A stretch of DNA of 64,000 nucleotides from Marinomonas sp. UCMA 3892 (GTDB lineage Bacteria; Pseudomonadota; Gammaproteobacteria; Pseudomonadales; Marinomonadaceae). The position numbers were made by a program, and so were the translations under genes. Each line of letters begins with the position of its first letter. Within the stretch, counting starts at the first letter, position 1. Below are positions 1 through 64,000 of the stretch, piece after piece. The notes beneath the pieces were generated by a model, which was not told the origin of the DNA, ran no database searches, and saw nothing but the letters and a program-made list of their open reading frames with translations. The stretch lies in contig NZ_PTXN01000013.1 of NCBI RefSeq assembly GCF_012726345.1, positions 62,001 through 126,000 of the forward strand, given 5' to 3'.

Positions 1-1
1 T

Positions 2-784
2 CTCTTTGGCTTTAACAATGTTTATTACCTTGGTGTAGACAATGGTTTCAAAGATAAAGGCAGTCATCACTCTGTTCACAGTGGATATTATAAAGACGGC
101 AAAGAGTCTGGCTTTCAAACTTTCCAGGAAGCAAAATTAGTAGAACGCGAAGGAAACTTCGGTGGCACAATTTACGCAACAGGGATTATGGATACTTCAC
201 GTGTTCAGTTGGAATCTCTCACTCGACAATTGAATAAACGCCGTAATTTTGCCAGTTTTAATTTATCCGATGGCGCAAAAATTGAAGGTGTAACGCCCTT
301 ACGTTTTGAAGATGTTCTCATCATGGATCCTAAAATCGATCACGCTAAAGTTATCGATATTCTAGAAAGCGTATTTTTTACAGAACCGCCAGAGTCGTTA
401 ATTGATCAGTCTGCCAATGCGCTTATTTCTGTCGATGACTTCTGCAAGATTAGTCGGGTTCTGCAACAGGGCTGGGATGAATCGATAACAACACGTGAGC
501 AAGTGTGTGATTTATTTTGGTCTCATCATCGTCAGATTTATTTTTTGAAGGGCAGTATTCATCGTCATATTTATGATCTATTAATTGGTTCCTTCACTTA
601 CTCTGCATTCCTAATCGTGCAGTTTTTGTTTAAGTATCAGGACGAAGCTGAAACCGTGGCTCGGGCCCGTCATTTATTTACGCCTTGGTGTGAATTCCTT
701 GAAGAAATGCCAAGCATGCTTCAGCAAGCGTCTGAATATGTAGATCAAGGTAATGATCATCTCATCACTTTTTATAATGGTTAA
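2..784 (+). CDS. Maf/DUF115 motility-associated glycosyltransferase, C-terminal part
   Basis: The reading frame is open from base 2, so the gene begins upstream and only about 260 C-terminal residues are present. The first residues include GVDNGFKD followed by a His-rich HHSVHSGYY stretch, which resembles the conserved core of the DUF115/MAF_flag10 family (Maf proteins). Members of this family are linked to transfer of pseudaminic or legionaminic acid to flagellin. An internal ATG at 188 is not the true start because coding continues through it. It ends 2 bases before pseI and so is probably co-transcribed with the pseudaminic acid genes, which supports a role in flagellar glycosylation. The remainder of the C-terminal half has no motif I can name. 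Confidence 0.7.
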   Translation, partial: LFGFNNVYYLGVDNGFKDKGSHHSVHSGYYKDGKESGFQTFQEAKLVEREGNFGGTIYATGIMDTSRVQLESLTRQLNKRRNFASFNLSDGAKIEGVTPLRFEDVLIMDPKIDHAKVIDILESVFFTEPPESLIDQSANALISVDDFCKISRVLQQGWDESITTREQVCDLFWSHHRQIYFLKGSIHRHIYDLLIGSFTYSAFLIVQFLFKYQDEAETVARARHLFTPWCEFLEEMPSMLQQASEYVDQGNDHLITFYNG

Positions 785-786
785 TT

Positions 787-1818
787 ATGTTCGAACCTAT
801 GTTTGAAAAAATGCCTTTTATTATTGCTGAGTTATCGGGCAATCATGACCAAGATTTTGAGCTTGCTAAAGCCATGATTCATGCTGCGGCAGAGGCAGGC
901 GTGGATGCTATTAAACTGCAAACCTATACACCAGATACCATGACATTAGACGTGCGCCATGGCGAGTTTATGGTGTCTGAAAGTGATAGCTTGTGGCGTG
1001 GCTCCAACTTGTATGATCTATACAAAAAAGCCTCAACGCCTTGGGAGTGGCATAAGCCGTTGTTCGAATTGGCTGAGTCGCTAGGATTAGTCGCCTTTAG
1101 CTCGCCTTTCGATTTAAGCGCAGTGGCATTTTTAGAATCTATCGATGTGCCTTTGTATAAAATCGCTTCTTTTGAGATGACCGACATTCCGTTAATTCAA
1201 GCGGTAGCAAGAACCGGTAAGCCGATTATCATGTCCACTGGCATGGCAAGTGAAGAAGAAATAGCAGAAGCCGTAGCAACTATTAGAGCCATTGGTGATA
1301 ATCCGTTAACACTGCTCAAATGCACCAGCACTTACCCTTCCAAAATAGAAGATTCCAACCTAGTCACTATGGCCGATTTAGCAGCAAAAACAGGTTGCCC
1401 AGTTGGATTATCTGACCATACCCAAGGCTTGGGGGCGGCTGTAGCTGCAACGGCGCTAGGTGCGACTGTCATCGAAAAGCACTTTGTTTTAGATCGTAGT
1501 GCTGGCGGGGTTGATGCTGAATTCTCTATGGAGCCCGAAGAGATGAAAGCGCTAGTTGTCGCTTGTCGTGCGGCAAAAGCGGCGCTTGGTACAGTGACTT
1601 ATGGTGGCTCAGATGCCGAGCAAGCTGCGAAGAAATACCGCCGCTCTATTTATGTGGCAGTAGATTTACCCGCTGGCACCATATTGACCGAAGAGCACCT
1701 AAAAATAATTCGCCCATCGTTCGGTCTTGCGCCGAAATATTGGCCAGAAGTGTTAGGTAAAACATTAATGGAAGATGCGCAAAAAGGTCAGCCGCTTGCT
1801 TGGGATATGATGGCGTGA
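787..1818 (+). CDS. pseI: pseudaminic acid synthase
   Basis: This 343-residue protein belongs to the NeuB/PseI family, which condenses phosphoenolpyruvate with a 6-deoxy hexosamine to make a nonulosonic acid. The TIM-barrel part carries FIIAELSGNH near residue 11, KLQTYTPD near 43, SPFD near 106 and KIASFE near 125. A C-terminal antifreeze-like SAF domain spans roughly residues 285-343. QTYTPD and the neighbouring pseG, pseB and pseC point to pseudaminic rather than sialic or legionaminic acid. It begins 2 bases after the Maf gene and overlaps pseG by four bases, so the three genes look like one operon. Confidence 0.9.
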   Translation: MFEPMFEKMPFIIAELSGNHDQDFELAKAMIHAAAEAGVDAIKLQTYTPDTMTLDVRHGEFMVSESDSLWRGSNLYDLYKKASTPWEWHKPLFELAESLGLVAFSSPFDLSAVAFLESIDVPLYKIASFEMTDIPLIQAVARTGKPIIMSTGMASEEEIAEAVATIRAIGDNPLTLLKCTSTYPSKIEDSNLVTMADLAAKTGCPVGLSDHTQGLGAAVAATALGATVIEKHFVLDRSAGGVDAEFSMEPEEMKALVVACRAAKAALGTVTYGGSDAEQAAKKYRRSIYVAVDLPAGTILTEEHLKIIRPSFGLAPKYWPEVLGKTLMEDAQKGQPLAWDMMA

Positions 1819-2813
1819 AACTCTTGGTGCGAGCTGATGCTTCTGTCGAGATCGGTATGGGGCACAGAGTTCGCTGCCAAGCCTTGATTCATGCTTTTAC
1901 ACAATACGGCTGGCAATGTCAGTTTGTGGTGGATCGTCGTTACCAAGCCTTTGCTTCCCCTGAAGATTGTTTTATCGGTGGCCAATCTGAAAAAGAGTGT
2001 AAGACAGAGTTTCTATCTCTAGCAGAACAAGCTGATTTAGTGATCTTAGATCATTACGGCTACAGTGCCGAAGATATTACGGTATTGCATCAACATCAGC
2101 CAAATTTACTGGTGTTGGATGATATGAATGACAGAGGTGACTTTCCTGCCAAATGGCTTCTGAATCCTTTGCAGCAAGGTTACTCCAAGCAAATTGAATT
2201 CCCATTAACGGGAAGCCGATACGCGTTATTAAGACCAGCTTTCCAAAAGCTCGAATTAAATCAAATTTTACCACAGCAATTGCTTATTACCCTTGGCGGA
2301 ACCGACCCGCTTACTCTAACTTTGCCTATTTTAAACGCCTTGTTGGCGTCAGGTTTTCCTACGAAAGACATTCAGGTTCTATTGGGCGCTAATGCCAAAA
2401 ATGCCGATAAAGTGATCAGTTTTTGTCACCACAATAGTATCGCTTTTGAACAAGGTTTAGCGGATGTCACTTATTTGATGAAGCAAGCCAAGATGGCAAT
2501 TTCTGCCGCTGGTGGTACCTTGTTTGAATTGGCTTGCATGGGCGTGCCGACCGTCTTTGCCCAAGTGGCTGACAATCAAACTCGCTCTTTGGAGCAACAT
2601 GTGCCATTAGATTGGTGTCGTTCTATTCGTTTTGATAATGTGCCGGAAGAAGTGCGGCAGCAACGTATTGAACAGTTGGTTGAAGTGATTAATCGTTACT
2701 GGTTAGATATTGAGTGGCAAGAAAATGCTCGTAAAACGGCTCGTGGTTTAGTCGATGGTGACGGTGCAAACCGCGTAGCAAAAACCATTAACTCATATTT
2801 TTCAGCTTCATGA
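1815..2813 (+). CDS. pseG: UDP-2,4-diacetamido-2,4,6-trideoxy-beta-L-altropyranose hydrolase
   Basis: PseG removes UDP from the activated sugar just before the PseI step. I choose the GTG at 1815, which overlaps the pseI stop in GTGA and gives the usual N-terminus MKLLVRADASVEIGMGHRVRC-like pattern. Its His17 sits where the catalytic histidine of characterised PseG lies. A TTG at 1800 would add five residues. The protein has two Rossmann-like halves of the glycosyltransferase-B type, with SAAGGTLFELACMG in the C-terminal half. Its last 26 bases overlap the 3' end of the oppositely oriented pseF. Confidence 0.88.
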   Translation: MKLLVRADASVEIGMGHRVRCQALIHAFTQYGWQCQFVVDRRYQAFASPEDCFIGGQSEKECKTEFLSLAEQADLVILDHYGYSAEDITVLHQHQPNLLVLDDMNDRGDFPAKWLLNPLQQGYSKQIEFPLTGSRYALLRPAFQKLELNQILPQQLLITLGGTDPLTLTLPILNALLASGFPTKDIQVLLGANAKNADKVISFCHHNSIAFEQGLADVTYLMKQAKMAISAAGGTLFELACMGVPTVFAQVADNQTRSLEQHVPLDWCRSIRFDNVPEEVRQQRIEQLVEVINRYWLDIEWQENARKTARGLVDGDGANRVAKTINSYFSAS

Positions 2814-3510
2814 TTTGCGTTAAGCGCAACCAATCTTCTTCCGTGTCTAAATCCTGAATTCGATGTCTTGGTAATAATAAAGGCTTGGATTTAGGGCCAA
2901 ATATTTCTTCATCAAACCAGTCTTGAGTGCTCGCCCAATAGAACTGCCCCGCATCATGAATAGCTTCGACTAAATCTTGTGAGCGTTTGCCAATGTGTTC
3001 AGGGAACATGGGCGCTAATTCGCCGTTTTCTTTGAGGTGAAGTGCTCTTTGAATCGGGAAGGCAAAGGTAGTGGCTGAAAAGCAAAATGCTGTGTTTTGG
3101 TTTAGTTGTACCAAACCTTGCTGTAAATCTTCTGGCGTCAGCATTGGGCAAGTGGCATAAATCAAACACGCTTGGTCTGGTATTTTGCCTTCATCAATCA
3201 AATGGCGCAGCGCATGCTGCATTACCGGTGTTGTACCTGTCATATGATCGGCCAAATCGGCAGGGCGAAAAAACGGAGTCTCTGCGCCAAATTTGCGTGC
3301 GACTTCTGCAATTTCTATATCATCGGTAGAGACAATAACGCGATCGAATAGCCCTGAAGCAATCGCCGTTTCGATGGAATAAGCGATCAAAGGTTTGCCA
3401 TCTAAAAAGCGAATGTTTTTTCTAGGAATACGCTGTGATCCACCACGGGCTGGAATCACCGCAACTCGATAGTTTTTTGGGTTTTCTTGTGAAAGAGCGC
3501 TGTTTTTCAT
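2788..3510 (-). CDS. pseF: pseudaminic acid cytidylyltransferase
   Basis: This 240-residue protein activates pseudaminic acid with CTP to the CMP-sugar used by the flagellin transferase. It belongs to the NeuA/PseF nucleotidyltransferase family: the nucleotide-binding PARGGSQRIPRKN motif lies near residues 20-32 and is followed by LDGKPLIAYSIETA. It is the last gene of the minus-strand group pseB-pseC-pseF, starting only 3 bases after the pseC stop. Its 3' end overlaps the converging pseG by 26 bases. Confidence 0.9.
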   Translation of the reverse strand: MKNSALSQENPKNYRVAVIPARGGSQRIPRKNIRFLDGKPLIAYSIETAIASGLFDRVIVSTDDIEIAEVARKFGAETPFFRPADLADHMTGTTPVMQHALRHLIDEGKIPDQACLIYATCPMLTPEDLQQGLVQLNQNTAFCFSATTFAFPIQRALHLKENGELAPMFPEHIGKRSQDLVEAIHDAGQFYWASTQDWFDEEIFGPKSKPLLLPRHRIQDLDTEEDWLRLTQIMKLKNMS

Positions 3511-3513
3511 TGT

Positions 3514-5773
<2,260 letters not shown>

Positions 5774-5826
5774 CTAAACATTAATGAAATCAAGGAACTG
5801 CTATTGATTATAACTGCATAATCAAT

Positions 5827-6390
5827 TTATTTTTTCTTTCGTGATATACAGTCTGCAATATGATCATTAACCATGCCCGTGGCCTGCATAAAAGCATAAC
5901 AGGTCGTTGCGCCAAGAAATTTAAAGCCTCTTTTCTTTAAGTCTTTGGCAAAACGAGTGGAAAGTTCGGTTACCGCAGGTGCTTCTGCGTGATGGCTGAT
6001 TGAATTATCAATGACTTTATTATCACTAAATGCCCAGTAATATTGGCTAAATGAACCAAATTCGTCGACAATTTTTAAAAAGGCTTTGGCATTGTTAATG
6101 GTGGCTTCAATTTTAGCGCGATGGCGAACGATACGTTCATCCAGTAATAAGCGTTCTACGTCAGCTTCGGTCATTTTTGCGACTTTAACTGGATCAAAAC
6201 CATGAAAAAGCGCTCGATAACCTTCTCGCTTGCGTAAAATAGTAATCCAGCTTAGACCTGCTTGAGCGCTTTCTAGTACAATGCATTCAAATAACGTTTG
6301 GTCGTCATAAATAGGGATACCCCATTCATTATCATGATAATGAATGTATTCAGGAGATCCTAAACACCAAGCGCAACGTATATTTTCCAT
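5827..6390 (-). CDS. tag: DNA-3-methyladenine glycosylase I
   Basis: A base-excision repair enzyme that removes 3-methyladenine from alkylated DNA. The 187 residues are the normal length for the family. The N-terminal RCAWC with a His-rich YHDNEWG stretch and the C-terminal HIADC fit the Tag zinc site. The AGLSWITILRKREGYRALF segment and FLGATTCYAFMQATGMVNDH are strongly conserved family blocks. It is an isolated gene between the pse cluster and the divergent nudF gene. Confidence 0.92.
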   Translation of the reverse strand: MENIRCAWCLGSPEYIHYHDNEWGIPIYDDQTLFECIVLESAQAGLSWITILRKREGYRALFHGFDPVKVAKMTEADVERLLLDERIVRHRAKIEATINNAKAFLKIVDEFGSFSQYYWAFSDNKVIDNSISHHAEAPAVTELSTRFAKDLKKRGFKFLGATTCYAFMQATGMVNDHIADCISRKKK

Positions 6391-6516
6391 TTGCGATACT
6401 CCAAATTTATAATCGCGACTTTTGTCATCGTGGCTTTTGTAACAGTGATTGCCTGAGTTGCGAATTAATCATATCAGACCACATTCCAAATAGTGGCCTG
6501 TTTAGGACGAGATAAT

Positions 6517-7137
6517 ATGAAGTTTAAACCGACGTACAGCAAAAAAGATGTTGAGGTATTAGCTGACGAATGTCTTTACAAAGGCTTCTTTGAAATGCGT
6601 AAACTGACCTTGAAACATAAAAAGTTTAACGGTGAATGGAGCCAGCCCATGACCCGAGAAATGATGGTGCGTAACGATGCTGTATGCGTGTTGCTGTTTG
6701 ACCCTATTGAGGACAAAATCCTATTAATTGAACAGTTTCGTCCTGCTGTATTTAAAAGTGAATCACCATGGTTGCTGGAATTAGTGGCTGGAATGGTGGA
6801 AGAAGGTGAAAGCGATGAAGACGTAGTGCGCCGTGAATCTTTAGAAGAAGCGGGAGTGACGGTAAAGCGTCTTGAATACATGTTTAAGTTTGTGCCGTCG
6901 CCGGGCGGATTAGTGGAGTACTTACGCATGTATGCCGGAGAATTTGATTCAAACTTAGTAGATACCACGAAAGTTCATGGCTTGGACGAAGAAAATGAAG
7001 ACATCAAATTGCATCTGGTATCTTCTGATGACGCCATTGCCTTGCTTAAGAATGATGTAGAAAACGCCAGCACTATCATGGGATTGCAGTGGTTTGCGCT
7101 AAATAAAAACGATCTGATAAAACGTTGGTGCGCTTAA
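6517..7137 (+). CDS. nudF: ADP-ribose pyrophosphatase (Nudix)
   Basis: This Nudix hydrolase is expected to split ADP-ribose into AMP and ribose 5-phosphate. The 206-residue protein contains a Nudix box with G-x5-E-x7-REUxEE-xGU spacing, beginning GMVEEGES and ending RRESLEEAGV. I choose the ATG at 6517 because an AGGACGAG ribosome-binding site precedes it; the in-frame GTG at 6493 lacks one. It starts a run nudF, acyltransferase, yqiB, yqiA, parE that resembles the E. coli nudF-yqiB-cpdA-yqiA-parE region, with cpdA absent. Confidence 0.9.
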   Translation: MKFKPTYSKKDVEVLADECLYKGFFEMRKLTLKHKKFNGEWSQPMTREMMVRNDAVCVLLFDPIEDKILLIEQFRPAVFKSESPWLLELVAGMVEEGESDEDVVRRESLEEAGVTVKRLEYMFKFVPSPGGLVEYLRMYAGEFDSNLVDTTKVHGLDEENEDIKLHLVSSDDAIALLKNDVENASTIMGLQWFALNKNDLIKRWCA

Positions 7138-7141
7138 GTTG

Positions 7142-8122
7142 ATGAAATCAGATACATCTGTTTTGATAAATAAGAAGACGCTATTGCAGCCAGTTATTGG
7201 CCTTATTTCTTTTGCCTTTATGTGTAGCAATGTATTTTTCTGGACCTTGTTGGTTCATCTTGTTGCGCCGTTATTATTGCTAAAAAACACCCGCTATGAA
7301 AACTTTGCCGAGCACTGTTTTAATCGTTTATATGATGGCTGGGTGGCTTCTTGTGAGTGGTGGTTTCAAAACATCTTAGGAATAAGATGGGAACTTGATG
7401 AAACAATGAAAGTAGATTTTGACTATTGGCATCTGATCATTGCGAATCATCGATCTTGGGCCGATGTGTTCGTGATCTTTGCTCAGCTCAAAGGCCGTCG
7501 CCCTTTACCAAGAGTATTTATGAAGCAAGCTCTGATTTGGTTGCCGTTTGTTGGGTCAGCCGCTTATATAATGGGGTTTCCTTTTATGAAGCGCTATACT
7601 AAAGAGCAAATTCAAAAGAACCCCAAGTTAGCCGGTAAAGATTTAGCGACGACCAAACGGTCTTGTGTACGTCTTTTGAAACGTCCAAACTCTATAATGA
7701 GTTTTGTGGAAGGCACACGTTTCACTGAAGCTAAGCACAAACAACAGGCATCGCCTTATCATTGCTTATTAAAACCTAAGGCTGGAGGCGTTAGTTTCAT
7801 ATTGCAAACTATGCCAGAAGCCATAAAAAGCATTACAGACATCAATGTTTTATATGAGCAAAAGACAGTAACGGGGTGGGACCTTCTGTGCGGTAGAATC
7901 GGCAAAGTGAAAGTCATGGTGCGAGAAGTAGCCATTCCTGACACCATGTTAATGCCAGAATACCAAGCGTCTGGAAAGGATAGAGAACACTTCTTTACTT
8001 GGTTTAATCTATACTGGCACGATAAAGACACACGTATGAGCCATCAGTTAGACGCTTTAAAACAGAGTGTTATGATTGGTTCAGAGCAAGAATTTTCAAA
8101 AGGAAATACGTCGCAAGAATGA
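7142..8122 (+). CDS. PlsC-type lysophospholipid acyltransferase, YihG-like
   Basis: A membrane acyltransferase of the 1-acylglycerol-3-phosphate acyltransferase family. A hydrophobic N-terminal segment covers about residues 18-47. The catalytic HX4D motif is NHRSWAD (His103) and the acceptor-binding block is SFVEGTRFT. The 326-residue length and the motif pair match E. coli YihG/YihG-like proteins better than the shorter PlsC. A TTG at 7139 directly precedes the chosen ATG. It lies 4 bases after nudF and overlaps yqiB by four bases, so it is part of the same transcription unit. The exact acyl acceptor cannot be told from sequence. Confidence 0.75.
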   Translation: MKSDTSVLINKKTLLQPVIGLISFAFMCSNVFFWTLLVHLVAPLLLLKNTRYENFAEHCFNRLYDGWVASCEWWFQNILGIRWELDETMKVDFDYWHLIIANHRSWADVFVIFAQLKGRRPLPRVFMKQALIWLPFVGSAAYIMGFPFMKRYTKEQIQKNPKLAGKDLATTKRSCVRLLKRPNSIMSFVEGTRFTEAKHKQQASPYHCLLKPKAGGVSFILQTMPEAIKSITDINVLYEQKTVTGWDLLCGRIGKVKVMVREVAIPDTMLMPEYQASGKDREHFFTWFNLYWHDKDTRMSHQLDALKQSVMIGSEQEFSKGNTSQE

Positions 8123-8601
8123 CAGACATTATGAAGACACAGAAAACATCGAAACAATATGTACCAGATTTGGTGAGTTTACAGCTGCTAGGTGAGTTGA
8201 ATTACCGCCGCTTAGGTAAACTCATGCGCGGTCAAGAAGAGATGGATTCTTGGAATTTTTCCGTTCATAGTGCGGGTGATCAAGAGAGTCGTTTATGTTT
8301 GACGCTTGGTAAAGAAAGCCGATTCACCTCTGAAATTTTATTAGAGTTTGGCCCAGAAATTCCTAAGAAACTTCTGTTCAAGACAACACTATCTATGACA
8401 GTGCGCTTGTATCATGATGTGGGCATTGCTGAGATTACTGATGGTCATCGACAATACAGCGGCACGTACCCTTATCCAAATGATGCCATGCTGCATCGAG
8501 ACGAGAAATTTCGTTTAAATCAGCAACTGGCTGATTTGTTGGAGCTGTGTTTGAAGCATGGTCATAGATTGAATAACACCTTGTCTTTTCAGTTTGCCTA
8601 A
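8119..8601 (+). CDS. yqiB: DUF1249 family protein YqiB
   Basis: A 160-residue protein of the DUF1249 family with unknown function. The N-terminal YVPDLVSLQLLGELNYRRL block is the family hallmark, as is the Tyr-rich middle around QYSGTYPYPNDAMLH. The E. coli homologue also lies between nudF and yqiA, so position supports the name. It overlaps the upstream acyltransferase gene by four bases. The ATG at 8131 is a possible alternative start. Confidence 0.85.
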   Translation: MTDIMKTQKTSKQYVPDLVSLQLLGELNYRRLGKLMRGQEEMDSWNFSVHSAGDQESRLCLTLGKESRFTSEILLEFGPEIPKKLLFKTTLSMTVRLYHDVGIAEITDGHRQYSGTYPYPNDAMLHRDEKFRLNQQLADLLELCLKHGHRLNNTLSFQFA

Positions 8602-8650
8602 TCCTAAGATTTATCTTTATAACTTAACCTAAGTAAAGAGACGAGATCCT

Positions 8651-9232
8651 TTGACTGCTTTATTGTATATCCATGGTTTTAATAGCTCGGAACGTTCCCA
8701 TAAGGCGACTGTTTTAGGGGAGGCGGCGAAAGAAATGGGCCTGCCTGATGCGATTATTTCTCCGCGCTTATCTTGGCAACCAGCGCAAGCGATTAAACAG
8801 TTGGAAGCAATAATTGAAGCCAATCAGCATCAGGGCATTACGTTAATCGGTAGTTCTCTAGGGGGATTTTATGCGGCATATCTTGCCGAAAAATACCATT
8901 TGAAGGCTATTTTAGTGAATCCTGCGGTGCAAGCTCCCGTATTGCTACAAGATTTTTTGGGACCTCAGCTTAACCCTTATACCAATGAAGAATACGAATT
9001 AACTCAAGCCCACATGATAGAGCTTGAGCAATTGGTAATTACAGAACCGACAGCCGATTTATACTGGCTGATGATTCAAGAAGGCGATGAAGTGTTGGAT
9101 TATAAAGAAGCACTTAAAGCCTTTCCCAAAACAGCACGACTTACTCACGAAGAAAAAGGCGACCATAGTTTTACTGAATTTGAACGGTTTTCCGCAGAAA
9201 TTCTTCGTTTTGCTGAAATATTAACCGAGTAA
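8651..9232 (+). CDS. yqiA: YqiA-type alpha/beta-hydrolase esterase
   Basis: A 193-residue small esterase of the YqiA (UPF0227-like) alpha/beta-hydrolase group. It starts with the oxyanion-region YIHGFNSS and has the nucleophile elbow GSSLGG near residue 71. The acidic residue and histidine are expected in the C-terminal QEGDEVLDY and GDHSF segments. The start is TTG, since no ATG lies ahead of the HGFNS motif; it follows an AGAGACGAG stretch. It lies directly upstream of parE, as in E. coli. The natural substrate is unknown. Confidence 0.82.
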   Translation: MTALLYIHGFNSSERSHKATVLGEAAKEMGLPDAIISPRLSWQPAQAIKQLEAIIEANQHQGITLIGSSLGGFYAAYLAEKYHLKAILVNPAVQAPVLLQDFLGPQLNPYTNEEYELTQAHMIELEQLVITEPTADLYWLMIQEGDEVLDYKEALKAFPKTARLTHEEKGDHSFTEFERFSAEILRFAEILTE

Positions 9233-9364
9233 GCTACTGCTTTTGTTGGACTATTTCACACTAAGTAAAACCAGTGATAGACTCTAGCCAATCTAATTTA
9301 CACTCGCACGCGCTGTAGTATTTTGACACTATGACGCACGATCAACTTGGAAGTAAAAACACGC

Positions 9365-11263
9365 ATGTCTGCAAAAGAATATAACGCCGGATCGATAGAA
9401 GTTCTTAGTGGCTTAGAACCAGTACAAAAACGCCCAGGAATGTATACGGATACCTCACGGCCAAATCATCTAGCGCAAGAAGTCATTGATAACTCAGTCG
9501 ATGAAGCTTTGGCTAGTCATGCGGATCGCATAGAAGTCATTCTGTATAAAGACGGTTCTTTGAGCGTAGAAGACAACGGTCGAGGCATGCCAGTCGATAT
9601 TCACCCAGAAGAGGGGATCTCGGGTGTTGAGTTGATCCTGACCAAACTTCATGCTGGTGGTAAATTCTCGGGTGATAACTATCAGTTCTCTGGTGGTTTG
9701 CACGGTGTAGGGGTATCCGTTGTTAACGCTTTATCTACGTCATTAGAAGTATGGGTAAGACGTAACGGTATTCAATACCATATTGGCTTTGAAAACGGTT
9801 TTAAGACCTCTGAGCTAAAAGAAATCGGCACAGTTGGCAAAAAGAACACAGGTACCAAAGTTAAATTTACCGCAGATAGCAAATACTTTGATAACCCGAA
9901 ATTTTCTATTTCTCGCCTTAAACATTTATTAAAAGCCAAAGCGGTACTTTGCTCGGGCTTGCATGTTGTCTTTATTGACCAAACGGGTAGTGAAGAAGCC
10001 CGTGAAGAATGGTTTTTCCAAGATGGTTTAAAAGATTACTTAGCGCAAGCCAATGACGGCTTTGTACTCCTTCCAGATGAGCCTTTCATTGGCGGTTTGA
10101 CAGAAAAAACGCAAGGGGTTGATTGGGCAGTACAGTGGTTGCCTGAAGGTGGTGAGTTGGTAACAGAAAGTTATGTCAACTTGATCCCAACAGCGCAAGG
10201 AGGAACACATGTCAATGGGTTGCGAACAGGTTTGTTAGAAGCCATTCGTGAATTCTGTGATTTCCACAACTTGTTACCCCGCGGTGTTAAGTTAACCGCG
10301 GAAGACGTGTGGGATCGTTGTAGCTACGTGTTGTCAGCAAAAATTCAAGAACCACAATTTTCAGGACAAACCAAAGAGCGTTTATCATCTCGTCAGATCG
10401 TTGCCTTTATTTCCGCGACGGTAAAAGATTCTTTCAGCCTTTGGTTGAACTCCCATGTTGAAGACGGTAAAAAAATCGCCGACATCGTGATTAACAGCGC
10501 GCAAAAACGCTTAAAAGACAGTAAAAAAGTAGTGCGTAAACGAGTGACTCAAGGCCCAGCATTGCCAGGAAAATTGGCAGATTGTTCAGGGCAAGATTCC
10601 TCTCGAAGCGAACTTTTCCTCGTGGAAGGGGACTCTGCAGGTGGTTCTGCCAAACAAGCTCGCGAGAAAGACTTCCAAGCTATTTTGCCGTTACGAGGTA
10701 AAATATTAAATACTTGGGAGGTGGATTCCAATCAAGTACTTGCATCTCAGGAGATCCATGACATTTCTGTAGCACTTGGTGTCGATCCTGGTGACGAAGA
10801 TCTAAGTGGCTTACGTTACGGTAAAGTTTGTATTTTGGCTGATGCCGACTCGGATGGTTTGCACATTGCTACCCTGATTTGCGCCTTGTTTGTTCGCCAT
10901 TTCCCTGCCTTGGTAAACAGCGGGCATGTGTTTGTTGCTATGCCGCCTTTGTATCGAATCGACATCGGTAAAGAAGTTTACTACGCCCTAGACGACGAAG
11001 AAAAAGACATTACCTTACACAAGATTGCCGCTGAAAATAAACGTGGTACACCAAACGTACAACGATTTAAAGGCTTGGGTGAGATGAACCCATCGCAACT
11101 ACGCGAAACTACCATGGCGCCAGATACTCGTCGCTTAATTCAGCTCACCATGGAAGACAAGCCGGATACTAATGAGCTTCTAGACAAACTACTGTCGAAA
11201 AAGCGTGCAGGGGATCGTAAAAGCTGGCTAGAAACTTACGGTAACTTGGCGATTATTGATTAA
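9365..11263 (+). CDS. parE: DNA topoisomerase IV subunit B
   Basis: The ATPase subunit of topoisomerase IV, which decatenates daughter chromosomes with ParC. The 632 residues show the GHKL ATPase motifs (EVIDNSVDEAL, DNGRGMPV, GGLHGVGVSVVNALS), the Toprim block VEGDSAGGSAKQARE, the metal-binding DADSDG and the C-terminal RFKGLGEMNP. I choose the ATG at 9365 because MSAKEYNAGSIEVLSGLEPV aligns with the E. coli start; TTG at 9347 is possible. parC is not in the window. Confidence 0.95.
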   Translation: MSAKEYNAGSIEVLSGLEPVQKRPGMYTDTSRPNHLAQEVIDNSVDEALASHADRIEVILYKDGSLSVEDNGRGMPVDIHPEEGISGVELILTKLHAGGKFSGDNYQFSGGLHGVGVSVVNALSTSLEVWVRRNGIQYHIGFENGFKTSELKEIGTVGKKNTGTKVKFTADSKYFDNPKFSISRLKHLLKAKAVLCSGLHVVFIDQTGSEEAREEWFFQDGLKDYLAQANDGFVLLPDEPFIGGLTEKTQGVDWAVQWLPEGGELVTESYVNLIPTAQGGTHVNGLRTGLLEAIREFCDFHNLLPRGVKLTAEDVWDRCSYVLSAKIQEPQFSGQTKERLSSRQIVAFISATVKDSFSLWLNSHVEDGKKIADIVINSAQKRLKDSKKVVRKRVTQGPALPGKLADCSGQDSSRSELFLVEGDSAGGSAKQAREKDFQAILPLRGKILNTWEVDSNQVLASQEIHDISVALGVDPGDEDLSGLRYGKVCILADADSDGLHIATLICALFVRHFPALVNSGHVFVAMPPLYRIDIGKEVYYALDDEEKDITLHKIAAENKRGTPNVQRFKGLGEMNPSQLRETTMAPDTRRLIQLTMEDKPDTNELLDKLLSKKRAGDRKSWLETYGNLAIID

Positions 11264-11329
11264 TAAAATATCGCTTTTGCCCAGGCAAGCTAAAATATAT
11301 GTATAGCTCAACTAAATGGAAACGAATGA

Positions 11330-11944
11330 ATGTCTGAAGAAAAAGACGATGATGTCATCAGCGAAGAAGTTCTTTATGAAAAGATAGATCACTATTTATT
11401 GACGTTCGGGACAGACCGCTCACTGATGTGTGTATCAGAGTTAGATGGCTTTTTAACGGCATTAGGTTGCTCTGTACAAGAGTTAGAACCAGATGTTTGG
11501 TTGAATGCTATTTGGGGCGCGGACGAAGATCAACCTGTCTGGGAATCAACCGAACAAGAGGATGAGTTTCTGAGCCTTGTGCTTATCATGTATATGGAAA
11601 CCATGAACAGCTTGTTGTTTGGGGATTTTTATCCTGTCTATCTTGAACAAGAAGTGGATGGCGAATACACCATAATGGTAGAAGAATGGTGTGTTGGTTT
11701 CATTCGCGGTGCTAAACTGATCGGTTTAGGGATCGGTGGTGATCGAGAGTTTTTCGATGAAGTCCTAGCGCCAGTGCGTTTATTTGGTACTGAAGCCGGT
11801 TGGGACAAGCTTGAAACTATGGTGACGGCAGAAGTTACCTTCTGGCGAGAAACCTTAGAGCCTTCTATATTGCGCTTGGTGCAGCATTATCACCCTGAAA
11901 TGCAAACAGGCACAAAAAACAAAGAAACTCGCGTACTGCATTAA
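11330..11944 (+). CDS. UPF0149/YecA family protein
   Basis: A 204-residue acidic protein of the YecA/YgfB (UPF0149) family, whose function is unknown. The family block SELDGFLTALGCSV near residue 36, followed by W..AIWG, identifies it; the helical part with WCVGFIRGAKL is also typical. The C-terminal SEC-C metal-binding motif found in some members is absent here. It is a single gene after parE, followed by the bidirectional terminator at 12035. Confidence 0.75.
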   Translation: MSEEKDDDVISEEVLYEKIDHYLLTFGTDRSLMCVSELDGFLTALGCSVQELEPDVWLNAIWGADEDQPVWESTEQEDEFLSLVLIMYMETMNSLLFGDFYPVYLEQEVDGEYTIMVEEWCVGFIRGAKLIGLGIGGDREFFDEVLAPVRLFGTEAGWDKLETMVTAEVTFWRETLEPSILRLVQHYHPEMQTGTKNKETRVLH

Positions 11945-12034
11945 GTTTAGTTATTTATGTCACCAGTGGTTGGGAATTAACCTCAAAGAGACTAAACGCT
12001 GTTTTATAGGCAAGTTGTTTATATAGGCAGGTAT

Positions 12035-12070
12035 AAAAAAACCGTGATTTAATCGATCACGGTTTTTTGT
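12035..12070. terminator. bidirectional rho-independent terminator
   Basis: Arms ACCGTGAT (12041-12048) and ATCACGGT (12056-12063) are flanked by an A run before and a T run after, so it works in both directions. It lies between the converging UPF0149 gene and the aminotransferase gene. Confidence 0.85.
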
Positions 12071-12090
12071 TTTAGAGCTCTGTTTTTAAA

Positions 12091-13287
12091 TTAACCAACA
12101 ACTTTCGCAATGCTTTCGCACAAATAATCTATGTTGTTATCACTCACACCAGCAATGCTCATGCGGCCAGTGTCGGCAATGTAAATCGCGTATTCGCTGC
12201 GCAATTTACGAACTTGTTCTAGTGTCAAACCAGAGTAAGAGAACATGCCGCGCTGATCCTTGATGAAGCTAAAGTCTTTGCTCACGCCAGATGCAGCCAA
12301 TTTAGCTACTAGCTTTTCACGCAAACCGTTAATACGATCTCGCATAGCAGCAACTTCTAAAATCCACTCAGCTTTTAGTTCTGGGTTGCTCATGATGGTA
12401 TAAACTACTGCCGCACCGTGAGCAGGTGGCATAGAGTAGTTCGCACGAATAGCTTGACCAATAATAGAGAATGCAGCATTTGCTTCATCAGCAGACGCAG
12501 CAATAACGCTCAAACCACCACAACGTTCACGGTAAATACCGAAATTTTTCGAGAAAGAGTTCGCGATCAACATATCTTGAACATTGGCAGCCATATAACG
12601 CAAGCCAGCTAAATCTTCATCTAAGCCGTCGCCAAAACCTTGGTACGCGGCATCAACTAATGCCAGCAGACCGCGCTTGTTAACGAAATCTGTTAGGACT
12701 TTCCAGTGATCGAATTGTAAGTCGATACCTGTTGGGTTGTGGCAGCAAGCATGAAGTAACAACACATCGCCTTCTTTTACTTCGGCTTCTAGCTTCGCCA
12801 TCATGTCGTCAAAGCGTAGGCCATTTGTAGCTGGGTCGTAATATGGGTAGTCTTTTACTTCTACACCTGCAGAGTCAAAAATAGACTTGTGGTTACCCCA
12901 AGTAGGATCGCTTACCCAAAGACGAGCGCCTTTTAAGTTTGCGCTGATAAAGTCCGCTGCAACTTTTAATGCGCCTGTACCGCCAGGTGTTTGTGTAGAG
13001 CGGATACGACCAGAGGCGATTAATGGATTGCCTTCACCTAGAATCAAATCCTTAATAATGGCTTCAAACTCGGTGGCACCGTAAATACCTAGATAACTTT
13101 TAGAGTCTTCTTGTTCAAGCAAAATGGATTCGGCTTTTTTTACCGTATTTAAAATCGGTGTATGGCCATTATCGTCTTTATAAACACCTACACCCAAATC
13201 GATTTTTTTCGGATTTGGATCTTGTTTGTGAGCCATAATAAGAGCTAAAAGAGGGTCGCCTGAAACGGCTTTAAGATGCTTGAACAT
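12091..13287 (-). CDS. aspartate/aromatic amino acid aminotransferase
   Basis: A class I PLP-dependent aminotransferase of the AspC/TyrB group. It has 398 residues, as expected. The N-terminus DPLLALIMAHKQDPNPKKIDLGVGVY is characteristic, the PLP lysine sits in NSFSKNFGIYRERCG, and the substrate carboxylate arginine is expected in the C-terminal part. HACCHNPTGIDL is the conserved cofactor-ring block. AspC and TyrB functions cannot be separated by eye, so no symbol is given. It is monocistronic and converges on the terminator at 12035. Confidence 0.88.
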   Translation of the reverse strand: MFKHLKAVSGDPLLALIMAHKQDPNPKKIDLGVGVYKDDNGHTPILNTVKKAESILLEQEDSKSYLGIYGATEFEAIIKDLILGEGNPLIASGRIRSTQTPGGTGALKVAADFISANLKGARLWVSDPTWGNHKSIFDSAGVEVKDYPYYDPATNGLRFDDMMAKLEAEVKEGDVLLLHACCHNPTGIDLQFDHWKVLTDFVNKRGLLALVDAAYQGFGDGLDEDLAGLRYMAANVQDMLIANSFSKNFGIYRERCGGLSVIAASADEANAAFSIIGQAIRANYSMPPAHGAAVVYTIMSNPELKAEWILEVAAMRDRINGLREKLVAKLAASGVSKDFSFIKDQRGMFSYSGLTLEQVRKLRSEYAIYIADTGRMSIAGVSDNNIDYLCESIAKVVG

Positions 13288-13466
13288 GATAGTTACGGGG
13301 TCCTTATTTTATGTCACAGGAAAATCACTGTGAATATAATTGTTGCTTGAGTAGCCTCTTCATTTTGCCGTTTTTATGACAAAATACAATGCAAGTGAGA
13401 GGGAAATTTCCTCAATACTGTAAAGAAAAAAAGACACCTAGTTTTTCCCCCTCAGCGAGCCAGTTT

Positions 13467-14651
13467 ATGACCTCTTTTCAACAGCGTTTTCAAGTTCTCG
13501 ATACTTGGTTAAAAACACATACACAGCTCTGGCAATTTGATACTTTTGCTCGCTTGGGTAATCCTTGGGAAAATGCCTATCCTGAATTGGCTTCACACTT
13601 GGCAGGAGAAAACCTAGAAATAGAAAGCGAGGCTTTTTATGTGGAAGTATTTCGACTCTGCCCAGAACTAAAAACTGCACTTAACTTTTCAAAGCCTGAT
13701 TTTCTTGATGAATTGCCGCAGCGAGCACTTACTAATGATGTGCCAAGTTATGTCTCAGCAGGAATAAAAGGGCGTAAATGGTCACAAATCCAAGCGTTCG
13801 TCGCTCACACTCCCAATGCCGACAACTACCTAGAATGGTGCGCAGGCAAAGGCCACTTAGGTAAATTATTAGCTTTTCAAGATAACAAACCAGTCCACAG
13901 CCTAGAATGGCAAAAGACGCTGTGCGAAGCCGGTGAACAAGAAGCCAATAAATTAAAACTGCCACAGACCTTTATTCATGCTGATGTATTAAAAGGCGAA
14001 GGGCAATTGGCGTTAGCGAATGCTCACTGCGCCGTAGCACTGCATGCTTGTGGTGACTTGCATCGTGAACTCATCCAGCAAGCGATTGTTGCAAACACTG
14101 ACAAGCTTTGCCTTTCCCCATGCTGCTACCACCTGACGAAAGATGAGTTTTATCGCCCACTATCCCAATGTGCAAAACAATCCCAACTTAATTTACGCCA
14201 AGCAGACCTTAAACTTGCCGTCAAAGAGGTTGCCACCGCTGGAGCTCGTGAACAACGTCTTAAACAGCTCGAACTCACTTACCGATTGGGTTTTGATTCA
14301 TGGCAACGCATTGCTCGTCAGCAAGATGAATACCTGCTCGTTCCTTCTATCCAAAAAGCCATATTGAAGCAAGGTTTTGCGGCGTTTTGCCAGTGGGCGG
14401 CAGAACAAAAAGGTCTGTTACATTTACAAGCCCAATTGCCTTTTGAAGGCTTCGAAGCCATCGGCCAAACTCGTTATCAAAAAATACAAAAACTTGAAGC
14501 CATCAGCCAGCTGTTTCGCCCCGCATTGGAATATTGGCTCGTCCTCGACCGCGCCATCTATCTAGAAGAAAACGGCTACCAAGTCGAGATAGGAAAATTT
14601 TGTGATAAAAGCTTAACCCCAAGAAACTGGATGATCAGGGCTGAGCGTTAG
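13467..14651 (+). CDS. SAM-dependent methyltransferase (Methyltransf_32-like)
   Basis: A protein of about 394 residues with a Rossmann-type SAM-binding site around EWCAGKGHLGKLLA and the downstream LHACGDLHRELI and CLSPCCYH motifs. This set is typical of the Methyltransf_32 family, some of which are RNA methyltransferases; the substrate here is unknown. The frame is open upstream to an ATG at 13389, but the extra 26 residues are low in conserved character, so I choose 13467. Neither start has a strong ribosome-binding site. It is a lone gene upstream of the CRISPR locus. Confidence 0.65.
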   Translation: MTSFQQRFQVLDTWLKTHTQLWQFDTFARLGNPWENAYPELASHLAGENLEIESEAFYVEVFRLCPELKTALNFSKPDFLDELPQRALTNDVPSYVSAGIKGRKWSQIQAFVAHTPNADNYLEWCAGKGHLGKLLAFQDNKPVHSLEWQKTLCEAGEQEANKLKLPQTFIHADVLKGEGQLALANAHCAVALHACGDLHRELIQQAIVANTDKLCLSPCCYHLTKDEFYRPLSQCAKQSQLNLRQADLKLAVKEVATAGAREQRLKQLELTYRLGFDSWQRIARQQDEYLLVPSIQKAILKQGFAAFCQWAAEQKGLLHLQAQLPFEGFEAIGQTRYQKIQKLEAISQLFRPALEYWLVLDRAIYLEENGYQVEIGKFCDKSLTPRNWMIRAER

Positions 14652-14775
14652 TCAATAAGTAAGTACACTGCGACAAATTCATTGATCTAACTACAAAAAC
14701 ACATCAATTGTGATTTGGTTATCTTAGAAAACTGCGTTACATTGCTAGACTATAAAGTGTAAAGGAATGGTCAGC

Positions 14776-15603
14776 ATGGAAGTCGCGCAGCGTTATTGGA
14801 TGTTAGAATTGATCGCCTTTTGGGAAGGGCAAATAAATACCAAACCACTAATGAGTGCTTTAGGTATCACGAGGCAAAGTGTCAGTCAGCTGCTTAAACA
14901 ATATCAGACCGATTTTCCAAACTCGTTAGACTATGACGCCAAACGAAAAGCCTACCAAATAACAGACCACTTCAAGCCGCACTATATTGACCAAACCGTG
15001 GATGAATACTTTGATTGGCTAAACTATGGCAAAATCCCTACGTTTTCTAATACCACTAGTGAATCCACCCAGCACAGAATCGAAGCCCTTGCGCGTTTTG
15101 TTTCACCGCAAGTCATGCGACCCTTATTAAAAGCCGTTAAAGACAAAACCGCAGTGGATTGCGAATATCTATCCGTTTCCAGTAGCGACCCGCAAGGCCG
15201 ACTAATTTATCCCCATAGCTTTGTTAAAACCGCCGGACGCTGGCATGTTCGTGCTTACTGCGACATGCGAAAGCAATTCCTCGACTTTGTACTAAGCCGC
15301 TTTCAGAGCGTCGATTACGATGGCAAAGCCAGCGAACACACCGAGCAACAAGACACCCTGTGGAACACCCAAGTTTCACTGATTCTTGCCCCAGATTCCC
15401 GCCTCACAGACAAGCAAAAAAGGGTGCTTGAAAACGACTACGGCATGACTGATAGCCAGCTTCACATCGCCACCCGCGCCGCCCTCGTCAAATACACCCT
15501 CGACGACTTACAGATCAAAACCAAAATGCTTGAAGCCAATCCGCAAGCCCAACAACTGGTATGTGTTAACTACGCCGACATAAAACAATGGTTATTTGAT
15601 TGA
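14776..15603 (+). CDS. WYL-domain transcriptional regulator
   Basis: A 275-residue protein with an N-terminal helix-turn-helix around residues 17-42 (LMSALGITRQSVSQLLKQY) and a central WYL-type domain with the stretch IYPHSFVKTAGRWHVRAYCD, a pattern used to sense ligands or nucleic acids. WYL regulators are often found with CRISPR-Cas loci. I choose the ATG at 14776 because AAAGGA lies at a good distance; an ATG at 14767 abuts that site. It is the first gene on the plus strand before cas1 and is the most likely regulator of the cas operon. Its last 60 bases recur at 16592. Confidence 0.78.
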   Translation: MEVAQRYWMLELIAFWEGQINTKPLMSALGITRQSVSQLLKQYQTDFPNSLDYDAKRKAYQITDHFKPHYIDQTVDEYFDWLNYGKIPTFSNTTSESTQHRIEALARFVSPQVMRPLLKAVKDKTAVDCEYLSVSSSDPQGRLIYPHSFVKTAGRWHVRAYCDMRKQFLDFVLSRFQSVDYDGKASEHTEQQDTLWNTQVSLILAPDSRLTDKQKRVLENDYGMTDSQLHIATRAALVKYTLDDLQIKTKMLEANPQAQQLVCVNYADIKQWLFD

Positions 15604-15610
15604 TAAACAT
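15541..15610 (+). repeat. direct repeat, copy 1 (3' end of the WYL gene)
   Basis: About 70 bases covering the end of the WYL gene and its stop recur at 16592-16661 with an offset of 1051 and roughly five mismatches; the stretch 15575-15609 is identical in both. This copy is the functional gene end. Confidence 0.85.
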
Positions 15611-15630
15611 CGTCAAATATGGACACAGGG

Positions 15631-15681
15631 GCAGACAATGAAACCCTTCTTACCATCTAGTTAAAAAGACCAAAGTATGAT
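15631..15681 (+). pseudogene. relic of a second cas1 start
   Basis: The bases around ATG 15638 match the start of cas1 at 16806. CAGACAATG is shared before and through the start codon, and translation gives MKPFLPSS then a stop, against MEQFSPSDMK in the intact gene. The match fades after about 45 bases. It follows copy 1 of the WYL 3' end just as the intact cas1 follows copy 2, but with a shortened spacer region. I read it as the remains of a duplicated cas1 that was lost. Confidence 0.6.
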
Positions 15682-15728
15682 TATGTTTAATTTTTATCAG
15701 ATCAAATCAACATTAAGGAGTGATGTTA

Positions 15729-16570
15729 ATGAAAAATGATATGACCCTATTTGAGGATTACCAAATCCGCCGTGTATATGATGAAGAGGCTGAAATCTGG
15801 TGGTTTTCGGTAATTGATATCATACAAGTGCTGACTCAACAGGCTGATTATCAAACCGCCAGAAAATATTGGAACAAACTAAAACAACGACTTACTAAGG
15901 AGGGAAGTCAGTCGGTGACAGATTGTCACCGACTGAAACTTCCTGCAGCGGATGGCAAAAAATATCTAACCGATGTTGCTACTGCTGAAACCTTGTTGCG
16001 CCTAGTGCAATCTGTACCCAGTCCCAAGGCCGAGCCTATAAAGCTTTGGTTGGCTAAGGTGGGTTATGAACGCATGCAAGAAATGGCAGACCCTTCCCGC
16101 TCGCTTGACCGAGCTCGGGAGACTTGGCAAAAGCATGGTCGCAGTGAAAAATGGATTCAGCAGCGTATGACAGGGCAAGAGACCCGTAATAAATTAACTG
16201 ATTATTGGGCTGATCACGATATCAAACAAGGTGAAGAATTTGCCATTCTCACCAAGAATGGGCAGATACCAGTATCAAGGCGCATAAAAACCTTAAAGGT
16301 CTGAAAAGCCAGAATCTGCGTGATCACATGAGTGAGGCGGAGTTAATTTTTACTGCTCTTGCAGAATTATCCACTCGACAGATTGCCGAAACCGAAGAGG
16401 CCACAGGGATGGATGAAAACAAAACTGCAGCCCTGGCGGGTGGTTCTATTGCCAAAAATGCCCGAAAGGATCTGGAAGCTAAAACAGGAAAAAAGGTGAT
16501 TACCTCCGATAACTACCTGCCACCTTCAAAAAATAAACGCATTAAGAAAGATGACGGTGACACAGAGTAA
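15729..16570 (+). pseudogene. BRO-N/DinD-like DNA-damage-inducible protein, frameshifted
   Basis: The first frame (15729-16304) encodes a BRO-N domain, with MTLFEDYQIRRVYDEEAEIWWFSVIDI at the start (in pieces) and the family block KLPAADGKKYLTDVA. It then has the GRSEKWIQQRM and NKLTDYWADHDI segments of the phage-derived BRO/DinD group. Near 16260-16280 the reading frame shifts: the second frame continues with SIKAHKNLKGLKSQNLRDHM and then AELIFTALAELSTRQIAE, which is the expected C-terminal half. A few residues also seem missing at the shift. AAGGAG at 15715 fits the ATG at 15729. Probably a mobile or phage-derived gene that broke after inserting upstream of cas1. Programmed frameshifting is not excluded but no slippery site is evident. 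Confidence 0.78.
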
Positions 16571-16589
16571 TGACCACTTTTGTCAGCCA
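16541..16589 (+). pseudogene. possible relic of the cas1 end and cas2-3 start
   Basis: This stretch resembles 17760-17811, the junction of cas1 and cas2-3. TAAG.AA.ATGAC and the final TTTGTCAGCCA are shared, and the small frame from 16571 reads MTTFVSH against MVTFVSQ in cas2-3. The similarity is gapped and short, so confidence is modest. It is directly followed by the second copy of the WYL 3' end. Confidence 0.4.
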
Positions 16590-16591
16590 CC

Positions 16592-16661
16592 CCCCAAGCC
16601 CAACAACTGGTGTGTGTTAACTATACCGACATAAAACAATGGTTATTTGATTGATAAACAC
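16592..16661 (+). repeat. direct repeat, copy 2 (truncated WYL 3' end)
   Basis: A fragment of the last 20 or so codons of the WYL gene, lacking the rest of that gene, placed between the broken BRO gene and cas1. It differs from copy 1 at about five positions and is non-coding here. Together with copy 1 it brackets the BRO insertion. Confidence 0.8.
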
Positions 16662-16686
16662 CATAAAACGCTGACATAGAGCAAAA

Positions 16687-16721
16687 CCTGTCAAATAACT
16701 TTACCTGTGTAAAACGACAGG
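16687..16721. promoter_or_regulatory. candidate control region upstream of cas1
   Basis: The stretch 16662-16805 before cas1 holds no gene. It includes an inverted pair CCTGTC (16687-16692) and GACAGG (16716-16721), with an extra ACCTGTGT between them. It could be an operator for the adjacent WYL regulator. I cannot place clear -35 and -10 boxes. This is a weak call. Confidence 0.25.
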
Positions 16722-16805
16722 GTTGTGGGGTAAGAAAAAGCACGGCACAGTGGAAGCAAGCCGGATAAACCAGAGCAAAATAGATAAAAATAAAAGGGAC
16801 AGACA

Positions 16806-17792
16806 ATGGAACAGTTCTCACCATCAGACATGAAAACCATATTGCACTCCAAGCGTGCCAATATGTATTACCTCGAATATTGCCGAGTCATGCAAAAAGA
16901 TGGTCGTGTGCTGTACCTTACCGAGGCGCAGAAAGAAAACCAGTATTTTAATATCCCCATTGCCAATACCACGGTGATTTTGCTTGGCAACGGCACGTCG
17001 ATCACCCAAGCCGCCATGCGTATGCTTGCTCAAGCTGGTGTGTTAGTTGGGTTTTGTGGTGGCGGTGGCACGCCTCTGTATATGGCGTGCGAAGTAGAAT
17101 GGTTTACCCCGCAAAGCGAATATCGACCTACCGAATACCTTCATGGTTGGTTGCAATTTTGGTTTGATAACGACAAACGCCTTGATGCAGCGAAAACTTT
17201 CCAGAAAGCGCGTCTTGATTACCTTGAACGTACTTGGACAAAAGACAAAGACTTAAAAGGCGAAGGCTTCGCCCTGCAAGATGTGGTATTACAATCGTCT
17301 TTCGAGACTTTTCATAACCGAACCGATGCCGCGACGAAACAATCCGATTTATTACTGACCGAAGCGCAACTCACCAAATCCCTTTACAAGTACGCCGCTA
17401 ATGCCGTACGCATTGAGGATTTCAAACGTCAGCATGACTCAAGCGACAAAGCCAACGACTTTCTAAACCATGGTAACTATCTCGCCTACGGCTTAGCCGC
17501 TTGTTGTTTGTGGGTGCTCGGCATTCCTCATGGTTTTGCCGTTATGCATGGCAAAACGCGTCGTGGGGCCTTGGTATTTGATGTGGCTGATTTGATCAAA
17601 GACGCCATCGTTTTGCCTTGGGCATTTGTCTGCGCTAAAGAAAACGCCACAGAACAAGAATTTCGCCAGCAAATTCTACAAAAATTCACTGACCATAAAG
17701 CCTTAGATTTTATGTTTGATACGGTCAAAAACATGGCATTAAACCTTGGTGATTTATCAAGTAAGCAAAATGACGAGGGTGCCGAACTATGA
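16806..17792 (+). CDS. cas1: CRISPR-associated endonuclease Cas1, subtype I-F
   Basis: The integrase that inserts new spacers, acting with Cas2-3. The 328-residue length is as in subtype I-F. The N-terminal beta-rich domain includes LLGNGTSITQAAMRMLAQAGVLVGFCGGG. The C-terminal catalytic domain has a conserved His in GFAVMHGKTRRGALVFDVADLIKDA and the metal-binding acidic residues in the same block. GGGACAGACA precedes the ATG as a weak ribosome-binding site. The stop overlaps the cas2-3 start in ATGA. All expected residues seem present, so it is likely active, in keeping with the very long array. Confidence 0.95.
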   Translation: MEQFSPSDMKTILHSKRANMYYLEYCRVMQKDGRVLYLTEAQKENQYFNIPIANTTVILLGNGTSITQAAMRMLAQAGVLVGFCGGGGTPLYMACEVEWFTPQSEYRPTEYLHGWLQFWFDNDKRLDAAKTFQKARLDYLERTWTKDKDLKGEGFALQDVVLQSSFETFHNRTDAATKQSDLLLTEAQLTKSLYKYAANAVRIEDFKRQHDSSDKANDFLNHGNYLAYGLAACCLWVLGIPHGFAVMHGKTRRGALVFDVADLIKDAIVLPWAFVCAKENATEQEFRQQILQKFTDHKALDFMFDTVKNMALNLGDLSSKQNDEGAEL

Positions 17793-20700
17793 TGGTGACC
17801 TTTGTCAGCCAGTGCGAAAAAAACTCTCTCAAAAAGACACGTCGAGTTTTAGATGCCTTTGCTAATCGCATTGGCGATAACACATGGCAAACCCTGATTA
17901 CCGAGGACGGGCTACTCACCGTTAAAAAAATGCTGCGTAAAACCGCCAGCAAAAACACCGCTGTGAGTTGTCACTGGATTCGTAGCCGTGCCAGAAGTGA
18001 ATTGTTGTGGATAGTGGGAAATCGATTGAAATTTAACGAGCAGGGCATTGTGCCGGTTAATACAACACGTAGAAATTTACTAAAAAGCGAAATAGAAAAC
18101 GATTGGTATTATTTGCCATTGATTAAAGCATTAACAAGCTTAGCAGCGCTTTTACACGACTGGGGGAAGGCGACTAAGCTCTTTCAGGAAAAGCTATCGC
18201 CAAAGAGCAAAAATAAGTTCAAAGGTGACCCAATCCGACACGAATGGATCTCGCTCTTATTGCTGCGCGCTTTTGTCCAAACAACCAATAGCGCAACGGA
18301 TGACGAATGGTTGGAAAAGCTTAACCAAGGGAATATTGACGAAGCGCAACTAAAGATACTGATTCAAAGCTCAGCATTAACCCCCTTGGCAAACCTACCG
18401 CCGATTGCCCAACTGGTCGCGTGGTTAATTGTTTCTCATCATCGCTTACCGTCTTTATCAAAAGATCAATCAAGGGACTACAAGGGCGAAAAAGCAGAAT
18501 CCATGAACGCCATGTTGCAACGTATTTCCCAACAATGGGGCTACGAAAATCGCCAAGACGAAGCAGAGTATCAAAAGCGTTTAAAAGGTTGTTTTAGTTT
18601 TCCAAATGGACTGTTAAGTAACTCTAGTCAATGGCTGAAAAACATAAAACGTTGGTCCAAGCATCTCATCGAAAATAAAACCTATGCGCTGCAAAGTATC
18701 GAAAATGGCAGTTATCGCTTGGTATTGAATCATGCTCGTTTGTGTTTAATGTTGGGTGATCATTATTACTCTTCCCAAGACGCCGCTAAAGGCTGGAAAG
18801 ACACCACAGGGTTGTTTGCCAATACAGACAAAACCACTCAAACATTCAAGCAAAAATTGGATGAACATCTCGTTGGCGTTGCAAGCCATGCGGCCAAAAT
18901 TGCCCACTTGCTCCCTGCTTTTGAAAAAGAGCCGCCTATTGCCGAAGATATTCAGGCGTTACGAAAACCCAGCCCTAAAGGGTTCCAGTGGCAAGATAAG
19001 GCAGTCAACAAAATAACGGAATACTACCGAAGCATTGAACCCAATAAGCTCAAACAAGGTTTTTTTGCCGTCAATATGGCCAGCACAGGCTGTGGCAAAA
19101 CCTTTGCCAACGCGAAAGTCATGCGAGCCTTATCTTTGGATCAGAAAAGCTTACGTTTTGTATTGGCGTTAGGGTTACGTACCTTAACGATACAAACAGG
19201 CCGAGAGTATCGAGAACGAGTTGGATTAGACGACAGCGAATTGGCCGTACTGATCGGTTCTAAAGCGGTCATGGAATTAGATCAGAGAAACCATGCGCTC
19301 AGCCAAGATCAAGAAAACCATGAGAGCCGAGGCTCAGAGTCACAAGAGTCGCTGTTAAACGAAGACATAGACTTTGATTGTGCCATTCCAGAGCATACAT
19401 TAACGACCGTGTTGACCAAGCAACGAGACAAACAGTTTCTTTATGCGCCCGTGCTTGCCTGTACGATAGATCATCTTATGTCGGCCACGGAAACCAAGCG
19501 GGGCGGACGTTACATACTACCGACCTTACGCCTTATGTCCTCAGATCTCGTGATCGATGAAATTGACGACTTCACCGGAGACGATTTAATCGCTATCGGT
19601 CGATTGATCCACTTAGCGGGCATGTTAGGACGAAAGGTCATGATTTCTTCCGCCACGATTCCGCCTCATATGGCTGAAGGCTACTTTAAAGCCTATCGGG
19701 ATGGTTGGCGTTTATATTGCAAAACACGTGACGCTAGCCCTGTTATCGGCTGCGCTTGGGTTGATGAATTCGCTACCAATGTGCATAGCAATAGTGCAGA
19801 AAACCTCGAAGACGCCATTCCCGTTTACCGAGAACATCATGCAGGTTTCATTAAAAAACGGGTAGAAAAGTTAACCAAGCAGCCAGCAAAACGCAAAGCA
19901 GATATTGCCTCTTGCCAAGCCATTATTGAGCAATATAAGACGCAAAAACAGCACGATGTGGAGGTTGTTGAGAACAAGCAAACAGCCTACTTTGATAGTA
20001 TTTTTCAACAAGCATGGTTTAAGCATAAAGCCCATTCTTTTAAAGACCCAGAAACTCAGATAAAAGTGTCTTTTGGCGTGGTTCGTATGGCGAACATCTC
20101 GCCTTGCGTCGCTCTGACCAAATATCTACTCGCTAAAGCATTACCCAATAATACCGAAGTGCGTGTCATGGCTTATCACAGCCAACAAGTCATGCTGCTG
20201 CGTTCTGAGCAAGAGCATCATCTAGATGTTGTGCTAAAACGCAAAGAAAAACCGGGCGAATTACCGGATGCTTTAAAAAATCCGGTCATTAGAAAACACT
20301 TGAATCGGGTACAACAAAACCAACCAGAAGTGAATAATGTGCTCTTTATTCTAGTCGCGACGCCAGTCGAAGAAGTAGGGCGAGATCATGATTTCGATTG
20401 GGCGGTGATTGAGCCTTCTTCCTATCGCGCTATTATTCAGCTGGCAGGGCGTGTAAAACGTCACCGAGAAGGCGAAGTGGATCAAGCTAATGTTGCCCTG
20501 ATGCAATACAACTGGAAGGGCATTCGTGATGCGCAGCAAGAAGGTCAAAAGGTGTTTAACCGTCCAGGCTTTGAGGAAAACATTACCCTTAAACATCATA
20601 ACCTTGATGCTCTGCTTGATGTTCAACAAATTGGCAAACGTCTGGATGCGATACCAAGGATTCAGCAGCCTGACCACTTAACCGCCAAATACATGCGCAG

Positions 20701-21187
20701 TTTAATAGAAACCGATAGCTTGTCGGAACTCGAACACATTGCCACTTGGCGATGGTTGGCAAACTATAAAAGCACAGGCAATGATGCCCAGACAGGCCCT
20801 CATACCTTACAGGGTTGGTTGAATCATCATTGGTTTTTGACCGCCTTGCCGCAAGTGCTGACACCATTTCGTCAAAGCCAAGCCAGCGTAAATACCTATC
20901 TGGTATTTAGTGAACCGCACCAAGCGAGCTTCTTCTGCGAGAAAGACGAAGAAGGCCATGCGATTAATCGAGAAGCCATACTCAATATTCGACGAGAATC
21001 GTTAGACGGTTCATCCATGGCAAGGCTTTGGCTAACACGCAACTTTGATCAAAGTTGTGCTGAGTTAGCGGTAGAAAAAGAGTTAAGCCAGAGAATTGCT
21101 TCTATGCGTTATGGAGAGCTGAACTTTCCTCATGACGAGAAAAAGCATTATGTCTACAACGACCAATTGGGATTGGTCAAAATTTAA
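17789..21187 (+). CDS. cas2-3: Cas2-Cas3 fusion nuclease-helicase, subtype I-F
   Basis: A 1132-residue fusion typical of subtype I-F. Residues 1 to about 100 form the Cas2-like domain starting MMVTFVSQCEKNSLKKTRRVL (in pieces). The HD nuclease follows, with LLHDWGKATKLF (His123-Asp124). The SF2 helicase has a Walker A STGCGKT with Lys437, the DEID box near residue 590, SSAT near 625 and the C-terminal VGRDHDFDWAVIE and QLAGRVKRH motifs. It degrades target DNA recruited by the Csy complex, and its Cas2 part bridges Cas1 dimers in adaptation. No key residue seems missing. It overlaps cas1 by four bases. Confidence 0.95.
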   Translation: MMVTFVSQCEKNSLKKTRRVLDAFANRIGDNTWQTLITEDGLLTVKKMLRKTASKNTAVSCHWIRSRARSELLWIVGNRLKFNEQGIVPVNTTRRNLLKSEIENDWYYLPLIKALTSLAALLHDWGKATKLFQEKLSPKSKNKFKGDPIRHEWISLLLLRAFVQTTNSATDDEWLEKLNQGNIDEAQLKILIQSSALTPLANLPPIAQLVAWLIVSHHRLPSLSKDQSRDYKGEKAESMNAMLQRISQQWGYENRQDEAEYQKRLKGCFSFPNGLLSNSSQWLKNIKRWSKHLIENKTYALQSIENGSYRLVLNHARLCLMLGDHYYSSQDAAKGWKDTTGLFANTDKTTQTFKQKLDEHLVGVASHAAKIAHLLPAFEKEPPIAEDIQALRKPSPKGFQWQDKAVNKITEYYRSIEPNKLKQGFFAVNMASTGCGKTFANAKVMRALSLDQKSLRFVLALGLRTLTIQTGREYRERVGLDDSELAVLIGSKAVMELDQRNHALSQDQENHESRGSESQESLLNEDIDFDCAIPEHTLTTVLTKQRDKQFLYAPVLACTIDHLMSATETKRGGRYILPTLRLMSSDLVIDEIDDFTGDDLIAIGRLIHLAGMLGRKVMISSATIPPHMAEGYFKAYRDGWRLYCKTRDASPVIGCAWVDEFATNVHSNSAENLEDAIPVYREHHAGFIKKRVEKLTKQPAKRKADIASCQAIIEQYKTQKQHDVEVVENKQTAYFDSIFQQAWFKHKAHSFKDPETQIKVSFGVVRMANISPCVALTKYLLAKALPNNTEVRVMAYHSQQVMLLRSEQEHHLDVVLKRKEKPGELPDALKNPVIRKHLNRVQQNQPEVNNVLFILVATPVEEVGRDHDFDWAVIEPSSYRAIIQLAGRVKRHREGEVDQANVALMQYNWKGIRDAQQEGQKVFNRPGFEENITLKHHNLDALLDVQQIGKRLDAIPRIQQPDHLTAKYMRSLIETDSLSELEHIATWRWLANYKSTGNDAQTGPHTLQGWLNHHWFLTALPQVLTPFRQSQASVNTYLVFSEPHQASFFCEKDEEGHAINREAILNIRRESLDGSSMARLWLTRNFDQSCAELAVEKELSQRIASMRYGELNFPHDEKKHYVYNDQLGLVKI

Positions 21188-21199
21188 TGGAGGGAGAAT

Positions 21200-22480
21200 A
21201 TGCAGGATTCAGCGATAGACGCTTTCTTTGAAGAAAGAAAAGCCGCTTGGCTAAAGAAAAACCTGAGCACATCCATGTCAGAACTGGAAGTCAAAGAGAA
21301 AGAGCACGAATGCGATAGCGTGTTTGCGCTAAAAAACTGGTTGCCGAATGCGGCAAAAAGAGCAGGGCAAATGTCTATCTCGACACACCCTTGTACTTTT
21401 AGTCACCCAAGTGCTCGTAAAAATAAAAATGGCTATGCCAGCGCCGTCATTGCGTCGAGCGAATCAAAAAATGATGGTTTTTTACGAACAGGCAATGTCG
21501 CCGTGGCGGCGGATGCCCTTGGTAATGCTGCCGCTCTTGACGTGTACAAGTTTCTAACACTCATCACCGACGATGGACAAAGCGTGCTACAACATTTGGA
21601 GCAAGATTCAGAGTTAGCACAAGTCTTACTTACCTTGCCAAATGTCGACGAAGAACACAGTTATCAGGCATTAAAACAAGGCTTTTTAGCCATGTCGGCC
21701 ACCGATGATGAGGTGATTACCAGCTCCAAAATCAAACAAGTCTACTTTCCTGTGTCAAAACAGCAAGGCGAAACGGACTATCATCAGTTATCGTTATTAA
21801 CCGCATCAGGGATTGTCTTCGAGCTGCGTCAGCGTCTCGATAACATGCGTTTTGGTGAGGAAATAAAAGCAGCGCGAACTAAGAAAAAAGACGGTGAATA
21901 CCACAGTGGTTTTCGTGAAATATACGATTTAACCACCATCGGCTACGGCGGTACTAAACCGCAAAATATCAGCGTATTGAATAATCAAAATGGGGGTAAG
22001 GCGCATCTATTAATGTCTGTGCCTCCGACGATAAAAAATCGTCATACGCATTTCCCCAAAGTCGATTTTTTTCAGCAAAGTGTGAATTACTTCCAATGTA
22101 AAGAACAGTTTCAGCAACTGCATTCACTCTATAAACACAACGAGAACAACATGCATGTTCGGGCGGATCGAGACGAACTGTATCAACAGATTATTGATCA
22201 CCTTATTGAAAAAATGTGGCAAGTAAGAGCGATAGCAAGCGAGCAGTACATAGAAACAGCAAGCCAGCTAAGCAAAGCGCAAACCACTTGGTTGTGTGAA
22301 CACACCAAAATGCTAAGAGAAACCACAGACGATTGGCTAGATGAAATCGTCGCATCGATTACCACTTACTTATTCTATGGCTACGAAAAAATGCTTGGTA
22401 AAAAAGCCATCAAATTAGGTAACGCGGAGTATCGCCAGATGGAAAAAGTAGCCGCAAATAACAAGGAGGCGCTGCGATGA
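21200..22480 (+). CDS. csy1: Csy1 (Cas8f), large subunit of the I-F Cascade
   Basis: The large subunit that recognises the PAM and holds the crRNA 5' handle with Csy2. The 426-residue length is close to known Csy1 proteins. The N-terminus DAFFEERKAAWLKK and the segment NAAKRAGQMSISTHPCTFSHPSARK are typical family blocks. GGAGGGAG lies just before the ATG. It begins 12 bases after cas2-3 and overlaps csy2 by four bases. Confidence 0.92.
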   Translation: MQDSAIDAFFEERKAAWLKKNLSTSMSELEVKEKEHECDSVFALKNWLPNAAKRAGQMSISTHPCTFSHPSARKNKNGYASAVIASSESKNDGFLRTGNVAVAADALGNAAALDVYKFLTLITDDGQSVLQHLEQDSELAQVLLTLPNVDEEHSYQALKQGFLAMSATDDEVITSSKIKQVYFPVSKQQGETDYHQLSLLTASGIVFELRQRLDNMRFGEEIKAARTKKKDGEYHSGFREIYDLTTIGYGGTKPQNISVLNNQNGGKAHLLMSVPPTIKNRHTHFPKVDFFQQSVNYFQCKEQFQQLHSLYKHNENNMHVRADRDELYQQIIDHLIEKMWQVRAIASEQYIETASQLSKAQTTWLCEHTKMLRETTDDWLDEIVASITTYLFYGYEKMLGKKAIKLGNAEYRQMEKVAANNKEALR

Positions 22481-23457
22481 GTGGAGAAATCAAGAAGCTA
22501 TTAATTATCCCGCACTTGCGCGTACACAACGCCAATGCCTTATCCAGCCCATTTACCATAGGCTTTCCCGCTATGACCGCATGGCTTGGGGCCGTTCACG
22601 CACTGCAACGACAACTTAATGGAAGGCAGTTTAATGGGAAAAGCATGTCAGTCGATTTTATCTCGACAGGTGTTGTCTGCCATGAACTTAATCTGCAAAC
22701 CCACAAAGGTGAAAATGACTTCGTCCACTCCATTATTGGTACGGGCAACCCGCTGGATAAAACAGGCGCGAGATCGTCTTTTATCGAAGAGGCTCGTTGC
22801 CACCTTGATGTCAGCTTGGTCATTCAGTTCGACAAGATTAGCATTGACGAACAAGAAGGCTTTCTTGCCGCCGTCACCCAGTTGCTTAACGCTCACATGA
22901 AAATAGCGGGTGGCGACATACAAGGCTTTAAGAAACCATTTTGCCTTGTGTGTGAAGAAGGTAATGATGAAGACATGAACAAAGTAAAGCGTGCCTTGAT
23001 GCCGGGTTATGTCTTGATTGAACGGCGAGAACTGATGGTAGACGCCATGGAAAATGGAGTAGATGCCATCGAAGCGCTTATTGATTATTTAGCGATTCAC
23101 CACTCTTGTGATCGTCTAATAGACGAGGAAAACAAAGAAACCATCGAATGGCGTAGACATCGCAAACTGGTCAATGACAAACCCGCAGGGTGGCTTGTTC
23201 CCATCGCGACAGGCTTTTATGCCATTAGCGAGCTAGGCGAAGCGAAAAACCAGCGAGACCCAGACGTGCCACACCGTTTCGCGGAAAGCATGGTCACCTT
23301 AGGGGAGTTCAAAATGCCCCATCGACTGAAAAGAATAGAAGACATGTTATGGCGTTATCACACAGAGGGCGATTCATACCTTTGTCATCAAACGTCTCAT
23401 GCACATTTATCATCGGCAGCATTGGTTGCCGATGAAGACGACGATTCAGAATTTTAA
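22477..23457 (+). CDS. csy2: Csy2 (Cas5f), I-F Cascade subunit
   Basis: A RAMP-type protein that pairs with Csy1 at the crRNA 5' handle. The 326 residues begin KKLLIIPHLRVHNANALSSPFTIGFPAMTAW, a characteristic Csy2 N-terminus (quoted in two overlapping parts: LLIIPHLRVHNANA and SSPFTIGFPAMTAW). The C-terminal GWLVPIATGFYAISELGE is also conserved. Start and csy1 stop overlap in ATGA, indicating coupled translation. Confidence 0.92.
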   Translation: MSGEIKKLLIIPHLRVHNANALSSPFTIGFPAMTAWLGAVHALQRQLNGRQFNGKSMSVDFISTGVVCHELNLQTHKGENDFVHSIIGTGNPLDKTGARSSFIEEARCHLDVSLVIQFDKISIDEQEGFLAAVTQLLNAHMKIAGGDIQGFKKPFCLVCEEGNDEDMNKVKRALMPGYVLIERRELMVDAMENGVDAIEALIDYLAIHHSCDRLIDEENKETIEWRRHRKLVNDKPAGWLVPIATGFYAISELGEAKNQRDPDVPHRFAESMVTLGEFKMPHRLKRIEDMLWRYHTEGDSYLCHQTSHAHLSSAALVADEDDDSEF

Positions 23458-23484
23458 TCAAACCACTCAAAAAGGATATTTAAC

Positions 23485-24513
23485 ATGGCTAAAAATGATA
23501 ACAACACGGCTTCCGTATTGGCATTTGAGAAAAAACTAGTACTAAGCGATGGCTACATGTATGGCGCAACCTGGGCTGATCGTAGTCAAATCTCGCCGTT
23601 AGCATTAAAGGAAAAATCGGTACGAGGCACTATTTCTAATCGATTAAAAGCAGCGGTTAAAAATGATCCTGCCAAGCTCAATGCCGAAGTGGAAAAAGCT
23701 AACCTACAACGAGTGGATGTATGTTCATTGGATCTAGACCAAGACACATTGAACTTACAATTCAGTGTAAAAGTGCTGGGTGGCATCGCCAAACCATCGG
23801 CTTGTAACAATGCGAATTTTAAGAAAAGTTATAGCGAAGCGGCCAATGCTTATATAGAAAAGCACGGATTCAACGAATTGGCGCGTCGCTACGCCACGAA
23901 CATCGCCAATGCTCGTTTCTTATGGCGTAACCGTGTTGGCGCTGAAAAAATTGAAGTGAATGTCATCGCAAAAAATAGCACAGTAAATGAGTCATGGACA
24001 TTTGATGCCACTCAAATCAGCACTCGTCATTTTGACACCCAAGACGCAAAAATCGATCAACTTGCCAACGTCATTGCCCAAGCCTTAGCCAGTGAAGATG
24101 ACTTTATCTTGCTGGAAATTAGCTGCTTTGCACTGATGGGCCGCGCTCAAGAAGTGTACCCAAGTGAAGAGCTAGTCTTGGATAAAGGCAAAGGCCAAAA
24201 GAGCAAAATTCTATATCACGTGAATGATGTAGCGGCAATGCACTCTCAAAAACTGGGCAATGCTTTGCGTACCATCGATACTTGGTATCCTGAGCATAAT
24301 GATCCAGAACTGTCCGTTGGCCCTATCGCCGTTGAGCCTTACGGCGCCGTCACCAACCTTGGTAAAGCCTTCCGTACACCAAAAGACAAACAAGACTTTT
24401 ATACCTTCTTTGATGGATGGGCTCGCGGTGAAACATTAAACCGACCAGAAGATGAGCACTACGTCATGGCAACATTGGTTCGTGGTGGTGTATTCGGAGA
24501 GAGCGATAAATAA
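23485..24513 (+). CDS. csy3: Csy3 (Cas7f), backbone subunit of the I-F Cascade
   Basis: The backbone subunit, expected in six copies along the spacer part of the crRNA. The 342 residues include the early VLAFEKKLVLSDGYMYGATW block (read as two parts), NFKKSYSEAANAYIEKHGF, and ANARFLWRNRVGAEKI, all typical of Csy3. AAAAAGGATATTTAAC before the ATG is a good ribosome-binding site, in keeping with the high copy number of the subunit. It lies 27 bases after csy2. Confidence 0.93.
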   Translation: MAKNDNNTASVLAFEKKLVLSDGYMYGATWADRSQISPLALKEKSVRGTISNRLKAAVKNDPAKLNAEVEKANLQRVDVCSLDLDQDTLNLQFSVKVLGGIAKPSACNNANFKKSYSEAANAYIEKHGFNELARRYATNIANARFLWRNRVGAEKIEVNVIAKNSTVNESWTFDATQISTRHFDTQDAKIDQLANVIAQALASEDDFILLEISCFALMGRAQEVYPSEELVLDKGKGQKSKILYHVNDVAAMHSQKLGNALRTIDTWYPEHNDPELSVGPIAVEPYGAVTNLGKAFRTPKDKQDFYTFFDGWARGETLNRPEDEHYVMATLVRGGVFGESDK

Positions 24514-24523
24514 GGAGCAGGTT

Positions 24524-25123
24524 ATGAAGCATTACATAGACATAACCTTGCTACCTAGTGACGACATCGGCGTTCACTTTTTGTGGTCCAAGCTCATGAT
24601 GCAAGTGCACCTTGCTCTCGTGGAAATTCAAGATGACCAAAAGCAAGTGCCTGTTGCCGTGAGCTTTCCCAAATACCAAACAAGTGGAAATGAAAAACTC
24701 GGTTTTGTTGGCAACAAGCTTAGACTGTTTGCGAATGATAAAAACGACCTTGAGCGTTTGAATCTTGGGAAATGGCTAAACCGTCTTGAAGACTATGTTC
24801 ACATAAAAAGCATTGCTGAGGTACCGAGTGACGTCGTGGGCTATGAGTCGTTTAACCGTCGCCGTAAATCAGGCGCGCCTGATAAACACATAAAACGCCG
24901 CATGCAACGCCACAACGAAACACTGGAGCAAGCGGCAGAATTTTTTAAAGGTTATAACATGGCAAGAGAAGATAAAGCCTTACCCTTTATCAGAATGAAA
25001 AGCCTACACAGCGACAATGAGTTTTGTATGAGTATCATTCGAAAAGAGGCCGTACCATCGAACAGTAGTGTCATGTTCAATACTTATGGGTTAAGTGCAA
25101 AAGGTGTTTTACCTAAGTTTTAA
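24524..25123 (+). CDS. csy4: Csy4 (Cas6f), crRNA-processing endoribonuclease
   Basis: Cuts the array transcript at the base of each repeat hairpin and stays bound to the 3' end of the crRNA. I choose the ATG at 24524, preceded by TAAGGAGCAGGTT, giving 199 residues; a longer open frame upstream overlaps csy3 and is not real. The start MKHYIDITLLPSDDIGVHFLW is typical (read MKHYIDITLL and PSDDIGVHFLW). A histidine falls at residue 29, the position of the catalytic His in the Pseudomonas enzyme. The last cas gene before the leader. Confidence 0.93.
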   Translation: MKHYIDITLLPSDDIGVHFLWSKLMMQVHLALVEIQDDQKQVPVAVSFPKYQTSGNEKLGFVGNKLRLFANDKNDLERLNLGKWLNRLEDYVHIKSIAEVPSDVVGYESFNRRRKSGAPDKHIKRRMQRHNETLEQAAEFFKGYNMAREDKALPFIRMKSLHSDNEFCMSIIRKEAVPSNSSVMFNTYGLSAKGVLPKF

Positions 25124-25253
25124 CCAATAAAATTTGCTCTTTAAAAATATACTTTAAAAACAGCAAGTTACAATATGCAGAAAAAACATAGGTAAAAACG
25201 CTTATTTTTGCCTAACTGCATGTTGTAACTTATTTTTTTGCGAATAAACTATA
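25124..25253 (+). promoter_or_regulatory. CRISPR leader
   Basis: An AT-rich stretch of 130 bases between csy4 and the first repeat, where new spacers would be integrated and array transcription would start. It includes the long inverted repeat listed separately. I do not find a convincing IHF site by eye. Its position at the end with the uniform GTTTG repeats agrees with the direction of array growth. Confidence 0.75.
25165..25240 (+). promoter_or_regulatory. long hairpin with T-tract in the leader
   Basis: Outer arms 25165-25180 (A AGTTACAATATGCAG) and 25216-25231 (CTGCATGTTGTAACT T) pair with one non-Watson-Crick position. Inner arms 25189-25198 (TAGGTAAAAA) and 25205-25214 (TTTTTGCCTA) also pair, with one G.U. 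A TTATTTTTTT tract follows. It could be the terminator of the cas operon, an attenuator of read-through into the array, or a structural element of the leader. Confidence 0.65.
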
Positions 25254-26722
25254 GTTTGCCGCCGAGCACGCGGCTTAGAAATTCAAAGGAGATAGAAGAG
25301 GCGGTATGAACGCGTTTGCCGCCGAGCACGCGGCTTAGAAATATCTATGGTAATGACCTCTCTACTAACATTCGTTTGCCGCCGAGCACGCGGCTTAGAA
25401 ATTACTGGTTTCTCTCGTATGGCTACGCCTATCGTTTGCCGCCGAGCACGCGGCTTAGAAAGCTACTGCTATGCAACTTAAAAATCTCGAAGCGTTTGCC
25501 GCCGAGCACGCGGCTTAGAAATATTATGGACAATCTCCGTATGGAAACTTTCTGTTTGCCGCCGAGCACGCGGCTTAGAAATCATGAAAAAGCCTTAAAT
25601 CATGGTAATGCGCGTTTGCCGCCGAGCACGCGGCTTAGAAAGTAAGGGCGCAAGTCGCACTCATAAAAAAAATGTTTGCCGCCGAGCACGCGGCTTAGAA
25701 ATATGACTTTAAAACTTGACGGCAACGGCCTACGTTTGCCGCCGAGCACGCGGCTTAGAAAATAAAGTGCCTCGTAATTAACAAGCAGCTTTGGTTTGCC
25801 GCCGAGCACGCGGCTTAGAAACTCCTGCGGTAATTCCAAAATCTGAGGCGTCCGGTTTGCCGCCGAGCACGCGGCTTAGAAATTGAAGATCATCATCCAG
25901 ATGTTGTGTTTATAGTTTGCCGCCGAGCACGCGGCTTAGAAAGAGACCGATAACATTTAATTACCGATTTATTAGTTTGCCGCCGAGCACGCGGCTTAGA
26001 AATTCTGCTCTTCGTAAACGCTTTGGTAATGATCGTTTGCCGCCGAGCACGCGGCTTAGAAACTACGGAAAAAATAAAAAGAACAGCTCAAGAAGTTTGC
26101 CGCCGAGCACGCGGCTTAGAAACACAACACGCCCACAACACGCCCACAGTATCTGTTTGCCGCCGAGCACGCGGCTTAGAAAGACGCCAGCACTTTAGAG
26201 TATCTTGGAGAGGTGTTTGCCGCCGAGCACGCGGCTTAGAAATCCCAAAATGCGGGTAATATATATCTTGTGGTGTTTGCCGCCGAGCACGCGGCTTAGA
26301 AATACTCCACTACAAAGAAAGCCGCCGCAATGATGTTTGCCGCCGAGCACGCGGCTTAGAAAATAGAAAGCACCTCCTCGGCAACGGTTCCAACGTTTGC
26401 CGCCGAGCACGCGGCTTAGAAAATATAACACCAAAAGAAATTGTAGAAGAAAAAGTTTGCCGCCGAGCACGCGGCTTAGAAAGTTAAGTACCCACACAGC
26501 ACCAGCTAAGCCAAGTTTGCCGCCGAGCACGCGGCTTAGAAATATCACGATTACGATAGATGGTAATGTTGGCGGTTTGCCGCCGAGCACGCGGCTTAGA
26601 AATGACGCGTCTAGCGCTCTAACTCGTGCCATTAGTTTGCCGCCGAGCACGCGGCTTAGAAAAAGGCTTAGCACGTAAGCGCCAAACTCTTTAAGTTTGC
26701 CGCCGAGCACGCGGCTTAGAAA

Positions 26723-26754
26723 AAGCAGCCCAATCCAGTCTATGTTTGACTCTG
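26723..26754 (+). repeat. spacer with a near twin at 29723-29754
   Basis: This spacer and the one at 29723-29754 agree at 30 of 32 positions; they differ at spacer positions 6 and 28. On the opposite strand one frame reads ESNIDWIGLL for both, with both differences synonymous. They are 50 units apart and so were acquired at different times or from different genomes. Confidence 0.9.
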
Positions 26755-28942
26755 GTTTGCCGCCGAGCACGCGGCTTAGAAATACCGCCCCAGTAGCTGA
26801 CAAGCTTGATCCAAGTTTGCCGCCGAGCACGCGGCTTAGAAAGAGCGTGTGCAGTCTATCGCAGTGAGTTATGAGTTTGCCGCCGAGCACGCGGCTTAGA
26901 AATCAAAGCCCGACAAAGAAATTGAACAAATCAAGTTTGCCGCCGAGCACGCGGCTTAGAAAGCCCAACACCATAAAGTTTTAGTTCTTCACTCGTTTGC
27001 CGCCGAGCACGCGGCTTAGAAATCTTTGTATCCGTCGACCAAGTCGCCAGTAACGTTTGCCGCCGAGCACGCGGCTTAGAAACAGCAAACTAAAAACGGC
27101 GGTTGAATGGGCCCGGTTTGCCGCCGAGCACGCGGCTTAGAAACAATGGAAAGTGCAATAGTGCTTGGTAATGATGTTTGCCGCCGAGCACGCGGCTTAG
27201 AAATGAATGGAAAGACCGCAAGAGTGATTGGCTTTGTTTGCCGCCGAGCACGCGGCTTAGAAAGTCTTCACCGTCTTCACCGTGTTCTTGTTCAGGTTTG
27301 CCGCCGAGCACGCGGCTTAGAAAGCCTACGGTATTTGTGCCGCCCGTATTCGTGGGTTTGCCGCCGAGCACGCGGCTTAGAAATACGTCCGCCGCTTCCT
27401 CAACAATCACGTCTAGTTTGCCGCCGAGCACGCGGCTTAGAAAGCATACAGCGAGGAAGTCAAACCTTTAGAATGGTTTGCCGCCGAGCACGCGGCTTAG
27501 AAAATGATCTAAAGCGAGAGAATGCAGTTTGCAACGTTTGCCGCCGAGCACGCGGCTTAGAAATATTCAAGACCCCAACGCTTCCGCTGCAAAATGTTTG
27601 CCGCCGAGCACGCGGCTTAGAAAGTTAGACGGTGCGGTGTAATTACCGAACACCGGTTTGCCGCCGAGCACGCGGCTTAGAAAAAAAGCAGTTTGATGTT
27701 TTTCGTGAAAACCTAGTTTGCCGCCGAGCACGCGGCTTAGAAAATATTTACGAGCGCGGCGCCATACTTTGCCCGGTTTGCCGCCGAGCACGCGGCTTAG
27801 AAAGAAGCAGTGCAGGAACCTAGCAAGTGTAAATGGTTTGCCGCCGAGCACGCGGCTTAGAAATTTTAGCGTTCTTTTTCTTTTCCGATCCTTGAGTTTG
27901 CCGCCGAGCACGCGGCTTAGAAATGTAGGCGTCTTTGCTGCCAAGAAAATGATGTGTTTGCCGCCGAGCACGCGGCTTAGAAAGTCTAGTGTTATTGTTG
28001 GTTTATAGATGGCTTGTTTGCCGCCGAGCACGCGGCTTAGAAATTGTTAAAGTCGGCTTGCAGTATGTCGCGATAGTTTGCCGCCGAGCACGCGGCTTAG
28101 AAATTTTTAGTGTTTTTTTGATTGTTTTGCAATTTGTTTGCCGCCGAGCACGCGGCTTAGAAAAATAGCCGCCCCAATTGAGCCATAATCCGTACGTTTG
28201 CCGCCGAGCACGCGGCTTAGAAAAAGCGACAACAACCCAACCAGCGAATATGTAAGTTTGCCGCCGAGCACGCGGCTTAGAAAAACAACAAAATCATTCT
28301 TATCATCGTTCCACGGTTTGCCGCCGAGCACGCGGCTTAGAAATGTATGTCGTTTTACATAGTGCTGATCATTCGGTTTGCCGCCGAGCACGCGGCTTAG
28401 AAAGTTCGAAATTCTGTAAAACTGCAATGGTTTTAGTTTGCCGCCGAGCACGCGGCTTAGAAAATTGACGTGTTTTTCCATGTCGTCATAAGGGTGTTTG
28501 CCGCCGAGCACGCGGCTTAGAAATTAATGAGTATTATTTGATTATCGAATTTTGGGTTTGCCGCCGAGCACGCGGCTTAGAAAGTACGTAGATGCTGTGT
28601 GTAAATGGTGGGAAAGTTTGCCGCCGAGCACGCGGCTTAGAAACACACGATAAAGCCGAAACGATTGTTCGATTTGTTTGCCGCCGAGCACGCGGCTTAG
28701 AAAATCATGACAAGATCAGAGCCAGACACAGACACGTTTGCCGCCGAGCACGCGGCTTAGAAACAATTGTGGAAGTTACGCGACAGGTGTCATGGGTTTG
28801 CCGCCGAGCACGCGGCTTAGAAAATCGAGATAAACGTTTTTTAGTACATTGCTAGTTTGCCGCCGAGCACGCGGCTTAGAAAGTATCCAGAGCGTCGCTT
28901 GCTGCTTCGTTTTTGTTTGCCGCCGAGCACGCGGCTTAGAAA

Positions 28943-29034
28943 GTGCGAACGATCAAAAGTAGAACGTTGAATATGTTTGCCGCCGAGCACGCGGCTTAGA
29001 AAGGCATCAGCAAGTGCAGAAAGAAACGTCGAAT
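28943..29034 (+). repeat. two-spacer segment duplicated at 29183-29274
   Basis: Two adjacent spacers with the repeat between them recur exactly at 29183-29274. Two unrelated spacers (29063 and 29123) lie between the copies, so the order is S1 S2 A B S1 S2. Identity of both spacers and their order shows duplication inside the array rather than repeated uptake. Confidence 0.95.
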
Positions 29035-29182
29035 GTTTGCCGCCGAGCACGCGGCTTAGAAAGCTCATGCTCGTGAAGTTGCTGATTTTGAAAAGTTTGC
29101 CGCCGAGCACGCGGCTTAGAAAATAACGCTCCAAAAACGGGCTTATACATCATTGTTTGCCGCCGAGCACGCGGCTTAGAAA

Positions 29183-29274
29183 GTGCGAACGATCAAAAGT
29201 AGAACGTTGAATATGTTTGCCGCCGAGCACGCGGCTTAGAAAGGCATCAGCAAGTGCAGAAAGAAACGTCGAAT
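29183..29274 (+). repeat. second copy of the duplicated two-spacer segment
   Basis: Identical to 28943-29034 including the internal repeat. As the leader-distal copy it is likely the older one. Confidence 0.95.
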
Positions 29275-29722
29275 GTTTGCCGCCGAGCACGCGGCTTAGA
29301 AAATATTGGGACACTTGCGACTTATTCGAACTTAGTTTGCCGCCGAGCACGCGGCTTAGAAAATCACCACCCCACAAACAAAAAAAAGCCGGATGTTTGC
29401 CGCCGAGCACGCGGCTTAGAAATGAAACCTCTACATTGCTCACAGTGTTTTCATGTTTGCCGCCGAGCACGCGGCTTAGAAAGTGTTCTAAACATGGCGG
29501 CGGCGTTAGGGTATGTTTGCCGCCGAGCACGCGGCTTAGAAAAACCCGAGCGCCGTCGAAGTCTCGCCCGCACTGTTTGCCGCCGAGCACGCGGCTTAGA
29601 AATCAAAGTCACCGTACCCAGCCTTCACGAGGCTGTTTGCCGCCGAGCACGCGGCTTAGAAAGCCCAACGTACGCGCCTATTTATGTTCGCCTTGTTTGC
29701 CGCCGAGCACGCGGCTTAGAAA

Positions 29723-29754
29723 AAGCAACCCAATCCAGTCTATGTTTGATTCTG
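29723..29754 (+). repeat. near twin of the spacer at 26723
   Basis: Differs from the spacer at 26723-26754 only at positions 6 (A for G) and 28 (T for C). Being leader-distal it was acquired earlier. Confidence 0.9.
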
Positions 29755-30971
29755 GTTTGCCGCCGAGCACGCGGCTTAGAAACTAAACTAAACCCACGCA
29801 TAGCGCCGAAATCAGTTTGCCGCCGAGCACGCGGCTTAGAAAATGAGCGTCTAATATTCTTGTAACAAGATTTCGTTTGCCGCCGAGCACGCGGCTTAGA
29901 AATGAATACGCAGGGCTTCGCACCACGGAAGACCGTTTGCCGCCGAGCACGCGGCTTAGAAATCGGTTAAGCTCAAATAATGAGACTCACCGTTGTTTGC
30001 CGCCGAGCACGCGGCTTAGAAACGCGAGTTTGTCGGATTGCACCTCGTTCCGGTGTTCGCCGCCGAGCACGCGGCTTAGAAACCATTGAGCAAAGGTTTC
30101 TAAGTTGTTGTGCAGTTCGCCGCCGAGCACGCGGCTTAGAAATTGGTCAGTGATGTAGGCGTTAATATTGGTTAGTTCGCCGCCGAGCACGCAGCTTAGA
30201 AATAAGTCTGAAATCTTGCCTAACCAACTAGCCAGTTCGCCGCCGAGCACGCGGCTTAGAAATTATTCAAGAATGCTACTCAATAAGATATTTTGTTCGC
30301 CGCCGAGCACGCGGCTTAGAAAACCAGTTGAGAAAACTCCGCATCATCAAAAGCGTTCGCCGCCGAGCACGCGGCTTAGAAAATAAGAAACAACCTCAGC
30401 AGACTGAACCACAAGTTCGCCGCCGAGCACGCGGCTTAGAAAAGAAACCGACTTTGAGTTAGAAGACCGTGTTTGTTCGCCGCCGAGCACGCGGCTTAGA
30501 AAAATTCGGAATCGTCGCGCAAATGTTCAGGGATGTTCGCCGCCGAGCACGCGGCTTAGAAACTTGTTTGCGCCGCTTTGGTATGTTGCTTCTTGTTCGC
30601 CGCCGAGCACGCGGCTTAGAAAATCTGTAGAAAAATTTGCAGAATCATATATTTGTTCGCCGCCGAGCACGCGGCTTAGAAAGTTAGGTAGAAGCTCTAT
30701 TGTGACTGTGGGCGGTTCGCCGCCGAGCACGCGGCTTAGAAGTGCACCATGAATAGTGTTGTAGTACTTCTTCCGTTCGCCGCCGAGCACGCGGCTTAGA
30801 AATCAATGACTTGATAGGGTCGGTTTCGATCGCGGTTCGCCGCCGAGCACGCGGCTTAGAAAGTTAGTTACTGGATGGAACGTCCATTGCATGAGTTCGC
30901 CGCCGAGCACGCGGCTTAGAAAGATACCAGCATCTCCACCGCGCAAAACATTATGTTCGCCGCCGAACAGG

Positions 30972-31260
30972 CGGCTTAGAAATTCGCTATCGTCGTCCGT
31001 TCGGGACAGTGTGACTTCACCGCCGAACAGGCGGCTTAGAAATGCTTAACCTTCCCGCTTAAATCCTTCTGCCACTTCACCGCCGAACAGGCGGCTTAGA
31101 AAGCTATACAGAAAAAACACACCTAAACAAAAGACTTCACCGCCGAACAGGCGGCTTAGAAAACATGCAGTTGCCCTGCGGTTTTTGATTTCGACTTCAC
31201 CGCCGAACAGGCGGCTTAGAAAATAGATGTTCAAAAAACATCAGGAAATGAAATCTTCAT
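30972..31260 (+). repeat. array block with ancestral-type repeats
   Basis: Five spacers (30983-31254) are flanked on both sides by repeat halves of a second type: GAACAGGCGG before and CTTCA after. Four full repeats of this type lie inside (31015, 31075, 31135, 31195). The boundary repeats at 30955 and 31255 are hybrids: one has the GTTCG start with a GAACAGG centre, the other a CTTCAT start with a GAGCACG centre. Confidence 0.9.
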
Positions 31261-31649
31261 CGCCGAGCACGCGGCTTAGAAAGCAACATGGACACACCAA
31301 GACAACATCACGAGGTTCGCCGCCGAGCACGCGGCTTAGAAAAAGACCAATCCTATTTATTCTCAGCAAGTGAAGTTCGCCGCTGAGCACGCGGCTTAGA
31401 AAGTTTAGCGATGCCTTAGTTACCACATCAATAAGTTCGCCGCCGAGCACGCGGCTTAGAAAGACAAAAAAGAAGAAGCTCAATACCGCACCGAGTTCGC
31501 CGCCGAGCAAGCGGCTTAGAAAAAATTGAAACTCACCAAGCGCAAGCATTACATGTTCACCGCCGAACAGGCGGTTTAGAAAATGTAGATAAATAAATTA
31601 ATAGGGTAGAATGCACGAGATTATTCATCCTATTAAAGGGAGCTATGTG

Positions 31650-32180
31650 ATGTTTATGCGTTATATTTTTGGTTTTGTGTGTTGTTTTTTAAGTACTATA
31701 TCATTCGCTCAAAGCTGTGAGGTGAAAGTTGAGCCCAATCATTCTAAGTGGTTTGGAGCTTATTTGGGGAGTGACATTGATGATGTGAAGGCATATCTTA
31801 ATTGCGAGAACCTGTTGTTTTCATATGAAGTTCCTCCAAAATTAAATCAAGAAAACTATGTGAAAAATCAGTTCTTATTTGTCGATGAAGACTGGCAGCC
31901 AAGTTATATCGATCCGAGTGCTACTATTGCTTATGCTTTTGATCCTGCAGGTGAATTGTTTGATATAACTATCTCTTGGAAAAGTATGTCAGATAATAGT
32001 TTTAATGTATTGCTTGATTTTTTAATGGAAAAATATGGTAACGAATCCGTTAAATTTAATAATGCTTACTTATTTTATGACAAAGAGAATAGTGAGACGA
32101 CACTTTTAGATAAAGTAGCAGTATCGGGTGGTGTAGGGTACAGATATAGACTTCTTATCCAACCCTTTTTTACAGAATAA
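31650..32180 (+). CDS. hypothetical exported protein
   Basis: A 176-residue protein of unknown family next to the distal end of the array. I choose the ATG at 31650 because AAAGGGAG precedes it by seven bases; the resulting N-terminus MFMRYIFGFVCCFLSTISFAQ is a good signal peptide with cleavage likely after the Ala-Gln. The mature part has two cysteines (SCEVKV, LNCENL) that could form a disulfide, and no membrane segment. The AT-rich codon use differs from neighbouring housekeeping genes, which hints at an accessory gene. No link to CRISPR is evident other than location. Confidence 0.6.
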   Translation: MFMRYIFGFVCCFLSTISFAQSCEVKVEPNHSKWFGAYLGSDIDDVKAYLNCENLLFSYEVPPKLNQENYVKNQFLFVDEDWQPSYIDPSATIAYAFDPAGELFDITISWKSMSDNSFNVLLDFLMEKYGNESVKFNNAYLFYDKENSETTLLDKVAVSGGVGYRYRLLIQPFFTE

Positions 32181-32256
32181 GAGTAGTAGATCACTGTCTA
32201 ATTAGCATTTTTTTATAGGTTTTAAACAGTGATCCATCCAATCTGATTAAATCAAA

Positions 32257-32955
32257 TTAAACCAGGTCAAAAAGCAGTGCTTTAACGCGTTGCTCGCTTA
32301 GTCTTTCGAAGTTAATTTCTGACACGTTTTCAATTTTCGCGCCGTCGCCAGGTTGTATGGTGATGCCGTCGCCTAGGGACAGTTCGCCTTCGATCAGGTG
32401 CACATAGTAGTGGCGATTGTTGTCTGCTTGCCATGTGGCTTTTTGTTGATCTTCAAGGATCAGTTGAATCAGTTGCATGTCTTGCTTAACTTGCAAGGTG
32501 CCATTTGCGCCATCTGGTGTGATGACGGTGGTGAAGCCTTGCGCTTGGCTAAAGGCTTTCTGTTGGTAGCCGGGTTCTCCACCTAGTTGGTTGGGTTGAA
32601 TCCAAATTTGTAGAAATTTCAGCATGTCTTTTTTAGAGGCGTTGAATTCGCTGTGGTAAACCCCTTTGCCTGCGGACATGAGTTGGTATTCGCCTGCGGG
32701 CAGTTCTTTTATGTTGCCTGCGCTGTCTTTATGGGCGATGGTGCCTTCTAATACTAGGCTGAATATTTCCATGTCGCGGTGGCCGTGGGTTTCGAAACCG
32801 GCACCTGGGGTGACGGTGTCGTCGTTGATTACCCGTAGGTGAGAGAAGCCCATTTGTTGTGGGTCGTAGTAGCTGCCAAAAGAAAATGTATGGTAGCTGT
32901 TTAGCCAGCCAAAGTTTGCGTGTCCACGGTCTTGTGCGTTGCGAAGTGTGATCAT
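32257..32955 (-). CDS. pirin family protein (quercetinase-like cupin)
   Basis: A bicupin of the pirin family, 232 residues from the ATG at 32955, which AGGAG precedes on the minus strand. The start MITLRNAQDRGHANFGWLNSYHTF is typical (in pieces: RGHANFGWLNSYHTF). Metal-binding residues are in ETHGHRDMEIFSLVLEG and YHSEFNAS. Some members oxidise quercetin; others act as redox-linked regulators. It is transcribed away from a LysR gene 133 bases off, which probably controls it. Confidence 0.85.
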   Translation of the reverse strand: MITLRNAQDRGHANFGWLNSYHTFSFGSYYDPQQMGFSHLRVINDDTVTPGAGFETHGHRDMEIFSLVLEGTIAHKDSAGNIKELPAGEYQLMSAGKGVYHSEFNASKKDMLKFLQIWIQPNQLGGEPGYQQKAFSQAQGFTTVITPDGANGTLQVKQDMQLIQLILEDQQKATWQADNNRHYYVHLIEGELSLGDGITIQPGDGAKIENVSEINFERLSEQRVKALLFDLV

Positions 32956-33088
32956 TGTTTTTCTCCTGATTTTTTCTCGCAGGTCATAATGACGTGCGGG
33001 TATGAAGTGAGTGTAGTGGGTGGGAAAAAGAAAGAAAATTGGAAGGTTTTGAGCTAGTATTTCAAAAAAATTGAACAAAGGTTGAGCT

Positions 33089-34009
33089 ATGGCCTACGCG
33101 GTGACATTGGAAGCATTACGGGTGTTGGAGGCGATTCATCAGTTGGGCAGCTTTGCGGCGGCAGCGGAGGCGTTGTTTAAGGTGCCTTCGGCGTTAACGT
33201 ATACGGTGAAGAAGCTGGAAGACGATTTGGGCGTGGCGTTGTTTGATCGGTCTCGACAAAAAGCGGTACTAACGCCAGCGGGGCATTTGGTGTTGGAGCA
33301 AGGTCGAGTTATTTTGGAAGCCGCGATACGATTAGAAGATTCGATCAAGCAGTTCGAGTCAGGTTGGGAGCCTAAGCTAAGAATCGCTCGCGATACAGTG
33401 CTGTTAGAGTCGCCTTTGATGTCGGTGGTTGGGGATTTCTTATCGCAGAATCGACCGGTGGAGTTGAGCTTATCTGAAGAAGCTGTCGGCGGAGGTTGGG
33501 ATGCATTGCAAGACGATAGGGCGGATTTGGTTATTGGTGCGACGGGTGAGTTGCCCAAGGGGAATGTCCATATTAGAGCCATTGGTGAGATAGAGTTTGT
33601 GTTCGCTGTGTCACCAACGCATCCGTTGGCGTTGACCGATGGGACGATTACCGCCGCGCAATTGCGTCAATATCCTTCTATTGTTGTTGCTGATAGTTCA
33701 AAAATTTTGCCAGCCCGCAGCAGTGGGATTTTTGAGAGTCGGCAAGTGCTTAGGGTCGATACCATGCGCAGTAAAATTCAAGCGCAATGTTTGGGTTTAG
33801 GCGTGGGGTATTTGCCGAAACATCGCATTGCTGATGAGCTGAGTTCTGGGCGTTTAGTATTGCGTCAGTGTGAGTTGCCAAGGCCGAATCAGATGGCGTA
33901 CTTGGCATGGCGTAAAGATGATCCGGGCAAAGGTTTGTCGTGGTTTGTAGAGCAATTGGCAATTCAGGATTGGCAGCTTTGTCATTCTCGCGAAGGAGGC
34001 TTTCGTTAA
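33089..34009 (+). CDS. LysR family transcriptional regulator
   Basis: A 306-residue LysR protein. The winged helix lies near residues 5-65 with GSFAAAAEALFKVPSALTYTVKKLE. The C-terminal effector domain follows from about residue 90. It is divergent from the pirin gene, the usual set-up for a LysR regulator and its target, and adjacent to an AEC permease that could also be a target. The effector is not known. Confidence 0.82.
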   Translation: MAYAVTLEALRVLEAIHQLGSFAAAAEALFKVPSALTYTVKKLEDDLGVALFDRSRQKAVLTPAGHLVLEQGRVILEAAIRLEDSIKQFESGWEPKLRIARDTVLLESPLMSVVGDFLSQNRPVELSLSEEAVGGGWDALQDDRADLVIGATGELPKGNVHIRAIGEIEFVFAVSPTHPLALTDGTITAAQLRQYPSIVVADSSKILPARSSGIFESRQVLRVDTMRSKIQAQCLGLGVGYLPKHRIADELSSGRLVLRQCELPRPNQMAYLAWRKDDPGKGLSWFVEQLAIQDWQLCHSREGGFR

Positions 34010-34026
34010 ACGAATTCCGTCGATCT

Positions 34027-34103
34027 TGTAGGTCGTGCATTAGCGCGTCAAGGTTTTTGGTTTGGTGTTATCGGGCTTTTGACGGCCTAAAGGCCGACCT
34101 ACA
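34027..34103. repeat. REP-like palindromic element
   Basis: Outer arms TGTAGGTCG (34027-34035) and CGACCTACA (34095-34103) enclose a second hairpin CGGCC-TAAA-GGCCG (34083-34096). This form resembles extragenic palindromes scattered through gammaproteobacterial genomes. It lies between the LysR gene and the AEC permease and may limit read-through. Whether it is repeated elsewhere in the genome cannot be seen here. Confidence 0.55.
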
Positions 34104-34161
34104 GGTGATTACCTCGTGCTTTCGGGCAGGGGCATTTGGGCTATTTTTTTAAGGGGTAATC

Positions 34162-35109
34162 GTGTTTTCTCTCTCTCTTTCAGTGTTGCCGGTATTTTTG
34201 CTGTTGATGGCTGGTGCTGTGTGTCAGCGTTGGCGTTTTCCGATGGAAGGCTTTTGGTCTGGCGTTGATAAGTTGTCCTATTGGGTGCTGTTTCCTGCTT
34301 TGTTGTTCAGCAAAACCTCGCAAATCGATTTCAGTAACCCCATGTTGCCAAAGTATGCTTTTATTTTGTTGTTTGCTTTGTTGGTGACTGCTGTTTTTGT
34401 ATTTATCAGTACTTGGCTGATGAAGGTGGTTGCGCCGACGGCGTCGTCTATGCTGCAAGCGGGTGTGCGTTTTAACACCTTTGTTATGTTGGCGTTGGCG
34501 GGGAGTTTGTATGGTAATGATGGTTTGGTATTGGCAGCGTTGGGTGCATCGGTGTTGATTCCTTCTATTAATGTGTTTTTAGTGGTGTCTATGACCTTGA
34601 TGCATGGGCCGTCTTCGACGGATAGTTCGTCTTCAACATCTTTACCACGTTTGTTAAGTGGAGCTTTGATTCGCAATCCTTTGATTGTGTCGATCTTGCT
34701 TGGCAGTAGTTTGAATTTGCTCGGACTGACGCCGATTATTTTGGTCTCTGATGTGCTGGGGATGTTGTCTCAAGCTGCCTTGCCATTGGTGTTGTTGGCG
34801 GTTGGCGCTAGTGTGCGCTTTGAGACGATTCGCTCTGTCGGCATGACCTTTGTGATGTCTTCGCTCGCACGTTTTGTGGTGTTTCCTTTGGTGATTGGCT
34901 TGATGTGCTGGTGGCTGGATGTTCGTGGTTTACCTGCTTTGGTGGCGGTGTTATTTGGTGTGGTACCGACCGCAACATCGGCTTACGCCTTGGCACGTCA
35001 GTTGGGCGGTGATGCGGATAGAATGTCGGCTTATATTACGATGCAGACTTTGTTGTCTATTATTACCTTGCCAGTGAGCGTTTGGTTGAGTCAGTTGTAT
35101 TTGATGTAA
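34162..35109 (+). CDS. AEC family permease
   Basis: A 315-residue integral membrane protein with about ten hydrophobic segments, of the auxin efflux carrier (AEC) family that includes bacterial malate and malonate carriers. The N-terminal LPVFLLLMAGAVCQRW and C-terminal FGVVPTATSAYALARQLGGD are typical family blocks. The start is GTG with AAGGGG eight bases upstream. The substrate is unknown. It may be part of the regulon of the upstream LysR gene. Confidence 0.8.
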   Translation: MFSLSLSVLPVFLLLMAGAVCQRWRFPMEGFWSGVDKLSYWVLFPALLFSKTSQIDFSNPMLPKYAFILLFALLVTAVFVFISTWLMKVVAPTASSMLQAGVRFNTFVMLALAGSLYGNDGLVLAALGASVLIPSINVFLVVSMTLMHGPSSTDSSSSTSLPRLLSGALIRNPLIVSILLGSSLNLLGLTPIILVSDVLGMLSQAALPLVLLAVGASVRFETIRSVGMTFVMSSLARFVVFPLVIGLMCWWLDVRGLPALVAVLFGVVPTATSAYALARQLGGDADRMSAYITMQTLLSIITLPVSVWLSQLYLM

Positions 35110-35198
35110 CGTCCTCTTTAATGTCTGAAAAGTGCCATTTTGTGTGGTGGCTGAAAGATGCTACTTTGTGGATGAAAAAGTCATGTTACGGTGTTCTT

Positions 35199-35218
35199 TC
35201 ATATCAATATTGATATGA
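35199..35218. promoter_or_regulatory. 20-bp perfect palindrome upstream of ytfQ
   Basis: TCATATCAATATTGATATGA is its own reverse complement. It lies 131 bases before the ytfQ-like start, in a gene-free stretch (35110-35349), and is a strong candidate operator for a dimeric regulator. No regulator gene adjoins the transporter operon, so the cognate protein is unknown. Confidence 0.5.
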
Positions 35219-35349
35219 GGTTTGCTGTAACTTGCATTTGAAAGGTAATTGTTAGGGATATATTGTGAATCTCAGGGTGTTGGCTTGTCTTTAATGACGG
35301 GTGTGTGGCGCTCAGAATAGATCACAACAAAAACAAAAAGGAATCTAGT

Positions 35350-36336
35350 ATGCAATCTCTCTCCGTTCGTTCTTCGTTGCCATGGCTGGGTGCATTCAAA
35401 CGCAAGGCTATGTTGACAACTTTTTCTGTATTACTTCCTGTGTTGTCTGCTTCGGCGATGGCAGCAGATCTTACGATAGGTTTCTCGCAAATTGGCTCTG
35501 AAAGTGGCTGGCGGACGTCTGAAACCGAATCCATTAAAGCTGAGGCTGAACGCCGTGGCTATGATCTAAAATTCTCTGATGCACAACAAAAGCAAGAAAA
35601 CCAAATTAAAGCCGTGCGTTCATTTATCGCGCAAGGTGTTGATGGTATTTTGCTTGCTCCTGTGGTGGAAACTGGCTGGGATCAGGTATTGAAAGAAGCG
35701 CAACGCGCTAAAATCCCTGTTGTGTTGATTGATCGTGGTGTAGCAGCAGATCCAAGTTTGTACTTAACGAAAGTGGCTTCTGACTTTAAAGAAGAAGGTT
35801 CATTAGCGGCATCTTGGTTGGCAGCTAAAACCAATGGTCGTTGTAACATTGTTGAGTTGCAAGGTTCAGTTGGTTCATCTGCTGCGATTGATCGTAAGAC
35901 GGGCTTTGACTCTATCATCAGTAACTTTCCGAATATGACGATTATTCGTTCTCAGTCTGGTTCGTTTACGCGTGCTGGCGGTAAAGAAGTCATGGAAAGT
36001 TTCTTGAAAGCGGAAGGTGGTGCGAAGAATATTTGCGCGCTGTTTGCTCACAATGATGACATGGCATTGGGCGCAATTTTGGCGATGAAAGAAGCGGGCG
36101 TGAAACCAACCCAAGACATTTTAGTAGTTTCTATTGATGCGGTTCCAGATATCTTTAAAGCTATGGCTGATGGCGAAGCGAACGCGACTATTGAGTTGAA
36201 TCCTCATCTTGGTGGTCCAGCATTTGATGCGATTCTAGCTTCTCAAAAAGGTGAGAAAGTAGATAAATGGATTAAAGCAAACGGCCCATTGTACCTTCCT
36301 GATACAGCTGCTGCGGAATACGCGAAGCGTAAATAA
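35350..36336 (+). CDS. ytfQ: sugar ABC transporter substrate-binding protein, YtfQ-like
   Basis: A periplasmic binding protein of the ribose/galactose type. The signal peptide ends near ASAMAADL, and the mature start LTIGFSQIGSESGWRTSETESIKAEAERRG (two parts: TIGFSQIGSESGWR, SIKAEAERRG) closely follows E. coli YtfQ, which binds galactofuranose. QQKQENQIKAVRSFIAQGVD is also shared. The ATG at 35350 has AAAAAGGA upstream; the signal peptide is unusually long (about 38 residues), so the internal ATG at 35410 is an alternative. First gene of the ytfQ-ytfR-ytfT-yjfF operon. Confidence 0.85.
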   Translation: MQSLSVRSSLPWLGAFKRKAMLTTFSVLLPVLSASAMAADLTIGFSQIGSESGWRTSETESIKAEAERRGYDLKFSDAQQKQENQIKAVRSFIAQGVDGILLAPVVETGWDQVLKEAQRAKIPVVLIDRGVAADPSLYLTKVASDFKEEGSLAASWLAAKTNGRCNIVELQGSVGSSAAIDRKTGFDSIISNFPNMTIIRSQSGSFTRAGGKEVMESFLKAEGGAKNICALFAHNDDMALGAILAMKEAGVKPTQDILVVSIDAVPDIFKAMADGEANATIELNPHLGGPAFDAILASQKGEKVDKWIKANGPLYLPDTAAAEYAKRK

Positions 36337-36343
36337 TATAGCG

Positions 36344-36384
36344 ACGTACCTAGGCTTATAGCTGTCTAGGTACGTTTTGTTTTT
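36344..36384 (+). terminator. attenuating hairpin between ytfQ and ytfR
   Basis: Arms ACGTACCTAG (36344-36353) and CTAGGTACGT (36366-36375) are followed by a T-rich stretch. A leaky terminator after the binding-protein gene would give more binding protein than transporter, as is common in ABC operons. Confidence 0.75.
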
Positions 36385-36420
36385 GCTTATTTATGTTCGT
36401 CAAAATGGAGACTGCAGTTC

Positions 36421-37992
36421 ATGTCGCATTTAGTCAAAGAAAATGTGCAAGTCAAAGAAACCTTGATAGTTGAAGAAAGGGGCAAAGAAGCGCAAAGCGC
36501 GGTTCGTCCTTTACTGGAAATCAAAAATCTCTCTAAATCTTTTACCGGTGTTCAAGCTCTTAATGATGTGTCTTTGCAGATTCAACAGGGGGAAATTCGC
36601 GCCTTGCTGGGCGAAAATGGTGCCGGTAAATCCACCCTAATTAAAGTACTGACCGGTGTTTATCCGCGAGATGGTGGTGAGATTCTATTAGATGGTAGCT
36701 TGATCAATGCGTCAGATAGTGGTCATGCGCAGCGTTTAGGTATCAGTACGGTTTATCAAGAAGTTAATCTTATTCCTACCATGTCTGTGATGGAAAACCT
36801 GACATTACAGCATCAAGAAAAAACCTTTGGTCTGATTAGCTGGAAGAAAGCTGAAATACGTGCCAGAGAGTTACTAGCACAAGTGGGTTTAGAGATAGAT
36901 CCATTGCGCCAGTTAGACACTTATTCGATTGCGATTCAGCAATTAGTGGCGATTGCTCGTGCCTTAAGTACACAAGCCAAAATGCTGATATTAGATGAGC
37001 CCACGGCCAGTTTAGACAGTGATGAAATCAAGCAGTTGTTTGATCTGATGGAACGTTTGAAATCCGAAGGGTTAGGCATCATCTTTGTAACGCATTTCCT
37101 AGATCAAGTTTACAGTATTACCGATAGCATCACTGTGCTACGTAATGGCGAGTGCATCGGTACTTTTAAAACCGCCGAGCTGACGCGTTCCGATTTGGTG
37201 AGTCATATGGTGGGTAAATCCTTAGAAGATCTAGCACCAACGGCTCATGATCACTCCATTAAACGCGAGCGTACTGAGCTTTTGCAGTTAAATAATGTCG
37301 GCAAGCAACGCTATCTTCAGCCGTTAAATTTAAGTATTGCAGCAGGGGAAATTGTCGGTGTGGCGGGCTTGTTGGGATCTGGTCGTACTGAGCTTTGTGA
37401 GCTGGCTTATGGCTCGGTGAAGCCGGATCAAGGCGATGTCACGCTTGGTAAGCATTCATTGGCTAAGTCTTCTTTGCGTCGTGCGATCCAAGTTGGCATG
37501 GGGTATTGCCCAGAAGACCGCAAGCAAGACGGCATAGTGGCGGAGCTGAGTGTTAGGGAAAATATGATTCTTGCGCTGCAAGCGAGCAAAGGTTGGTGGT
37601 CGCCTATTTCCATGGCAGAGCAGCAAAAGCTTGTTGAAGAAATGATTAAGCGTTTGGCGATCAAAACCCCAGATATGGACAAACCTATTGGCGAGTTAAG
37701 CGGTGGCAATCAGCAAAAAGTGATTCTTGCCCGCTGGTTGATTACGCATCCGAAATTGCTGATTTTGGATGAGCCGACCCGTGGTATCGATATTGGGGCT
37801 CACCATGAAATCATCCAGATCATTAAAGAGTTGTGTGAGCAAGGCATGGGTTTACTAGTGGCATCTTCTGAGTTGGAAGAGTTGGTTATGTTTGCTCATC
37901 GGGTGGTGGTAATGAAAGACCATCATAAGATATCGGAGCTTGATGGGGATGAGGTTTCAGAGCAAGCGATATTGCGCACGATTGCGAGTTAA
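36421..37992 (+). CDS. ytfR: sugar ABC transporter ATP-binding protein, YtfR-like
   Basis: A 523-residue protein with two ABC domains in tandem, as in the ribose/galactofuranose group. The first Walker A is GENGAGKST near residue 64 and its Walker B is MLILDEPTASLD. The second domain has the degenerate GLLGSGRTE and the signature LSGGNQQKVILARWL with LLILDEPTRGIDIG. YQEVNLIPTMSVMENL and PEDRKQDGIVAELSVREN match E. coli YtfR. It has about 20 more N-terminal residues than the E. coli protein. Confidence 0.88.
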   Translation: MSHLVKENVQVKETLIVEERGKEAQSAVRPLLEIKNLSKSFTGVQALNDVSLQIQQGEIRALLGENGAGKSTLIKVLTGVYPRDGGEILLDGSLINASDSGHAQRLGISTVYQEVNLIPTMSVMENLTLQHQEKTFGLISWKKAEIRARELLAQVGLEIDPLRQLDTYSIAIQQLVAIARALSTQAKMLILDEPTASLDSDEIKQLFDLMERLKSEGLGIIFVTHFLDQVYSITDSITVLRNGECIGTFKTAELTRSDLVSHMVGKSLEDLAPTAHDHSIKRERTELLQLNNVGKQRYLQPLNLSIAAGEIVGVAGLLGSGRTELCELAYGSVKPDQGDVTLGKHSLAKSSLRRAIQVGMGYCPEDRKQDGIVAELSVRENMILALQASKGWWSPISMAEQQKLVEEMIKRLAIKTPDMDKPIGELSGGNQQKVILARWLITHPKLLILDEPTRGIDIGAHHEIIQIIKELCEQGMGLLVASSELEELVMFAHRVVVMKDHHKISELDGDEVSEQAILRTIAS

Positions 37993-38054
37993 AGCGCGAT
38001 AAAAACCTCTCGATTAGTCTCTTTTATAAGTAAGTATTCAAAGTAGCCGTTTCT

Positions 38055-39113
38055 ATGAAAAAGAATAATTTTCTGCATAAACATCAAAAAACACTCGCGC
38101 CCTTGTTGTCGCTGGTGCTGATTATTTTGGTCACCGCATCGATAACGCCTGGTTTTTTGAGTATTAAAATCGTTGATGGGCATTTGTTTGGTAGCCTGTT
38201 GGATATTTTACATCGCGCCACGCCAACAGCTTTGGTGGCATTAGGCATGGCGGTGGTCATTGGTACTCGCGGTATTGATTTGTCCGTAGGCGCGGTGATT
38301 GCAATTTCCGGTGCTGTAACGGCAGTATTAACGGTGAATACGGACTTCCCTGTCTGGCTAGTCATTCTATGTGCTCTGGGCACTGGTGTTGTGTGTGGTT
38401 TATGGAATGGCATCTTGGTGTCAATTTTCAATATTCAGCCAATTGTTGCCACGTTAATTTTGATGGTGGCAGGTCGCGGTATCGCACAGATGATTACTGA
38501 AGGACAAATCGTCACTTTTCATTCTGATGTTTTGGATGCCATTGGTAATGGCTATTTCTTAGCATTCCCTATTCGTGTATGGATTGCGATAGGTATGATT
38601 GTACTGACGGTTCTAGTGATGCGAAAAACCGCGCTTGGTTTGTTTATTGAAGCGGTTGGCGCCAACGTGCGAGCCAGTCGTTTGGTTGGTATTGAGGCGC
38701 GCCTGCTGGTGTTGTCGGCTTATGTCTTTTCGGGTTTTTGTGCGGCGATGAGCGGTATTATTCTCGCGGCAGACATCCGTGGCGCGGATGCCAATAACGC
38801 CGGATTGTGGTTAGAGCTGGATGCTATCTTAGCTGTGGTTTTGGCCGGTGCATCGTTAGCGGGCGGGCGTATTTATTTGTTACTGACGATTGTTGGTGTG
38901 CTAATTATTCAAACTTTAACCACAGCGATTCTCACTAGTGGTTTGCCAGCTCAATATAATTTAGTGGTGAAAGCGACCATTATTCTTGCGGTATTGTTGA
39001 TTCAATCGCCTAAAACACGTCAATGGTTGTCAGGCTTCTTCTCGAAGAATAAGAATGCAGGCAAAAGCAGTACTGGTAAAGCGAGTACTGATAAGAGGAG
39101 TGCAAAACCATGA
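38055..39113 (+). CDS. ytfT: sugar ABC transporter permease, YtfT-like
   Basis: A 352-residue inner-membrane permease of the BPD_transp_2 family. LVALGMAVVIGTRGIDLSVGA near residue 58 is the family hallmark, and LDAILAVVLAGASLAGGRIY is the conserved C-terminal loop. The tail after residue 325 is basic and Ser/Lys-rich. It forms the channel with the next gene, which it overlaps by four bases. Confidence 0.86.
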   Translation: MKKNNFLHKHQKTLAPLLSLVLIILVTASITPGFLSIKIVDGHLFGSLLDILHRATPTALVALGMAVVIGTRGIDLSVGAVIAISGAVTAVLTVNTDFPVWLVILCALGTGVVCGLWNGILVSIFNIQPIVATLILMVAGRGIAQMITEGQIVTFHSDVLDAIGNGYFLAFPIRVWIAIGMIVLTVLVMRKTALGLFIEAVGANVRASRLVGIEARLLVLSAYVFSGFCAAMSGIILAADIRGADANNAGLWLELDAILAVVLAGASLAGGRIYLLLTIVGVLIIQTLTTAILTSGLPAQYNLVVKATIILAVLLIQSPKTRQWLSGFFSKNKNAGKSSTGKASTDKRSAKP

Positions 39114-40078
39114 TTAACGAACGTAATTTGCCGATATTGGCAACCTTACTGGTTTTCATCATGCTGTACGGTTTTGGCATGTACCAATATCAAGGCTTTC
39201 GTGACACCTTGGTATTTTCAAATTTATTAACTGATAACGCGTTTTTGATTATTACTGCGATTGGTATGACATTTGTTATCTTGTCTGGTGGTATCGATTT
39301 ATCGGTTGGGTCAATGATCGCCTTTATCGGCGTGCTGATGGCGTATCTGATTTCCAATACGGGCATGCATCCTTTGTTTGCTATTGGTATTGCCTTGGTT
39401 GTCGGTGTTGCCTTTGGCGCCGCAATGGGAGTAATTATTGCATTTTTCGAGATTCAGGCATTTATCGTTACCTTAGCAGGAATGTTTTTGTTTCGTGGCT
39501 TGGCGTATTTGATCAACTTAGACGCTGTGCCGATTGATCATCCTTTTATTGCTGGGTTATACGATATTTATGTGCCTCTGCCAGGACGTGGTGGTTTGAC
39601 CTTTATTGCTATGGCTATGTTGGTATTGCTTGCGTTGGGGATTTTAATTGCTCGTAGAACGCGTTTTGGCATGAGCGTGTATGCCTTGGGTGGAGACAGT
39701 CATTCTGCCGCCTTGTTGGGCGTACCCGTTAAAAAGACCATCATTAAAATATATGCGTTGAGCGGCTTTTACAGCGCCATGTCTGGGGTGATCTTTGCGA
39801 TTTATACAGGATCGGCGTATCCGTTAGCAGCGGTTGGGGTGGAGTTAGATGCCATCGCAGCCGTTGTTATTGGGGGGACTTTGTTAACTGGCGGTGTGGG
39901 TTATGTGTTTGGTACTTTCTTGGGAGGAATGATTCAAGGCATTATCCAAACCTTAATCACCTTTGATGGTTCGTTGAATAGCTGGTGGACCAAGTTAGCG
40001 GTTGGTGGGTTGTTGCTGTTCTTTATCTTGCTGCAAAAGGGCATTGTGGTTTGGGTGAAAAAGAGATCAGCCTCTTAG
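39110..40078 (+). CDS. yjfF: sugar ABC transporter permease, YjfF-like
   Basis: The second permease of the transporter, 322 residues. It has the hallmark AIGMTFVILSGGIDLSVGSM and the C-terminal VGVELDAIAAVVIGGTLLTGG loop. A four-gene set with two separate permeases is the pattern of E. coli ytfQRT-yjfF. Last gene of the operon, followed by a strong terminator. Confidence 0.88.
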   Translation: MINERNLPILATLLVFIMLYGFGMYQYQGFRDTLVFSNLLTDNAFLIITAIGMTFVILSGGIDLSVGSMIAFIGVLMAYLISNTGMHPLFAIGIALVVGVAFGAAMGVIIAFFEIQAFIVTLAGMFLFRGLAYLINLDAVPIDHPFIAGLYDIYVPLPGRGGLTFIAMAMLVLLALGILIARRTRFGMSVYALGGDSHSAALLGVPVKKTIIKIYALSGFYSAMSGVIFAIYTGSAYPLAAVGVELDAIAAVVIGGTLLTGGVGYVFGTFLGGMIQGIIQTLITFDGSLNSWWTKLAVGGLLLFFILLQKGIVVWVKKRSAS

Positions 40079-40111
40079 ATTTTATTGATTGCTGATTGGC
40101 TTAATCAGACA

Positions 40112-40148
40112 TAAAAAAACCAGTACTTTTGAAGTACTGGTTTTTTTT
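40112..40148. terminator. bidirectional terminator between yjfF and galU
   Basis: Arms ACCAGTACTT (40119-40128 region) and AAGTACTGGT (40132-40141) with an A run before and eight Ts after. It serves the converging yjfF and galU genes. Confidence 0.9.
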
Positions 40149-40184
40149 GCTCTATTTTAGTGCAATTTTCTGTTATGGAGAAAA

Positions 40185-41021
40185 TTACACTTCAGTAGGA
40201 TCTTGGTAAATGTTTTTGTAGCAGTAGTTGGTTGCTTCAACGAAGCCATCAACACTACCGCAGTCAAAACGTTTGCCTTTAAATTTATAAGCCAATACAC
40301 AGCCTTCTTTGGCTTGTTGCAAAATGGCGTCGGTGATTTGAACTTCGCCGTTACGGCCAGCAGGTGTGTTACGGATCTTGTCAAAAATATCTGGCGTTAG
40401 AATGTAACGGCCAATGATAGCAAGATTCGATGGTGCTTCTTCTTTTGCTGGTTTTTCTACCATGTCGGTAACTCGGTACAAGCCATCCATCATGGACTCA
40501 CCTTTGATGACGCCGTATTTGTGTACTTCGTCTTCTGGCACTTCTTCGATAGCAACAATGGTGCAACGGAACTGGTTGTAAAGCTTGACCATTTGAGCCA
40601 TTACGCCATCGTCTTCACCGAAGCAAAGGTCGTCTGCTAGTACCACACCGAAAGCTTCATCACCAATAAGTGGCTCGCCAGTCAAAATGGCATGGCCTAG
40701 ACCTAACATGTTGTTTTGACGAGTAAAAGAGAAGTTAACGTTGTCGATTAGATAGCGAATCTCATTTAGGTATTTTTCTTTGTTGGTGCCTGCAATTTGA
40801 TGCTCAAGCTCGTAGCTGATATCGAAATGGTCAGCAATAGCACGTTTACCACGACCCGTTACAAAAGTAACATTGTCTAAACCCGCTTTGACCGCTTCTT
40901 CTACGCCATATTGAACCAAAGGCTTGTTTACAATCGGAAGCATTTCTTTTGGCATGGATTTAGTGGCAGGCAAAAAACGTGTGCCATAACCAGCAACAGG
41001 GAATAGACATTTGCGAATCAT
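40185..41021 (-). CDS. galU: UTP-glucose-1-phosphate uridylyltransferase
   Basis: Makes UDP-glucose from glucose 1-phosphate and UTP for envelope polysaccharides. The 278 residues have the nucleotidyltransferase signature PVAGYGTRFLPATKSMPKEM near residue 8 and the conserved GVEEAVKAG and LADDLCFGEDDGVMAQM blocks. AAGGA lies before the ATG on the minus strand. A single-gene unit. Confidence 0.93.
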   Translation of the reverse strand: MIRKCLFPVAGYGTRFLPATKSMPKEMLPIVNKPLVQYGVEEAVKAGLDNVTFVTGRGKRAIADHFDISYELEHQIAGTNKEKYLNEIRYLIDNVNFSFTRQNNMLGLGHAILTGEPLIGDEAFGVVLADDLCFGEDDGVMAQMVKLYNQFRCTIVAIEEVPEDEVHKYGVIKGESMMDGLYRVTDMVEKPAKEEAPSNLAIIGRYILTPDIFDKIRNTPAGRNGEVQITDAILQQAKEGCVLAYKFKGKRFDCGSVDGFVEATNYCYKNIYQDPTEV

Positions 41022-41107
41022 AATTTTTCCTTAAAAATGGCTTTGTGCTTTGTTAAGTGGCTGTCTAAAAAATACGACATAGCCAGCCTGTTTCGGCGAT
41101 GCACTCA

Positions 41108-41986
41108 TTATAGTGCATCTCGTGTGACACTTTTTATCACCTTAGTTAACCGATCCAGTACAGGTGAATTAAGTTTGTACCAATGCCAATAAAGAGGCAA
41201 GGCCAGCCGCTTGTTTGGCAGCAAGGATACCAGTTTCTTGCTTTTTATTTTCTGTTTAATTTGAATACTAGGTACTAAAGCACAGACTGTGCCACCCATT
41301 ACCAGCTCAACAAAGCCATGGGAGGATGGATACCAATGGCTGTGGCTAATATCGGTTTTGACCTCTAAGCATTCATTCTGATAACGCGCCCAAAGTTCAT
41401 CATGTTCGTCATAAATCAAAGAGGGGGATTTTAGAACAGCTTCAGCGCTAAGGTCACCTTTTAAATGCTCTTTAATAAAGCTTGGTGTTGCAACCAGTTC
41501 GTAATACATATTGCCAAGAAATATTGAATCTCCACCAGACACTGGCGTACCAATTTGACTAATACAAGCGACCACTTCACCTGTTTGTAATAAGGCGCGA
41601 GTTTTGGCTTGGTCGGCGGCTTTGATATGTAGCTTGGTGGAATCGGTTGCAGAAAATTGGCTGACCACCTCGGTAAACCAAGTAGCGAGCGTATCGTTGT
41701 TTACCGCAATGCTGATTGGTTGAGTCGCCTGATTGCCTTGAATGGCTTCTTGTAAGCCTTCTTCGAGCATGGTGACCTTGTTGAAATGCGCCAGAAGTTG
41801 TTCACCAAGCGGTGTAGCAACCACTGGTCTTGCGCGAATAAGTAAAGGGCGACCGCATTCTTGTTCCAAACGTTTGATATTTTGCGATACGGCAGATTGT
41901 GTCAGATGCAGATATTCAGCGGCTTTATCAAAGCTTTGGAATTTTAAAACAGCATGGAGAGAGGATAACGCTTTATAATCCATCAT
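41108..41986 (-). CDS. argP: LysR regulator of the ArgP type
   Basis: A 292-residue LysR protein of the ArgP/IciA group. The N-terminus MDYKALSSLHAVLKFQSFDKAAEYLHLTQSAVSQ (parts: MDYKALSSLHAVL, SFDKAAEYLHLTQSAVSQ) is typical of ArgP. ArgP senses lysine and arginine and activates the exporter gene argO. Here it is divergent from a LysE-type exporter, which fits that role. Two adjacent ATGs at 41986 and 41983 are possible starts. Confidence 0.83.
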   Translation of the reverse strand: MMDYKALSSLHAVLKFQSFDKAAEYLHLTQSAVSQNIKRLEQECGRPLLIRARPVVATPLGEQLLAHFNKVTMLEEGLQEAIQGNQATQPISIAVNNDTLATWFTEVVSQFSATDSTKLHIKAADQAKTRALLQTGEVVACISQIGTPVSGGDSIFLGNMYYELVATPSFIKEHLKGDLSAEAVLKSPSLIYDEHDELWARYQNECLEVKTDISHSHWYPSSHGFVELVMGGTVCALVPSIQIKQKIKSKKLVSLLPNKRLALPLYWHWYKLNSPVLDRLTKVIKSVTRDAL

Positions 41987-42085
41987 AAATATTTCTAATA
42001 TAACTTTAGTTTAATTAATTTAAATTTATAACTTGTCTTAGATAAGATCAAGCCACTTTTATTTTGGGGCTTGTTGGAGATAGTT

Positions 42086-42694
42086 ATGTTGGCCTTTTTG
42101 AGTGGAGCGATTACGGGCGGTGGGTTGATTGTCGCAGTTGGCGCACAGAACAGTTTTTTATTAGAGCAAGCACTGAAGAGACATTATGCTTTTCCAATTG
42201 CTTTGCTGTTTATTGCAAGTGACGCTATTTCTATTGCCCTTGGGGCGTTTGGTTTAGGCTTGCTCTTGCAAAGCCACGATTGGCTGTTGTCTGTATCCCG
42301 TTGGGCTGGCGTGGCGTTTTTAGTCTGGTTTGCACTGGGTAAATGGCGGGCGTCGTTTCAAGAAGAGCATTTGATTCTTGAGCAGTATAGCAAGCGACTT
42401 GCCTTGTGGCCTTTAGTGATGATGGGCTTTGCCGTGACTTGGCTTAACCCACACTTTTATTTAGATACCATGATCCTGATGGGCAGTTTGGCGAATCAAT
42501 GGCAGGACGCAAAGTGGCAGTTTGTGTTTGGTGGCGTGTTTGCGTCAATAGTGTGGTTTTTATCTTTAGCTCTGGTAGGAAAGCTGTGCGCTAAATGGCT
42601 AGAAAAAGCCGCTTTTTGGCGTTGGTTTAATCGCATTAATGCAATCTTGATCTGGAGTATTGCACTTAAAATCGCCACACAATCCTTGTCTTAA
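42086..42694 (+). CDS. LysE/ArgO family amino acid exporter
   Basis: A 202-residue membrane protein with about six hydrophobic segments of the LysE family. The N-terminal GGGLIVAVGAQNSFLLEQAL is the family hallmark and the central MGFAVTWLNPHFYLDT motif is typical of LysE/ArgO. I choose the ATG at 42086 with GGAG just upstream; an in-frame TTG at 42071 lies further back. Divergent from argP, which is expected to activate it in response to basic amino acids. Confidence 0.85.
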   Translation: MLAFLSGAITGGGLIVAVGAQNSFLLEQALKRHYAFPIALLFIASDAISIALGAFGLGLLLQSHDWLLSVSRWAGVAFLVWFALGKWRASFQEEHLILEQYSKRLALWPLVMMGFAVTWLNPHFYLDTMILMGSLANQWQDAKWQFVFGGVFASIVWFLSLALVGKLCAKWLEKAAFWRWFNRINAILIWSIALKIATQSLS

Positions 42695-42751
42695 TAGCGC
42701 AAGCATTGTGTGGTTGTTTTTGAGTATTAGTTATTTTGAGAGCTTAGCTGG

Positions 42752-44038
42752 TTAAAGCTTGATTTCCACCTCGTGGCTTTTTTCTTCTACTGTTGTGTTA
42801 GAAGAGTCAGCCTCGACAAGCATTTCTGCGGTTGCGACAGAAGATACCGTAAGGGCAACAGGGATTTGATCCCCTTGCTCTTCGATGATCATAGCTGGCT
42901 TGCGGTTGATACGATACAGCGCAACTAGTGCGACCGTCATATTAAGACTAGCGACAAACCAGAATAAGGCGTTTATTTGCAGCGTATCCATTAATGCCGC
43001 AGCTATTAGAGGCCCTAACATACCGCCAATGCCGTTCAGCAATATCATGCCACTACTAGCAGAGAGGATTTGCTCGGGGCGTAATTGGTCATTCATATGA
43101 GAAGAGGCAAGAGAATACATAGGGAAGGTAAACGCCCCCACCGCAAACATACCAATCATCATTAGTATTTGGCTATTTATGCCGCCACCTAGCGGCACAA
43201 TAAAGGCCGCTAATGCGCCGACAACACCGACCCACAGTATGGTTACACGACGATCTTGACGATCAGAAAGTTTACCTATTGGCCATTGCAGCAGCATCCC
43301 GCCAACATAGCTGGCACCAATGAAAATCGAAATTTCAGCAATATTTAATCCGATGGTTTTGGCATAGAGCGCGCCTAGCCCCAATAACGCCCCCGAGGTT
43401 GCCCCAGCTATGGTGACACCCGTAACACCAAGAGGTGCGGTTTTAATCAAACCAAGAATGTTGAGTTTTTCTGGTACGTTGATGGTAGGTGATGGTGTAC
43501 GAACCAACAATAGTGGTACTACGGCTAAGGAAATTAATACCGAAGTTAAGATGAACAAACCATAACCGCTAGGAGATGATAGATTCAATAAGAGCTGACT
43601 GATGGTTTGGCTTGCCCAGATTTCGATAATATAAATCGAAAATAAACGGCCGCGAGTTTTGTTGGTCGCGATGTCGTTTAACCAGCTTTCTGTCACAATA
43701 AATAGACCTGCGTAACATAAGCCCGTGCCCATCCGCATTAACATCCAGAACCATGGGTTAACCACAACGGATTGCATCAAAATGGTAATAGAAGCCAAAG
43801 ATGCCACAGCGGCAAACACCCGAATGTGGCCGACGTTCTTAACCCAGCTTGGTACTAAAAGCGAACCAAGGATAAAGCCAAGATAGTAGGCGGACATAAT
43901 CAAACCAGTCGCCGTTGTATTAAACCCCTCAATAGAGGCTCGAATACCGATCAGTGAGCTTTGCAAAGCACTTGCCATGGTGAGAACGGCAATACCTATG
44001 AGCAGACTCCAGATTGGAAACAGGGTTTGCTTTAACAT
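42752..44038 (-). CDS. MFS transporter, YcaD-like
   Basis: A 428-residue major facilitator with about twelve hydrophobic segments. The loop motif GKLSDRQDRR between segments 8 and 9 is typical, and the sequence near the start (SALQSSLIGIRASIEGF) resembles the YcaD subgroup. A hydrophilic C-terminal tail of about 50 residues is rich in Glu and Val. AAAGGAC precedes the ATG. It is divergent from the puu genes, so a role in amine or amino acid transport is possible but not shown by sequence. Confidence 0.75.
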   Translation of the reverse strand: MLKQTLFPIWSLLIGIAVLTMASALQSSLIGIRASIEGFNTTATGLIMSAYYLGFILGSLLVPSWVKNVGHIRVFAAVASLASITILMQSVVVNPWFWMLMRMGTGLCYAGLFIVTESWLNDIATNKTRGRLFSIYIIEIWASQTISQLLLNLSSPSGYGLFILTSVLISLAVVPLLLVRTPSPTINVPEKLNILGLIKTAPLGVTGVTIAGATSGALLGLGALYAKTIGLNIAEISIFIGASYVGGMLLQWPIGKLSDRQDRRVTILWVGVVGALAAFIVPLGGGINSQILMMIGMFAVGAFTFPMYSLASSHMNDQLRPEQILSASSGMILLNGIGGMLGPLIAAALMDTLQINALFWFVASLNMTVALVALYRINRKPAMIIEEQGDQIPVALTVSSVATAEMLVEADSSNTTVEEKSHEVEIKL

Positions 44039-44367
44039 TTAGTGTCCTTTTGGGATTTCTATAGTAAACATAAAATTCATCATGGTTGAGTTGATCATTA
44101 TTTCGGCTGACTATACCGAATGAGTCTCTTATTGCAATCATAAGCCGGTATTCTTCGGCTAAACTTTATCATAGCTCATAAATTGTGGTGGTACGGATTA
44201 TGAGGTGACAATATCTGATGCAAATCACATACCTCTTAGGGGATATGGTGTTTTATTACTTGGCTCAGTTAATTTAGAGTACATAGTGAGACTTGTTTAC
44301 GATAACAACGCTCGTGACTTCGCGCAAAAGTCACTGAGAGAAAAAACCATTTAAGAAAGGATATAAA
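44039..44367. promoter_or_regulatory. divergent intergenic region upstream of puuC
   Basis: A 329-base gap holding the promoters of the MFS gene and puuC. It contains the 17-bp site at 44229-44245 and a small hairpin, GTGACTT (44314-44320) with AAGTCAC (44328-44334), in the likely 5' untranslated part of puuC. No small gene is evident. Confidence 0.5.
44229..44245 (+). promoter_or_regulatory. shared 17-bp site, copy upstream of puuC
   Basis: ATACCTCTTAGGGGATA agrees at 13 of 17 positions with the site at 48234 upstream of puuA. It ends 122 bases before the puuC start. Candidate operator for the LuxR-type regulator encoded between puuB and puuA. Confidence 0.5.
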
Positions 44368-45855
44368 ATGAAAACCTATCAAGAATGGCAAGCGTTACGA
44401 GCTAACGTTAAGGTGCCACATAACGCTTACATCAATGGACAGTTTGTTGCTGCGCAAAGTGGTGAGACATTCGACTGTATTAATCCAACCGATGAATCTT
44501 TGCTCGCCAAGGTGGCCAGCTGCGATAGCGCTGATGTAGATTTGGCTGTGTTTGCAGCAAAACAGAGCTTCAAAAGTGGTGTTTGGTCGGAATTAGCTCC
44601 AGGCAAGCGCAAACGTATTTTGCAGAAATGGGCCGATTTGTTGGAACAACATCAAGATGAGTTAGCCTTAATAGATACCCTCGACATGGGGAAATCGATT
44701 TCTGAGATGGTCGGCATTGATGTGCCAGATTCACTTGATTGCTTGCGCTGGTCGGCAGAATGCATCGATAAGCTATATGGCGAAATTGCTCCAACAAATC
44801 CACAGAACCTTGCCTTAATTAGCCGAGAGCCACTTGGTGTGGTTGCCATTATTACGCCGTGGAATTATCCATTGATGATGGTGATGTGGAAAATTGCTCC
44901 TGCACTTGCCGCAGGTAATAGCGTCATTCTGAAACCTTCCGAAAAATCACCATTAAGTGCGTTACGCATTGCGCAATTAGCGACTGAAGCTGGTATGCCA
45001 GATGGTGTGTTTAATGTACTGCCAGGATTTGGTCATACGGCGGGCAAGGCGCTAGCGTTACATCATGATATTGGTACCTTGGCGTTTACTGGTTCTAGTC
45101 GTGTAGCTGGCATGTTGATGCAGTATGCAGGTCAATCCAACATGAAGCGTGTTTGGCTGGAAGCTGGTGGCAAATCGCCTTGCTTGGTCTTTGATGATTG
45201 CAAAGACATAGAAGCCGCAGCAAAGGGCGCTGCAACGGCGATTTTTACTAACCAAGGTGAGGTGTGTATTGCTTGCTCGCGTTTGTATTTGCACCGCAGT
45301 ATCAAAGAAGAATTTATGGTCGAGCTACTAAAAGCAGCCCGTGAATATGTGCCAGCAGATCCACTTGATCCAGCGACGAAAATGGGGCCAATGGTCGACA
45401 AAGCTCAGTTTGATAATGTGTCTGGTTTTATTCAAAGTGCCATCGATGACGGAGCAACGCTAGAGCTTGGCGGTGTGCCTGAATATCAGCAAGGCAAAGG
45501 CTTCTTTATGAATCCAACGATTTTCTCCGATGCCGATCATTCGATGCGTTTCGTGCAAGAAGAAATTTTTGGCCCTGTGTTGGCGGTGATGACCTTTGAT
45601 TCCGAAGACGAAGCCATTGAGCTTGCCAATGATTCTAAATATGGCTTAGGAGCGGCGATTTGGACCAATGATTTATCTCGCGCTCACCGAGTTAGTCGCA
45701 AACTTGAATCCGGCATGGTGTGGGTAAATACCTGGGGCGATGGTGATACCACGGTACCGTTTGGCGGCGTGAAAGCGTCGGGCAATGGCCGTGATAAATC
45801 TTGGCATGCGCTCGAAAAATACACTGAAATCAAAAACACCTGGATACGCCTTTAA
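44368..45855 (+). CDS. puuC: gamma-glutamyl-gamma-aminobutyraldehyde dehydrogenase
   Basis: Oxidises gamma-glutamyl-gamma-aminobutyraldehyde to gamma-glutamyl-GABA in putrescine degradation. The 495-residue protein is an NAD(P)-dependent aldehyde dehydrogenase: active-site Glu in WLEAGGKSP near 265 and catalytic Cys in NQGEVCIACSRLY near 300. The C-terminal VPFGGVKASGNGRDKSWHALEKYTEIK (parts) is typical of PuuC. AAGAAAGGA lies before the ATG. The puuB gene follows 45 bases later. Confidence 0.9.
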   Translation: MKTYQEWQALRANVKVPHNAYINGQFVAAQSGETFDCINPTDESLLAKVASCDSADVDLAVFAAKQSFKSGVWSELAPGKRKRILQKWADLLEQHQDELALIDTLDMGKSISEMVGIDVPDSLDCLRWSAECIDKLYGEIAPTNPQNLALISREPLGVVAIITPWNYPLMMVMWKIAPALAAGNSVILKPSEKSPLSALRIAQLATEAGMPDGVFNVLPGFGHTAGKALALHHDIGTLAFTGSSRVAGMLMQYAGQSNMKRVWLEAGGKSPCLVFDDCKDIEAAAKGAATAIFTNQGEVCIACSRLYLHRSIKEEFMVELLKAAREYVPADPLDPATKMGPMVDKAQFDNVSGFIQSAIDDGATLELGGVPEYQQGKGFFMNPTIFSDADHSMRFVQEEIFGPVLAVMTFDSEDEAIELANDSKYGLGAAIWTNDLSRAHRVSRKLESGMVWVNTWGDGDTTVPFGGVKASGNGRDKSWHALEKYTEIKNTWIRL

Positions 45856-45900
45856 TCATAATTGTTAAAGGCTATTGCTTTCGAGAGGAGTACCTAGTTT

Positions 45901-47184
45901 ATGTCTTCGCCAACTCATGTGAACTCGTATTACGCTGATTCTGCAAACGATAAAGTATTGCGTCCTAAATTAACGGAGGAGCAACGTTTTGATGTTTGTG
46001 TGATTGGCGCCGGATTTACGGGGATTTCGACCGCGTTGAGTTTGGCTGAAAGGGGTCACAAAGTGGTGGTATTAGAAGGCACTCGAATTGGCTTTGGTGC
46101 TTCTGGTCGTAATGGTGGTCAGATAGTAAACAGCTTTAACCGCGACATTGACTACATTACTGCTCAATACGGAGAGGTTATCGGTGAAAAAATGGCCGCG
46201 ATGGCATTTTCGGGACAAGCCTTGATTCGTCAACGCGTGGCTAAATACAACATAGATTGCGATTTAAAAACGGGTAATATTTTCGCAGCTTGCAATTCTA
46301 AACAGTTCGAATCGTTAAAAGCGAAAAAAGCCCTCTGGGAAGCTCATGGACACGAAGGCCTGACGCTATTGTCCGCGTCTTCTATTCAAGACCATATTGG
46401 CTCTGAACGTTATGTTGGTGGTTTGCTAGACATTCATGGCGGCCATATACAGCCTTTGAATTTGGTCTTGGGTCAGGCGAGGGCGTTCGAGTCTTTAGGT
46501 GGTGTGATCTATGAAGATTCGAAAGTTATTCGGATCGAGCAAGGCAAGCCTGCCAAAATCATTACGGAAAATGGTTCGATTGTCGCGGATACTGTTGTTG
46601 TGGCGGGAAATGCGTACGTGTTTGGTTTGATTCCAGAAGTGGAGAAAAAAGCCATGCCTTGTGGCACTCAGGTCATTGCTACTGAACCGCTTTCTAAGGA
46701 TTTACAGAAGCGGTTATTGCCTACGGATCATTGTGTGGAAGACGGTAATTATTTATTGGATTATTACCGATTATCTGGCGATGGACGTTTGATTTACGGT
46801 GGTGGTACCACCTATGGCGCTCGTGAACCGGAAAAAATCGAATCGATTATTGGTCGTAAAATGCTCAAAACTTATCCCATGTTGAAAGACGTTAAGATCG
46901 ATTTTGCTTGGACGGGGAACTTCCTATTAACCATGATGCGTATGCCGCAAGTGGGTAAAATCGGCGATAACCTGTATTACGCTCAAGGTTATTCTGGTCA
47001 TGGTGTAACAAACTCTCATTTAATGGGCGAGATTTTGGCAGACGCTATCGAAGGTGATGTTTCGCGCTATGAGGTGTTTGCCAGCATGCCGCAATATCAA
47101 TTTCCAGGTGGCCGTTTATTGCGTGTGCCTTATACGGCAATGGGTGCAGCGTATTATAGTTTGAGAGATAAGTTAGGCATTTAA
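45901..47184 (+). CDS. puuB: gamma-glutamylputrescine oxidase
   Basis: An FAD-dependent oxidase of the DAO family that converts gamma-glutamylputrescine to the aldehyde with release of ammonia and H2O2. The 427 residues have an N-terminal dinucleotide-binding motif VIGAGFTGISTALSLAERGH and IGFGASGRNGGQIVNS. The block SMPCGTQVI-like AMPCGTQVIATEPLS, NYLLDYYRLSGDGRLIYGGG and the C-terminal TAMGAAYYSLRDKLGI follow E. coli PuuB very closely. It forms an operon with puuC. Confidence 0.92.
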   Translation: MSSPTHVNSYYADSANDKVLRPKLTEEQRFDVCVIGAGFTGISTALSLAERGHKVVVLEGTRIGFGASGRNGGQIVNSFNRDIDYITAQYGEVIGEKMAAMAFSGQALIRQRVAKYNIDCDLKTGNIFAACNSKQFESLKAKKALWEAHGHEGLTLLSASSIQDHIGSERYVGGLLDIHGGHIQPLNLVLGQARAFESLGGVIYEDSKVIRIEQGKPAKIITENGSIVADTVVVAGNAYVFGLIPEVEKKAMPCGTQVIATEPLSKDLQKRLLPTDHCVEDGNYLLDYYRLSGDGRLIYGGGTTYGAREPEKIESIIGRKMLKTYPMLKDVKIDFAWTGNFLLTMMRMPQVGKIGDNLYYAQGYSGHGVTNSHLMGEILADAIEGDVSRYEVFASMPQYQFPGGRLLRVPYTAMGAAYYSLRDKLGI

Positions 47185-47214
47185 CCTCTAGCGTTTATCG
47201 ATCAGCGATCAGCG

Positions 47215-48039
47215 CTACGAGGCTCGTCTAGTTTCATCATGATGATCTAGATGAGTCAGAAATAACGTGAAAATTTCCGATTGCGTCGAAGTATTGAGTC
47301 GGGAGTGGATATTCTTGCGATGGACTTTCACTGTTCCCGTACTTATTTCCAATAGATCTGCAATGGATTTTGACGAATGGCCACGCAACAACAATTCCAG
47401 GACTTCCTGCTCTCTATTAGTGAGCACACCACGTGCAAAGGTTTTTAATGCGTAGTTCAGCGGCCCAGAGCTGGTGGTTTTCTCTACATATTCGCTTTCT
47501 TGGGATAACCAAAATTGACTAACAAGCGCATCAACCATAGGAAACAGGCTTTTGAGGTGATTCAGTTCGGTGCGGCGGATTGAGCCAATGGCCTTCTTTC
47601 TCCCCAATGAAATCGCGCACGTGGTGTCTTTATTCAGCGGAATGATCAGATTGATCTCATCTACCAAGTCGAAATCGCGATAACAAGTTTGGTAGTACTC
47701 TGTGTCTTCAAAGGAGTCAGGGGATAAATCTGCCAGACGATAAATTCCTGGCGAAATCCCCGTTTGAATACCATTAAAAACCGGATCTAAAAGATAGGCT
47801 TTACTCAAATAAAAGCGCAGCGCAGCACTTTGTTGTGCTGGGTCTTGTGGGTGAATCAATATGGGTTTGAGGGCTTTTTTGTAAGTGATGATGGTAATGG
47901 TGTCGAAATGGCAAAGCTTACTCAAAAAAACATCTAACATGGCTGGGAAACTAGGTACACGAACGTAGTTGGTTAGCGTGGCCAAGTCCCGAATTAGCTC
48001 TGAAATGTTTGGATGTTCTAAGGTGATGTTTTTTTGCAT
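47215..48039 (-). CDS. LuxR family transcriptional regulator
   Basis: A 274-residue protein with a C-terminal GerE-type helix-turn-helix near residues 207-265 (LTNREQEVLELLLRGHSSKS, then IADLLEISTGTVKVHRKNI). The N-terminal 190 residues look like a GAF- or autoinducer-type sensor domain but have no motif that fixes a ligand. It lies between puuB and puuA on the opposite strand, with start near puuA, so it is probably the local regulator of putrescine use. E. coli uses the unrelated PuuR here. Confidence 0.78.
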   Translation of the reverse strand: MQKNITLEHPNISELIRDLATLTNYVRVPSFPAMLDVFLSKLCHFDTITIITYKKALKPILIHPQDPAQQSAALRFYLSKAYLLDPVFNGIQTGISPGIYRLADLSPDSFEDTEYYQTCYRDFDLVDEINLIIPLNKDTTCAISLGRKKAIGSIRRTELNHLKSLFPMVDALVSQFWLSQESEYVEKTTSSGPLNYALKTFARGVLTNREQEVLELLLRGHSSKSIADLLEISTGTVKVHRKNIHSRLNTSTQSEIFTLFLTHLDHHDETRRAS

Positions 48040-48399
48040 ACCTGCCTCGATTTATTTTTTTCTTGCTTCAAATTAGGGCGATTTTTTTCCATGTTTATTT
48101 TTATCGATCCATCTTGATGCGTTGGCCTATATTCCTGAGAGAGTCTTATTTCAAAAATTGATTTCCATCACATGCTAATGCAGCAGTTGAATAATTACTT
48201 AAATTTTATAAAGACTTGCCATCATTTTTGCATATACCCACTTGGGGATAGTTACTCATAACATTTGCTTAGGGTAATGTGAAATTATTGTGATCAGGAG
48301 TGAATAAAAACAATCCATTAAATGATCGGTATCGACGCAAAGTTCAGCTTTTATACAGCGACTTTCTAACTGTTGCCCCATTTTAGAAGAGTATTTTAT
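48040..48399. promoter_or_regulatory. divergent intergenic region upstream of puuA
   Basis: A 360-base gap with the promoters of the LuxR gene and puuA. It is AT-rich and includes the 17-bp site at 48234-48250. An AGAAGAG stretch at 48386 serves as the puuA ribosome-binding site. No gene or RNA gene is evident. Confidence 0.5.
48234..48250 (+). promoter_or_regulatory. shared 17-bp site, copy upstream of puuA
   Basis: ATACCCACTTGGGGATA matches the site at 44229 at 13 of 17 positions. With the preceding T it forms an imperfect dyad, TATACCC-ACTT-GGGGATA. It ends 149 bases before the puuA start. Confidence 0.5.
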
Positions 48400-49734
48400 A
48401 TGTCGGAAATGAACGAAGGGAACACAGAGTTTGATTTATTTATTGCCGATTTGAATGGCAATCTTCGAGGTAAGCGCATCCCTGCGAGTGGTTTAGACAC
48501 TGTTATGGCCCAAGGCGTTAAATTGCCGCAATCGGTTATTGGCTTTGACAACTGGGGTGATGATGTTCTTACCAATGGTTTGGTTTTTGAAACCGGAGAT
48601 ACCGACGGCGTTTGCATGCCTGTTTATGATGAGCCGACTTCTGTGCCTTGGGCGGAATCGCCCCGAGATCAAGTGTTAGCCATGATGTTTAATATGGATG
48701 GCACACCTTTTTACCCAGATCCACGGCAGATTCTTGTGCGTATTGTTGATCGTTATAAAGCATTGGGTCTAACGCCAGTAGTGGCGACTGAGCTGGAGTT
48801 TTATTTATTGGATGGTGAATCTGAATTTAAACGTCGTCCAGAAGAGCCAATTATTAACGATGGAAATGGCCGAAGACTGAGCGAAACAGACTGTTATTCG
48901 ATCGATGAAATGGATGGTTTGGAAGGCTTTTTTACCGAGGTTCGTGAGGCTTGCGAAGCCCAAGGAATCCCAGCTGATACGATAGTGTCAGAATTAGGCC
49001 CAGGACAGTTCGAAATTAATATGCAACACACCAATGACGCAGTATTATCCGCCGACCATGCGATCCTCTTTAAACGCTTGGTCAAAGGTGTTGCCCGTCG
49101 TCATGACTTGGGTTCCACCTTTATGGCGAAACCTTACGCCAATAAAAGCGGCAGCGGGATGCATGTGCATTTTAGTTTGCTGGATGAAACGGGCAAAAAC
49201 GTATTTGATAACGGTGATGAAGATGGCTCTTTGCTGCTTCATCAAGCGGTGGCAGGTTTGTTGGATCACATGCCGGAATCTATGCTGGTATTTGCGCCAC
49301 ATATGAACTCTTACCGTCGTTTTCAAAATGGTGCTCATGCGCCAACTTTTGCAAGTTGGGGTTATGAGAACCGCACGGTTGCGGTACGCATACCGGAAAG
49401 TGAATGCGAGGCTCGTCGTATAGAGCATCGAGTCGCGGGTGCGGATGCGAACCCTTATCTTGTGTTGGCGGCAATATTGGGCGCGGCATTGCATGGTATA
49501 GAAGCCAAAATGTCACCGCCTGAGCCAATTATAGGGGACGCGTACGCCGTTTATGAACGCTATGAAGCCTTGCCAAATCGTTGGGAATTGGCGACGGAAG
49601 CGTTTAAAGACAGTGCATTTATGTGTGAATATCTTGGTGACACCTTTGTCCGAGTGTTTAGTGCGGTGAAGGAGCAAGAGCAGGAAAAAATCTATGGGCG
49701 TATTTCCGATGTGGAATACGAAGCGTACTTATAA
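48400..49734 (+). CDS. puuA: gamma-glutamylputrescine synthetase (glutamine synthetase family)
   Basis: Ligates glutamate to putrescine in the first step of the Puu pathway. It is a 444-residue glutamine synthetase-type enzyme: FIADLNGNLRGKRIP near the start, the metal-binding E in VVATELEFYLL, GPGQFEINMQHT, and the ATP-binding block MAKPYANKSGSGMHVHFSL. The ATG at 48400 is preferred over an upstream GTG-type extension to 48373. It is upstream of potFGHI, so uptake and first modification of putrescine are linked. Confidence 0.87.
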   Translation: MSEMNEGNTEFDLFIADLNGNLRGKRIPASGLDTVMAQGVKLPQSVIGFDNWGDDVLTNGLVFETGDTDGVCMPVYDEPTSVPWAESPRDQVLAMMFNMDGTPFYPDPRQILVRIVDRYKALGLTPVVATELEFYLLDGESEFKRRPEEPIINDGNGRRLSETDCYSIDEMDGLEGFFTEVREACEAQGIPADTIVSELGPGQFEINMQHTNDAVLSADHAILFKRLVKGVARRHDLGSTFMAKPYANKSGSGMHVHFSLLDETGKNVFDNGDEDGSLLLHQAVAGLLDHMPESMLVFAPHMNSYRRFQNGAHAPTFASWGYENRTVAVRIPESECEARRIEHRVAGADANPYLVLAAILGAALHGIEAKMSPPEPIIGDAYAVYERYEALPNRWELATEAFKDSAFMCEYLGDTFVRVFSAVKEQEQEKIYGRISDVEYEAYL

Positions 49735-49800
49735 AGTTTAAACGTTGGCTTTGGCCAATGTTATTAGCTTATTTATTAGTTAATAGTGGGAGATCCCTAA

Positions 49801-50886
49801 ATGAAAAACAAAACGCTTGGTTTTATGCTCGCATGTGCGGCTAGCTCTGCAACACTTCACGCACAAGACGTCGTTAATATTTACAACTGGTCTGACTATA
49901 TGGCACCAGGTACTTTGGAGCAGTTTACCGCTGAAACTGGCATTAAAGTGAACTACGATGTGTACGACAGTAACGAAGCTCTAGAAGCCAAAATGATGGC
50001 TGGGGGTTCTGGTTACGATGTTGTTATGCCGTCGAACTCCTTTTTCGAACGCCAAGTAAAAGCGGGTGTTTATCAGACTATCGATAAGAGTAAGTTAAGC
50101 AACATTGGTAATTTGGATGGCACCTTACTTAAACAAATCGAAAAACATGATGCGGGCAACCAGCATAATATTCCTTACGCTTGGGGAACAATCGGTATTG
50201 GTTACAACACGCAAATGATCGAAGAACGTTTGGGCACCAGTGATATTGATTCATGGGATATTTTATTCAATCCTGAGATCGCAGCTAAATTGAAAGACTG
50301 CGGCATTGCAGTATTAGATTCACCAGCCGAAGTGATGTCTATCGCGAATAATTACCGTCAGGTTGATCCAAACACTGAAGATACGAAAGAATTGGAAGCA
50401 TCGGCAAAATTGATGAGCCAAGCTCGTCCTTTTATTAAATATTTCCATTCTAGTACCTATATTTCTGATCTAGCGAATGGCGAGATTTGTGTTGCTATCG
50501 GTTATAACGGCGACATTCTTCAGTCCCAAGGCCGAGCAGAAGAAGCCAATCAAGGTGTTGATATCAATTTCGTGATTCCGAAAGAAGGTACCTTAGTGTG
50601 GTTTGATTTGATGGCGATTCCAGCGGATGCACCACATCCAGCGGCGGCATTGGCATTTATTAATTATACCTTGCGCCCAGAAGTGGCTGCGTCGATTTCT
50701 AACTATGTGTATTATGCCGTGCCGAATAAAGCTGCTGAGCCATTGTTGGACGATGAAGTTGTTAACAACAAGGGTATTTATCCTACGCAAGCGGTGAAGG
50801 ATAAGCTTTATGTACAAGTTGCTCATACGGCGCGTTTTGATCGTTCTTTGACTCGTGCATGGACAAATATCAAAACTGGTCGTTAA
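49801..50886 (+). CDS. potF: putrescine-binding periplasmic protein
   Basis: The substrate-binding part of the putrescine transporter. It has 361 residues with a signal peptide (MKNKTLGFMLACAASSATLHA) and a mature start VVNIYNWSDYMAPGTLEQFTAETGI (parts: VNIYNWSDYMAPGTLEQFT). VPNKAAEPLL and the NYVYYAVPN block are typical of PotF. GGGAG precedes the ATG. Followed by a terminator-like hairpin before potG. Confidence 0.92.
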   Translation: MKNKTLGFMLACAASSATLHAQDVVNIYNWSDYMAPGTLEQFTAETGIKVNYDVYDSNEALEAKMMAGGSGYDVVMPSNSFFERQVKAGVYQTIDKSKLSNIGNLDGTLLKQIEKHDAGNQHNIPYAWGTIGIGYNTQMIEERLGTSDIDSWDILFNPEIAAKLKDCGIAVLDSPAEVMSIANNYRQVDPNTEDTKELEASAKLMSQARPFIKYFHSSTYISDLANGEICVAIGYNGDILQSQGRAEEANQGVDINFVIPKEGTLVWFDLMAIPADAPHPAAALAFINYTLRPEVAASISNYVYYAVPNKAAEPLLDDEVVNNKGIYPTQAVKDKLYVQVAHTARFDRSLTRAWTNIKTGR

Positions 50887-50896
50887 TCGACGTATC

Positions 50897-50925
50897 GGCG
50901 GAGCTTTCTTGCTCCGCCATTTTTT
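50897..50925 (+). terminator. intercistronic terminator between potF and potG
   Basis: Perfect arms GGCGGAGC (50897-50904) and GCTCCGCC (50911-50918) followed by ATTTTTT. Its place after the binding-protein gene suggests partial termination that keeps potF expression above that of potGHI. Confidence 0.85.
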
Positions 50926-50954
50926 CGCTCAATCATTTGGATAGGTCGTAGGTT

Positions 50955-52109
50955 ATGTCTGCTTTTCCCAATACTTCTACTGTACAGACGCAATCTGTGC
51001 CGACATGGCGTCAAAAAGACGCTAAACCATTTGTGCAAATTGAACAAATCACCAAGCAATTTGGCCAGTTTACTGCGGTGAATTCGGTATCGCTTGATAT
51101 TTATCGCAATGAACTTTTTTGTTTATTGGGTGGTTCAGGTTCAGGGAAAAGTACCTTGTTACGTATGTTGGCAGGATTCGAAGAGCCAACGTCCGGTCGT
51201 ATTCTCATTGATGGCGTTGATATGACGGGAATTCCACCTTGGGAACGACCGGTTAATATGATGTTTCAATCTTATGCCTTGTTCCCGCACTTATCGGTCG
51301 AAGCCAACGTGGCTTTCGGTTTGAAGCGTGAAGGATTAAAAAGCGCAGAAGTGAATAAGCGCGTTGCTGAAATCTTAGGCATGGTTCAGTTAGGTCATTT
51401 AGCGAAACGCAAACCTCACATGTTGTCTGGTGGTCAACGTCAGCGTGTTGCCTTGGCTCGCTCCTTGGTAAAGCGTCCAAAACTCTTGCTGTTAGACGAG
51501 CCTTTGGGTGCTTTAGATAAAAAACTGCGTGAAGAAACTCAGTTTGAATTAATGCGCTTGCAGGATGAATTAGGTATTACCTTTATTGTTGTGACTCATG
51601 ATCAAGAGGAAGCCATGACTTTGGCAACGCGTATTGGTGTGATGAACAATGGCGATATTGTTCAGACGGCAGAACCTCACGAAGTGTATGAGTATCCACA
51701 GAATCGATTTGTGGCCGAATTTATCGGTAATGTTAATTTGTTTGATGGCACTGTGATTGATGATGAACGCGATACGACATCGATGCGTAGTGCCGATATC
51801 GATGGGTTATTACAAGTTGATCATGGCATCAGCTGTGCGCCGAACCAAGATGTGAGCGTGGCGATTCGTCCCGAAAAAATCCGTATTAGCCGTGAGCCAA
51901 TCGACTTAGAAGTAAATGCGACAACCGGTGTGATTTCAGATGTGGCCTATATGGGCAGCCAGTCGATATTCAAAGTTCGTCTTAATTCTGGTAAAGAAAT
52001 TCGCATTACTCAGCCTAATGTGTCTCGCGAAATGGGCAACCGTTTAACATGGGAAGATCGCGTTTTTCTCTCTTGGGACGCGGATAGCTGCGTTGTGTTA
52101 GTAGCATGA
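50955..52109 (+). CDS. potG: putrescine ABC transporter ATP-binding protein
   Basis: A 384-residue ATPase with Walker A GGSGSGKSTLLRML near residue 58, signature LSGGQRQRVALARSLVKRPK and Walker B LLLLDEPLGALDKKLR. The C-terminal TOBE-type domain (from about 290) includes VAIRPEKIRI. PWERPVNMMFQSYALFPHLSV is typical of PotA/PotG. Overlaps potH by four bases. Confidence 0.92.
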   Translation: MSAFPNTSTVQTQSVPTWRQKDAKPFVQIEQITKQFGQFTAVNSVSLDIYRNELFCLLGGSGSGKSTLLRMLAGFEEPTSGRILIDGVDMTGIPPWERPVNMMFQSYALFPHLSVEANVAFGLKREGLKSAEVNKRVAEILGMVQLGHLAKRKPHMLSGGQRQRVALARSLVKRPKLLLLDEPLGALDKKLREETQFELMRLQDELGITFIVVTHDQEEAMTLATRIGVMNNGDIVQTAEPHEVYEYPQNRFVAEFIGNVNLFDGTVIDDERDTTSMRSADIDGLLQVDHGISCAPNQDVSVAIRPEKIRISREPIDLEVNATTGVISDVAYMGSQSIFKVRLNSGKEIRITQPNVSREMGNRLTWEDRVFLSWDADSCVVLVA

Positions 52110-52996
52110 TGTTGAGTAAGCTGCGTTTGGGGCGAACGGCGGTTATTCTGGTGCCAATGTTGTGGTTGGCAGCGTTTTTCTTTATTCCTTTTTTGGTGGT
52201 TTTCAAGATATCTCTAGCCGAAGCCATGATTGCGGTGCCGCCGTATTCACCTTTGCTGCAATGGGATTCGAGCAATGCTTATCTCACTTTTAAAGTGACG
52301 TTTGGCAACTACCTGTATTTGTTTGAATCACGTTTTTATTTGGATGCGTATTTAAGCTCGTTAAAAATAGCGGCCATATCGACGTTTTTTGCTTTGCTAA
52401 TTGGTTTTCCGATAGCCTATTTGATTGCTCGCAGTCGTCCCACCATGCGGACGATTTTGCTCGCTTTGGTTATTTTGCCTTTTTGGACGTCTTTTCTATT
52501 GCGTGTTTACGCTTGGATGGCGTTGTTGAAAAAGAATGGCTTGGTTAACGATTTCTTATTGGCTACGGGCATTATTGATCAGCCAATACAAATTCTGCAA
52601 ACCGACTTTGCCGTTTATCTTGGCATTGTTTATACCTATTTGCCGTTTATGATTCTGCCCCTGTACACCACTTTAGAAAAAATGGATTTAAACCTGCTTG
52701 ATGCTGCGCAAGATTTGGGTGCGAAGCCTTATCAGTCGTTCTTCTTGGTGACCTTGCCATTGGTGAAGCCGGGGATTATTGCTGGCTGTTTGTTAGTGTT
52801 TATTCCAGCGGTTGGGGAATATGTGATTCCGGCCTTGTTGGGTGGATCGGATACCTTGATGATTGGCCGTGTGTTGTGGGATGAGTTCTTTTTAAATCGT
52901 GATTGGCCTTTGGCATCTGCCGTGGCGGTGGTCATGCTGATTGTTTTGGTTGGGCCAATTATGTTTATGCGAAACAGCAATAAGGAGGCCGAATGA
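52106..52996 (+). CDS. potH: putrescine ABC transporter permease
   Basis: A 296-residue inner-membrane permease with six hydrophobic segments and the EAA-type loop DAAQDLGAKPYQSFFLVTLPLVKPG. LPFWTSFLLRVYAWM and GEYVIPALLGG are PotH blocks. Four-base overlaps with potG and potI indicate one operon. Confidence 0.92.
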   Translation: MMLSKLRLGRTAVILVPMLWLAAFFFIPFLVVFKISLAEAMIAVPPYSPLLQWDSSNAYLTFKVTFGNYLYLFESRFYLDAYLSSLKIAAISTFFALLIGFPIAYLIARSRPTMRTILLALVILPFWTSFLLRVYAWMALLKKNGLVNDFLLATGIIDQPIQILQTDFAVYLGIVYTYLPFMILPLYTTLEKMDLNLLDAAQDLGAKPYQSFFLVTLPLVKPGIIAGCLLVFIPAVGEYVIPALLGGSDTLMIGRVLWDEFFLNRDWPLASAVAVVMLIVLVGPIMFMRNSNKEAE

Positions 52997-53811
52997 AACA
53001 GGGCAGTTCAGTAGCTTTAAAAGTAATGGCTGGTGCGGGCTTTGTGTTTCTGTATGCGCCGATTATTGCCTTGATTGTGTATAGTTTTAATGAATCCAAA
53101 CTGGTCACAGTGTGGGGCGGTTGGTCGTTAAAATGGTACGTTGAATTGTTCCGTAACGAGCAAATTATGAGTGCGGCATGGGTAAGTCTGAAAATCGCTT
53201 TTATCAGTGCGACCATGGCGTCTATATTGGGCACCTTGGCGGGTTTTGTCTTGAGTCGAATGCGTAAGTTCGCAGGCAAAGCTATGTTAACCGGCTGGGT
53301 GACGGCACCTTTGGTAATGCCAGAAGTGATCACAGGCTTGTCTTTGCTGTTGTTATTTGTGTCTTTGGAAAGCATGTTCGGCTGGCCTGCTGGTCGTGGT
53401 GTGACCACCATCGTTATCGCTCATACAACCTTTTGTTTGGCCTATGTGGCTGTGGTTGTACAATCTCGATTAGCTTCCTTGGATGAAACTTTAGAAGAGG
53501 CGGCGATGGATTTAGGTGCCAAACCTACATCCTTGTTCTTTTTAATTACTTTGCCTTTGATTGCGCCCGCGATTATTTCTGGTTGGTTGTTGTCCTTTAC
53601 CTTGTCATTGGACGATTTAGTGATCGCTAGTTTTGTTTCTGGTCCGGGCAATAGCACCTTGCCAATGGTGATTTTTTCGAAAGTCCGTTTAGGCGTGACG
53701 CCAGAAGTGAACGCTTTGGCAACCTTGATGATAGTGACGGTGTCGATTGCTGTCATCGCGGCGATTGTAATTATGCATAGACAAAATCGTTTTAAAGATG
53801 CGAATAAATAG
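52993..53811 (+). CDS. potI: putrescine ABC transporter permease
   Basis: The second permease, 272 residues, with six hydrophobic segments. The EAA loop reads EEAAMDLGAKPTSLFFLITLPLIAP (parts: EEAAMDLGAKPTSLF) and SLDDLVIASFVSGPGNSTLPM is typical of PotI. It pairs with PotH. The GATase gene follows 35 bases downstream and may be in the same operon. Confidence 0.92.
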   Translation: MKQGSSVALKVMAGAGFVFLYAPIIALIVYSFNESKLVTVWGGWSLKWYVELFRNEQIMSAAWVSLKIAFISATMASILGTLAGFVLSRMRKFAGKAMLTGWVTAPLVMPEVITGLSLLLLFVSLESMFGWPAGRGVTTIVIAHTTFCLAYVAVVVQSRLASLDETLEEAAMDLGAKPTSLFFLITLPLIAPAIISGWLLSFTLSLDDLVIASFVSGPGNSTLPMVIFSKVRLGVTPEVNALATLMIVTVSIAVIAAIVIMHRQNRFKDANK

Positions 53812-53846
53812 TGCTGCTTTTTGAAAAACATTTAAAGGATAAATGA

Positions 53847-54557
53847 ATGAAGATCGGTATTCTTGCTGCGGGTATTACACCTGATTCTTTACTGGGCGAG
53901 TTCCCAACCTACGCCAATATGTTTGCCGAACAGCTAGGGAAATTACAAAAGGATTTTTCTTTTGTTACATATGACGTGCGTTTAGATGAATTTCCAAATA
54001 GTGCCGAAGAGTGTGATGCTTGGCTGATTACCGGATCGAAAGCCGATGCCTATTCTGATGAGCCTTGGATTCTGCGTTTATGTAGTTTGATCAAAGAAAT
54101 TGATCAAACTCAGCGCCCTTTAGTCGGCATATGTTTTGGGCATCAAGTTATTGCTCGTGCATTGGGCGGACGTGTTGAAAAATTCCAAGGTGGCTGGGGC
54201 GTAGGCATTCATCAATATGATGTATGTGGGTCTTTGCCAGTGCTTCCAGAGGCTAAAGAGCTTGCCTTGTGTGCCTTCCATCAGGATCAGGTCGTTGAAA
54301 AGCCTGCGCGTGCGCGAGTGATTTTACGTTCAGAGTTTTGTGAAAATGCAGGCTTGCTTTATGAAGATCATATTTTGACTTTTCAGGGGCATCCTGAGTT
54401 TTCCAAAGTGTATGAAAAAGCCTTGGTCGATTTATACGATGGTAAGCAACTTACCCAAGAACAAGCCAAGACAGCTTTAAACTCTCTTGAAAGCAGCGAT
54501 ATTCACTCCAACCAGATGATGTCGTGGATTGGTTTGTTTTTAAAGAAAGAGTCTTAA
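53847..54557 (+). CDS. class I glutamine amidotransferase-like hydrolase
   Basis: A 236-residue free-standing class I GATase. The nucleophile cysteine is in VGICFGHQVIARALGG (near residue 97), and the catalytic His-Glu pair is in FQGHPEF (near 182). It resembles the GMP synthase-like amidotransferase group rather than the C26 peptidase PuuD. In the puu/pot context it may hydrolyse gamma-glutamyl-GABA to glutamate and GABA, the step for which no puuD is seen in the window. That role is inference. Confidence 0.75.
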   Translation: MKIGILAAGITPDSLLGEFPTYANMFAEQLGKLQKDFSFVTYDVRLDEFPNSAEECDAWLITGSKADAYSDEPWILRLCSLIKEIDQTQRPLVGICFGHQVIARALGGRVEKFQGGWGVGIHQYDVCGSLPVLPEAKELALCAFHQDQVVEKPARARVILRSEFCENAGLLYEDHILTFQGHPEFSKVYEKALVDLYDGKQLTQEQAKTALNSLESSDIHSNQMMSWIGLFLKKES

Positions 54558-54573
54558 AAAATAAAGACTCTTT
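54546..54573. terminator. hairpin at the convergent ends of the GATase and oxidase genes
   Basis: Arms AAAGAGTCTT (54546-54555) and AAGACTCTTT (54564-54573) form a ten-pair stem that includes the GATase stop. The flanks are AT-rich but the T tract is weak, so efficiency is uncertain. Confidence 0.5.
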
Positions 54574-54595
54574 GTGAAACGGCTTTTGTATTTTG

Positions 54596-55873
54596 TTAGG
54601 GTAATCGATCCAGCATAGAGTAATACAACATCCCCGCTACTAACCCCGGCCAACGTAGTAATGTGCCGCCGGGGAAGTCTTTTATAGGTAAACGCTCAAA
54701 GGCGTCTATGCCTTCTAGAGAACCTTGTACCGCTTTTGCAAAAATAGCGCCTGCGTAAGTCGCCAGCGCCACGCCATGACCAGAATAACCTTGTGCGACA
54801 AAGATGTTTTGTTCTTGTCGAGCAATGTGCGGCATGCGATTTAGCGTGATGGCTAAAGTGCCACCCCAAGCGTAATCAATCTTGTGAGAAGCCAGTTCTG
54901 GATAAATTTCAATCATGTGCTTTTTCACAAAGCTCGCGATATCTTTGGGGAAATGTTGGCTGTAGTTTTCACCGCCGCCCCAAAGCAAACGTTGGTCAGC
55001 AGACAGGCGGAAATAATTCACCACAAATTTGGAATCAGCCACAGCGACTCGTTCAGCATTGATGCGATTTGCCTGTTCATCACTCAAGGGTTCCGTGGCA
55101 ATAATGAAGTTATTAATCGGCATGATTTTTTTCGCCGCTGCGCCATTAAGTTTGCCCAAATAACCATTGCAAGCGAATAGCAGGTAGCGACAACGTATCT
55201 TGCCTTTTTCGGTAATAACCTCCGGTTTCTCACCTGCTTTATAAGAGATGGCAGTGGAATTTTCGTAAAGCGTGGCACCATGAGCAGTTGCCGCTTGCGC
55301 CATGCCTAAGACGAAGTTAAGCGGATGAATGTGCGCGCCTTCTCGATAAAACTCGCCACCAAAATAACGATCCGTGCCGAGCTTTTTAGCAACCTCGTCA
55401 GCGGTTAGATAGTCGACTGCGCTGTAGCCTAATGTATTGCGTTTGTATTCCACAGATTCTTTAATTTCGTCACCATGACGGCGTTTGCTGGCGACGTGCA
55501 AAACGCCCGCAGTCAAGTCGCAATCTATGTTGTAGCGCTTAACAAGTTCTTTCACTAAAGCAACCGAGTCCACCGAGCTTTGCCATAGCAAATCGGCGGT
55601 GTCTTTGCCGACTTGCTTTATCATGTCTTCGTGGCCCATGTTATGGCCTTGGCAAATCTGACCACCATTACGACCAGACGCTCCCCAGCCAATTTTATTT
55701 GCTTCGACTAAACTTACTTTAAAGCCAGCTTCTGCTAAATGCAGTGCGGCAGAAACGCCAGTAAAACCACCACCAATAATACAGATATCGGTTTCTTGTT
55801 CGCCTGTTAGGCTTGGGTAATCTGTCTGTATATTCGCTGTTGCAGCGTAGTAGGATGCTTCGTGAGTATTCAC
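54596..55873 (-). CDS. FAD-dependent amine oxidase, PuuB paralogue
   Basis: A 425-residue DAO-family oxidoreductase related to the puuB product at 45901. The FAD-binding motif IGGGFTGVSAALHLAEAGF lies near residue 33 and IGWGASGRNGGQICQGHN follows. RMPHIARQEQNIFVAQGYSGHG is the conserved C-terminal block. The start is GTG with AAAGGACTC upstream. The PuuB-specific MPCGTQV block is replaced by MPINNFIIATEPLS, so its substrate may be a different gamma-glutamyl amine or amino compound. It is divergent from a second puuA-like gene. Confidence 0.8.
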   Translation of the reverse strand: MNTHEASYYAATANIQTDYPSLTGEQETDICIIGGGFTGVSAALHLAEAGFKVSLVEANKIGWGASGRNGGQICQGHNMGHEDMIKQVGKDTADLLWQSSVDSVALVKELVKRYNIDCDLTAGVLHVASKRRHGDEIKESVEYKRNTLGYSAVDYLTADEVAKKLGTDRYFGGEFYREGAHIHPLNFVLGMAQAATAHGATLYENSTAISYKAGEKPEVITEKGKIRCRYLLFACNGYLGKLNGAAAKKIMPINNFIIATEPLSDEQANRINAERVAVADSKFVVNYFRLSADQRLLWGGGENYSQHFPKDIASFVKKHMIEIYPELASHKIDYAWGGTLAITLNRMPHIARQEQNIFVAQGYSGHGVALATYAGAIFAKAVQGSLEGIDAFERLPIKDFPGGTLLRWPGLVAGMLYYSMLDRLP

Positions 55874-56102
55874 TTGGTGAGTCCTTTGAAAACAGATAGC
55901 AACGAAAGGTTGGTATCGAATTAGATGATGGTTTTATTTTAACCCATTCTGGCAAAAGCAGTTGCTTTAGTCGATCAACTAAAATATGTTCAAAGCCAAA
56001 TTATCAACTAATTTAGTGATCATAGTAAACAAATAGACTGTATCCGCAATAGGCATTTTTTTAGCCGTTTTAATAAAGAAATTCGTTGGCACAAGGTGGG
56101 TT

Positions 56103-57440
56103 ATGACAGAGTTTGAAGCTTTTTTGAAAGAACATTCAATAACGGAAGTCGAGTCAACGTTGGCAGACATGACGGGCAATGCTCGGGGGAAATTTTATCC
56201 AACGTATAAATTCTTGGCAGAATTATTTGGGCGTATTCCAGAGACTATTCTCGTGCAAAGTGTTACCGGTGATTGGGCTGACAATCACTACGAGTTGGTG
56301 GATGCGAGCGACCGCGACATGGAGCTTCATCCTGATCCGAATACCTTCCGATTAGTGCCTTGGGCAGATGAGCCGACGGCGCAAATCATCAATGATTGTT
56401 ACGATAAAAGCGGCCAGCTGCATCCTTTATCTAGTCGTACGATTCTACGTAATATTCTTGCTTTGTATGCGAAAGAAGGCATCACACCAGTGATTGCCCC
56501 AGAAGTAGAGTTTTATCTGATTGATCCAAACACCGATCCGGATTATGAGTTAAAACCCGCAGTAGGGCGCTCGGGTAAACGAGAGACTTCTCGTCGTTCT
56601 TACAGCATTGATGCGGTGAACGAGTTCAACCCAGTGATTGATACGCTTTACAGTTATTGCGAAGCACAGGGTTTGGATGTGGATACTTTGATCCATGAGT
56701 CTGGTGCGGCGCAGATGGAAATCAACTTTATTCATGGTGATCCGTTAGACTTGGCCGATCAGGTGTTTGTCTTTAAACGTACTTTGCGTGAAGCAGCTAT
56801 GAAGCATGGCATGTACGCGACATTTATGGCTAAACCTATGCAACATGAGCCGGGCAGTGCGATGCATATTCACCAGAGTTTGGTAGACAGTAAAACAGGT
56901 AAAAACTTGTTTGATGACAACGGCAGCCCAAGTGAACTGTTTTATAACTACTTGGGTGGACTGCAAAAGTACACGCCAAGTGCGATCAGTTTTTTTGCCC
57001 CAAACGTCAACTCTTATCGTCGTTTCTCTCCAGATATGGCGGCGCCAATCAATATGCAATGGGGATTTGATAACCGTACTGCAGGACTAAGAATTCCGTT
57101 TTCGCCACCGGAAGCTACGCGCATTGAAAACCGTTTTCCGGGTGCGGATTGCAACCCTTATTTGGGGATCGCTGCAACATTGGCGTGTGGCTATCTTGGC
57201 ATTAAAGAGAAACTGCATCCTACTGAACCTGTGGAAGGTAAAAAGCCCCCTTCAGAAGAAGTTGAAATCGCTCGTACTCTTGAAGAAGGTTTACGTCTTT
57301 TGGAAGAATGCCAACCGCTTTGCGACATCATGGGCGAACATTTCGTCAAAGCCTACATGGGCGTCAAACGCAGCGAATTTGAAACCTTCAACCGAGTGAT
57401 TAGTTCTTGGGAGCGAGAACACCTATTGTTAAACGTTTGA
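56103..57440 (+). CDS. glutamine synthetase family protein, second PuuA-like
   Basis: A 445-residue glutamine synthetase-type ligase, paralogous to the puuA product at 48400. It keeps VIAPEVEFYLI, ESGAAQMEINF, MAKPMQHEPGSAMHIHQSL and the NRFPGADCNPYL block. AAGGTGGG precedes the ATG. Its N-terminus ESTLADMTGNARGKFYP differs from PuuA, so it may use another amine. It pairs with the divergent oxidase at 54596, mirroring puuA/puuB. Confidence 0.8.
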   Translation: MTEFEAFLKEHSITEVESTLADMTGNARGKFYPTYKFLAELFGRIPETILVQSVTGDWADNHYELVDASDRDMELHPDPNTFRLVPWADEPTAQIINDCYDKSGQLHPLSSRTILRNILALYAKEGITPVIAPEVEFYLIDPNTDPDYELKPAVGRSGKRETSRRSYSIDAVNEFNPVIDTLYSYCEAQGLDVDTLIHESGAAQMEINFIHGDPLDLADQVFVFKRTLREAAMKHGMYATFMAKPMQHEPGSAMHIHQSLVDSKTGKNLFDDNGSPSELFYNYLGGLQKYTPSAISFFAPNVNSYRRFSPDMAAPINMQWGFDNRTAGLRIPFSPPEATRIENRFPGADCNPYLGIAATLACGYLGIKEKLHPTEPVEGKKPPSEEVEIARTLEEGLRLLEECQPLCDIMGEHFVKAYMGVKRSEFETFNRVISSWEREHLLLNV

Positions 57441-57465
57441 TGATTTAGGACGGGACAATCAAAAC

Positions 57466-57499
57466 AAAAAAGGCCAGACGTTTCCATCTGGCCTTTTTA
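57466..57499. terminator. bidirectional terminator
   Basis: Arms AGGCCAGA (57471-57478) and TCTGGCCT (57487-57494), with A runs before and a T run after. It serves the converging second puuA-like gene and choV. Confidence 0.9.
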
Positions 57500-57539
57500 T
57501 TTATCCGCATTTCAATTTGGGCTTATCTATAGCAAATCG

Positions 57540-58727
57540 TTATGCTGCTGTTTCGCGTCCAAAGTGTTTACCAAGTAGGGCATGGTAAAAGTTATGGTCG
57601 TTGAGAATACCGACGGATTTACCTGCTTCTTCCAATACCATGAAGTGGTTGGAGTGATAGCGCAGCTCTACCGCATCGCGCATGGCTATGTTGGCAGGTA
57701 CGATGAAGACGGTGTTATCTGGTACGTTGGCAAAGATGGTTTCCGGTGTCCAGCGCGCCGTTGGAATGTCGCCTCTTGGCCCTTGCACATAAACCAGTTT
57801 GCCGTTGTCTAGCTTCATTTTAATGTCGTCATTGATAACAACATGGCCGTCTTGTACTGCTAATTCAGCCAATGGTGTCATTAGCGAGATGCCGCATAAC
57901 ACGTTCAGAGGGTTGGTGTGAGCAACAAACTTCTCTACATAATCGGTAGCTGGGTTTAGAACAATTTGCTCAGGAGCGTCTTCCTGAATGATTCTAGCGG
58001 ACTCCATAATGGCAATCTTGGTACCGATTTTCAGTGCTTCATCCAGATCATGGCTCACGAAAATAATGGTTTTATTTAAGCGTTTTTGCAGCTCGATCAG
58101 TTCGTCTTGAAGTTGCGAACGGATTAATGGATCGAGCGCAGAGAAAGGTTCGTCCATTAGCAAAACGTCTGTGTCCATGGCAAAAGCTCTTGCCAAACCT
58201 ACACGCTGGCGCATACCACCGGACAGCTCGTCAGGTTTTTTGTCTGCCCATTTGTCTAGGCTAACCATTTTTAGCTGCTCGCGTGCCTTTTTTAGGCGTT
58301 CGGCTTTCGGCATGCCTTGCATTTCTAAACCGAAGGCGACGTTTTCAAGTACTGTTAACCAAGGCATTAAGGCAAAGCTTTGAAATACCATGGATACACG
58401 ACGAGTACGCATGTGGCGTAGTGTTGCATCGTCACATTTGGCCATATCGACCATTTTGTCACCGTCTCTGACAAGACAGCGACCGCGGGCGATTTTATTC
58501 AAACCATTAATGGCGCGCAGTAGGGTAGATTTTCCAGAACCAGACAGTCCCATTAATACGCAGATTTCCCCTTCATTGACTTCGATGTTAGCGTTTTGCA
58601 CGCCTACAACATCGCCAGTCATACCTAGAATTTGATCTCTGGTGTGGCCTTTGTCCATTAGAGGGAGTGTTTTCGCTTTATTGTTGCCGAAAACAATGTC
58701 GACGTTTTCAATGGTTACAACAGCCAT
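57540..58727 (-). CDS. choV: choline ABC transporter ATP-binding protein
   Basis: A 395-residue ATPase of the ProV/ChoV group. Walker A is GLSGSGKSTLLRAINGL near residue 59, the signature is LSGGMRQRVGLARAF, and Walker B is LLMDEPFSALD. The C-terminal 110 residues look like the CBS-type tail found in ProV proteins. Assignment to choline rather than glycine betaine rests on choX. It starts 3 bases after choW. Confidence 0.83.
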   Translation of the reverse strand: MAVVTIENVDIVFGNNKAKTLPLMDKGHTRDQILGMTGDVVGVQNANIEVNEGEICVLMGLSGSGKSTLLRAINGLNKIARGRCLVRDGDKMVDMAKCDDATLRHMRTRRVSMVFQSFALMPWLTVLENVAFGLEMQGMPKAERLKKAREQLKMVSLDKWADKKPDELSGGMRQRVGLARAFAMDTDVLLMDEPFSALDPLIRSQLQDELIELQKRLNKTIIFVSHDLDEALKIGTKIAIMESARIIQEDAPEQIVLNPATDYVEKFVAHTNPLNVLCGISLMTPLAELAVQDGHVVINDDIKMKLDNGKLVYVQGPRGDIPTARWTPETIFANVPDNTVFIVPANIAMRDAVELRYHSNHFMVLEEAGKSVGILNDHNFYHALLGKHFGRETAA

Positions 58728-58730
58728 AAT

Positions 58731-59576
58731 TTATCCCTCGCTTCTAGATGATGGTGATTTACAGATTCGGTCCAGCATGATGGCTACCAATACGATGGCG
58801 ACACCTGCTTCAAAACCTTGGGAAATGTTGACTGTGTTCAATGCTCTGATAACGGGTTTCCCTAATCCATCAGCTCCGACTAGGGCCGCAACCACCACCA
58901 TGGATAAAGACAACATAATACATTGTGTGACACCGGCCATGATGTTTGGCATGGCAGCGGGTAATTCGACCTTGTATAGGAGTTTGGATTTTGTGCAGCC
59001 GAAGGCCAAGCCTGCTTCGATAAGTTCGTTAGGTACTTTGCTAACCCCTAAGTAGGTTAAGCGAATTGGTGCAGCAATGGCAAAGATAATGGTTGATATC
59101 AAACCTGGCACGTAACCAAGACCAAATAGAATGAGTGTTGGAATGAGATAAACAAAAGTTGGGATGGTCTGCATCAAATCTAAAATCGGACGTAAGGTGG
59201 TGTATAACCAAGGCCGGTGAGCAGCCGCAATGCCAATAGGTACACCAATTAATACACTTATTGCTGTAGCAGAGACAACAAGCACTAGTGTTTGAATCGT
59301 TTCTATCCAGTAGCCCATGTTGATGATTAACAATAGAGACAAGGTAATAAAGATAAGTAAGCCAATACTACGATGCAGAAACCAAACGCCAACTAAAATG
59401 ATGGTAATGACTGCGAATGGATGAAGTGAGTCAATCGCGTCGACCATGGTAACAATCATGGTTTCTAATGTTATAGAAACTAGATCAAAAAACACGGAAG
59501 CCGCAGTAACTAGCCAGTCGACAAAGTTTTCCATCCATGCGCCAAGAGGGATCTTATTATCCGTCAGCCAATTCAT
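58731..59576 (-). CDS. choW: choline ABC transporter permease
   Basis: A 281-residue permease with several hydrophobic segments and the ProW-type blocks HRPWLYTTLRPILDLMQTIP (parts) and FVYLIPTLILFGLGYVPG. The EAA loop reads IEAGLAFGCTKSKLLYKVELP. It forms the membrane channel with ChoV as ATPase. A hairpin separates it from choX. Confidence 0.84.
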   Translation of the reverse strand: MNWLTDNKIPLGAWMENFVDWLVTAASVFFDLVSITLETMIVTMVDAIDSLHPFAVITIILVGVWFLHRSIGLLIFITLSLLLIINMGYWIETIQTLVLVVSATAISVLIGVPIGIAAAHRPWLYTTLRPILDLMQTIPTFVYLIPTLILFGLGYVPGLISTIIFAIAAPIRLTYLGVSKVPNELIEAGLAFGCTKSKLLYKVELPAAMPNIMAGVTQCIMLSLSMVVVAALVGADGLGKPVIRALNTVNISQGFEAGVAIVLVAIMLDRICKSPSSRSEG

Positions 59577-59604
59577 ATATGTGTTCTCCCGATAGTTTGA
59601 TGGT

Positions 59605-59634
59605 GCTCCCTTAACGGTGTGTCGCTAAGGGAGC
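59605..59634 (-). terminator. hairpin between choX and choW
   Basis: Arms GCTCCCTTA (59605-59613) and TAAGGGAGC (59626-59634) form a nine-pair stem just after choX. No T run follows, so it more likely stabilises the choX end of the mRNA than terminates it, giving more binding protein. Confidence 0.6.
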
Positions 59635-59654
59635 CATGAGGTGCTAATTAGGTG

Positions 59655-60590
59655 TTATAGACCTAGGTGTGATTTCACAGCGCTTAGGCCGTTATCACCC
59701 GATTGAGTTGTGACACCTTTAAGCCAAGCATCCAGAACTTCAGGGTTTGCTTTTAACCATTCTTTTGCTGCGATGTTAGGTTTTTTGCCTTCATCAAGAA
59801 TGGCGCCCATGATTTGGTTTTCCATAGGCAAAGAGAATTTTAGGTTGGCGATAAGTTTGCCTACGTTAGGACATTGTTGGATGTAGCCTTTACGAACGTT
59901 GGTGTGAACATCAGCTCCACCGTAATTTGGGCCGAAATAGTCGTCACCACCTGAAAGGTATTCCATTTTAAAGTTGGCATTCATTGGGTGCGGTGCCCAG
60001 CCTAGGAAAGCGATCCATTTGTTACGACGGGTATTACGGCTAACTTGCGATAACATGCCAGCTTCGCTGGATTCAACCAGTTGGAAATTGCCTAGATCAA
60101 AGGCGTTGGTATCGATCATATTTTGGATAATGCGGTTGCCGTCATTGCCCGGCTCTATACCGTAAATGCGACCAGAAAATTCTTTGCGATGTTTTGCTAT
60201 GTCTGAAAAGTCCGTTACGCCTGCATCAAAAGCGTCTTTACTAACCGCTAGTGTGTATTTGGCACCGACTAGGTTTGCACCAAGGTCTTCAACCGTGTCA
60301 GCTTTTAGGTAAGGTTCGATATCAGACTGCATGGTAGGCATCCAGTTGCCAAGAAAGACATCTATATCGCCATTTGCTAGCGAAGTGTAAGTAACAGGAA
60401 CAGATAACAATTGTGTTTTGGATTTGTACCCTAGACCTTCTACGATTTCACTGGTTACCGCTGTGGTGGCTGTAATATCAGTCCAACCTACGTCGGAAAA
60501 GCGAACCGTAGAGCAATCTGCTGCCAGGGTTAGTCCTGAAATACCTGCCACGCTTATGGCAATTGCCGTCTTCTTAGCCTTATTTAACAT
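59655..60590 (-). CDS. choX: choline-binding periplasmic protein
   Basis: The binding protein of a choline transporter, 311 residues with a signal peptide ending near TLAADC. The mature start STVRFSDVGWTDITATTAV and the segment VPVTYTSLANGDIDVFLGNW follow ChoX of Sinorhizobium type; NWMP and the aromatic residues around it form the choline-binding box in that family. It heads the minus-strand choXWV operon with betI upstream on the same strand. Confidence 0.88.
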   Translation of the reverse strand: MLNKAKKTAIAISVAGISGLTLAADCSTVRFSDVGWTDITATTAVTSEIVEGLGYKSKTQLLSVPVTYTSLANGDIDVFLGNWMPTMQSDIEPYLKADTVEDLGANLVGAKYTLAVSKDAFDAGVTDFSDIAKHRKEFSGRIYGIEPGNDGNRIIQNMIDTNAFDLGNFQLVESSEAGMLSQVSRNTRRNKWIAFLGWAPHPMNANFKMEYLSGGDDYFGPNYGGADVHTNVRKGYIQQCPNVGKLIANLKFSLPMENQIMGAILDEGKKPNIAAKEWLKANPEVLDAWLKGVTTQSGDNGLSAVKSHLGL

Positions 60591-60737
60591 ACCCTTACCC
60601 TCTTTCTATTGAACTCAAAATCAATGAGCGAATACAGTGCCAAGTGCTGGCACTGAAAGTGAACTCCTAAAGCGTTAGCAGCGTGTTTTGTAGGCTGCCT
60701 AAAAAATGTATGATGAAAAATCTGTTCGATGGAGTGT

Positions 60738-61325
60738 TTAGATTCGATCCTGAAACACGAGATCCAGATAGTCTTGTATTTGTCCGGCTGATTCTTGTTT
60801 ATTAATGCCGCCTGCTAATGAGCCGCGTAGCCACATACCATCGATAAGCGCAGCCACAGTAAGTGCGATGCGTCGGGCTTTTTTAATTTCAAAATCTTCT
60901 TTTAGTACACATACCAGCGATGTTTGTAAGCGATTAGAGTAGATATTCTGTAATCGATACAAAGAGGGTGTGTGCATGGCTGATGCCCAAAACCCCATCC
61001 AAGCTTTGACGACTTGGGGGTGTGTTTGGGATTGACTAAAACTGGCTTTTACAATGGCCATGACTTTATGTTTAGCCGATTTATTTTTAGCTTTCATGAC
61101 TTCTTGAGATAAACCTTCAAAAAACTCACGAATCAGACTTCTCATTGTGGCTTCGTACAAGCCATCTTTGCCACCAAAGTAGTGGTTGATGATGGCTGGA
61201 GAAACGCCTGCTTTTTTACCTATAACACTGACTGTTGCCCCCGCAAAACCGTATTTATCTATGGCTTTTATTGCGGCCTCGATGAGCTGAGGTTTACGTA
61301 TTTCAGGCATTCCAACTTTTGGCAT
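60738..61325 (-). CDS. betI: TetR family regulator, BetI-like
   Basis: A 195-residue TetR-type repressor. I choose the ATG at 61325, with AAGGATCC upstream, since MPKVGMPEIRKPQLIEAAIKAI (parts: MPKVGMPEIRKPQLIEA) aligns with the BetI start; the frame is open to 61385. The helix-turn-helix is ATVSVIGKKAGVSPAIINHYF. BetI responds to choline, so it probably controls choXWV. No betA or betB lies in the window. Confidence 0.83.
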   Translation of the reverse strand: MPKVGMPEIRKPQLIEAAIKAIDKYGFAGATVSVIGKKAGVSPAIINHYFGGKDGLYEATMRSLIREFFEGLSQEVMKAKNKSAKHKVMAIVKASFSQSQTHPQVVKAWMGFWASAMHTPSLYRLQNIYSNRLQTSLVCVLKEDFEIKKARRIALTVAALIDGMWLRGSLAGGINKQESAGQIQDYLDLVFQDRI

Positions 61326-61651
61326 TCTGGATCCTTTTTTATTAAACAGCCGTTTAATTAAAACTATACTAGGCTGATTGTGCAATTTAGGTCAACCCTT
61401 GACAATTCGACAACTTAGTTCTCTAAGTAATTTAACTGTATGATTTTAAAGGGTTAATGGTCATTTAAATTTTTTTGATCTTTTTTTTTAGGGTTATTGT
61501 GTCGGTTTAAGATAAGAAATGAGGATTTTTGTGCTTATATCTTACTTAAAATACCACTTTAACTCGCAGCGTTCATTTTTCTGAGTGGCTGGAATTTTTG
61601 GTCGTAGTTGTGTTAATTATAAAGCTAAATTAAAGCTTGGAGTGTTATTTA

Positions 61652-62806
61652 ATGGATGTCGCATTTTCGGTATTTGATACCCTGATAGATAGATCGGATA
61701 TGAGCAGTGATAAGTGGTCAAAATACCCTGAAAATGTCATTCCTATGTGGGTGGCAGACATGGATTTTGATTCGCCAGATTGCATTAAAGAAGCGTTAAA
61801 TCAAAGGGTTAGCAAAGGAGTTTATGGTTATACTCATACGCCAAAATCACTGGTGAAAGCGATTCAGTCTCATCTTTCTACTCGTTATGGCTGGGGTGTT
61901 TCTGCTGCTCATTTGGTGCATTTACCAGGTTTAGTTTGTGCCTTGCATTTGAGTGTACGGGTCTTTTCAAACGAGGGAGATGGTATTGTTGTGCCAGGTC
62001 CAGTTTATTACCATCTAACCAAAGCGCCACTAACATCTGGACGTGATTTACTTAATGTGGATATGGTCATTGAAGGTGGTCGTTGGGTGCCAGATATGGT
62101 GCAATTTGAAGCGGCTTGTGCTAATCCTAAAAGTAAGATGGTTCTATTATGTAATCCGCATAATCCAGGCGGTACGGTTTATACCAAGGCTGAATTGTTA
62201 AGTATTCACGCGTTAGCAAAAAAATACGATTTGCTGGTGGTGAGTGATGAAATTCACTGTGATTTGATCTTGGACGATTTACCTCATGTGCCATTTGCCA
62301 GTTTGAATAAAGATGCTGCGAATCGCACCATTACCTTAATGGCGCCAAGTAAAACCTTCAACATTGCAGGTTTGGGTTATGCTTTTGCGGTGATTGGAAA
62401 CGCCGAATTGCGCCAAGCTTTTAACAAAGAGAGGGCGGGCTTAATACCATCCCCTAATATGTTTGGTCTAACGGCCGCTATTGCTGCTTACGAAGAAGGC
62501 CAAGAGTGGCATGACGAGCTATTGGTATATTTGAAAAGAAATCGAGATTTAGTGGCAGAAAGGATTGCTGCAACCCCCCTTAAAATGCTGCATTTAGAGG
62601 CGACATATCTTGCATGGATAGATGCGTCAGCCTTGTCTCTCGATAATCCGTATCAATTTTTTGTTGATGCTGGTGTTGGTGTTTCTGATGGTAAAGATTT
62701 TGGCAATCCTAACTATGTTCGCCTAAACTTTGGTTGTCCCCAATCTATTCTCGACCAGGCAATGACTCGTATTGAAGAGGCGCTAATAAAGCACAAGTTT
62801 ATGTGA
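61652..62806 (+). CDS. MalY/PatB-type PLP-dependent C-S lyase
   Basis: A 384-residue fold-type I PLP enzyme of the MalY/PatB cystathionine beta-lyase group. The start region WSKYPENVIPMWVADMDF is a family hallmark, the PLP lysine is in APSKTFNIAGLGYAF and the cofactor Asp in VVSDEIHCDLI. ATG 61652 has GGAG ten bases before; a TTG at 61637 is less likely. The substrate may be cystathionine, cysteine or another sulfur amino acid. Confidence 0.85.
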   Translation: MDVAFSVFDTLIDRSDMSSDKWSKYPENVIPMWVADMDFDSPDCIKEALNQRVSKGVYGYTHTPKSLVKAIQSHLSTRYGWGVSAAHLVHLPGLVCALHLSVRVFSNEGDGIVVPGPVYYHLTKAPLTSGRDLLNVDMVIEGGRWVPDMVQFEAACANPKSKMVLLCNPHNPGGTVYTKAELLSIHALAKKYDLLVVSDEIHCDLILDDLPHVPFASLNKDAANRTITLMAPSKTFNIAGLGYAFAVIGNAELRQAFNKERAGLIPSPNMFGLTAAIAAYEEGQEWHDELLVYLKRNRDLVAERIAATPLKMLHLEATYLAWIDASALSLDNPYQFFVDAGVGVSDGKDFGNPNYVRLNFGCPQSILDQAMTRIEEALIKHKFM

Positions 62807-62880
62807 TATTTTCTCTTTTATAACAGTCAAATAAGTAAGATCGAGTCCGGGTTTAAAGTGTATTTACAGGAGTTGTTCTT

Positions 62881-63273
62881 ATGTTGACGTTAGCAGCGAG
62901 TAATTTTGTTAATCGTTATATCCAGCAAGCTTCTCCTGCGATGCGCGAGGACTTGCTGGAAATAATTCAAATGATGGAATTAATTGCTCCAGAGGCTGAG
63001 TTAGTCAGTGGCTTGGGTATCCCTTATTTTCAACAAAATGCCAGTTGGCTGTATGGTGTTGCGGCAAGAGAAGATCATTTATGCGTGTATTTTTCAGATC
63101 TTAGCGTGCTTTATTCGTTTACTAACCGCTTACCTCATGTTCAATTTGGGGATAATTGTTTTATTATCCATCGTTTGGATGACATTAACCTTAATGTTTT
63201 AGCGGAGCTTTTTGGGCAGATAAAAGTACATTTTTTATTGAATCAGCGCGAATCTTCGCCACTTATTCAGTAG
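62881..63273 (+). CDS. DUF1801-like small protein
   Basis: A 130-residue protein. The stretch MMELIAPEAELVSGLGIPYFQQNASWLYGVAAREDHLCVYF (parts: GIPYFQQNASWLYGVAA) resembles the YdhG/DUF1801 fold, whose function is unknown. AGGAG precedes the ATG. It stands alone 74 bases after the lyase gene. Confidence 0.6.
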   Translation: MLTLAASNFVNRYIQQASPAMREDLLEIIQMMELIAPEAELVSGLGIPYFQQNASWLYGVAAREDHLCVYFSDLSVLYSFTNRLPHVQFGDNCFIIHRLDDINLNVLAELFGQIKVHFLLNQRESSPLIQ

Positions 63274-63331
63274 GTTTCTAGTGGGTTTTTGCTTGAAATC
63301 TAAAGGTTTCCTTATCTAGGTCATTTGCTAA

Positions 63332-64000
63332 ATGATAGATTTCACTGTTCGTATAAGTGCTTTTGTTCTGGTCTTTAGCTCGCTTCTTTTTTGGCAATGG
63401 TATTGGCCAAGAGGTGTTCTTTTTCAGTGGCGGCAACGTTGGTGTCATAACCTTTCTTTGTTGGTAATTGGGTCGATTAGTGTTCGAGTCATTCAGCCAT
63501 TATTGCTGTCTCTCGTTGCCTTATCTAGTCAGAATTTTGGTCTGTTTTGGGTGTTGAATTTGCCTTTCTGGGCGGTTTTTTTGTCGAGCATTTCGCTGCT
63601 AGATTGTCTTATTTATTGGCAGCATAGGCTATTTCATCGTATCCCTTTCTTGTGGTGTATTCATCGAGTGCATCATTCTGATCCCGAATTAGATGTAAGT
63701 TCAGCTGTGCGTTTTCATCCTATCGAAATTATATTGTCTCTTTTTATTAAGGCTTTAGCCGTTTGGTTATTAGGTATTCCTGTGGAGGCTGTGTTGGTAT
63801 TTGATATTTTATTGAATGCATCCGCTATGTTTAACCACACTAATGCAAGATTGCCTGTTAATATCGAAGTATGGGTTAAGAAGCTGGTAGTTACTCCAGA
63901 TATGCATCGCATACATCATTCAAGGGTAAGTCTTGAAGCAAATAGTAATTACGGTTTTTTCCTGAGTATTTGGGATGCGTTTTTTAAGAGTAAAAGAAAT
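63332..64000 (+). CDS. sterol desaturase/fatty acid hydroxylase family protein, 5' part
   Basis: The frame is open from ATG 63332 to the end of the window (223 codons) with no stop, so the gene continues beyond. It has several hydrophobic segments and the family's histidine clusters: YWQHRLFHR, HRVHHSDPELD, and HRIHHSR near the end. These bind a di-iron centre in membrane hydroxylases and desaturases. The start has only a weak ribosome-binding site. The substrate is unknown. Confidence 0.8.
   Translation, partial: MIDFTVRISAFVLVFSSLLFWQWYWPRGVLFQWRQRWCHNLSLLVIGSISVRVIQPLLLSLVALSSQNFGLFWVLNLPFWAVFLSSISLLDCLIYWQHRLFHRIPFLWCIHRVHHSDPELDVSSAVRFHPIEIILSLFIKALAVWLLGIPVEAVLVFDILLNASAMFNHTNARLPVNIEVWVKKLVVTPDMHRIHHSRVSLEANSNYGFFLSIWDAFFKSKRN

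Follow-up and report, generated by a model that had tools for sequence, protein, structure and literature searches.

A broken BRO gene between the WYL regulator and cas1 of a Marinomonas type I-F CRISPR-Cas locus is probably a scrap of another type I-F operon

The window, that is, the whole stretch of 64,000 nt of Marinomonas sp. UCMA 3892 that was analysed, contains a type I-F CRISPR-Cas locus that runs from a WYL-domain regulator gene through the cas and csy genes to a layered CRISPR array (Table 1). Between the WYL gene and cas1 lies a gene of the BRO family whose frame is broken into two ORFs (15720-16304 and 16328-16570), and the insert that carries it is bordered by two copies of the same resident sequence. 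An unguided repeat search returned this duplication as repeats D1 (95 nt, 85%; 15534-15628 and 16585-16679) and D4 (31 nt, 84%; 15627-15657 and 16795-16825). The double occurrence of the WYL 3′ end, which a sequence-only reading of the locus had reported, was thus recovered without guidance.

Table 1. Features of the type I-F locus and of the BRO insert in the window.
Feature	Position	Strand	Basis
Regulator gene with a WYL domain, upstream of the cas operon	14767..15603	+	ORF; PF13280 1.5e-11; PADLOC CAS-associated WYL model 1.8e-14
Target copy 1, from the WYL 3′ end through a shortened intergenic region into the cas1 start	15534..15657	+	Repeats D1, D4; alignment with copy 2
Resident cas1-start relic	15638..15657	+	Repeats, shuffles, homologous relic in L025
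Foreign cas1 3′ tail relic and spacer before BRO	15648..15722	+	Similarity to the end of cas1 in L109
BRO gene with a Bro-N domain (PADLOC PDC-S13), its frame broken at about 16.25 kb	15723..16570	+	PF02498 4.1e-08 (first piece)
cas2-3-start relic, overlapping the BRO stop codon	16570..16589	+	Sequence, shuffles
Target copy 2, from the WYL 3′ end through the complete intergenic region into the intact cas1 start	16585..16825	+	Repeats, alignment
Conserved dyad CTGT-N8-ACAG within CCTGT...ACAG	16687..16720	+	Pattern scan; missing from copy 1
cas1, type I-F	16806..17792	+	PF01867 5.6e-13
cas2-3, type I-F	17789..21187	+	PF21384 6.2e-41
csy1-csy2-csy3-csy4 effector genes	21200..25123	+	PF09611, PF09614, PF09615, PF09618
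CRISPR array, 106 repeats, layers of different repeat types	25254..31582	+	

The same joints were found in a second species (genome G028, locus L025), on a 3.65 Mb contig, with an intact BRO gene and a very different cas module behind it: the cas1 genes that follow these joints in the window genome (G000) and in G028 share 57% identity. According to a BRO search of 35 genomes of the genus, only these two carry the cassette. In 11 of the 12 loci compared, L025 being the exception, the distance from the WYL match to the cas1 start is 118-186 bp, which leaves no room for a BRO gene.

The significance of the relics was estimated with dinucleotide-preserving shuffles, 2000 for each. The score of the cas1-start relic against the intact cas1 start was reached by one shuffle in the window and by none in L025, and that of the cas2-3-start relic against the intact start of the window by two and none, respectively. 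Both relics had been proposed from the letters alone and proved better than shuffled sequence. The window figures are modest by themselves, being single tests on chosen stretches, and the window relics are secure because the homologous site is present in G028, where it reads MITFVSQ and where the cas1-start relic lacks the early stop.

The letters that follow the cas1-start relic had been taken for cas1 running into a stop codon. They are instead the 3′ end of a foreign cas1 plus a spacer: the tail relics of the window and L025 matched the cas1 end and spacer of L109, a MAG contig whose species label may be a binning error, with scores of 61 and 65 (0/2000 shuffles each). Compared with 203 loci, the L025 tail relic scored 63 against L109 and at most 33 against all others except L025 itself; against the window it scored 107, in a comparison on fewer loci. 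The interior of the relic is therefore not resident cas1, contrary to the proposal that a whole WYL-cas1-cas2-3 unit had been duplicated and that BRO had replaced the cas1 body of one copy. What stands of a tandem duplication is the stretch that links the WYL 3′ end with the start of cas1, which occurs twice; what falls is the interior, which matches L109 only among the 203 loci.

The foreign tail and the cas1-start relic overlap over a TCTCACCATC-like 10-mer. The 10-mer TCTCACCATC itself is common to the start of the resident cas1 and the end of the donor-type cas1, and the left joint lies in it; the window and L025 relics each match it at 9/10. The right joint lies in the 5-mer AGCCA, common to the cas2-3 start and the resident WYL end. 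The target between the two joints is present on both sides of the insert, copy 1 being shorter than copy 2 by 117 nt in the window and by 101 nt in L025. The WYL ends in G028 are identical over 58 nt from the AGCCA joint and differ immediately to its left. None of the nine inverted-repeat pairs found sits at the insert ends and a Pfam scan of the four ORFs from WYL to cas1 showed no recombinase; a transposon or an integron cassette was rejected on these grounds.

The dyad in front of cas1 was present in the window and in 10 of the 83 loci scanned, all ten from the genus of the window, and is a probable cas operator. Its LexA-like arms score 8/8 before cas1, against at most 5/8 in front of BRO; LexA and the WYL protein are both candidate binders of the dyad. 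Since copy 1 is devoid of the dyad, BRO probably reads on from WYL, in which case the two genes would be co-transcribed, and copy 2 keeps the full cas1 control region.

The frameshift in BRO, also noticed beforehand, was confirmed by the intact frame of L025, and the gene is likewise intact in L109. PADLOC matched BRO to the full-length profile of PDC-S13 (9.5e-122, residues 3-279), as scored on the intact L025 protein. Third codon positions account for 68 of the 91 differences between the window and L025 genes and for 77 of the 93 between L109 and L025, and mean column identity reached 79% among 44 of the 80 closest relatives, which belong to several phyla. The window copy contains a divergent patch with 23 differences in 60 columns compared to L025 and is therefore a mosaic. 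In a fold model, the Bro-N part was confident and the C-terminal half poor (mean pLDDT 60.5); the single match among solved structures (E = 1) was not useful, and NCBIfam yielded no match for four proteins. Capture of a phage gene, suggested from the sequence, is weak as a recent event, with BRO matching 4 of 50,697 phage records, all under 51% identity; a link to phage proteins does persist in the match to PHROG 15286, a phage protein family of unknown function (5e-94). Plasmid matches were restricted to 13 records, all under 60%. The identification of BRO as DinD is not supported: the proteins are of similar length (274 and 285 aa), but identity to E. coli DinD is only 29% over 98 of its 285 residues (one pairwise comparison, E = 6e-4).

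BRO is embedded in another defence operon, between WYL and cas1, in the window as well as in L025. Among its 80 nearest relatives, nine belong to CRISPR operons and at least 13 have type I R-M matches next to them. These R-M matches were obtained with few Hsd queries (E ≤ 1e-6), and some have 25-35% identity; in L137 and L150 the relative sits between hsdS and hsdR. CRISPR-type neighbours were checked by Pfam for Cas4, Cas1, Cas7 and Csy4, and loci labelled type I-C and I-E are those which, from gene order, we take to be so. A BRO tree of 81 rows contained an 8-row clade (98/95) wholly within CRISPR operons of types I-F and I-C, a pattern due in part to sampling, as L200, L207 and L025 entered the tree via I-F loci. 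The I-F label changed 3 times on the tree against 6.9 after shuffling and the I-C label 3 times against 5.9, values that none of 500 shuffles reached in either case and that are to be read knowing that near relatives cluster under any label and that the label "other" marks rows not searched for every system. The R-M label (assigned to L132 from a putative R-M ORF beside it) was unclustered, with 12 changes, a shuffled mean of 12.4 and 238 of 500 shuffles as low; embedding may therefore be opportunistic.

The order cas1-BRO-cas2-3 was found in L200 and L207, in which the BRO stop overlaps the cas2-3 start; L109 reads cas1-BRO-cas2-3 start, and L113 cas1-BRO-KilA-N scrap-ORF6N-cas2-3. When junctions were surveyed by tblastn with the Cas proteins of the window and L025, the one between cas1 and cas2-3 was opened by >150 bp in 16/107 I-F loci (106 or 107 under slightly different rules), against 0/60, 0/74 and 0/72 at three effector junctions; the totals differ because loci with very divergent Csy proteins drop out. 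Cargo between cas1 and cas2-3 includes Bro-N, KilA-N, RhuM, YhcG and PIN genes; more distant cargo may have escaped the few Bro-N, KilA-N, RhuM and ORF6N queries used. PADLOC assigns BRO, KilA-N and RhuM to the candidate families PDC-S13, PDC-S22 and PDC-S05, respectively. Two genomes of the genus of the window carry KilA-N at this junction, whole in G024 and truncated in G022, and the RhuM gene of G026 has an internal stop. The order search used 60 of 63 non-own positive genomes (G045, G078 and G095 omitted) and the class search 40 of 41 new ones (G484 omitted). In related operons, the edge of cas1 thus repeatedly takes in extra genes. A duplicated cas2-3 start or cas1 end at ≤2/500 shuffles was found in L109 only; it was missing at the 15 other cas1/cas2-3 inserts, the best of which was the cas1 end in L026 (12/500), so duplication was rejected as a general signature of insertion.

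The start of a resident cas1 is joined here to the tail of a foreign one, and elsewhere BRO lies between cas1 and cas2-3; BRO therefore probably arrived with pieces of its own operon. We propose that the insert is probably a scrap of another type I-F operon set in the WYL/cas1 gap. A donor piece made of a cas1 3′ tail, BRO and a cas2-3 head would have entered the gap of the resident I-F locus, joining at the left in the TCTCACCATC 10-mer and at the right in AGCCA and leaving the target duplicated on both sides. The cas module to the right of the cassette would have been swapped in at least one lineage, as the distance between the two cas1 genes suggests, and BRO would later have been frameshifted in the lineage of the window. 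This origin of the cassette is fairly well supported; as only two genomes carry the cassette, the sequence of events has to be reconstructed from end states, and it may have run as described. As for function, BRO, a gene of the PDC-S13 kind that recurs at the cas1 edge of CRISPR operons, is likely a candidate accessory in antiphage defence, probably abortive in action, which could act as a second line when CRISPR fails. To the account as a whole, a transplanted I-F scrap with an accessory antiphage BRO, we assign a probability of about 0.65.

A resident tandem duplication, the rival nearest to the sequence-only reading, is possible but doubtful. The locus would once have read WYL-cas1-BRO-cas2-3 with a chimeric cas1, and after the unit had been duplicated by unequal exchange at AGCCA, between the start of cas2-3 and the end of WYL, the first cas1 would have been deleted between the 10-mers and the second BRO lost with the exchange of the cas module. 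The joints fit this route equally well, the KilA-N genes of G024 and G022 indicate that such an order is possible in the genus, and the two cas lineages behind one cassette support the module exchange; however, it requires a resident cas1 with an L109-type tail, which no locus inspected in the genus has, and the second BRO must have been lost in a step of its own. We consider it unlikely that the cassette is metastable or mobile, looped out by RecA via the 60-95 bp WYL direct repeats as a circle that re-enters the WYL end of another strain, a view that would be compatible with the scrap account. The presence of the same cassette before two very different cas modules agrees with it, and the two copies in one genome resemble each other more (67/73 and 70/73) than do copies from different genomes (63-64/73), but gene conversion accounts for this likeness, neither a circle nor an empty sister strain was seen, and BRO is carried by just 2 of the 35 genus genomes.

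That the gene is neutral debris, selfish or random and decaying in a non-essential gap, seems to us quite improbable: the frameshift in the window, the stop in the G026 RhuM and the truncated KilA-N of G022 are what decay would leave, but the third-position bias, the 79% column identity, the stop-start overlaps and the sampled CRISPR-only clade point to constraint. Least credible is that BRO is a CRISPR-repressed toxin of the CrePA type, which Cascade keeps silent through a crRNA-like RNA until anti-CRISPRs release it. CrePA resembles it as a toxin with a phage-type DNA-binding domain tied to CRISPR and, according to the review PMC12737573, CreP typically has a KilA-N domain, which is found among the cas1-edge cargo, whereas the BRO of the window carries Bro-N. 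Moreover, a scan of the window by repeat similarity revealed no creA-like degenerate repeats near BRO (best 17/28 in window 11-25.25 kb, against 16-20 in 20 single-letter shuffles), and the overlap of the BRO stop with the cas2-3 start in L200 and L207 implies that BRO would be expressed with the operon.

Embedded genes have already been used for predicting new defences, and a 2024 preprint by Payne et al. is reportedly the source of the PDC "guilt-by-embedding" candidates. PDCs, or phage-defence candidates, are described in PMC12988326. As with PDC-S13, PDC-S22 and PDC-S05, the operons of other defence systems harbour BRO, KilA-N and RhuM/ORF6N genes; in the present case the host is a CRISPR-Cas operon, the position is the cas1 edge, the BRO clade was sampled only there, and the window copy would be a transplanted scrap of a CRISPR operon. 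The type II-C locus of B. fragilis has RhuM ORFs between cas1 and cas9 and is alike in that RhuM-family genes are inserted beside cas1; the CRISPR type is different, and the passage of PMC5704556 on these ORFs mentions no Bro-N, KilA-N, relic joints or junction survey. PMC3710099 puts RhuM forward as a toxin of R-M operons, BstA, which has a KilA-N-like domain, causes abortive infection (PMC8585504), and type I R-M islands embed defence genes in an hsdS-hsdR hotspot (PMC12255303). This hotspot, where the BRO relatives of L137 and L150 lie, is likewise a single junction of a defence operon, in R-M genes there and in CRISPR adaptation genes here. A search outside bioRxiv and most subscription journals found no paper that brings KilA-N, CRISPR and RhuM together, and the cas1-edge pattern may already be published.

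BRO family members that stay with I-F and I-C operons beside the adaptation genes are a concrete candidate for a CRISPR accessory. A bolder and unlikely reading makes the cas1 edge a dedicated docking site of type I-F and I-C operons, with the CRISPR-linked BRO clade as an adaptation partner and the cassette hopping. If that were true, the Bro-N protein might, for example, bind invading or damaged DNA, BRO might feed Cas1 or stop growth during spacer acquisition, and the cassette of the window and G028 would hop by WYL-repeat recombination, independently of the cas module. The intact and broken BRO genes, the joints and the layered array together suggest exchange of the gene and of whole cas modules at one chromosomal site. 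Among the array spacers compared with the window, none had a listed match to BRO at E ≤ 1; beyond the array itself, the longest match pairs spacer 11 with cas2-3 over 23 nt, with 2 mismatches.

The type I-F locus of the window runs in the order WYL, broken BRO, cas1, cas2-3, csy1-4 and array. Around BRO, a Bro-N-domain gene, the sequence-only reading had described duplicated pieces of the operon, and the analysis bore this out: between WYL and cas1 the repeat search found two copies each of the WYL 3′ end and of the cas1 start, and a relic of the cas2-3 start is present behind BRO. These relics also stood out from shuffled sequence, their scores being matched by 1 of 2000 shuffles (cas1 start) and 2 of 2000 (cas2-3 start). 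At the homologous site of genome G028, 0 of 2000 shuffles reached the scores of either relic.

Genes flanking the relics in the window
Feature	Position	Strand	Basis
WYL	14767-15603	+	ORF search, Pfam
BRO, broken	15720-16570	+	ORF search, Pfam

A genome-wide protein search of 35 genus genomes found BRO in two, the window's own (G000) and G028; 13 genus genomes found later were covered via their I-F loci only, and the I-F cas1 loci of all 19 positive genus genomes were inspected. The G028 locus (L025) reads WYL, intact BRO, cas2-3 start relic, WYL 3′ end, cas1 and cas2-3, with the same joints as in the window, and its cas1 and cas2-3 share 57% and 38% identity with those of the window. At the DNA level, identity between the two loci is 78% in the upstream methyltransferase gene, 82% in WYL, 83% in the relic stretch, 90% in BRO (95% in its last half) and 72% in cas1. 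The two WYL ends of G028 are identical over 58 nt from the joint, and divergence begins immediately left of it. In 11 other loci compared alongside L025, the distance from the WYL match to the cas1 start was 118-186 bp.

The closest BRO relative among the matches listed (96%) lies on a MAG contig, L109, in the order cas1, BRO, cas2-3 start. The stretch from the cas1-start relic to BRO resembles the end of the L109 cas1 plus the spacer behind it (score 61 in the window and 65 in L025; 0 of 2000 shuffles as high in either), and when the L025 copy was compared with 203 loci, L200 and L207 among them, only L109 and L025 itself scored above 33. Because of this match, set against scores of at most 33 elsewhere, the left relic is evidently a resident cas1 start and a foreign cas1 tail joined within TCTCACCATC, and the right relic a cas2-3 start joined to the WYL end within AGCCA. 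A chimeric resident unit duplicated in tandem is a possible origin of this arrangement; the simplest account is the insertion of a single operon scrap, with the target duplicated in the process.

At least 522 BRO relatives were confirmed and the best 80 kept. Nine of these 80 lie in CRISPR operons, with Pfam checks on Cas4, Cas1, Cas7 and Csy4 neighbours, and type I R-M matches adjoin at least 13 (L118, L119, L123, L124, L125, L133, L136-L139, L150, L154 and L161). In an 81-row BRO tree, to which L025, L200, L207 and L217 were added by hand since they derive from I-F loci, one clade (98/95) holds the I-F rows L109, L025, L113, L200 and L207 together with the I-C rows L110, L111 and L116, and no non-CRISPR context falls inside these eight rows. 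BRO adjoins cas1 in seven of the eight, counting L200, where a KilA-N scrap separates the two genes; in L025 the relic stretch intervenes. The stop codon of BRO overlaps the start of cas1 in L111. Separate CRISPR groups are formed by L114 with L217, and by L156, L166 and L170 with L187, whose context was not identified. KilA-N scraps beside BRO between cas1 and cas2-3, at 3312-3465 of L200 (by eye) and 7888-7995 of L113 (blast), suggest turnover of cargo at one site.

CRISPR contexts of BRO relatives, and contents of opened cas1|cas2-3 junctions
Set	Content or type	Loci	Remark
BRO relatives	I-F, BRO behind cas1	L109, L113	in L113 KilA-N scrap and ORF6N gene, then cas2-3
BRO relatives	BRO behind csy4	L114	repeat array present
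BRO relatives	I-C-like	L110, L111, L116	BRO between cas4 and cas1, RhuM before cas4
BRO relatives	I-C-like	L156, L166, L170	BRO before cas4
16 inserts	BRO	L200, L207	
16 inserts	KilA-N	L026, L203, L028	L028 truncated
16 inserts	RhuM	L058	
16 inserts	YhcG nuclease and KilA-N scrap	L054	
16 inserts	PIN-type ORFs	L060, L201, L196, L206	first two by Pfam, last two by resemblance
16 inserts	WYL regulator	L194	
16 inserts	split cas1	L225	
16 inserts	unexplained	L071, L076, L193	

I-F cas1 was found in 64 of 390 order, 19 of 48 genus and 43 of 369 class genomes, and the loci were fetched. Counting loci in which both flanking genes were found, and taking a gap >150 bp as opened, the cas1|cas2-3 junction was opened in 16 of 107, and the effector junctions csy1|csy2 (0/60), csy2|csy3 (0/74) and csy3|csy4 (0/72) in none. 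The cas2-3|csy1 junction is wide regardless (42/76, with a median of 230), and toxin-antitoxin pairs occupy some of the largest gaps there (PIN with a MazE-type antitoxin in L063, CcdAB in L218). Separately, at 7858-8620 of L109 the first 43 nt of cas2-3 occur twice (40/43), flanking a PIN-domain gene; the cas genes behind it are presumably type I-C, although cas1 is I-F-like.

Bro-N, KilA-N or RhuM genes stand at or beside the operon in 6 of 19 genus genomes (G000, G028, G024, G022, G018 and G026), a count that includes the window genome and RhuM placed 5′ of either WYL or cas1. Among the genomes fetched for the order, 3 of 60 have such a gene there (G066, G400 and once more G028), and among those fetched for the class, 4 of 40 do (G644, G572, G489 and G754). 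Genome-wide in 78 cas1-positive genomes, 4 of 47 RhuM, 2 of 20 KilA-N and 2 of 29 Bro-N matches lie ≤5 kb from I-F cas1, against chance expectations (10 kb in 4.2 Mb, kinship ignored) of ~0.1, ~0.05 and ~0.07; independent insertions are fewer than counted, because related genomes share them. The majority of matches to all three lie away from I-F cas1. In L035 (G023; oriented 11671-13307) a KilA-N gene sits immediately 5′ of a distant cas1, which we take to be type I-E; an I-F cas1 that is truncated lies ~8 kb away.

PADLOC assigns these genes to phage-defence candidate families (BRO, PDC-S13; KilA-N, PDC-S22; RhuM and ORF6N, PDC-S05). BRO looks to be under selection, since mean column identity is 79% among 44 aligned close relatives (picked from the closest 80) and changes concentrate at third codon positions. 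A toxin role is proposed for RhuM in a passage of PMC3710099, and abortive infection is described for BstA in one of PMC8585504; we therefore favour, at about even odds, the reading of BRO as an accessory, probably abortive, defence gene. The window itself, with its broken copy, holds a fossil, one that points to a broader pattern of cargo at the cas1 edge and a CRISPR-linked BRO clade.

The window array (25254-31582) is layered: 80 repeats of one type adjoin csy4 and are followed mostly by a second type, then by four repeats of a third (31015-31195), the second again and a variant end repeat. The four repeats are of the type found in G032, G222, G026 and G030, which carry the other cas lineage, and also in G022, which does not carry it. 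Layering of this kind recurs in the arrays of G018, G012 and G417, with the CTTCACC type distal to csy4. It is consistent with an exchange of the cas module in which the old array tail was retained, which would explain one cassette in front of two cas lineages. Repeat type does not strictly follow cas lineage, because every repeat in G022 is CTTCACC, yet its cas2-3 and csy genes share 80-88% identity with those of the window. Within the window array, a 240-bp block of about four repeat-spacer units is repeated at 28913-29483, and spacer 11 resembles cas2-3 at 20211-20233 (23 nt, 2 mismatches). In L022 (G018; oriented 2989-5396), cas1 is 95% identical to that of the window, and cas2-3 matches over its first 98 residues only (91%), after which a different effector set follows, apparently an exchange close to the Cas2/Cas3 domain border.
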